A DNA stretch of 38,054 bases, from positions 1-38,054 of the forward strand of contig DAIDKJ010000002.1 of NCBI GenBank assembly GCA_027450105.1, written 5' to 3'. Source of the stretch: Ferrovum sp. GTDB lineage: Bacteria; Pseudomonadota; Gammaproteobacteria; Burkholderiales; Ferrovaceae. The notes under the pieces are model-generated. The model saw only the letters and a program-made list of their open reading frames with translations, did not search any database and was not told where the DNA came from. The position numbers and the translations under genes are program-made. This document shows, in pieces, positions 1 to 38,054 of this stretch; position 1 is the first letter of the stretch, and each line of letters opens with the position of its first letter.

Positions 1-2
1 AG

Positions 3-176
3 GAACGCGCATGGAGCATCGACATGGCGCTCCAGACGGTGGCGGCCAACGAGCAGGCCCAGGGCATCCCGTCCAGCGAACTCGCCAACGCCTCGGCTAC
101 CCAGGCCGCCATCATCAACGCCACGATGTTGTCCTGGGAACGCAAAACGACATCCGGGTCCACATGCTCCGGATAG
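3..176 (+). CDS. C-terminal fragment of an unidentified protein (enters from the left edge)
   Basis: Open frame from base 3 to TAG at 174-176: ERAWSIDMALQTVAANEQAQGIPSSELANASATQAAIINATMLSWERKTTSGSTCSG*. More protein-like than the overlapping predicted ORF 11..280, but no family recognised. Confidence 0.35.
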   Translation, partial: ERAWSIDMALQTVAANEQAQGIPSSELANASATQAAIINATMLSWERKTTSGSTCSG

Positions 177-240
177 CTGGCCAGCCAAGGGCGTTCAGAT
201 GGGGTCACGCGGCCTCCTGCATGCATGGATCGTTGAGAAT

Positions 241-277
241 CCCCTTGAAAGGCTGGAATGGCGACCCTTCAAAGGGG
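241..277 (+). terminator. Possible stem-loop/terminator-like hairpin
   Basis: Imperfect inverted repeat CCCCTTGAAAGG ... CCCTTCAAAGGGG with about 12 nt loop, downstream of the left-edge ORF. No clear U-tract, so only tentative. Confidence 0.25.
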
Positions 278-381
278 TGATTGGAGCTCATCGCATCTGC
301 ACTCCCATGGCAAGAAAAACGTTTGTCGTGGTGCATTTTGCCATGCTTTGGCAGCCTTTCGCCATGGGAAGAGGCTAACAG

Positions 382-410
382 TGGAAAAATGCCGTGAGAG
401 CCTTTATAAT
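382..410 (+). promoter_or_regulatory. Candidate sigma70 promoter for the tRNA gene
   Basis: Perfect TATAAT at 405-410 with a weak -35-like TGGAAA at 382-387 (17 bp spacer), about 10 nt before the mature tRNA start. Confidence 0.5.
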
Positions 411-420
411 GTGCGCTTGT

Positions 421-497
421 GGCGAATTAGCTCAGCCGGTTAGAGCGACGGAATCATAATCCGAAGGTCCGGGGTTCGAATCCCTGATTCGCCACCA
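421..497 (+). tRNA. tRNA-Met (anticodon CAT)
   Basis: Cloverleaf by eye: acceptor GGCGAAT/ATTCGCC, D-arm GCTC..GAGC, anticodon loop ATCATAA, T-loop TTCGAAT, discriminator A and encoded CCA. G1-C72 pairing argues against initiator tRNA. Confidence 0.95.
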
Positions 498-640
498 AAA
501 ATTTACAGACTCATAAGATTTTCCAGTCTAGCGAAAAATCCCGTGGAACAGGCATGGGACACTTTCAAAAAATTCACCCGCCCATCCATCGCAAAGCGTA
601 AAGATCTTCTCGCTGACAACCGCCCTGCCCGCTTCCAGCC

Positions 641-1549
641 CTACCGGTCTGGTTGGTCATCGATACGTAACAGCTTGCCATCCGTAATGTACGGGATCAG
701 CCCTTGCTGCAGAATCGACTGGCGCGCCTCGCGACGGCACGGTCCCTCATCGGGACAATAATCCACGATAACCACAGGCACAGGATAGCGCGTGCGCACT
801 TCCTGGATGCGTTCGAGCAACCAGCGGCGATCTTCGGTTGGCACATCAAAATAACGCCCCTCGGCGTTATGCCAACCCTTGAACAAGGACTCCACCACAA
901 CACCCTTGATCCAGGGATACGTGTCGGGCAAGAGATCAAAACCTCGATTGAGAATCACAAAGGCCTCGGGGTAACGCTGATGCAGCGCTTGCAGGAGACG
1001 GATCTCTCCTTGTCGTTGTTGGGCCTGGGCGTGGGGCGAATGAGCCACCCGCCGATAGGCATCCAGCGTATCCAGAAAAAACCCCCGGTAACCACGATTC
1101 CACAAAGGAGCAATGATCTGTTCCACAAAAAAGTCCGGCCAAGCCTTGGGGGATTGGTCGATGAGTTGCGACTGCCATTCGGGATTCTTGCCCATCAACC
1201 AACTTGGCGGCAGCAGCTGAAGATAGTCACGATTGGCCGTAACCTCGCCCACGCTCACGTAGGCCAGCCAGCGTGTTGAGCCCCGGGGAGGAGAAAAACC
1301 GCTGACCGGATCCACCACCACCCGGGAGAAATGGTCCAATTGCCGCACGGGAACGGGAGCACCGTAATACAGGGCAAGTCCGTGTTGAAAAGGCGCTTGA
1401 AAGGGCTCTGCCTGCGCGCTGTCCGGGACATGGCTGCCTCCCGTCAGATAGCACAACCCTGCCAACAGCCACCCACAGACGCGGGAGAAGCCGCGTTTGT
1501 GACCCCATGGGATCCTGAACAATCGGTCATTGGAACATGTAGGTGTCAA
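641..1549 (-). CDS. Stand-alone secreted GH114/endo-alpha-1,4-polygalactosaminidase-like hydrolase (PelA hydrolase-domain paralogue)
   Basis: 302 aa, signal-like N-terminus ending AQA|EP; motifs WLAYVSVGEV, GYRGFFLDTLDAY, GVVVESLFKGW, YPVPVVIVDYCPDEGPCRREARQSILQQGLIPYITD. Overlaps the pelG 3' end; start is non-ATG (TTG at 1549 or 1522). Confidence 0.85.
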   Translation of the reverse strand: MTPTCSNDRLFRIPWGHKRGFSRVCGWLLAGLCYLTGGSHVPDSAQAEPFQAPFQHGLALYYGAPVPVRQLDHFSRVVVDPVSGFSPPRGSTRWLAYVSVGEVTANRDYLQLLPPSWLMGKNPEWQSQLIDQSPKAWPDFFVEQIIAPLWNRGYRGFFLDTLDAYRRVAHSPHAQAQQRQGEIRLLQALHQRYPEAFVILNRGFDLLPDTYPWIKGVVVESLFKGWHNAEGRYFDVPTEDRRWLLERIQEVRTRYPVPVVIVDYCPDEGPCRREARQSILQQGLIPYITDGKLLRIDDQPDR

Positions 1550-2900
1550 ATTCCAGCCACTCCAGTTTGTGATTGAGTTGTAGTAATGCTATCAAGACCA
1601 TCACCAAACTGGTTGCTGTCAGCCCAAATCCATAGGCCTGGGGTCCGAAGGCCAGGGTCAAACTGGTCAGGGTGAAGTTGAGGACGATGAAGGCACCCAT
1701 CAGTCGAATCACGACCCAACGTTGGTCCAGATACAGCAGAACATTGACAACGAGCAAAAACAGCAGTTGCAAACTGGCTGCCACGGCATCGATCCGCAAC
1801 AGGGTGAAATGTTCGGCCGAAATACCCAGTGCTGTCATCCAGTCTGCCCCAAAGGCAAAGACCAGCAAGAGGATCAAGGACTGGATTTTCAACACCTCAT
1901 ATAAGCCAGAACGAATGCTGCTGACCATCTGATTACGATGAGCGCTGATCTGGTTTAGGGTTGCGCCCTGATTGATGGCCTTATAAAAGGCGCTGCAATG
2001 TTCCACGAAGTCGGTTTCAATGCGTAGTAAGAATACGGCCATGCCGGGCAGGATAGTCAAGTAGGCCAGAAAAATCGGGAAGTCGTACAGGTAGGAGGCA
2101 TGCAGGGGCCCGATCACCGGTTGCCCGGTAGCCGGATGGTAGCGGAACAATAGTTTGTCGATCCAATTCCCCACATACAGCAACAATCCTAACAAGGCCA
2201 GAGAAGGCTGGTTGAACTGACGTCGAAATACCCGACCGGAAACAAACTGCGCGGAATGAAATGATTTCTGGATCAGCGCGTTGAGCCCCAGATACAAGAG
2301 GGCGTGCCCGGCCACGAAACTGGCAATCAAGCCATTGAGCCCAAAACGCGGAAAGCCCCAGAAGGCCAGCAACACGGTGGCCCCATACCCGAGGGCAAAC
2401 AATCCGATAATCGCACGGTACTGACGAATACCAGATAGCAGCGCAATACCACACCACAAATTGCTCAAGATCACAAAACCCATCACCATCAACACACGAT
2501 ACAGTCCATCACAATCATTGAAGAGCGTTACAGCCAGCACTGCCCCCAGTGTCCCGTTCACCGCTGTTACCGCCAACTGTACCGCATGATAGCTGGGCAA
2601 AACGTGCTCTTGCCGATGCTGGTACAACTGGTCGGCCACGTAACGAGTAAACAGCAGTTGCAGCCCTCCGGTGGTTACCAGACTGAAATCGATCAGGTAG
2701 GTCAGTGACACTTGAAACTGAACCACCGTAGCATCCCCCGGTGCCACCGCCAGAACAAACAGGCTGATGACCTGAACTGCTGCCACTGACAGGAGCAGTG
2801 GACCAGAGCCAATCAACCCCGCATACGTGTAGGCTGCCAGGGCACTGCTCAAGCTATCGCGATGCAAAATTTTACGGATTTCAAAACCAATGCCCGCCAT
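1527..2900 (-). CDS. pelG: Pel polysaccharide inner-membrane transporter PelG
   Basis: 457 aa multi-TM protein beginning MAGIGFEIRKILHRDSLSSALAAYTYAGLIGSGPLLLS, characteristic of PelG; position after pelF. Confidence 0.93.
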   Translation of the reverse strand: MAGIGFEIRKILHRDSLSSALAAYTYAGLIGSGPLLLSVAAVQVISLFVLAVAPGDATVVQFQVSLTYLIDFSLVTTGGLQLLFTRYVADQLYQHRQEHVLPSYHAVQLAVTAVNGTLGAVLAVTLFNDCDGLYRVLMVMGFVILSNLWCGIALLSGIRQYRAIIGLFALGYGATVLLAFWGFPRFGLNGLIASFVAGHALLYLGLNALIQKSFHSAQFVSGRVFRRQFNQPSLALLGLLLYVGNWIDKLLFRYHPATGQPVIGPLHASYLYDFPIFLAYLTILPGMAVFLLRIETDFVEHCSAFYKAINQGATLNQISAHRNQMVSSIRSGLYEVLKIQSLILLLVFAFGADWMTALGISAEHFTLLRIDAVAASLQLLFLLVVNVLLYLDQRWVVIRLMGAFIVLNFTLTSLTLAFGPQAYGFGLTATSLVMVLIALLQLNHKLEWLEFDTYMFQ

Positions 2901-2902
2901 GT

Positions 2903-4459
2903 TCAGCCACCCTTACACTGCACGGGAGAATCCACGTGAATCAAGCGCTGATACAACTCCCGGTATTGGTTCTCCATCAGGCGCGCATCGTAGAACTGCT
3001 CCACACGCGCCATGGCGCTGCCCTGGGCCTCCTGCCACAGCGCCGGATTGGTCATCAGGGCCAGAATGGCCTCGGCCATGGTCTGCGCTTGCGCCATGGG
3101 CACCACCCGGCCAGAGGGGCCCAACGCACGGTCCTGAGGGTTGGTGCCCTGAACCATCTCGCGCAGTGCCCCCACATCCGTCACCACAGCCGGAATTCCG
3201 GCTGCATAGGCCTCGAGCAACACCAGGGGCTGCCCTTCACTAATGGAACTGAATACGATCAGTCCGATCTGGGGATAGAGCGCATCCACGGATTGATGCC
3301 CCATAAACCGCATGTGCAATTCGGATAACTCCAGACTGCGCGCAAATTGTTGACATTCCTGGGCGTACTCCGGATCCTCGTCCATAGAGCCCACCAACCA
3401 GCCTTGCAAGTCGGGCATGGTTTTGCGGGCCAAAAACATGGCCTGGATGAAGGTTTTTACATCCTTGATGGGAACCACCCGTCCCACCAAGGCAACCACC
3501 GGGGGGCAAGTGGCAGGGCGCAGGCTGCGCAAGGCTGCAAAGCGGGGCACATCGATCCCATTGGAGATGCAGCGGGTCTTTGCCGGGTCAGCACCATCTT
3601 GAATTTGGCGCTGGCGATTGGTCTCGAACAGGGTCACGATGTCATCGCAAGCGTCGTAACAAAACCGACCCAGGGAAGTAAAAAAACGTATCCATAATTC
3701 CCGGATGTAGCTCATTTGCGCCCGATTCAATTCCAGAAACTGACGACTGTCCTGAATGGTCGAACTCAACAGCAAATCAATCTTGCGCTCCTTGTTGTAG
3801 ATCCCATGTTCCGTCAACAATAATGGGCGCTGGCTGTGATACCGCGCCACGGTTCCCAGAAAGCCCGCAAACCCCGTAGAGACGGAATGATACAGGCGTG
3901 CCGGGGGCAACGTCTGATAAAACTCCACTAGCCGCCACAAGGGCAGGTGCATGAAACGCGTGGTCCAGAAATAGTCGGTGAATGAGGGTTCGCGGCCATA
4001 AGTTTTATAGTAATGGGTGAGTAATTCCCAGGATCCGCGACCACGCAACAATTGTTCCCGATCCAGCGCCTGACCGGGGTACATGAGCGGTAGCAATCGC
4101 CGCAAGTGTTGGGTCAATACGGTCCTGTCTGCCGACTGATGCAGGCACTGATGCAACTCATCCACTTCGGCCATGACGGTGACCTGGCTGGCACGGGAAC
4201 GCCGGGCGGGAGGATGGGGATCTGTTCCATGAATGAAGCATTCACCATAATGACTGACATTGGCGGGCAAAGGATAGACAATCGCGGGATAATCTGCGGC
4301 ATTCCCTCCAATGAAAGCAACCGCAAAGCGCAACTCGCGGAAATGCTCCACCAAATGGGCCACCCAATGGGCCACCCCCCCCGTTATACGGGGATACGTG
4401 CCTTCCAGCAACAGGCACACATCCACAGCAGTTGAGGGATTTCGGGGCCATTTTGACAT
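2903..4459 (-). CDS. pelF: Pel glycosyltransferase PelF (GT4)
   Basis: 518 aa, VDVCLLLEGTYPRITGGVAHWVAHLVEHF, VALVGRVVPIKDVKTFIQAM, SISEGQPLVLLEAYAAGIPAVVTDVGALREMVQG; overlaps pelE stop. Confidence 0.95.
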   Translation of the reverse strand: MSKWPRNPSTAVDVCLLLEGTYPRITGGVAHWVAHLVEHFRELRFAVAFIGGNAADYPAIVYPLPANVSHYGECFIHGTDPHPPARRSRASQVTVMAEVDELHQCLHQSADRTVLTQHLRRLLPLMYPGQALDREQLLRGRGSWELLTHYYKTYGREPSFTDYFWTTRFMHLPLWRLVEFYQTLPPARLYHSVSTGFAGFLGTVARYHSQRPLLLTEHGIYNKERKIDLLLSSTIQDSRQFLELNRAQMSYIRELWIRFFTSLGRFCYDACDDIVTLFETNRQRQIQDGADPAKTRCISNGIDVPRFAALRSLRPATCPPVVALVGRVVPIKDVKTFIQAMFLARKTMPDLQGWLVGSMDEDPEYAQECQQFARSLELSELHMRFMGHQSVDALYPQIGLIVFSSISEGQPLVLLEAYAAGIPAVVTDVGALREMVQGTNPQDRALGPSGRVVPMAQAQTMAEAILALMTNPALWQEAQGSAMARVEQFYDARLMENQYRELYQRLIHVDSPVQCKGG

Positions 4460-5454
4460 CAGGAGGTCCAGTATCGCTTCAACGGCAACATAGTCGGCAG
4501 TCGGTTGCCAACCCCCAGTTGCCGCATCAAAGCCGGTATGTCGTGATAGCGCTTTTGCAGAAAGGCTACCTCGGCAAACCAGGGAATCAGACGACTGACA
4601 GGAAACTCATACATCTGCGCCTGTTCCAGGGATTTCCGGGCCAACTCCACACGCTGTTCCAGCAGCGCGCAGCGACCCAGTAGATACCACATGGCCGCCA
4701 AACGAGAATCCTGTGCCAGAGCCCGTTGGGCAAAATACTGAACGCGTTGGAGAATGAAGTCCCGCATGCTTCCCTGCACCAGGTGATGATAGATGAGCTC
4801 CCAATATAATTCAGCCAGGCGAATCCAATGACGTAACGGAAGGTCGGCCTCGGCCGACCCGGGCTGCGGGCGTTCGAGTTGCGTCAGCACGGCATAAATA
4901 TCCGTCATGATGCCCCGTTCCGCGCGGTTGAATGTCCCATACGCCAGCAAACGGATTTCATCTTCCGGGTCCAGCATCAGTTCGGTCAAGAGGTGACTGG
5001 ACTGGCGCAAGGGCAAGGCGTTGAGCACCAGCAACCCAGAGATGCGGGAGTCCGGCGCACCCTGTGTCAGATTCATCTGCGCCAGCAAGGAGGTTTCAAG
5101 CGGCGCCGACTGGACGATCAAGCGGTTGTCAAAGGATGGCCGCTTCACTTCCACCAATGGCCTGTGCTGTTCTGGTCCCCGCGCCCAGCGCCGAACCAGC
5201 TGTTCGACGGGAAGTAGCAGCACCCCGAATACGGGAATGAATTCCAGCATCAACCCTGTAAACAAAATCTGCGGGAGGTGAACCGTCGTCCGCCGCTTCC
5301 AACCCGGACTGGCATAGAGCAGGGTCAGCAGTACAGTTCCTGCACTGTGCCAAAGCGTGTAGGTCTCTAGCGAAGTACCTTGATACAGGCGCCACAGCAG
5401 CGTGAGCTGAGCCCACTCCACCAGAATTACCCACCCAAAACCCAGTATCATCAC
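4459..5454 (-). CDS. pelE: PelE, TPR-containing inner-membrane Pel synthesis protein
   Basis: 331 aa, N-terminal TM segments then TPR-like helices; located between pelD and pelF and overlapping both. Confidence 0.88.
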   Translation of the reverse strand: MMILGFGWVILVEWAQLTLLWRLYQGTSLETYTLWHSAGTVLLTLLYASPGWKRRTTVHLPQILFTGLMLEFIPVFGVLLLPVEQLVRRWARGPEQHRPLVEVKRPSFDNRLIVQSAPLETSLLAQMNLTQGAPDSRISGLLVLNALPLRQSSHLLTELMLDPEDEIRLLAYGTFNRAERGIMTDIYAVLTQLERPQPGSAEADLPLRHWIRLAELYWELIYHHLVQGSMRDFILQRVQYFAQRALAQDSRLAAMWYLLGRCALLEQRVELARKSLEQAQMYEFPVSRLIPWFAEVAFLQKRYHDIPALMRQLGVGNRLPTMLPLKRYWTS

Positions 5455-6842
5455 AGGGCACGCATCATCTGACGCAACAATAACAACTCACCTGCCGGAT
5501 TGATTGCGTCCACTAGCAGCGTGTAGGTATGAATGTCCGGGTCCTCCAGGGATAATTCGAAATGGGTTTTCAGCCCGCCGTCGATGCGCTGAAGAAATTC
5601 ATCCACCTCGGGCAATTGGGTCAGCGGCAAGAGCAGCAGAGCATGCTGGCGCTCTTGGGTGGTTTCTTCCCAGTACAAATCCAGCGAACGCATCTGGCGT
5701 AATACATCCTGGAAGGCCGTATCATGGCGCACCCCTTGGGGAAAAGACAGCGCCACCAGGGACGACTTGATGTCATAGCGCGCACGCAACTGCCCGGCGC
5801 GCGCCAGTTCCACACCAAAACGGTACTGACACTCGGGCACTTGTTCCAGAATGGGGCGCACCAACTCGGACTGGAATACACTGTCCGCATAGTAATCCAG
5901 CAATACCTGAAGAAATTCCAGATTTTCCTGATTGAGGGAAAGAAAACTCATTTCGCTCACCACCAGCATGGCCACGATGGGCGTATGGTCAGTCACAATG
6001 GGTGCGGCCACCAGATAATGTTGTGGCGAATCCTCCAGCACCTCCTTCAGATGCGTCAGACGACTCCGATTCAATGCGTGGACGAGAACGGGGTCGTCTT
6101 CCTGCAACGGGTTTACAGGTCCAATGGTTGCCACTGGCTGCGGCAAGAGTTTCCCCCGATCCGACACCGGATAAATGGCGGCCTGGGTCAACTGAAAGAG
6201 CATCGACAGCAGTTCCAGCAACGCCTGGGTATTGCCCAGCAATGGAGATTCTTGAGCGGACGGCGGCTGCAGCACGGGCAAAATTTCGCGCAAACGCTCA
6301 ATTGCCCCGCGCAAGGTAACCGGCCGGATATACACTTCCTGCTCCAGCCGATCATGGGACACCCGCAACAGGTAATGCGCCGTCGTGAGCGCCCGCAGAC
6401 GTTCGGTCAAATACTGGTTGCTCCCCTTTTGGCGTTTGTGCACCTCGGACCAGCGATCGCTCACATGTCCAACAACCAACACCTGCACCAGACCACCAAC
6501 CAGAAAAGGACTGGAAAAATCCACCGGGGCCAGATGCATGCGCGACAAGCCAACCCCCAAAGCCAACAATAGAAGCGCTCCAAACAGACCGCTGGATGCA
6601 CCGTAGCGCAAGGCCACCACAGTAGGCATGAGCCAGACCCAAGGATAGTCCCCATGAACCCAGAAAGGATCCTGTGGGTGCACCAACGCCGAAAGGAGCA
6701 ATCCCACGACAATCAACAGGGCAACTTCCAGCAACCGTTGCGGTCGCAACTCCTGGTTCGGGCTCATCACCCAGGATGGTCGCGACACCCTCAAGGCTGT
6801 GGACAAACGGCCGTCGATAAAATCCTGAGGATCGTGTTTCAC
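5451..6842 (-). CDS. pelD: PelD, c-di-GMP receptor of the Pel synthase (TM, GAF, degenerate GGDEF)
   Basis: TM-rich N-terminus, GAF-like middle, C-terminal degenerate GGDEF-like domain with RSLD (RxxD) in LRQMRSLDLYWEETTQ. ORF track opens at 6932; likely GTG start at 6842 just after the pelC stop. Confidence 0.92.
   Translation of the reverse strand: MKHDPQDFIDGRLSTALRVSRPSWVMSPNQELRPQRLLEVALLIVVGLLLSALVHPQDPFWVHGDYPWVWLMPTVVALRYGASSGLFGALLLLALGVGLSRMHLAPVDFSSPFLVGGLVQVLVVGHVSDRWSEVHKRQKGSNQYLTERLRALTTAHYLLRVSHDRLEQEVYIRPVTLRGAIERLREILPVLQPPSAQESPLLGNTQALLELLSMLFQLTQAAIYPVSDRGKLLPQPVATIGPVNPLQEDDPVLVHALNRSRLTHLKEVLEDSPQHYLVAAPIVTDHTPIVAMLVVSEMSFLSLNQENLEFLQVLLDYYADSVFQSELVRPILEQVPECQYRFGVELARAGQLRARYDIKSSLVALSFPQGVRHDTAFQDVLRQMRSLDLYWEETTQERQHALLLLPLTQLPEVDEFLQRIDGGLKTHFELSLEDPDIHTYTLLVDAINPAGELLLLRQMMRAL
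5679..5690 (-). other. Putative c-di-GMP-binding I-site (RSLD) codons in PelD
   Basis: Codons CGT TCG CTG GAT on the minus strand; position corresponds to the RxxD inhibitory-site motif described for PelD. Confidence 0.7.
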
Positions 6843-6856
6843 CAGAAAATCCTGAC

Positions 6857-7390
6857 TCAGTGGGCCGTCAACGGTGCCAGCAATTGTCCAATCAGTTGCT
6901 GACCGGTGGCACCCAGACTGGTTCGGCTCCAACCACTGCGGCTACCCGTCGCGCTCCAGATGATGCTGCCGGTGCGCAAATCGTAGAGATTGAAGGTTAA
7001 AGTCACTGCTGGTTCGCCATCCACGCCTGTTTTATAGCGCCATTCCTGCACGGACCCGCTCAGCGCATAGCGCATTCCAGCGCGTCCAGCCCAATCCAGC
7101 GCGGCATTGAGCGTCTTGGTATTGGCTCCGGTCAAAAAACTGTCTTCGTCACCGGGCAGGGGGTAACGCTGCAATCCCGAAATGCCCCGCTGGATCAGGA
7201 CGCTTTCTGCGATACTATCCACCCGCTCGCCGGCATCCGGCGTTTCGGTGTAATTGGCAATGGGCAACAGCGCCCAGCGCCCGTCATCGGCCAGGTGAGG
7301 AGCCGTTCCCACATTCAGCGTGGAGCAACCGGCCAAAACCAGGACGGCCCCCCACCCCCACCCACATAACCATTTTCGCAAAGACATCAT
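6857..7390 (-). CDS. pelC: PelC, outer-membrane lipoprotein
   Basis: Lipobox LVLAGCS; located between pelB and pelD; ATG at 7390 preceded by AGGGGAG. ORF track start 7414 includes a likely untranslated extension. Confidence 0.9.
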   Translation of the reverse strand: MMSLRKWLCGWGWGAVLVLAGCSTLNVGTAPHLADDGRWALLPIANYTETPDAGERVDSIAESVLIQRGISGLQRYPLPGDEDSFLTGANTKTLNAALDWAGRAGMRYALSGSVQEWRYKTGVDGEPAVTLTFNLYDLRTGSIIWSATGSRSGWSRTSLGATGQQLIGQLLAPLTAH

Positions 7391-7420
7391 TCTGTCACTC
7401 CCCTGTTGAATCACAGCCTG

Positions 7421-10400
7421 CTAGTAAAAATAACGGTAATTGAGGCCAAACTGGCTAAACGATTGCGAACTACCCGGAGTCGTTACATGAAAGTAATAGA
7501 TCTTGGCCTGGTCTGCCCCCGCCACAGACCCCGCCAAACCAACATTGAGCTGAGGCATGCCGCCGCCTTGTCGATCATGAATGACTCCTACATCCGCATA
7601 GGGTTGCCAGTCGCCCCGTGGCGATTGGGCGTTTCGTACCACGCCATTCCAACTCAACAGGAAACCGGTTTGCGCAATCGTTTCCGGAAGTGCAAAGGGA
7701 TTCTGGCCCCGTACATCACCCGGCAAGTAACGCACCAACTCTCCCAAGGGCTGGCCACTGGATTGGTTCTGCCCCTGAAAGGTCATGACCCGGGCAGTCA
7801 GATCGGTAGGTTCGACCCACAGGTGATAGCCCATCTCCACCGTCCCCAAATCCCCATGCCCCAAGGATAACCCGTTTTGCCCGGAAAACCGGTCAACTTC
7901 CACTGTGCCCTGCACATAGGTGCGAGTGGAAAGATCCCATTCTCCGTCCAGTTCGATCAGATCCTTCATGCCGGCCACCTGCAAGGCTGGGGTCAAGCCA
8001 GAAAACTGATGCCAGCCCACGGTCAACCGGGTACGCAAGGCGGGATCAGACTGCGTCTGAACACTGGCCAGATACGTGTTATTGAGATAATCCGTACGGC
8101 GCTCCCCCACAGAAAACAGCCATTCGTAATCGGCCAGATGATCGCGCAGGGTCAGAATGTTGCTCAAGTCTCGAGAAGGGACACGGCTCAAATCAGCCCC
8201 CCCGGTCAACTGGGTTTGCCGTTCAACACTCTCCAGAGCGATTCCCCATTCGGCGTTCAGCCAATCTTCCCAACCCAGGGCATGCTCCTGGTATTGCAGC
8301 GAATTCCAGCGCGTCATGCTGCTTTGGAACACCAGATTGGGCGAATTACTATCCATTGGGCTCCAGTAGGCATTGGTCATCGGCCCGGTTCGCTCCCCCA
8401 GAAAACTAACCGGCGCAAGCAACAAACCCCGCAAAGTGCTTTGAAGATCCGTGGCATCCGGAGCCTCGGTCACGGCCTCGAAGGCCGCCGTCTGCAATTG
8501 GGAAGTCCTTCCCAAGCGCTGCAGAACCTCCAGTTTTCGGGGTGCGGCTTGAAGCCGCTCTGGATCATCGATCAGCGCCGTCAGAGTATCCCGATCTTGG
8601 GTCAGCATGGCTACACTCAAATGCAAATTGGCCGGATCATGAGTTAACCGAGAGGCACGCTCCAGACGGAGTGCCAGATCCTGGGCGTCGAGTGTTACGG
8701 CCCATGCGATGAAGAGTTCCAGCACGGCAGTAGGGTCGACACAGTTGATTTGATGGGCCCAGTCAGCACTTTTCGCCAGCGACAGCAGGGACGGACAGGT
8801 TTGCGCCTCGATGCCCAGGTTATCCTGAAGCGCCTCAATGGGCCCCAGATGCGATCCAGGGATCGCGCCAGAGGACTGATAAGACAGAACCTGCCGCAAC
8901 AGTCGACGATAGCTGCCCAGGGCCTGATCTCCATTCTGGAACAGGGGTCCCAGGGCTGCGCGCTGAAGATCTGGTGCCTCGGGGTTTGCAAGCGCCTCCC
9001 GTGGTTCCAACCCAAACAGGGGTTGGGCATGCCCAACCCGCGAGCGCGTCATCGTTGCGGCGCCTGCAGCGGTTTGCAGCGCCTGCACAAACTGGCGCCA
9101 GGCCTGACGGCGCAGACGCCAGGCCTGGGTGTCGTGACCCAGTTGCTCCTGGGCTTCGGCCATCAGAAGTAGCCCAGCGGGGTCAGAGCGTTGTGCAGTT
9201 GACAGGCGGTACAAATACGTCAAGGCAATGCGCGCCTTTCCCAGTTTCAAATAACCGGCACTGGCCACGCTAAAATACACTGGAGCATTTTGAATTGAGC
9301 CTTCCCAGCGACGCAAGGCTTCACGCAATTCCCGGGGTCTGTCCAGATCGATCAGGGCCCAGAGCAAATTGATTCGCTCTCCCTCCGACTGGGGCGCCAA
9401 CGCCAAGGCCTGGCGCAGATTGGCACTGACCGCCCGCGCATTACCCAGATGACGCTCGTATCGGGCGCGCAAGACCCGCCAGTTCGAATAGCGACTAAAG
9501 CTTTGGCGCTGCGCCAAGGTGATTTGGTTCATAAGGGTCTCCACCCGTCCCCAGGCGCCAATGGTCATGTACGTTTCCAACGCGGATTGCAGGGCTTCCC
9601 AGTGCCCGGCAAGACGAAACTCCAGTTCATGCAAGCGCGCCGCATCATAGGGGTAGTTGGCATAGAAGGCTTGCAGATGCCCCAGATCATCCAACAGAGC
9701 AGCACGTTGTTCGGCCGTTTGGGTGGAGGGGTTGGCGGCAGTGGGTAGGGCAAACAGACCACTGTCGAGGAGGTTTCGATAGGCCTGATCGGCCTGTTTC
9801 TCACGGTGATTGAGAATGGCCAGGTCGGCGTACTGTCGCCAAAAAGGGGCGTCCCGTGGGTCATGATCCATTTCCGGGCGCACGGCTTCCAGGTCCGCCA
9901 AGGCCCGCTCCAGATGACCCTGACGCTGGTCGATATCCGCCAGTGCCATGGCGTAGTACGCACTGGCGCCAAATTCCTGCTGCAGGGTCTCGTAGGTGGC
10001 TCGTGCTTGGTCATCGGCCCCCACGATAACAGCCAGTTGCGCATAATGCTCCAGCAAGGGTACCCGCAATGATCCTTGCGCATTATCCTTGAGCGTAGCC
10101 AGTGCCTGTTCTGGCTGCCCTAGTCGTTCCTGGGTGGCCACAATCTGGTTGATCAAAAGGCCTGCATGCGGGTGAAACCGCAGACTTTGCTGCAAGGCTT
10201 CCAGATAGACGGGCACTTCGTTGAGTTGTCGTGACAGTTGCGTAACCCGCTCCCAAGCCTCGGGATTCTGGTTGTGGCGTGCCTCTATCAGCCAATGCTC
10301 CAATGCCAGGCGCGGTTGACCGTTCCATTCATACAGTTGAGCCAGGCGATGTTCCCAGCGCTCATCGTTTAGGTGATGTTCCAGGGCCTTGTGAGCCAGC

Positions 10401-11455
10401 CGGATGGCTTCCGGCAGTTGCTGGTTTTGCACGAAAGCCTCGTACATCAATTCGTAGGTTCCATCGGGCAATGGGGGGGGTGCCAAATCCGTCGCGACAC
10501 GCTGCAGCCCCGAGCGCTCGAAATTCCAGGAAAGCCGATGCACAGCCCAGCGATTGACACGCTGAACCTCCCCCCGGGCTGGGGAGAAAGTTCCGGCGGT
10601 CTGACTAAACACCATCAGGCGCCGGGCCATATCCAGAGCCAATTGATGGCATTCTCCCATGAGCGCCACGCGCAAAACCAGCGTCAACGTGGCACTATCC
10701 GGAGTCAGTGCTGGCAGATGGGATTGCGCTGCCAGGCAGGCCCGCGCAGTTTGGTTTCCCGCCAGGAGTGCCTCCAGCCCGGCTTGAAATGCTTGACGCT
10801 GCTGGCTTGGGTCCAGCGCCAAGCGTTGGATCATAAAATCGGCTTGAGATGCCGCCTCAAATTGTCCCTGACTCAGCGCACTGCGCGCCACTTCGCGCCA
10901 GCGAACCACGCGATGGCCCGGATCCAGTGGATCCAACTGCAGGTTGAGCCATTGCAGCGTCTGCCAGGCATCCACGCTCCGTGCCAGGTCCCACAGAATC
11001 AGCAACTGAGGACCCGTCCAACGCCCCTGGGGCACCTGCTGCCATAACGCGTCCAGTTGTCGGACAAGCGCTAGCCGCTGGGCCTTCCCAGGGGGACTAC
11101 GAAACAAAGCCGTACGTTGTGCTTCCAGACGCAATAACAGCACGCCCTCCCGAGAACCCGTCCCGGGTTGGCGTTCCAGTCGCCGGATGGCACCTTCGGC
11201 ACGCTCCAGATGTCCTAGCGCCAAGTTGGTCTGCGCCAAGCGTTCCAACAAGGCCGGCAAGTTTGGTGCGCCATCGGTCAGGGTTTGCGTCTCGGCTTGC
11301 AGATAGGCTGCAGCCACTTCACTGGGCTGGCTCTGATTTGTAGCGCCAATTCGACGTCCAGCATCCTGCCATAACCAGATTAGAAGTGCCAGCATCAACA
11401 GTACGAGAACGAGCAAGACCCAAGGCAATGTCAGGGCCTCGCGCTGCTCATTCAC
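7421..11455 (-). CDS. pelB: PelB, TPR scaffold plus C-terminal outer-membrane beta-barrel
   Basis: About 1340 aa: N-terminal TM, long TPR-rich region, C-terminal barrel ending in aromatic ...GLNYRYFY. Likely GTG start at 11455 overlapping the pelA stop (GTGAATGA); ORF track start 11482. Confidence 0.93.
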   Translation of the reverse strand: MNEQREALTLPWVLLVLVLLMLALLIWLWQDAGRRIGATNQSQPSEVAAAYLQAETQTLTDGAPNLPALLERLAQTNLALGHLERAEGAIRRLERQPGTGSREGVLLLRLEAQRTALFRSPPGKAQRLALVRQLDALWQQVPQGRWTGPQLLILWDLARSVDAWQTLQWLNLQLDPLDPGHRVVRWREVARSALSQGQFEAASQADFMIQRLALDPSQQRQAFQAGLEALLAGNQTARACLAAQSHLPALTPDSATLTLVLRVALMGECHQLALDMARRLMVFSQTAGTFSPARGEVQRVNRWAVHRLSWNFERSGLQRVATDLAPPPLPDGTYELMYEAFVQNQQLPEAIRLAHKALEHHLNDERWEHRLAQLYEWNGQPRLALEHWLIEARHNQNPEAWERVTQLSRQLNEVPVYLEALQQSLRFHPHAGLLINQIVATQERLGQPEQALATLKDNAQGSLRVPLLEHYAQLAVIVGADDQARATYETLQQEFGASAYYAMALADIDQRQGHLERALADLEAVRPEMDHDPRDAPFWRQYADLAILNHREKQADQAYRNLLDSGLFALPTAANPSTQTAEQRAALLDDLGHLQAFYANYPYDAARLHELEFRLAGHWEALQSALETYMTIGAWGRVETLMNQITLAQRQSFSRYSNWRVLRARYERHLGNARAVSANLRQALALAPQSEGERINLLWALIDLDRPRELREALRRWEGSIQNAPVYFSVASAGYLKLGKARIALTYLYRLSTAQRSDPAGLLLMAEAQEQLGHDTQAWRLRRQAWRQFVQALQTAAGAATMTRSRVGHAQPLFGLEPREALANPEAPDLQRAALGPLFQNGDQALGSYRRLLRQVLSYQSSGAIPGSHLGPIEALQDNLGIEAQTCPSLLSLAKSADWAHQINCVDPTAVLELFIAWAVTLDAQDLALRLERASRLTHDPANLHLSVAMLTQDRDTLTALIDDPERLQAAPRKLEVLQRLGRTSQLQTAAFEAVTEAPDATDLQSTLRGLLLAPVSFLGERTGPMTNAYWSPMDSNSPNLVFQSSMTRWNSLQYQEHALGWEDWLNAEWGIALESVERQTQLTGGADLSRVPSRDLSNILTLRDHLADYEWLFSVGERRTDYLNNTYLASVQTQSDPALRTRLTVGWHQFSGLTPALQVAGMKDLIELDGEWDLSTRTYVQGTVEVDRFSGQNGLSLGHGDLGTVEMGYHLWVEPTDLTARVMTFQGQNQSSGQPLGELVRYLPGDVRGQNPFALPETIAQTGFLLSWNGVVRNAQSPRGDWQPYADVGVIHDRQGGGMPQLNVGLAGSVAGADQAKIYYFHVTTPGSSQSFSQFGLNYRYFY

Positions 11456-14186
11456 AGTCCACCTCGACGTGGTGCGTGGCAATCGGCAAGCGTTCCTCGA
11501 AGGGCCAAGATAGTGTCATTTCGGAGGCGGCCTTGTCGGGCATACGTTTCTGGCCATCGGCAAGAATCTGACAGCCTTCGATGCCTTGCAATTGCACTTG
11601 TGGATGACCATATGCCATCAACTGAAAATCGAGCATCCGACCGTCCCGCAAGCGCTGCGTCTGGTGGATCTCGCCATTGGCCAACGCCACGTAGGGAACT
11701 GATGGGCTTGGCGGGGTTGACGCCACCGTGAAAGTTGCTTCGGATCGATCCAAATGGACATAGACTCCACCCGGACCAGCCACATACCCCAATACGCCCT
11801 GTGCGCCATTCCATTGGGGATAGAGTCCGGATGGCAAACGCAATTCGCGCAGGAACGGGCCCGTGCGAACACGCCAGTCCGAGCCCATACGCGCAATGGC
11901 AGCATGCCTGGAATCCAGCACCCGTTGAACATACGCCGAGGTAAACACAGGAAACAGGTTCTGCTGCAGCAATTGTTGGTAGATCCGCTGCAAGGCGGCC
12001 AGTGAAGCCAATTTGGTGCCGGAATAGTAGTGATAATATAAATCCACGGGTTTCAGCCGCAGCGGGGTTTCCGTCAGGGCATAGGTTTCCAGGGAGCGTT
12101 GCATGCCATAAAAGGCATGTGTCCAATCGTCCGTGTAGATATTCTCGTTCACTGCGGCGGCATAAATCTGGAAGGTATCGTCTTCCTCCAGGCCATTTCC
12201 CTTGTCGATTCCCACTCCCGAAATGAGCGTCCAGGAAGGTTTGGAGGAAGTGAGCGCGGTATATCCCCCATTGATATTGAGCACTCCAACCCGTCGGGCC
12301 AAGCGTAGGGCTGCTGCCGTGGGGTTAGCCGCTCCGCTCCATTGCATCAGGCGCACCGGCTTGCCTGGTGGGGCCAATTCACGCCGAATGTAATCGATAC
12401 TCCCACCAATTTCACGCTCCAAGGAAAACGCGTAGCCTGGCAGGGGAATGGACACTTGCTGGTCTAGTCGGGCTCCAGGCTCCAAAATACGCACCCAGTC
12501 CAGCACATGGGTGTAGCCGTGGGATCCCAGTTCTACTTGGGGCAGGGCAAAGGCCTGACGAGCCATGGCTTGCATGTGGGCAGACAGCTCGGGATAACGC
12601 CCCCGTGGACTAATCTCTCCTTCGATCACAGACAAAGTGATGGGCAGCGGGTAACGTTTGAACACCCGTTCCATGAGAGCATCGATGGCAAACAACTGGT
12701 TGCCGGAAAACTCCGTGCGCGAAATGAAACCATCTCCATCCACATGGGTAAACCAAAGCCGGCGTCCGTTTTCCGAGGTGACATCTGGGACCGGCATGGC
12801 AGGCAACACCAGCGCTTGGCGCAGAAACTCGAGCGGCCGCACAACCCAGTACTGCAAATCATCTCCAGTCAACTGGGTCAGACAGAAGGGCGCCAACACA
12901 TACCCTCCCCAAGGCGTCAACCCGGCCAAGTCACTGTGCTGGTTGGCAATGCCAACCCGGCCCAAAACCCTGATATCGCGACCCGCATGTAGATCGAGCA
13001 CATCGTCACTGGTCAGTTGCGGGGGACGCTCGAAAGACAGCATGGGGTCGAGGTATTCCAACCGGGGAACACTGCCTGTGGGAAGGGCAAATGGGACTTT
13101 TGTAAAACCCAGGCGCACTGCCGTCGCAGCATCCAGATCAAACCCAAAACTCTGAAACACAGCAACTTTCACACCAGCTGCCATGCGCCCCAGCAGCCAG
13201 TTGCGCACTCGCCCCTGTTGGTTGACCGGGTGGTCGACGAACAGGACGATTCCTGCATAGCGATCATTATCAATATCCTCTGGCAGCTGATCGTTCACGT
13301 TGACGTAACGAGCCAGATAACCCAGATAGTCGATGGGCATGCCCAACACTCTGGCAGCCGTCCCCGTCTCGGGGGGGTCTCCAGGGTTTAGCGCTTGTAG
13401 CACCAGCAACTGCCGTGGCAGGACTTCCACGCGCCCGATACCCACGACCCGGTATTCCGGATCCGTGACATAAGGATTCAATCCCAAGTCGATAGCCTGG
13501 CGGGCCACCTGCTGCCTGCAACTGCGGTCCTGACGGGCACAAAATTCCACGTCCACGAGGTTCAAAGCCGGTTGCATCTGGTGCAGATTCTGAACGATCT
13601 GCAGATTGAGTTTCTGTCGTTGGGGATCGAGGGCCATCTGCCAGCCTGCCGGATGGTAGGATCGCACCAAGGAATCCAGTACTAGTCCCTGCACCCATCC
13701 CGGATGTTGCACTACAAAATCCGTCTGATTCTGCAACAGCAGGGTCGCCTGGGGAAAGCGCGCGCGCAGTGACGTCAGAGCCGCCGCCAGCACCCGAGAT
13801 GAAAGCGCGGCACTCTCCTGAGAGGGGTATGGAGTTAGTGAGTCGGAGGCCAGGGTGAGGAGATAACCCCGAAACCCTTGATTCCACAAAGGCTGAATCT
13901 GCCCATCCAACCAAACAGTCAGTGTTGCCTCGGAAGCATCGGAGGGAACAGGTACTTTGGCCAGCCAGAGCGTATGCTCATAACGCGACCGGTCCAAAGC
14001 CATCAAATCGACTTGGCGTGGATCCAGCACAACCTGGTCGAAGGCTTGCAATTCATCCAGAGGGGGGTGCGGTCCCAGATAGAGGGCCACCTGTGGCGCA
14101 GGTTTTTCTGTTTCGGCCCCTGTAGAGGGCATCATCACAAGACACAAGCAACCGGCCAGAAGGATGCGGATCAGCCGTCGAACCAT
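11448..14186 (-). CDS. pelA: PelA, periplasmic Pel deacetylase with degenerate N-terminal GH114-like domain
   Basis: Deacetylase motifs LWFTHVDGDGF and ELGSHGYTHVLDW intact; N-terminal domain homologous to the stand-alone GH114 (NQGFRGYLLTLASD, GLVLDSLV, ARQAIDLGLNPYVTD). ORF opens at 14255; likely start MVRRLIRILLAG at 14186. Confidence 0.93.
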   Translation of the reverse strand: MVRRLIRILLAGCLCLVMMPSTGAETEKPAPQVALYLGPHPPLDELQAFDQVVLDPRQVDLMALDRSRYEHTLWLAKVPVPSDASEATLTVWLDGQIQPLWNQGFRGYLLTLASDSLTPYPSQESAALSSRVLAAALTSLRARFPQATLLLQNQTDFVVQHPGWVQGLVLDSLVRSYHPAGWQMALDPQRQKLNLQIVQNLHQMQPALNLVDVEFCARQDRSCRQQVARQAIDLGLNPYVTDPEYRVVGIGRVEVLPRQLLVLQALNPGDPPETGTAARVLGMPIDYLGYLARYVNVNDQLPEDIDNDRYAGIVLFVDHPVNQQGRVRNWLLGRMAAGVKVAVFQSFGFDLDAATAVRLGFTKVPFALPTGSVPRLEYLDPMLSFERPPQLTSDDVLDLHAGRDIRVLGRVGIANQHSDLAGLTPWGGYVLAPFCLTQLTGDDLQYWVVRPLEFLRQALVLPAMPVPDVTSENGRRLWFTHVDGDGFISRTEFSGNQLFAIDALMERVFKRYPLPITLSVIEGEISPRGRYPELSAHMQAMARQAFALPQVELGSHGYTHVLDWVRILEPGARLDQQVSIPLPGYAFSLEREIGGSIDYIRRELAPPGKPVRLMQWSGAANPTAAALRLARRVGVLNINGGYTALTSSKPSWTLISGVGIDKGNGLEEDDTFQIYAAAVNENIYTDDWTHAFYGMQRSLETYALTETPLRLKPVDLYYHYYSGTKLASLAALQRIYQQLLQQNLFPVFTSAYVQRVLDSRHAAIARMGSDWRVRTGPFLRELRLPSGLYPQWNGAQGVLGYVAGPGGVYVHLDRSEATFTVASTPPSPSVPYVALANGEIHQTQRLRDGRMLDFQLMAYGHPQVQLQGIEGCQILADGQKRMPDKAASEMTLSWPFEERLPIATHHVEVDCE

Positions 14187-14203
14187 CACGGATCGCCCAT
14201 CGC

Positions 14204-15214
14204 TCAGGAGGGAGCAGCAGACAGGGCCTGTTGCCAAGCCCAGGCACTGGCGCATTGGTCTGCAAGATCATGACGCGCCACCCAGCCCAGGATTTGATGC
14301 GCCTTGGTCACATCGGCAAAACTGGCTGCAATATCTCCGGGACGACGGCTGGCAATGCGGTAAGCCAGCGAATGCCCACAGGCCTGTTCGAAGGCGGCAA
14401 TCAGCTCCAGAACGCTCACGCCCCGCCCAGTACCCAAATTGAACACGTCCCAACCGGAATGCTGCACCAGGTAGTCCAGGGCAGTCAGATGCCCTTGTGC
14501 CAGGTCCATCACGTGAATGAAGTCACGCACCCCAGTACCATCCACCGTGGGGTAATCCTGCCCGAAAACTTCAACCTCAGACTGCCAACCCGCCGCCACT
14601 CGAGCCACTGCCGGCATTAGATTACTGGCAATCTCCGAGGGAGCCTCACCAATGAGGACGGAGGGATGGCAGCCCACTGGATTGAAATAGCGCAGGCCCA
14701 CCAGATGCCAGCGCTCATCACTGGCGGCCAGGTCGGCCAGTATCTGCTCTGCATGCCACTTGCTACGGCCGTAGGGGTGCGCAGGATCCAGGCGCTGGGA
14801 TTCGTTGACAGGCAGCGTATCACTCTTGCCGTAGACGGCAGCACTGGAACTGAACACCAAATGAAACACCCCAGCCGCTTCAAGGGCACGAGCCAACACG
14901 GCGGTACCGTGAACATTGACCTCATAGTACTCCAGAGGATCAGTGAAGGATTCACCCACCACCTTGAGTCCCGCCAGATGGATCACGGCCTCGACCTCAT
15001 GAATTTTCAATGCTGTCAACACCGCTTGATCATCGCGCACATCGGCTTGCACCAAGGGAATCTTCGCGCCAGTCAGACGCTCGAGTTTCTGCACAACCTC
15101 GGGGCGACTATGGCTGAAATTGTCCAGCACCACGGGATGGTGACCCGCCGCATGCAGCACGGCCACCACATGGCTGCCGATATAGCCGGCCCCACCGGTC
15201 ACCAAAACATTCAC
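14204..15214 (-). CDS. galE: UDP-hexose/UDP-N-acetylhexosamine 4-epimerase (GalE family; PelX-like by position)
   Basis: 336 aa SDR: MNVLVTGGAGYIGSHVV, SSSAAVYG, YGRSKWHAE, RYFNPVGCHPS, DGTGVRDFIHVMDLA, RRPGDIA. GTG start; ends about 17 nt before pelA start. Confidence 0.93.
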   Translation of the reverse strand: MNVLVTGGAGYIGSHVVAVLHAAGHHPVVLDNFSHSRPEVVQKLERLTGAKIPLVQADVRDDQAVLTALKIHEVEAVIHLAGLKVVGESFTDPLEYYEVNVHGTAVLARALEAAGVFHLVFSSSAAVYGKSDTLPVNESQRLDPAHPYGRSKWHAEQILADLAASDERWHLVGLRYFNPVGCHPSVLIGEAPSEIASNLMPAVARVAAGWQSEVEVFGQDYPTVDGTGVRDFIHVMDLAQGHLTALDYLVQHSGWDVFNLGTGRGVSVLELIAAFEQACGHSLAYRIASRRPGDIAASFADVTKAHQILGWVARHDLADQCASAWAWQQALSAAPS

Positions 15215-15400
15215 TTGACCCGCCCCCTATTTGTGTTCTCCATCAGCCCACCTTTGGCGTTGGCCAAACCGCTAAAATCCGGCACGCAATCCCTTCCGGG
15301 AAACCATCCCTGCAACCCCAGCCACGTAAGCCTGTTCCCTGCACGAATCTTTCTTACCGTGGTGGCCAGACACCCCAAAAGTCTACTAACAAACACCTTA

Positions 15401-16786
15401 TCATCGATCGGAGGTTTGAAGAAGCCTCGCAGTCAAAGCCTGTGCCACTTCTTCAATCGTCTGTGACCAGTCGCCCACCCTGGCCTGACGAAACAGGCGC
15501 AGCGAACCCGGATACCAGGGCGAGTCCGTACGCTTGGCCAACCAGCGCCAATCGGTCAGATAATTGGGTAACAGCACCCAGCAGGGTTTACCCATGGCCC
15601 CCGCCAGATGAGCTACCGCCGTATCCACACTAATCACCAGATCCAGATGAGCCAACACCGCAGCAGTGTCAGCAAAGTCCAGCAGATCGCCCCCCAAAGC
15701 CACCAGGGACAATCCTGCCGGAGGGTTCTGCGCTTCGGCTTCCCCTGCCCCTTTTTGCAGGCTGATCCATTGCACTCCGGTAATCTGCCCCAAAGGAGCG
15801 AATAATTCGAGAGAAGGTACGGAGCGGTCATGGTCATTCTCGAACCGAGGGTTTCCCTTCCACACCAGTCCCACGCGACAATTGGCAGAAGGCAAGCAGC
15901 CGGCCCAACGGGCTTTATCCTCTGGAAATGCCGCAAGGTATGGCAGGGATGCGGGAATGGTGTCCAGTGTTGTCCCGCAACGGTAGGGCAAGCTCAACAG
16001 GGGCAACCAGTAATCCCACTCTTCTACCGAAAGATCATTATCGCAAGAATAAACCGAATCGAGAGCGGAAAGCGTGGTAAACAAGCGGACCAATGCGGGA
16101 TGGCAGACAATGCCAACCCGATGCGCCCCTCGGGCTTTCAACAGCGCTGCATAGCGACAAAACTGGATCATGTCTCCATAGCCCGCCTCGAATCCAATCA
16201 ACAGGGATTTGCCTGCGAGCGCCTCACCACCCCAGAGAAGACTGTGCGCCGGAGGTGCCCAGCGTTCGTCCCGGGGACGAGCTTCCAGATAGGGCCATCC
16301 CTGTTGGAGCCGTCCCTGACGGAGCAGCAGATAACTGAAGTTGAAGCGCGCCTGGGCGTGATGACCATCCCATTCCAGGGCGCGCTCAAAACAGCGTTCC
16401 GCCTCCTGCTCGCGCTGCACGCAAGTCAGCACCACCCCCAGTTGCGACCATACATCGGGATTCTGGGGCGCAATCTGCACTGCTCGCCAACAGGCGGCTT
16501 CGGATTCAAAAAATCGCTTGTCGTGCAGGAACAGAACCCCCAGATTGAGGTAAATCTGCACGCAATCCGGACGAAATATCAGAGCACGCTTGTAGCAGGC
16601 CTCGGCTTGTGCGATAGCCCCATTTTGTTCATGCACCCAACCCAGATTGATCAGGGCTTCGGGAAAATCCGGGGCCACCAGCAGCGCCTTGATGAAACAG
16701 GCTTCCGCCGCCTGGATTTGACCTAGCGTCAAGCGCTCATAGCCTTGCAAAAACCACGCCTGTGCTTCGGCAGGACAATCAACCAT
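15401..16786 (-). CDS. TPR repeat protein with C-terminal GT9/heptosyltransferase-like domain
   Basis: 461 aa; N-terminal TPRs (PDFPEALINLGWVHEQNGAIAQAEACYKRAL) and C-terminal LVISVDTAVAHLAGAMGKPCWVLLP motif. Confidence 0.85.
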   Translation of the reverse strand: MVDCPAEAQAWFLQGYERLTLGQIQAAEACFIKALLVAPDFPEALINLGWVHEQNGAIAQAEACYKRALIFRPDCVQIYLNLGVLFLHDKRFFESEAACWRAVQIAPQNPDVWSQLGVVLTCVQREQEAERCFERALEWDGHHAQARFNFSYLLLRQGRLQQGWPYLEARPRDERWAPPAHSLLWGGEALAGKSLLIGFEAGYGDMIQFCRYAALLKARGAHRVGIVCHPALVRLFTTLSALDSVYSCDNDLSVEEWDYWLPLLSLPYRCGTTLDTIPASLPYLAAFPEDKARWAGCLPSANCRVGLVWKGNPRFENDHDRSVPSLELFAPLGQITGVQWISLQKGAGEAEAQNPPAGLSLVALGGDLLDFADTAAVLAHLDLVISVDTAVAHLAGAMGKPCWVLLPNYLTDWRWLAKRTDSPWYPGSLRLFRQARVGDWSQTIEEVAQALTARLLQTSDR

Positions 16787-16807
16787 CTCGACTCGTGAAA
16801 AGTGCGC

Positions 16808-17026
16808 TCAATTCAGATGGATCGTGTCCGCCTCGAAGTTAGGGAGGGCCTCCTTCAACGCCTTGGCGTAAGCCATGCGGGCCGTCTGCAAGGCAGCCAC
16901 CAACCCTTGCAGACGGGTAAGCTCGCTATCCACAAAATGCAGACTGGCCAGCTGGGCTCTGGCATCTGCAGACAACTGTTCCAGTTCATACTCCGTGTCA
17001 TCGATTCTGATGGTTGGCATGGTCAT
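16808..17026 (-). CDS. Small conserved protein, DUF6447-like
   Basis: 72 aa MTMPTIRIDDTEYELEQLSADARAQLASLHFVDSELTRLQGLVAALQTARMAYAKALKEALPNFEADTIHLN; strong RBS (ACAAGGA) before ATG. Confidence 0.75.
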   Translation of the reverse strand: MTMPTIRIDDTEYELEQLSADARAQLASLHFVDSELTRLQGLVAALQTARMAYAKALKEALPNFEADTIHLN

Positions 17027-17207
17027 TCCTTGTCGTTTGGTTAAAAGAAGGCGGTCTACAAACCATTTCCGGCCTGCAGGCTACTCGAAAACCGGCAGTG
17101 TAAGCATTGGTTGGGATGCGCGCAAATAGCGAATCCAGACATCATAAAACACTTAGGCGAGTTACTACGCCCGCAGTAAAGCCCAAATGGAGGGCATAAT
17201 GGTCTGA

Positions 17208-20063
17208 TCAACGGCCATCAGACATTGGAACCGGTGGAATCAATGGGTAGCGCACGATTTCCGATGGATAAAAAATACCGCCACGCAATGAAAGATTGGG
17301 AGAGCAGGCAGGATCGTTCTGAAGGATTTCTGGCCAGCGTGCTGACATGGCCGCCATTTCTTTCTGGTACGATTTGTCTTGCTCCGGGTTATTCTCAGCG
17401 CCGGTGTCGGAAGACTTGCAGCAAGTCATTTCAGCATAAGGCGTCCAGACATTGCGATAGCCCGCAGATTGAAGTCGAAGACAAAAATCCACATCATTGA
17501 ATGCCATGGGTAGGGTTTCATCGAAGCCGCCCAATTGTTCAAATAAACTTTTTCGTACCAGAAGGCATGCGGCCGTCACGGCGCTCCAGGATTGTTGCAG
17601 CACTGCCCGTCCAAAGTAACCGGCATGGCCGTGCGGCAGACCTCTGTGAGGATAGTCTGTCAACCCCCCCACACCAATGACGATACCCGCATGCTCCAGA
17701 GTACCATTGGGATACCATAGACGTGCGCCTACGGCGCCAACACCTGGACGTGCCCCCTGGGAAACCATCTCCTCAAGCCAATCGGGTGTAATGATTTTAA
17801 TGTCGCTATTCATTAAACAAAGGAACTCACCATTAGCCCGTTTAGCGGCTACATTATTGAGCGTGGAAAAATTAAACTGTCCTTCATCACGCAGAACACG
17901 TACCCCCCTGGCCTGAAGGTGTTCGAGTCGACTCAGTGATTTCTGTTGCGTACTTCCATTGTCGACCACAATGACTTCGTATCGGGGGTAAGTAGTTTTC
18001 TTGAAAATGAAATTCACACAGTCTTCCGGCAAATGTGCACAGTTGCGCGCATGAATGATAAGGCTGACCAGCGGTTGCGGTGACGGGCATTCAAATTTCA
18101 CCCGCTGGTGGGGTAACGCTTCAGGGCAGGAGAGTACCTCACCCGACAGATGAAGTCGTTGCAAATGGTCCCTAACTGCCCGTTTGGCCGAATCCAGAGC
18201 ATACGGCTTTTCATCGACATGCACTGATGTGCTCCCGGGTATCATGCGCCAGTGATAAAGTACCCGTGGAATGTGAATGATCTGTGCGGGTGTTAAACAC
18301 GTAATGGCGCGCAAAGCCAGATCGTAGTCTTGAGAGCCTTCATATCCTTCGCGAAACCCCCCCAACCCCACGATGAGTTCGCGGCGATATCCTCCCAGAT
18401 GACTGATCATGTTTTGTGCCAGCATCAAATCCGGGTTGAAATCAGATTTGAAATAAGGGTCAATGCGCAATCCGGATTCGTTGAGTTTATCTTCATCTGA
18501 GTAAATGATCCCGGCATCGGGGTGGCTAACAAGTGCATGTGCCATGTACCATAACGCCAGAGGATGTAACAGGTCATCATGGTCAAGCAACGCAATAAAC
18601 TCACCTCTGGCCAATGCCAACGCAGAGTTACTGGCTGCGCTGATATGCCCATTCACGCTTCTTTTGACCCAACGAATTCGACTTTCGGCCATTGCCCGAT
18701 CTGTCAGGAATTCATCCAACTCAGGACTATTGCTGGCGTCATCTGCAATACAAAGCTCCCAGTGGGGGTAAACCTGATTGCGCACGCTATCAATGGCGGC
18801 CTGCAAGTACGAAAGATTAGAGCGGTAAGTCGGCATCACAACGGAAATCAGCGGCGTTTTTGGCCAATCGGATAATTGTGCCGACATGAGGGCATAATCA
18901 CCCGATGTCGGCTCGTTCATGGCAATCCATTTCGCATAGTCGACTTCGGGCGGTTGCAGTTTGGCCTTGCCGATTTCGGCACTCAACCCTGAAAGGCCAT
19001 GCTCATGCAGAACATGCCATCCCCGAAAACCTGCACGACGGGCCCATCCCGGTTCACGCACTGCGCGTCTCAATACTCGACCCATGAGTTTCAAGGCACG
19101 CAGTGGGGCTGTAATACGCCAACTGGTACTGGCATAGAGGTCTCTTATCTCCTTATCATGCAGGGATTTCAGCATATTGACACGGACCTGGAGATCATGG
19201 ACCAGGGTTTGGGCTTGTGCCAATTCATCTTCGAGCCGACGCAGTTTTTCTTGAGAAGCGATCCTTGCATTTTCGCTTTGCAAGAGCTCTTTCCGGGATG
19301 CGTTCAATTGATTGTTGGCTTGCAGAAACTGATCACGGAACTCCTGATATCGCCACACGCGCTCCATGATTGCACTGGATTGCTCAGGTGACCAACGTTG
19401 GCTCCATTTGTGGTAAATACGCTGGGCTTGGTGATTAAAAAACGGCACTAGTTGATGAACTCCGGAACTGTCATGCACGCGATAACAAGCGGTAATTTGC
19501 GGAACGTGAATGAAAGTTCCGTGTTGCGCCACCTGAAGCCAGAAATCCCAATCCTCGTACAAATCCAGCGTTTCATCAAAACGGCAACCAGACAGGATAA
19601 CCTCACGGCGGAATAAAACGCTATGCAGCGGCATTAAATTTCCCGCCTGCAGTTGAATGGGGTCAAACTCCAAAGAGAATACCGTTCCTCGAGATTCTCC
19701 CTGCGCATGACATAACTGTACATCGCTATAGGCGGCCAAGGCTTCCGGGTGATCGTTCAAGGCTTGTAGCAACCCAGACAGATGACCGGCGAGCAACCAA
19801 TCATCGTCATCCAGAAACAGTAGCCAGTCTCCCGTGGCTTGACCCAACGCCCGATTGGCCGCCACGCTTCGTGATAACGGTATATCTGAAGTAACCAGGC
19901 GCTGTGCCAGATGAATCTCCAACTGCGGAAGAGGCCCGTGATTTGGAACTGCAGCGATGACGATCACTTCCATATCCGGTATTTTCTGAAGTGCCACCGA
20001 TAGCAGCGCCTGAGCCAGATATTGAGTACGTCCAAGACTTCTTATCAGAACGGAAATATGCAT
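17208..20063 (-). CDS. Large multidomain glycosyltransferase (three GT2-like domains plus coiled coil)
   Basis: 951 aa: N-terminal GT2 (ISVLIRSLGRTQYLAQAL, LLFLDDDDWL), coiled-coil middle, second GT2 (ISVVMPTYRSNLSYLQAAIDSV, ALLDHDDLLHPLA), third GT2-like (VSLIIHARNCAHL, VVDNGS, MNSDIKIITPDWLEEM). Confidence 0.88.
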   Translation of the reverse strand: MHISVLIRSLGRTQYLAQALLSVALQKIPDMEVIVIAAVPNHGPLPQLEIHLAQRLVTSDIPLSRSVAANRALGQATGDWLLFLDDDDWLLAGHLSGLLQALNDHPEALAAYSDVQLCHAQGESRGTVFSLEFDPIQLQAGNLMPLHSVLFRREVILSGCRFDETLDLYEDWDFWLQVAQHGTFIHVPQITACYRVHDSSGVHQLVPFFNHQAQRIYHKWSQRWSPEQSSAIMERVWRYQEFRDQFLQANNQLNASRKELLQSENARIASQEKLRRLEDELAQAQTLVHDLQVRVNMLKSLHDKEIRDLYASTSWRITAPLRALKLMGRVLRRAVREPGWARRAGFRGWHVLHEHGLSGLSAEIGKAKLQPPEVDYAKWIAMNEPTSGDYALMSAQLSDWPKTPLISVVMPTYRSNLSYLQAAIDSVRNQVYPHWELCIADDASNSPELDEFLTDRAMAESRIRWVKRSVNGHISAASNSALALARGEFIALLDHDDLLHPLALWYMAHALVSHPDAGIIYSDEDKLNESGLRIDPYFKSDFNPDLMLAQNMISHLGGYRRELIVGLGGFREGYEGSQDYDLALRAITCLTPAQIIHIPRVLYHWRMIPGSTSVHVDEKPYALDSAKRAVRDHLQRLHLSGEVLSCPEALPHQRVKFECPSPQPLVSLIIHARNCAHLPEDCVNFIFKKTTYPRYEVIVVDNGSTQQKSLSRLEHLQARGVRVLRDEGQFNFSTLNNVAAKRANGEFLCLMNSDIKIITPDWLEEMVSQGARPGVGAVGARLWYPNGTLEHAGIVIGVGGLTDYPHRGLPHGHAGYFGRAVLQQSWSAVTAACLLVRKSLFEQLGGFDETLPMAFNDVDFCLRLQSAGYRNVWTPYAEMTCCKSSDTGAENNPEQDKSYQKEMAAMSARWPEILQNDPACSPNLSLRGGIFYPSEIVRYPLIPPVPMSDGR

Positions 20064-20139
20064 GCGGCATTCAGTGGCAAGTTAGAGTGGGCAAGAAAGG
20101 TTAGCATGCCCGATTCATAAAGTTGTCCGAGACGGTCCA

Positions 20140-21114
20140 TTACAATACCAGTTTGCCCGTCTTTCCGTGTAAACCATCCCGTAATCCCCGCATCATCATT
20201 TTGATACAGCAAATCCGTTGCTCGGAAAACAGTGCGTAAAAATACAATACTCTGAGTAGCCGAAGACATTCGGCAATTCTCCAGCGCCATGGCAAGTAGG
20301 GTTTTTGCAGTAGCAGCAAACTGTTGCGACAAATGTAGTAGTACCTGAAAGGTGCATGAAAGGAAACAATACGCCAACGCCCAAACCAGAAACGCCTGCG
20401 TTCATTTCCCAACGAATGGACCATGCGCGCCGAACAAGCTCCAAACAGCCGATAACCCTTGGCTTTGGCCCGAAAACACCATTCGGTGTCCACGTGGTCA
20501 ATAAACAGGCTTTCATCCATGAAACCAATGGATTGCAATGCTCTCAAAGACATCAGTGTACCCGAGGAAATCAGAAAGTCCACTTCCACACAGGCCTCTC
20601 TTCCGTCACAAGGAGTGCGCACATATCCCAGCCAACCCAAGCGCACAAAACCATTCTGCGTCAATTGAAAGTCATCACCATAAGAAGAACCCACAGCCGC
20701 CAGTTTCATTCCCGCCTTTTCTGCCATCACAGCCATTTCTTGCAAATGAGAGACCATGTCGGTTGCCGGAATGCTGTCCTGATCCATTAGGAGCGCATAA
20801 CTGGCACCATAGGCCAATGCCTGGGCCAACCCCGCATTGAGCGCAGAACCCACTCCCCGATTTTCGGGAAAATTAATCTGATTGACCTGACAACCGTATG
20901 CTTGCAATTCGGGTCGTTTCACTGAAGCATTATCCACCACCCAGACTGTGTGGACCTGGTTGAGCAAAGCGTCGATTTGACGCGACAAAAGGTCTGTGTC
21001 CGGATTGAACGTCACAATGACAGCATGAACCAAAGTAAACGGCTTTGAGCTCTCTGTGAAGTCACCAGTGTTCACTGATCCCGCCTTGAAAATTTGCAGA
21101 TTTGATCGATACAA
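20140..21114 (-). CDS. Glycosyltransferase family 2, rhamnosyltransferase-like
   Basis: 324 aa: HAVIVTFNPDTDLLSRQIDALLNQVHTVWVVDNAS, NRGVGSALNAGLAQA, YALLMDQDSIP, SLFIDHVDTEWCFRAKAKGY. ORF begins with TTG so the exact start is uncertain. Confidence 0.87.
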   Translation of the reverse strand: MYRSNLQIFKAGSVNTGDFTESSKPFTLVHAVIVTFNPDTDLLSRQIDALLNQVHTVWVVDNASVKRPELQAYGCQVNQINFPENRGVGSALNAGLAQALAYGASYALLMDQDSIPATDMVSHLQEMAVMAEKAGMKLAAVGSSYGDDFQLTQNGFVRLGWLGYVRTPCDGREACVEVDFLISSGTLMSLRALQSIGFMDESLFIDHVDTEWCFRAKAKGYRLFGACSARMVHSLGNERRRFWFGRWRIVSFHAPFRYYYICRNSLLLLQKPYLPWRWRIAECLRLLRVLYFYALFSEQRICCIKMMMRGLRDGLHGKTGKLVL

Positions 21115-21165
21115 TAGGCCATCATCCGCCTGGTCCCTCCAACCCGACAGATGGCCCGGAAAGGT

Positions 21166-23796
21166 TCAGACAGCCTGATCAAAAGGCTGAGTCAGGACAC
21201 CCGCAATCCCCACCGTAGCAGTAGCCAGAGAAACCGGAGCGGAATTGGCAGCAAGGCTGGAGTACTGATGAGCCGCAACGATATTGGTATCCAGGTTAGC
21301 CGCAATGCCACCGTAGATTGCATACACCGGGTTTGTCGAGGTCATGGTGGCCAGGGCATTGACCAACCAATTAACGCCAAAGCCAAGTCCTCCCGCTGCC
21401 TTTATTCCGGGATCGTTTTGAATCAGATAGAGCATGGCCTGATAAAGTCCAGCCTCGCCATTGGCCGGGTCGGTTGCCGCACCATTATCCCCCGTAGTGG
21501 AAAGTCCCAGGTGGTTAAAAACGGCCGTCAGTCCGCTGGTCGCGTTGGTCAGGCCGGACTGTGTTAGCAGAAGGTTGGCAAGTGCTGTGCCACTCAATGC
21601 ATTTTGCTGGATGGTTGCGCTCAATGATGCGCCAGGCGCCTGTGCGTTGACGGCCACAAAAAGCGCATCGACAGTCGCCTCAGCAGTCAATGCCCCGCCA
21701 CTTGAAGTAAGCGCTGGCCCCACATACAGTGATTTATCCGAGAATTTAAGAAATGTCACGTTTTGCAGGTTGGCATCCCCGTTGGTACCAGAGGTATCGT
21801 GGACGGTATACCCACTCCCGTTGGACTGAAGGGTGTAATTGGACATAGGCCCGGTAAAGCTAACCAATGTACTCGCACCCCCGCCAACAATGCTGGCACT
21901 GGATGCTCCCATCAAAATGGTTTCATTTTGACTGCCGCAATTGATGATGTCGTTCCCGCTGCTCCCACAAACAACGGTATCCGCTTGTGTGCCCAGCCAA
22001 ACCGTGGTGTCTCCATTGGGTAGCGCAATCGTGGTGTTACCAGCACCTCCCGTAAACTGGGAAACGCCCGATGACGTCAGGATGGTGGCATAGTCAACCC
22101 CGTTGGAAGTGGAAGTGGCACCGTACACGGGCGCACTGCTGCCATCACTGATGCCGGCTATCCCGTTAGCCACAAAGTTGCTCCAGGTGGCCGTCAACGG
22201 CGCAATATCTGCGGCTGATGCCACTGTGGTATTGACCTGCGAAGTGGTTTGCATCTGGCCGGAAAGCAGATTATCCGCAGTGTACGCTTGAATCGTGCCA
22301 ATCTGGGTAGACACACCAGTTACATCATTGAGTACGCTGGCGCTGATGGTGTTGCCCGACTGCGTGAGGGTAAAGGTATAGGGATTATTTGCGGCAAAGT
22401 TGAAGGGCAGGTTCTCCTGAACCGTTGGGTTGGAACCGGCATATGTATTAACCGAACCATGAAGCCCCACAGTACCGCTGTATGCATTCCAGACGTCAAA
22501 ACTTACAGAACTGCCCAAGCCTCCACTCTGGTTTCCATAGCCGTTGCTATCAATTCCGATCAGGCCCATATCGCCCGTTTGGGCACCATAAAAATACAGT
22601 CCCCACGTATATGGCGTGCCATTAGCCGGTAGCTTGTCTACGGAAAAATTGAATGACAGAGCGTTGGCAGTACCCGAATTAAGCGCGGAAAATTGTGTAC
22701 TGGAAATGAATCCCGGCACAAATGGCGACCCACCCACGGTAACCGTATAATAGGCTTGGCCATTGTCAACATTCACCAGCGCCGAGGTGGAACCCGTATC
22801 GGCCACATTGGAGGCCACACCCAAGGTAATGGACGCCGTACCATTGGCATTGATGGTTGTCGTGCCATTGAGCGCACCCGTGAGCAGCGCATCCGGGGAA
22901 AGACCACTGATACTGTAATTGGCAACAGTTCCCGGAAAGACATCCAGGGTTTGAAGCGTGAGCGTGATGCTGGAACCCGGGTTAACGGTCGTCGGTCCAG
23001 TGAGATTGTAGGCGGGGGCCATTTTAAATCCCAGGGACGCCATGACCAGCAAATCGGTAAACGTCAATTTTCCCTGTACCCCGGGAGATGCGCTTCCAAA
23101 GGAATCCCCCGAAACTCCCGAACCCCAGTCTGCCGTATCGTTTACCGAATCAAAAGCATTGAGACTGGTGTTCCCATTGTCGAGAGAAAAGTACTCCGGC
23201 AAGGAGCCGGTAGTTTGCAGTTGGCCGGGAGCGGCATAGGTGTAGAGATTAAGCGGATCGTACACACCCGTATTGTAAAAACTCACCCGTCCCAAGGCAT
23301 GCGTGATTTCATGCATGGCCGCTGCGAACAGATCGTACTGGGAGGAACCCACCGTGGTGCCATATGACCAGTTATCACTGGCATTAAAACCGATCTCTCC
23401 TTGAACCGACGTGCCACTGAACAAACTGCCCAGTCCCAAGGCCATGGCTTCCGCCGGCGAGATTTCCCAAGTGCCAAAAGCTGCCATGGGATCGTTAGCC
23501 GGCAAAACGCTGGCCAATTGTGGAAGACCGTTGGACTGTGCCGAACTGGTTAGTGCGTTCACCAGCTGGGAATAGCTGAGCCCACTGGTGGTACTGGGCG
23601 CTCCCGTAGCGGCCGCGTTGGTCGGGATGGGGGTCCCCCCGGTCTCACCCCACCCCACCTGTAATGTCACCGAAACAGGATTGGCGATGGCGTTACCAAT
23701 GAAGTTGGCCGCCGCTTGAACAGTGGCTTTGAAAGCAGCCTCGTTGGGTGCTGTATTGACGGAGGAATCCCAGACCAGATTGATCTGCAAAATCAC
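21166..23796 (-). CDS. Large secreted metalloprotease-like protein with DUF4214-like/T1SS-style C-terminal region
   Basis: 876 aa, HEITHALGR zinc motif, RTX-like GGAGNTTI/GSSGNDIINCG segment, LQNVTFLKFSDKSLYVG motif typical of type-I secreted proteins, no N-terminal signal peptide seen. GTG start. Confidence 0.75.
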   Translation of the reverse strand: MILQINLVWDSSVNTAPNEAAFKATVQAAANFIGNAIANPVSVTLQVGWGETGGTPIPTNAAATGAPSTTSGLSYSQLVNALTSSAQSNGLPQLASVLPANDPMAAFGTWEISPAEAMALGLGSLFSGTSVQGEIGFNASDNWSYGTTVGSSQYDLFAAAMHEITHALGRVSFYNTGVYDPLNLYTYAAPGQLQTTGSLPEYFSLDNGNTSLNAFDSVNDTADWGSGVSGDSFGSASPGVQGKLTFTDLLVMASLGFKMAPAYNLTGPTTVNPGSSITLTLQTLDVFPGTVANYSISGLSPDALLTGALNGTTTINANGTASITLGVASNVADTGSTSALVNVDNGQAYYTVTVGGSPFVPGFISSTQFSALNSGTANALSFNFSVDKLPANGTPYTWGLYFYGAQTGDMGLIGIDSNGYGNQSGGLGSSVSFDVWNAYSGTVGLHGSVNTYAGSNPTVQENLPFNFAANNPYTFTLTQSGNTISASVLNDVTGVSTQIGTIQAYTADNLLSGQMQTTSQVNTTVASAADIAPLTATWSNFVANGIAGISDGSSAPVYGATSTSNGVDYATILTSSGVSQFTGGAGNTTIALPNGDTTVWLGTQADTVVCGSSGNDIINCGSQNETILMGASSASIVGGGASTLVSFTGPMSNYTLQSNGSGYTVHDTSGTNGDANLQNVTFLKFSDKSLYVGPALTSSGGALTAEATVDALFVAVNAQAPGASLSATIQQNALSGTALANLLLTQSGLTNATSGLTAVFNHLGLSTTGDNGAATDPANGEAGLYQAMLYLIQNDPGIKAAGGLGFGVNWLVNALATMTSTNPVYAIYGGIAANLDTNIVAAHQYSSLAANSAPVSLATATVGIAGVLTQPFDQAV
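23299..23313 (-). other. HExxH zinc-binding motif (HEITH)
   Basis: Minus-strand codons CAT GAA ATC ACG CAT in ORF 21166..23796. Confidence 0.8.
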
Positions 23797-24022
23797 ACAT
23801 CCTTTGGAATATGCAGTTTGAGAATTCTACCGGATTCCCCACCGTAATATCACCTTGTATGTTATAAACATCCTGTGGATTGGGCTGTCTTGAACATGAC
23901 CCCAAGCGCAAAATCTTGGGATATGTGTCTGTTCGTGCTCCTTATTCTGTTACCCGGGAACCCCCAAAATCCGCATAGATTCGACTTCCATTGATGTGCC
24001 AAACCGGGAGCCTGTGATCAGC

Positions 24023-25948
24023 ATGAATCAACGCTTGGACATTTTTCTGGACGACACGCCTCTTACGAAACCGAGAAGCAGGTTTTTATTCTGGCTGCTT
24101 GCTGTCTTTCTGCCGATTTCCAGTTCTGTTTTTCCAGTGTTGGCCGATGATGTCTTCGATGCCACTGCCGGTATTTTAAAAGTCCCCGCCGTAGCTGTAG
24201 GCACCTCGATTAATAACAATACGGTTTATACCGATTTAACCCTGACGTTGGGGCAGGTTATTCGTGTCAGTTCCGGTCCCCCTAATGGCACAATCGATAT
24301 TTTTGATGGCGGTTATCTCTACATCCCTTCGGTTTCCGTCTTCGGAAATGTATACACCAACGTAGTGGCCACAATTTCAAAAGTGCTAACCATTGGCGGC
24401 GCTACTCCCTACGTCAACCCGTTGACCATGCCCATGGTCGTGACTCCCTTCCAACCACCGTCCGCACAGTCGGGAGCACCTTATTCCCTCGCTTTGGGGG
24501 CAACCGGTTCCGGGCCATTTCAATGGAGTGCGAGCACAGTCGCACCAGGCTCGACAAATAACCATCTTACCCTGTCTACAAACTCCGGAATTCTTGGCGG
24601 AACACCTTATTACACTGGAAATCAACCGCTATTGATTACTGCAACGCGTCAGGATGGGGCTGCTCAGAACATCCAAACCGAGTTGGTCATTTCAGGCATT
24701 GGCAGCACTCAGAACATTACCAATACGCCCAGTGCCGGTCAGCAGAACCAGTCCTATTTATGGCAGGCAGAAACCACTTGGGGTTATACAGGAAGCAATC
24801 TGGGGTGCACTCCAGACCTGAGCTTTATCTTTGGATCCATCCCACCAGGCCTCACCTACAACCCCCTCTATGTCGGTTATCAAAATAATGATACGTTTAC
24901 AGGGGTGCCCACCTTTGCGGGGGCCTACACCTTTACGCTATTTGGTTCCCCCGGAAGCAATTTATGCGCCCCAGATTCCACTAACCTCAGCACCGTAACC
25001 ATCACCATCAATTCGAGCTCCACCGCTTCTGTCCCCAAGGGGAGTTCTGGCTGGACAAGGGCAACATCTTCTCCCGTGCTATCTGTATCTCCCGCGGGAT
25101 GGGACAGTTTCACGCTGGGATCACCTTCAGTCCTCAATTTCGGCGCAGCATATTATCTGTACTATGAGGGCCTTAATTCCACAACAGCCACCCATGCCAT
25201 TGGTGTGGCCATTTCCAGCGATGGCATCCATTGGACCAAACAAGCCAATCCCGTTCTGTCTCCGGGCGGACCGGGAGCATGGGATATGGGTGAAGTACGT
25301 TACCCTACAATAACCAATAACGGACAGTCTCTGGTAATGATATATCAAGGTTGGGGAGGAAATGGAGCCGCTCTGGGCATGGCAAGTTCGACCGACGGCC
25401 TCCACTGGATCAAACAGCAAGGCTATGTCAGTGTGTTAAAGGGCGTTGTGGGTGATGCTTATGTACCAGCCAGCCTACTTTATATCAACGGACAGTATCT
25501 CCTGTACTACTCCTCGGATGGTTCCATCGGCCTGATGACCTCAACAGACGCCATCCATTGGAGCGACAAGGGTTTCGTGTTCAATGGAAATGGGGCGGTG
25601 CAAATTTCTCGTGCTTCTGTTGTATACGATGGTAGTACCTATCGCATGTGGTATACAAGAACTGTAGACGCAAACGATGGGACGGCTGCAAATTCCGGCA
25701 TCTACGCAGTGATGATTGGTTACGCTGACTCAGCGGATGGGATCACCTGGAAGACTTACGGCAATCCGATTTTTACTGCGGGGGCCTCAGGTACCTGGGA
25801 TCGCCCTGGCGTAGGAGATCCAACGGTCTATTACGACGGAATCAACTTTCACATGTGGTACGTGGGGGGACGAGAAAACCTTTCTATTCAATCGTATCTG
25901 TACGATGCTTTTGTCGAAGGAAACATTGGATATGCAACAACCCATTAA
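24023..25948 (+). CDS. Secreted protein: tandem FDG/IP/VG modules, Ig-like region, five-bladed propeller glycosidase-like domain
   Basis: Signal peptide FLFWLLAVFLPISSSVFPVLA|DD; two ~40-aa modules; repeats of the type AISSDGIHWTKQANPVLSP...W / SSTDGLHWIKQ / TSTDAIHWSDKG / DSADGITWKTYGNPIF. ORF track starts 23996; ATG at 24023 has upstream GGGAG. Confidence 0.8.
   Translation: MNQRLDIFLDDTPLTKPRSRFLFWLLAVFLPISSSVFPVLADDVFDATAGILKVPAVAVGTSINNNTVYTDLTLTLGQVIRVSSGPPNGTIDIFDGGYLYIPSVSVFGNVYTNVVATISKVLTIGGATPYVNPLTMPMVVTPFQPPSAQSGAPYSLALGATGSGPFQWSASTVAPGSTNNHLTLSTNSGILGGTPYYTGNQPLLITATRQDGAAQNIQTELVISGIGSTQNITNTPSAGQQNQSYLWQAETTWGYTGSNLGCTPDLSFIFGSIPPGLTYNPLYVGYQNNDTFTGVPTFAGAYTFTLFGSPGSNLCAPDSTNLSTVTITINSSSTASVPKGSSGWTRATSSPVLSVSPAGWDSFTLGSPSVLNFGAAYYLYYEGLNSTTATHAIGVAISSDGIHWTKQANPVLSPGGPGAWDMGEVRYPTITNNGQSLVMIYQGWGGNGAALGMASSTDGLHWIKQQGYVSVLKGVVGDAYVPASLLYINGQYLLYYSSDGSIGLMTSTDAIHWSDKGFVFNGNGAVQISRASVVYDGSTYRMWYTRTVDANDGTAANSGIYAVMIGYADSADGITWKTYGNPIFTAGASGTWDRPGVGDPTVYYDGINFHMWYVGGRENLSIQSYLYDAFVEGNIGYATTH
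24146..24397 (+). repeat. Two tandem copies of the shared ~40-aa secreted module (protein A)
   Basis: DDVFDATAGILKVPAVAVGTSINNNTVYTDLTLTLGQVIRV and DIFDGGYLYIPSVSVFGNVYTNVVATISKVLTI. Confidence 0.75.
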
Positions 25949-27272
25949 GTCCACCAAGGTTCGAACTCGTCTACCGACGGGCAACTGGCGCCGTTTGCTG
26001 CGCGTGATGGCCCTGATCGGGTGTCTCGGTGGTGCCGGATTGGCCCGCGCCACCGACCTCTTTGATGGGACTTATCTGATCATCCCCCTGGTCATGGTGG
26101 GAAGTACCGGTTACACCCATGTCGTGGTAACAGTGGGTAGTGTTCACTCCGTTTTAGGTGGTCAACCTACTTCATCCTCTGATTACTACGACGGCAAATA
26201 CCTGAACATCCCCTCCGTGCTGGTAGGATCCAATACCTACAACAATGTGCAGATCACCATCGGCAGCCTGGTTTCTGTCAGCTCTTCAGGGACTGCATTC
26301 TATGATGTGGATGCGCTCGGCGTTCCACAATTCGTCGATACCAGTCATGTGGACATCACCCAGAAATCAGGCGGCCAACCAGTTTTCAAGTCCATTTCCC
26401 TGTTCCGCTCTTCCGAAGGGCACGACTATTCCGACACGGTGGAATCCTGTCGCTCAATGAAGCACTACTTCAATTCTCCGAACAATTCCACCCCGATTGT
26501 TTCACCGGTCAATGGCAGCATCTTATCCCTTACACCGGAACAAAATGGTCAAGGATTGCAAGTACACATCGTTCCTCAACAATGGCCTGCTTTCCAATTC
26601 ATTTTATTCCATGTTTCCGCCATCTCGGGAGTTAACGTTGGAACGAATGTCGCCGCCGGTCAAACGCTTGGCACCGCCTCTGGAGGGACAGATATCGCAG
26701 TTGCGGTTTTGACTTCGAGCAGTTCGTATCGACTGGTGTCTTTTTTCCAGACATTAACCGATACAGGATTTCAGCCCTACGCCGCTTCGGGCATTACATC
26801 GAGAAATAGCCTGAGTCTCACCCAATCCCAACGCGATGCAAACCCCTTGTCTTGTGTATTTGGACAGGGGTTTACCAATAACTCCAATTTTAACGACCCA
26901 CTGCCGAAGGAAATCGGACTTGTGGCGCCAACTGCGCAGTTGGAATACGGTGGACTAACCACAAATGTACCGGCTGGATCATTGCAAATGTATGTATCCG
27001 CAAATCAACCATTTGCCGTATCCTCATGGACCATCTCAGGCACCCAGACCAACAGTCTTGGTAATGTGTTGCAGTCAAATGTCGCGGTTGCCAATGGAGG
27101 AGTCATCACGAGCGGAAATGTTCCGGCCTCTGGGGGGAGCAGCAGCACACTGTCTGGAACCCCTGTGACCATCAGTTTGGGGGGGTCGGCTGGCGATACG
27201 TTCGTATACACGCTCACGATCACAGACACTCGGGGACTAAAAAGCAGCAGTCAAGTAACGCTAACACGCTAA
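25932..27272 (+). CDS. Secreted protein: tandem FDG/IP/VG modules plus degenerate M23 peptidase-like domain
   Basis: Signal LLRVMALIGCLGGAGLARA|T; two modules; GHDYSDTVESCRSMKHYF...TPIVSPVNGSIL...ILFHVSAISGVNVGTNVAAGQTLG. ATG at 25932 overlaps the previous stop (25948) with an AAGGA RBS. Confidence 0.8.
   Translation: MQQPIKSTKVRTRLPTGNWRRLLRVMALIGCLGGAGLARATDLFDGTYLIIPLVMVGSTGYTHVVVTVGSVHSVLGGQPTSSSDYYDGKYLNIPSVLVGSNTYNNVQITIGSLVSVSSSGTAFYDVDALGVPQFVDTSHVDITQKSGGQPVFKSISLFRSSEGHDYSDTVESCRSMKHYFNSPNNSTPIVSPVNGSILSLTPEQNGQGLQVHIVPQQWPAFQFILFHVSAISGVNVGTNVAAGQTLGTASGGTDIAVAVLTSSSSYRLVSFFQTLTDTGFQPYAASGITSRNSLSLTQSQRDANPLSCVFGQGFTNNSNFNDPLPKEIGLVAPTAQLEYGGLTTNVPAGSLQMYVSANQPFAVSSWTISGTQTNSLGNVLQSNVAVANGGVITSGNVPASGGSSSTLSGTPVTISLGGSAGDTFVYTLTITDTRGLKSSSQVTLTR
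26055..26285 (+). repeat. Two tandem copies of the shared module (protein B)
   Basis: DLFDGTYLIIPLVMVGSTGYTHVVVTVGSVHSV and DYYDGKYLNIPSVLVGSNTYNNVQITIGSLVSV. Confidence 0.8.
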
Positions 27273-27364
27273 CGCAGTTGTACCATAGCCCATGCTGGCT
27301 TCACGAAAAAATTCAGAAAAAACTGATCCTATTATAAAAACCAGAGTGATGCATTGAAAAATTT

Positions 27365-27787
27365 ATGAAAAAACCGAATTTTTCCCCGGTGCGGCTGCTC
27401 ATTTTAAGCTTGTCTGGCGCCCTTCTGTGGTGGTTTTTAGCCCCAGGAGAAGACAGCCAAATTGCCGCCGAGGTCCCGCCGGCAATTCAGATTGCAAAGT
27501 CCGTTGCGCCGGCAGCCGGGCAGCCCCTTCCTTCTGCTATTGCTTCCACTGCCCCCCCGGGGACAGCTATCGCGCCAAGTTCGCTGGCAGTAACCCCCGC
27601 CCCTTCTCAGACGCCCTCGGACGACCCCTTCAAGGCTTTTTTAGCCGCACACCCCAATGGCGAAGGAAACATCCCCACCCCACCCTTGAACGCACCCACT
27701 GGCGTTGACCCGTTCCAGCAGGCTATGGAACGCGCGCGACAACCCGTCACAACGATTTCTCCTTTCAGTAATGTCAAAACCCACTAA
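27365..27787 (+). CDS. Small membrane-anchored Pro/Ala-rich protein of unknown function
   Basis: 140 aa; one N-terminal TM (LLILSLSGALLWWFLAP) followed by a Pro/Ala/Ser/Thr-rich tail. Confidence 0.6.
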   Translation: MKKPNFSPVRLLILSLSGALLWWFLAPGEDSQIAAEVPPAIQIAKSVAPAAGQPLPSAIASTAPPGTAIAPSSLAVTPAPSQTPSDDPFKAFLAAHPNGEGNIPTPPLNAPTGVDPFQQAMERARQPVTTISPFSNVKTH

Positions 27788-28034
27788 TGCCTTCCCAAGT
27801 GAACTACCATCCTGCAACTCCATTCCCATTTCCCCCGATAGGATGAAGTTTATCTGCAAAAAACCCGGAAAATACCGAGCGGAAAAACTTTACATGCAAT
27901 GCTATCTGGTGTAAAAACAATCTTAACAATTACAACGATCCTTGGTTTATTCTAGGTGCGCTCGCTTGTATGGATTTCCTGCAATCAAGGGCCGGTGGGT
28001 TCGTTGTTGGGGCTGATTGACAGGGGAGATTTAC

Positions 28035-29447
28035 ATGACACAACTCGTGAATTTTCTGGGTAGGGTATTCAGGCATGCGCTGTGGCGTTGTGCTTGCTTG
28101 CTGTTGATGACTTCTGCCGTATATGCAGAGGATTACTTTGACGGAAGCGTGCTGACCATCCCCATGGTCACGGTGGGCGGGGCCACTTACACTAATTTGC
28201 AGGTCACCTTAACCGCAATTACAGGAAATCAACCAATCAGTCCCCTGCCTGGATTCGATCAGTATATGGGAGGGTTGAGTCTGTTTGTACCTGAGGTTTA
28301 TTACGCGGGTAACCAGTATAATAATTACACCTTCACCTTGGGGAGCATCGTCAAATGCTGCAGTGCAATCAATTCCACCGCTTATTTGATCATCGCCAAT
28401 CCCAACGATCAGACGATTCGCTCTTACGGATATACCAGCAGTTCGCATCCCACCAGCGTGGTGACGGATCCGGCCCTTGCTTCGCTGAACCCATCAAAAC
28501 AGGCCAAACTGTTTCTGGATAAATCACACGGAATCCTGTTCGACGTAGTCCCCTCTGCCTCCGGAACATTCACCGTAACCCCTTTTCCGTTTAATGTGGT
28601 GACAGGCGTAATCGGGACTCCGGGTCAAGTATCAAGTTATTCCGCTGCTTCTAGCGTTACCGTCAACACCAATTTGCAGGAGATGTACATAATCTCTTCA
28701 TCTGGCAGCACAGTCACGATATATTCATATAATTCCAGCACCGGCGCAATTTCCAGCGCGCCTGTCGCGGCGCAAACCAATGCTGTGCTCGGTTCGATTA
28801 TGAATGTATCCTCTCAAGATTCTCTGGCATTTGGATTGTCAGGCAGTACTCTGGCAACTTATCCCATTACTTCTTCAGGCTTGGTCTTCACGCCGCGTGC
28901 AACGACTTCCACCAACCTTCTTTTCTATTCTGGCGGCTCGGCACGGGATATCGACGCCCAGTATGACGCCACTAACGGGGTCGTGTTCATGCTGGCAACA
29001 CCTAAATCAGCGGGATCAACGGGCTCCGAGATTCAATCGGCTTCTTACAGTTCTAATTCTTTGAGCCCGACAAATTCGCCGGTGTCATTAGCGAATTCGA
29101 GTTACATCTGTGGATTAGATTCAGTTCGTCGCTTTATTTTTGTGCCGGCATCGAATGGTCCCCAGATTTCAACCTATTCTTATGACAGTTCAGGGAACCT
29201 TACGCTTTCATCTACCGAAAGCATGTCCAATTCCGGGATGGGGAGCTTGTTGAACTTCGTGGGTGGTTGTAATGACGTGGACCAAGATAATCAAATCGTT
29301 GTTTTCGCTAATGATAATCCTGCCACAGTAACGTATTTTTTATATGACAAACTTGGAAACATTTCTCAGGTTCCCGCTGGATCCGTTAACTTGGCCACTG
29401 GGAGCTTAAGTATTTCCGTGATTACCACCAGTTCTGTTAAACACTGA
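28035..29447 (+). CDS. Secreted protein: tandem FDG/IP/VG modules plus lactonase-like beta-propeller
   Basis: Signal CACLLLMTSAVYA|ED; two modules; repeated blade motifs such as VTIYSYNSSTGAISSAP, ISTYSYDSSGNLTLSST, VTYFLYDKLGNISQVP. ATG at 28035 preceded by AGGGGAGA. Confidence 0.8.
   Translation: MTQLVNFLGRVFRHALWRCACLLLMTSAVYAEDYFDGSVLTIPMVTVGGATYTNLQVTLTAITGNQPISPLPGFDQYMGGLSLFVPEVYYAGNQYNNYTFTLGSIVKCCSAINSTAYLIIANPNDQTIRSYGYTSSSHPTSVVTDPALASLNPSKQAKLFLDKSHGILFDVVPSASGTFTVTPFPFNVVTGVIGTPGQVSSYSAASSVTVNTNLQEMYIISSSGSTVTIYSYNSSTGAISSAPVAAQTNAVLGSIMNVSSQDSLAFGLSGSTLATYPITSSGLVFTPRATTSTNLLFYSGGSARDIDAQYDATNGVVFMLATPKSAGSTGSEIQSASYSSNSLSPTNSPVSLANSSYICGLDSVRRFIFVPASNGPQISTYSYDSSGNLTLSSTESMSNSGMGSLLNFVGGCNDVDQDNQIVVFANDNPATVTYFLYDKLGNISQVPAGSVNLATGSLSISVITTSSVKH
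28131..28358 (+). repeat. Two tandem copies of the shared module (protein C; second copy diverged)
   Basis: DYFDGSVLTIPMVTVGGATYTNLQVTLTAI and FDQYMGGLSLFVPEVYYAGNQYNNYTFTLGSIV. Confidence 0.7.
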
Positions 29448-29716
29448 TGCTAGAGTGATCGCAAATTGATTTTTGTTCAAACCATCCCAGCTTTTAAACG
29501 ATAAACCTCTTGCCACCCGCGGAACCGTCTTCCACTCGATACGGCATGGGAACGAGAGACGTCGGGTTGGCCGAGAAGCGTGAGGAATGTTATTCCTGCG
29601 CGCAGGATTTGCCACTGAATCTTTTCATCTCAATGAAGATAAAAAGGCAAGCACCGATGTTCTACAGATGAACGCTGCGAATGGTCGTCATAACCTCGTT
29701 TTGACTAATTCCAGAA

Positions 29717-31501
29717 TCAAACAAGAGACTCAACCGGCACTCCCACACGAACATTGCCCCAATGCTGGCCTTCAACATAGACCGGCATGACCAAATCACA
29801 GAGCACCTCGCCCGTATCCCGAAGGTATGTACGCACCATAAAGGAGGCCGTATTTCTGGCTGCCCGCAACTCGCCCGGGGCTTCAAATTTTCGGTTACAA
29901 CGGTTGCCCACGAGATCAACTTCGTCATTGCCCGTCAACGGTTTTGAAAACTTGAGGTTATGGGCAGAGAGATAGCCGTCGGTGTTGACCCCTACAGCAT
30001 AAACACATCCGGGAATCCGATTGATGGCGTCTTCCAGAATGCTCTGACAGCGACGTGCAAAGTCTTCACCCCAGGAAACTTTATACTTTTGGGGTTTTGT
30101 GGTGCCAATGGGGGTATAGCGTTTGTCAAAAATATCCGTTCCCGCGCGTTTGATTTCCGTCAGTTCCTGCTGGATTTTATCCCTGAAATTTGCCACATGC
30201 GTCATGGCTGACTCAAAATTTCCATATCCAATCTTGAACCGTGAAACCAATTCCTGCACTTCTTCGGTGGCTGAAGCGAGGTTTTCAGAACGCCGATCAG
30301 ACTCCTGCATCTGAGTGGAAACCTCATTGGACATTCCCCTGATAACGCTCACCTTTTCATGCACTTGAGCGTTGGTTGCAGAGAGTTGTTCCATGGCCGA
30401 GGAGATTTTGAGTAATTGCTCACCGGTGTTTTCGAATTCTCTCACCATGTCTTCAAACTGCACCGCTGAATGATCGATGACATGACGGGTTTTTTTGATA
30501 TCCGAATTGATCTCCTCGTTTTCTTTTCGGGTGTTTGACACCAGAGTTAGCATGGCCTGGATATTTCCAGCAATCTCCACCGTTGCCGTGTTGACTCTGG
30601 ATGCCAGCTTTTTCACCTCATCGGCCACCACTGCAAATCCTCGCCCTTGCTCTCCAGCCCGCGCTGCCTCGATTGCAGCGTTCAGGGCGAGCAGATTGGT
30701 CTGATCGGCCACTTCGCGAATCAATGAAGCAATCTGATTGACGCTTTCCGAGCGTTTGATCAGGTCATCGATCGTTTGGTTGAAATGTTGCACCTTCTCG
30801 TTGACCCGGTTGATGTTGTCAACGATCTCCTTCATTTCTTTCAGTGATCCTCGCGCATTATCCAGATTGGATTCGGTGGAAGCTGCAATGCCATGGGCAC
30901 TTTCGGCCACACTGGAAATCGCCTGATTGGATTCCGTACTCGCAGCAAATACGTCATCGGTCAGTTCGGTTTGATGCTGTGATTTCGCGGAAGTGCTTTC
31001 CACAACCCGCTTGACCTGAACCGATTCGGTGGCTATTTTCACACTCATCTGACGCACGTCGCCAATGACTTTGCGCATTTTTTCGGCGAATCGGTTATAA
31101 CCAATGGATAGATCGCGCAATTCATCATGGGTTAACAAGGGCAGGTCCGTAGAAATATTTCCTTCTCCTTGAGCGATATCGTTAAAAATTGCCGTGATGT
31201 TCTTAATAGGGCGCACGATCAGCCAACGCAAATAAAGAATCTGGCCCACCGTGCAGACCAGAAAGAAAACCACCAAGGCCCCCACCAGATAGGAGGTCTT
31301 GTTCAAGCCGTTGATAATCTCCGCCGACACATGGGGATCCACATGGGCTTTTTGAAGAGCGCGGCTCACCTCGTCGGATTCCATCAACCAGATCACCAAG
31401 TACACCACATTGGCAAACCCTAAAAACAAAAAGCTGGATAACTTTCTAGTCAGGTTATGCCAGAATAATTTTTCCAGCGTTTCATGAATTTTTGAGAACA
31501 T
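29717..31501 (-). CDS. Methyl-accepting chemotaxis protein with C-terminal cytoplasmic Cache-like domain
   Basis: Two TMs with a short periplasmic loop, HAMP-like region, signalling hairpin [37 protein letters not shown], then C-terminal [18 protein letters not shown]...[19 protein letters not shown]. Likely ATG at 31501 (ORF track 31588). Confidence 0.9.
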
Positions 31502-31688
31502 GATTTGTTTACTCCCTATGACCTGGCAATCATCCCGTGTTGCCTGGAGATTTGCTTGGTAGGATGCTCTTGTAAGCAGGGCGAACAAAAAACCTCGGGG
31601 TTGAAATCGATGACTCCCTGGTTTTTATCCTGCCCGTAATGGTTCATTTTGGGTAAGGCGTTACGGTACTGGTCTTTGGCAAATACGC

Positions 31689-32819
31689 TCAACGGTGTGA
31701 GCTGCACAAGACTTGGGTGTCGTTCTCGCCACTGACCGCCAATTGTTCCAACCCTGAGATGACACGCAAACTTGCTTCTTCCATTGCTCGCAACGCCTCC
31801 AGGGACCGACTCTTGTTCCCGGAAAGCCAGGAATCCACCGCCTCGTAGGCAAATTTATGAACAGCCTGATGGGGAGATTCAATCTCCCGATAGCCTGGCA
31901 GTTTGGAAAAGCATTCGCGTCCCTCGCCGTCGTAATACCATTTTCCCAGTCGGCAACTGGTATGATCGGAAAAATCCCGGGCACTTTCATCGGACTGATT
32001 GAAAATCACTTGGTAGACCCGGAATTTGTAGATCAGATGATCGATTTTGGCGAGTTCACTAAACCCGCGTAAGGCCGAGCCAGCAATCGTCATTTCCATC
32101 CCGCTGGCCAGATCGATGAGCGCGTGCAAACTTTGCGAAGCGGAGGTTCCTTGCGTGCTGTATTGCTCCGATACCTTGGCGAGGGTGACCAATTGTTCAC
32201 GACTGCTTCCTGTATCCACGCGAATACTACCCACCAAGGCAGAGATCTCCTTGGTGGCAATGGAGGTTCTCTCAGCCAGCTTTCTCACTTCATCAGCCAC
32301 CACGGCAAAACCTCGACCCTGTTCTCCGGCACGGGCTGCCTCGATGGCGGCGTTCAATGCCAGCAGATTGGTTTGATCGGCGATGTCGCGGATCGTCTGG
32401 ACGATGCCGCTGATTTTTTGTGCCAGCGCATCCAGCTCCCCCACCTTGTCTGCAGCCGCTCCCGAGTCCTGGGCCAGGCGGGTGAGGTTAGACGCAATCT
32501 CATCGATGGCCGAACGACTGGAATTCGATACATCTTGAGCCTGCAAAGCGGCATCTTTACCCACTTGCATTCCTGTCGCCAAAGTAGACAGCCCCTTTTG
32601 AATATCGCCCATCGACTGCCCGAAGGTGATCAGATTTTTAACTGCTTCGAGAAGTTGCCCATGGGAAGCATCGGTCGAGGCCATGCGCTGCTTCAGTGTT
32701 TCGTTTTCGGCTCGCAGCGTGCCGATCGTGGCGTTGGCATCACGAAGTTCCGAGCGTAAAGACGCTTCTTGAGCATTTACGCGCGCCTGATCGGCCTTTT
32801 TTCCTGACAATCCAAACAT
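31689..32819 (-). CDS. Cytosolic methyl-accepting chemotaxis protein with CZB zinc-binding domain
   Basis: Signalling hairpin [43 protein letters not shown] features [38 protein letters not shown] at 32819 with AGGAG RBS. Confidence 0.9.
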
Positions 32820-32832
32820 ATAATGACTCCTT

Positions 32833-33645
32833 CTAAAAACCGAGACTTGCAAGCAGATCATCCACCTCGCCCTGATTGGTCACGATATCAGTCCGTCCTT
32901 CGCTATTGACGACCGGACCATTGGTCAGGGACGATGAGATCTCTGGTAAAGGAACCGCCGACTGGGCAACCAACAAGGCCAGTAATTCTTTTTGCACCAC
33001 CTGCACGATATCGATTATTTTTTTGATGACTTGGCCCGTTAGATCTTGAAAATCTTGAGCCATCATGATGTCCAACAGCTGACTCGCCACAATTTTGGCC
33101 GCTTTGCGTTCCCCTTCCAGATGAGCCCGGGTGTCCTGTGCCAGCATTTTGAAAGCATCGAGGGTCGTTTCTCCGGCCAATAACTGTGACCAGCGCATTT
33201 CCAGTCGCTCCGCATCTTTCACAAGGCCTTCTACGGCCGGGTTGGCCACATCCACCGCGTTGAGCACGCGTTCTGCCGCCTGTTGTGTCAGGGTCGCCAC
33301 ATACGTGAGACGATCCATCGTGTCTGGCATGGTAGAGGCAAGGCTTTGAATGGGCTTGTCCAAACCGAGTTCGGTCAAGGCATTGTGCAGATTGCGCGTC
33401 ATATGCCCAACCTGCTCATAGAATTCGGCAGGATTTAATGGGGCAGATGCAATCAAGGTGTCCAAATGACCATCCATCGACGTCCTGACAGCCAAGGCCT
33501 CTGGCTGCAAATTCTTCCCCAAACATTCTTCATGCGGATCTCCGGAGGGGTTTGAGATGGATTCATTGGGTGGAGTAGAGATCTCTTCCCCGATGGCGCC
33601 AATCCCATCAGCGAGGGCTTCCAGATCAGTATTATCGTCACTCAC
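32833..33645 (-). CDS. cheZ: Chemotaxis protein phosphatase CheZ
   Basis: 270 aa; [23 protein letters not shown] and C-terminal CheY-binding tail [16 protein letters not shown] start. Confidence 0.9.
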
Positions 33646-33927
33646 GGCCTGATCTCCCTTTTGAAAATTTCTTGATCATGTTATGCATAGAACCGTTTTG
33701 ATTGATAGGTGGGGTCAACACAGGAGCCCTTGGTGCTCTTTGCGAGTCACCCAGTGTGTTCAGGGAAAATCCCCAGTCATTATTGAACCCAGTCTAGCCG
33801 TTTTTTTTTCATCAAATCGGTGAAACAGAAACAGATAAGCGCCCTTATTCATCCAGAACGCTGCCGGCAAGACCAAATCCACATGAATGAACAGCGCCAC
33901 TGAAGTCGCAATGTATTCAAACCAAGC

Positions 33928-36648
33928 TCAGGAAGCACTTGTCTCCCGGCAAGGAGTTCTTGGGGCTTGGGAATGGGTAGTCTTCAAAAAAACCTCAAAC
34001 GCTTTCAAAGGCAGAGGGCGGCCAAACAGATAACCCTGATAGATATGGCAACCAATGTTTTCCAAAAAGGACAACTGCTGCTCGGTCTCCACACCTTCAG
34101 CGATGACATGCATTCCCATTGCCTGGGCCAGTGCAACGATGGTACGAGCGATAACTGCAGCACTCTGATCAGATAAGATGTCCTGAACAAAGGTTTGATC
34201 GATTTTGAGCTGATCAAAGGGTAACCGCTTGAGATAGGACAGGGAGGAGTATCCCGTCCCAAAATCATCCAAAGAAAAAGATACACCCTTGCTTTTAAGG
34301 GCGGTCATTTTATCAATGATTTGCTCCAGATTATCAAGTAACAGGCTTTCAGTAATTTCCAGCTTCAGTTTTCCCGAGTCGATCTCGTAAGCATCCAGCG
34401 TTGCCTTCACCACATCGACAAAATCCGGATCGGAAAACTGCTCTGCACTCACATTGATGGCCAAGGTAAGGTGAGAAGTGTCGGCGCAGATGGACCAGGC
34501 TTGCAACTGTTTACAAGCAGTCTCCAATACCCATATCCCCAGAGGATGAATCAAATCCGTCTCCTCGGCCATGGAAATGAAATCTCCCGGGGAAACAATA
34601 CCCCGCAGCGGGTGCCGCCATCGAACCAGGGCCTCGGCACCCACAACCTCACCATCAAAACTGATCTGGGGCTGAAACAGAAGAAAAAACTGATTTTCGC
34701 GCAGTGCCGAGCGCAGATCGGCTTCCAGCATCACCCGTGCATTAACCGCCGTTTGCATGACAGGATCAAAGAAGCACAGAGAGTTTCGCCCCGAACCTTT
34801 GGCCTTGTACATCGCCAAGTCGGCCTGCTTGAGAAGCTCATCCACACTGGCATCGACGCCGCCAAACAGGGTAATCCCAATACTGGGGGTACTATGGTAT
34901 TGAAACTCTTCCAGCATGTACGGAGCATTCAAAATAGAGAGAATTTTTTCCGAAGCGGATTTTACTTGGGAAGTTGCTTCATTCAAGCGCTCGCTCAAGT
35001 CTTCCAGAACCACAACAAATTCGTCCCCTCCAAAACGGGCAACAGTATCTCCTTCGCGCACACAGCCTTGCAATCGATTGGCCACCTGTTGTAGCAGCAA
35101 ATCTCCCACATCATGCCCCCGTGTGTCATTGAGATTCTTGAAATCGTCCAGGTCAATAAAGAGCAGAGCGCCGTAGTGTCGGTTGCGAACACTGGAAGCC
35201 ACGGCATGCTCTAGCCGATCCAGCAATAGGCGACGATTGGGCAACCGGGTCAGCGCATCAGAAAAGGCCAGCTGCTGAATATGCTCTTCATTCTGTTTTT
35301 GCTGGGTAATGTCCGAAAAAGTGGCCACAAAGTTGACCAGTTCACCTCGTTCGTCACGCACAGAGGAAATGGACAACCACTCGGGATAAATGTCCCCATT
35401 CTTGCGACGGTTCCAGATTTCTCCCTGCCATCGGCCATCGCGCATCACGGTCGCCCATAAATCCCGATAAAAATTTTGGCTGTGACGTCCGGACTGGAGG
35501 ATGCGCGGATTTTTTCCCAGGGCCTCTTCCCTCGTGTACTGGGTGATTTCCGTGAATGCGCGATTAACCGCAATGATCGTTCCATCCGTTTTGGTGATCA
35601 CCACGCCTTCTGCAGCACCTTCAAAGACGGTCGCTGCCTGTCGAAGATTGTCTTCCATCTGCTTTCGATCGGTAATATCGAGCATCAATCCGACGACCCC
35701 GCCCACTTTGCCGTCTGCCAGCGTAAACGTGGCCTTGTGAAACATGACATCCCGAAACTCTCCGCTGGCAAACCTGACTTTTCCCTCATAGATTTGAGAT
35801 CCCGGATGATCCAAAAGCTCGCGGTCTGCGGCCATGTAATGTTCAGCCAACTCGGAAGTGGTCGTTTGCAGAGGCGTTTTGCCAATCAAATCCTTTGCGG
35901 ATTTTCCTGTGAATTTTTCGTAAGCCCGATTGCAGCCCAGATATCTGGAGTGCGTGTCCTTGTAGTAGACCGGACCGGGAATGGCCTCGATGAGTTGCTG
36001 GACGAAATGAAGTTGCTGTGTCAATTCCCGAGTTCTTTGCGCAACCCGCTCTTCCAATTGGGCAAAGTTTTGCTTGAGTGCTTCGTCCGCACGCTTGATC
36101 GCTGTTCTGTCCTCCAGCAGCCAGATCGTTCCCTGAAGCGTTTGAGTCGAATTATTCACATACCCAATCAGATTGATCCAAAGATCTGATCCATCCACAC
36201 GCTGCATGTATAGCTCGGTATGAAAAGGATGTCCTGAAAACAGTAACGGTGAGGCCACCCGGGAAACTTTGAGATATTCTTCGTCATTGCGAAACAGGAT
36301 GCGATCTGGTCGACCAACCGCTTCATTCCCTGTAAAGCCAAAAATCTCCCCAAACCGATGGTTGTATCTCAAAATTTGCCGGTCATGGGTAAAAACCACG
36401 CCGACAGAGGCATTTGCGATGAAGGTTTCCAACTCCTCAGTGGAGCGCTTCAGTTCCATGGTCCGCAAACGAACCTGCTCTTCCAGAATATAGGTGGTTT
36501 GCAACAGGGCAAAATCACTGTTGACCCCGTTAAAAAATCGTTCCACCTGGTCAGTCAACGCGTGAATGATCTTATTTCGACGCCGAATTTCCTGATGCAA
36601 CCCCTCGATATCATGAGGATTGCAGCGCAGATCGAGCATCTTGCTCAT
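33928..36648 (-). CDS. Multi-PAS GGDEF-EAL c-di-GMP synthase/phosphodiesterase
   Basis: 906 aa; PAS domains; REGDTVARFGGDEFVVVLED (I-site REGD and GGDEF intact); GAEALVRWRHP, LEITESLLL, SLDDFGTGYSSLSYLKRLPFDQLKIDQ, IAEGVETEQQ (EAL motifs intact). Confidence 0.95.
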   Translation of the reverse strand: MSKMLDLRCNPHDIEGLHQEIRRRNKIIHALTDQVERFFNGVNSDFALLQTTYILEEQVRLRTMELKRSTEELETFIANASVGVVFTHDRQILRYNHRFGEIFGFTGNEAVGRPDRILFRNDEEYLKVSRVASPLLFSGHPFHTELYMQRVDGSDLWINLIGYVNNSTQTLQGTIWLLEDRTAIKRADEALKQNFAQLEERVAQRTRELTQQLHFVQQLIEAIPGPVYYKDTHSRYLGCNRAYEKFTGKSAKDLIGKTPLQTTTSELAEHYMAADRELLDHPGSQIYEGKVRFASGEFRDVMFHKATFTLADGKVGGVVGLMLDITDRKQMEDNLRQAATVFEGAAEGVVITKTDGTIIAVNRAFTEITQYTREEALGKNPRILQSGRHSQNFYRDLWATVMRDGRWQGEIWNRRKNGDIYPEWLSISSVRDERGELVNFVATFSDITQQKQNEEHIQQLAFSDALTRLPNRRLLLDRLEHAVASSVRNRHYGALLFIDLDDFKNLNDTRGHDVGDLLLQQVANRLQGCVREGDTVARFGGDEFVVVLEDLSERLNEATSQVKSASEKILSILNAPYMLEEFQYHSTPSIGITLFGGVDASVDELLKQADLAMYKAKGSGRNSLCFFDPVMQTAVNARVMLEADLRSALRENQFFLLFQPQISFDGEVVGAEALVRWRHPLRGIVSPGDFISMAEETDLIHPLGIWVLETACKQLQAWSICADTSHLTLAINVSAEQFSDPDFVDVVKATLDAYEIDSGKLKLEITESLLLDNLEQIIDKMTALKSKGVSFSLDDFGTGYSSLSYLKRLPFDQLKIDQTFVQDILSDQSAAVIARTIVALAQAMGMHVIAEGVETEQQLSFLENIGCHIYQGYLFGRPLPLKAFEVFLKTTHSQAPRTPCRETSAS

Positions 36649-37811
36649 GTTCGTCTTCCCGAACCAATGGCGATGCCAGTGAACGTCTGGTTGACGTGAA
36701 GCCCGCGGTATTGTTCACCATACGTGCTAAAACCAACCACATTTGACTGGCTTAGTAACCGGCCTACATGATCCAGCCTCCCTTGAGCCCGTGCTTCCAG
36801 GTGACGCAAAATGCAATCGCACCCAATAATCAGGGCTGGCTCTCCAATACGCTGGGCCACAACTTCGAGTGCACTTGTCAGGTTGTCAAGCATATCAATG
36901 CCGTTGGCCACTCTCAGCACGACGCCCTCCTCGATGGCACAAAAGAACCGCAAGGAGCCATCGGAGTTTATTTTCTGGATGGAGCGCACAAAATCGGTAT
37001 GGCCGATCCGGACCACGAAGGGATAGGAAGCAAAAACTGTTGCTTCCAGTTGACTGACGCTCAACCCCACACAACGCGCATACTCCTCCAGCGCAGGGCA
37101 TCCGTTGATTTCAGTGACATCACGCTGGCGCGGAATGGCGCCCGTCACTACCAGACGTTCGCCACCACCTACAAAATGCTGCGTTTTGAACACGTGGAAT
37201 AGAAAAGGTGTGGCAGACACCAATAACAAGGCCGCATTCTTGACAAAACGACCCTCATATAAAATCCAGCTTTCCTTGAACTTCAAATCATCGGCTGCCG
37301 ACCCACCCATGAGAGGAATGCCACCCAAGCCATCATGAAATGCACGGGCAACACCTTCCTCCCGCCGACTAAGACCATCAATCAGCATGAACCCAAAGAA
37401 AGCATCTGGAGGAAGATGGGTAACCCGCTGTTGCAGGTTTTCCCTCAGCTTATGGGCAAAGAGGCGCCCGGCCTGAAGGTCGAATTGGGAGACCTGCGTG
37501 ATGAGTCCCAGTTCAAACTGAAGATCATCACGATGGATGCTAAACCCTGTCATTCCGCCGACCGTATAGCCCAATGGACCAATTTCCCCAGCCGTGGAAC
37601 AGCCAATGACTTTTGATGAATCAAAATGCTTGCCGACAGCCTTGGCTAGTCCATCGCGGTCATAGTGACTTGAGAAAAACAAGACGACCAAGCCCATATC
37701 AGGCTGACTCACAGAGTCCGCCAATTCCTCGAGAGCCGCTTCGGCAGACTCTTGCATACTACTGCCACATTGAATACGCGGTGCAGCCAGATCAGCCGAT
37801 CTCTCAACCAT
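36645..37811 (-). CDS. FIST domain (FIST_N/FIST_C) sensory protein, NosP-like
   Basis: ORF with VIGCSTAGEIGPLGYTVGGMTGFSI, GIPLMGGSAADDLKF, GALLIIGCDC-type FIST_C region (ALIIGCDCILRHLEARAQGRLDHVGRLLSQSNVVGFSTYGEQYRGLHVNQTFTGIAIG). ATG at 37811; stop overlaps next start (ATGA). Confidence 0.88.
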   Translation of the reverse strand: MVERSADLAAPRIQCGSSMQESAEAALEELADSVSQPDMGLVVLFFSSHYDRDGLAKAVGKHFDSSKVIGCSTAGEIGPLGYTVGGMTGFSIHRDDLQFELGLITQVSQFDLQAGRLFAHKLRENLQQRVTHLPPDAFFGFMLIDGLSRREEGVARAFHDGLGGIPLMGGSAADDLKFKESWILYEGRFVKNAALLLVSATPFLFHVFKTQHFVGGGERLVVTGAIPRQRDVTEINGCPALEEYARCVGLSVSQLEATVFASYPFVVRIGHTDFVRSIQKINSDGSLRFFCAIEEGVVLRVANGIDMLDNLTSALEVVAQRIGEPALIIGCDCILRHLEARAQGRLDHVGRLLSQSNVVGFSTYGEQYRGLHVNQTFTGIAIGSGRRT

Positions 37812-38054
37812 GCATCCCCCCGCCTTTGTGCACGTGGTCCACATTGCAAAACGGGTTCGTCTTGTCAGAACATTAATGCGGTGACGGTAGATCCGGATTC
37901 AGCGTGGCCACATTGTCATGATGAGATGGGGTAGCCCAGTCGAAGCAACACAATCAGGCCAGACTGGCATACCTCCACTGGATCAACTACACCATATTTC
38001 ATCTGTTTATGCAATATAGTGATAATCCTCATAATCTATTATGTGTTTTTGCCT

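Follow-up and report, generated by a model that had tools for sequence, protein, structure and literature searches.

A separate PelA-type hydrolase gene behind pelG accompanies a decayed hydrolase domain in PelA of Ferrovaceae

PelA has a compact architecture of four domains and acts together with PelB, and the roles of its deacetylase residues D528, D530, H600, H604 and H761 have been described (PMC12022489). For the hydrolase, PaPelA D160A E218A is a published hydrolase-inactive variant, and alanine variants of PtPelA at D149/E207, the equivalents of D160/E218, were unable to disrupt biofilms (PMC12022489). Loss of Pel cleavage in P. aeruginosa leads to more adherent biomass and to the absence of cell-free Pel (PMC9894940, PMC12022489). 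Gram-positives are known to carry PelAH as a separate gene near their pel loci, and deletion of the separate PelAH of B. cereus likewise gives more biofilm biomass (PMC7112168). In a 2025 comparison of full-length PelA homologs, the hydrolase residues proved to be conserved, and it was suggested that wherever pel occurs both activities could be essential (PMC12022489). The Ferrovaceae, iron-oxidising bacteria of acid waters, are an exception to this conservation of the fused hydrolase residues. Pel is not mentioned in the Ferrovum genome papers that were consulted, and the searched literature, mostly without subscription papers, yielded no description of a Gram-negative pel operon that combines a decayed fused hydrolase with a separate intact one.

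The window analysed here is a stretch of 38,054 nucleotides from a Ferrovaceae metagenome-assembled genome (Ferrovum sp.); its minus strand carries a galE-type epimerase gene (14204..15214, Pfam Epimerase) upstream of pelA, and then pelA-B-C-D-E-F-G in canonical order down to 1527, as in Gram-negative pel operons. PelA (11448..14255) combines a decayed hydrolase domain (residues ~53-285, 13401..14099) with an intact deacetylase. It is followed by pelB (7421..11482), encoding TPR and a beta barrel (B-barrel_PelB_C, E 5e-49), and by the lipoprotein-like pelC (6857..7414), which was assigned by position, length and a weak LpoB match, and whose profile detects pelC in other loci. Downstream are pelD (5451..6932), a c-di-GMP receptor-type GGDEF gene (PelD_GGDEF, E 4e-22) whose start may be internal; pelE (4459..5454), assigned by position and length, with a profile built from the ORF detecting pelE in other loci; the pelF glycosyltransferase gene (2903..4459, DUF3492 and GT4); and pelG (1527..2900, Pfam PelG, E 7e-128). 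Upstream of the operon, the stretch 15401-21114(-) holds glycosyltransferase family 2 genes and, directly before galE, a gene for a TPR protein that weakly matches glycosyltransferase-9 (15401-16786); a similar TPR gene lies upstream of pelA in locus L017. In the window that contains the c-di-GMP-type pelD, two chemoreceptor-type genes and one for a PAS-GGDEF-EAL protein (33928-36648) also lie ~15-20 kb upstream of pelA, together at 29717-36648(-).

The last pel operon gene encodes a separate GH166-like hydrolase of the PelA type, pelAH (641..1549, minus strand), of 302 aa, with a TTG start and a second candidate start, TTG, at 1522. At its 5' end the gene shares 23 nt with the 3' end of pelG, an overlap that recurs unchanged in the sister genome, in agreement with the preliminary description of an ORF that follows and overlaps pelG. 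As a tRNA-Met lies on the opposite strand beyond this ORF, the gene run ends here; a promoter and terminator scan gave little above shuffled sequences. That the gene is real is supported by a Pfam match (PF03537, ‘GH114’, E 2e-16, 60 bits), by matches to PelA in the PDB, by a dN/dS of 0.11 between the window and a same-genus genome, and by its presence in 8/8 pel loci of the family. The nearest public relative, from a Ferrovaceae bacterium, is 90% identical in this protein, and a sequence scan of genome contigs returned one close relative only.

We found the two catalytic-type acids named in the preliminary description, D160 (codon 1070-1072) and E220 (codon 890-892), and these align with D160/E218 of P. 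aeruginosa PelA, i.e. with the catalytic Asp and Glu of GH166. The separate protein retains 27 of 28 near-invariant family positions. Its best phmmer matches in the PDB are PelA hydrolase domains (9cgy, E 8e-33; 5tcb, E 2e-29). An AF2 model of 247 residues, of moderate quality (pLDDT 66, pTM 0.66), places both acids where strands end (chain positions 101-106 and 159-165 in the model), as a barrel would predict, and its top three Foldseek matches are PelA (5tcb, E 5e-14), with GH191 at about 1e-8 and the GH114 enzyme Ega3 (6oj1) ranked 27th at E 7e-3. Because PelA domains are the top solved matches, GH191 comes next and Ega3 falls far behind, the protein is, by resemblance of sequence and modelled fold, a GH166 (PelA hydrolase) and not a member of GH114; hence the hydrolase fold first proposed stands, together with its Pfam ‘GH114’ match, and the GH114 label does not. 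An endo-alpha-1,4-N-acetylgalactosaminidase activity on Pel is predicted for it. Since its N-terminus resembles a Sec signal by eye (PDSAQA|EPF), the protein is likely exported to at least the periplasm, which accommodates the earlier word ‘secreted’ up to that point.

The separate protein aligns with the N-terminal part of PelA (residues 20-265) over 278 columns with 24% identity (BLASTP, E 6e-17), as had been claimed. To judge the fused domain, a reference profile was built from 46 hydrolase domains without Ferrovaceae, in which 28 positions are ≥95% conserved; the window PelA keeps 11 of these 28 positions and every non-Ferrovaceae domain keeps 25-28. The earlier proposal that the catalytic acids retained in the separate copy are lost from PelA held up in the alignments. 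When the conserved LWNxGxRG strand is read without gaps, the D160 position is T134 (BLASTP and a three-sequence alignment), and the E218 position is D194 in all alignments. In an alternative register, MAFFT on larger sets opens a four-residue insertion that brings D138 to the D160 position, and in this one register some residual acid pair, D138/D194, is possible. The two catalytic acids of an active GH166 domain are thus not both present in the window PelA. The equivalents of Y56, S98/E101, D132, N199-R200-G201-F202 and D260-Y261 are also lost, and a 24-residue stretch of the separate protein is absent; from its position, we infer that this stretch belongs to the beta3-alpha3 insertion, a proposed ligand-binding element (PMC12054363). 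AF2 modelled the fused domain poorly (pLDDT 50). The deacetylase (CE21) residues are intact: D506, D508, H579, H583 and H742, equivalent to D528/D530/H600/H604/H761, are invariant in alignment A1.

To see how extra gene and decay are distributed, PelG searches were made in 1,198 genome look-ups across family, order, class and phylum, some genomes being drawn repeatedly, and 88 stretches were fetched from the PelG hits. In each of the eight Ferrovaceae pel loci read, which come from two genera, pelG is directly followed by the separate gene, with overlaps of 4-65 nt. The hydrolase domain is decayed in 7/7 Ferrovaceae PelAs that were readable in the locus beside the extra gene; the 48 other fused PelAs all keep both D160 and E218 (decay 0/48), and their loci contain no post-pelG PelAH. 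Thus the loss of the PelA acids co-occurs with the post-pelG gene, as the survey suggested in the preliminary description was meant to ask. Because the Ferrovaceae are one clade, extra gene and decay are a single evolutionary event in eight genomes, not eight independent cases. In a direct PelAH search of 398 genomes of the order, two copies were found only in the Ferrovaceae, in G403 and in G128. G403 has two whole pel operons, both of which encode a fused PelA, and outside the Ferrovaceae it is the only one of these 398 genomes in which a fused PelA is joined by a second full-strength PelAH. The second match in G128 (C16:93378-93803) is weak, 44 bits in a 344-aa frame ~16 kb beyond pelG.

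A post-pelG PelAH is not a common arrangement, being seen outside Ferrovaceae only in L050 and L091. In L091, PelAH lies 1.7 kb from pelG and is followed by pelADA. The L050 copy belongs to genome G297 (L050 3140-3985(-), L099), which, like G344 (L054 11279-12232(-)), is 99-100% complete and has pelAH in its pel locus, right after pelG in G297; a PelA deacetylase domain was not found anywhere in these two genomes at E 1e-5. Other layouts were also met. PelAH and PelA deacetylase are two neighbouring genes in nine pseudomonadotal loci (L070, L071, L083, L084, L085, L087, L094, L096 and L097), and most of the split-gene PelAHs of Pseudomonadota retain both catalytic acids. In L100 (3419-5488(-), G645), pelA is a deacetylase without hydrolase domain, and a second PelAH was not found in the G645 genome with the full-length PelA profile; this may be a pel locus that lacks a hydrolase domain. 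The PelA frame of L012 (3473-6248(+), G007) is split into two overlapping ORFs of 800 and 392 aa, by a frameshift or an assembly error.

Selection was compared between the window and the same-genus genome. The separate gene has a dN/dS of 0.11; the fused hydrolase domain has 0.26 (95% range 0.17-0.43), the deacetylase part of PelA 0.10 and PelG 0.05. Because 0.26 stands against 0.10-0.11, while hydrolase and deacetylase domains of ordinary PelAs have similar dN/dS, the fused domain is under relaxed yet purifying selection. This constraint could also be read as a sign that both domains are active but differ in substrate or working pH, the fused one having diverged rather than died, and decay is indeed uneven: in four genomes of genus g4 the E218 position is still Glu, and in one PelA both the D160 and the E218 positions are Asp. 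However, the loss of the residues listed above together with the 24-residue stretch, and leftover acids whose pattern varies between Ferrovaceae genomes, unlike in a new conserved active site, make two active domains quite improbable. Because the fused domain is still constrained and PelA is a compact protein working with PelB, it is probably a pseudoenzyme domain retained for structure. For the more specific idea that this conserved pseudoenzyme serves PelA-PelB assembly or chain guidance, with the active hydrolase free of the export complex, we consider the odds to be about even.

In the trees, the separate copies form one clade and the decayed copies another, and a sister relation of the two has modest support (72/62). 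When the decayed copies, which are fast-evolving, were left out, the separate copies joined those of L019/L020, from the same order (99/92), and the PelG tree gives the same L019/L020 neighbours with support of 97. Since separate copies and PelG share these neighbours, the trees point to a duplicate of the lineage's own PelA domain. Alternatively, the gene could have been gained horizontally from another pel lineage and have taken over the native role: a post-pelG PelAH also exists in L050 of the same order, and the union of the L050 group (L050/L052/L054) with the Ferrovaceae copies, although disfavoured, is not firmly rejected (AU p 0.055, borderline). Such xenologous replacement is nevertheless unlikely, as the trees join the L050 copy not to Ferrovaceae but to the fused PelA of L052, which itself lies after pelG, and as the L019/L020 placement disfavours a distant source.

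Taken together, we favour, with a probability of roughly 0.75, a duplication behind pelG in which the separate copy keeps the GH166 site, the fused domain is non-catalytic but folded and the deacetylase works. In the ancestor of these Ferrovaceae, a second copy of the PelA hydrolase domain would have arisen as a gene of its own behind pelG; the product of this gene would have kept the GH166 active site, and the original domain would have lost catalysis and persisted as a folded non-catalytic part. Both proteins would be made from one operon and exported, PelA would deacetylate the GalNAc chain in complex with PelB, and the free hydrolase, no longer tethered to the PelA-PelB export complex, would cleave Pel by an endo-alpha-1,4 mechanism with the acid pair D160 and E220. 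Hydrolase loss would then be expected to act as in P. aeruginosa and B. cereus. Enzyme activity, substrate, location and the effect of untethering are what we infer within this scheme. One could also suppose that the enzyme acts on foreign polymers, e.g. fungal galactosaminogalactan, rather than on the cell's own Pel, given that PelAH enzymes act on galactosaminogalactan across kingdoms (PMC12054363); in 8/8 loci the gene closes the pel operon and overlaps pelG, and its closest relatives are PelA domains, so that this is very unlikely.

Under the duplication reading, a separate protein has probably taken over one of the two jobs of PelA. As for the earlier view of a decayed fused copy and an active separate one, the decay is upheld by the survey and the view as a whole is supported, with activity and a division of labour presumed. 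The signature of hydrolase activity is retained in the separate gene in every Ferrovaceae pel locus read, and because the fused domain decayed yet this signature was kept, the locus lends support to the idea that it is Pel cleavage that cells need, not its fusion to PelA. It offers a natural case in which structural and catalytic roles of the hydrolase domain can be tested apart. If the pseudoenzyme-domain reading is true, Ferrovaceae keep apart two functions that Pseudomonas PelA combines, which would make them the first known case of such a natural uncoupling in a Gram-negative pel system.

Compared with known systems, the PelA hydrolase domain of Pseudomonas (GH166; 5tcb, 9cgy) shares the fold match, both acids and the motifs SVGE, DTLD, NRGF, ES and DY; there it is the N-terminal domain of bifunctional PelA, whereas in the window a gene after pelG encodes it as a protein of its own, of 302 aa. 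The GH114 (Ega3) and GH191 (TM1410) endo-galactosaminidases have the same barrel fold and acid pair (PMC12054363) but are more distant from the separate protein than GH166 (Foldseek 7e-3 and about 1e-8 versus 5e-14). PelAH of B. cereus (BCE_5582) and of other Gram-positive loci is likewise a separate exported protein beside or inside the pel locus (PMC7112168). However, PelA of Gram-positives is a deacetylase only (PelADA), whereas that of Ferrovaceae still carries the decayed hydrolase domain, and the Ferrovaceae operon is of the Gram-negative pelABCDEFG type, unlike the pel loci of Bacillus cereus and other Gram-positives. Split pelAH and pelADA genes in other Pseudomonadota (L070, L083, L084, L097) likewise give a separate intact PelAH in a Gram-negative background, but there PelAH lies beside pelADA, mostly just upstream, and no decayed fused copy accompanies it.
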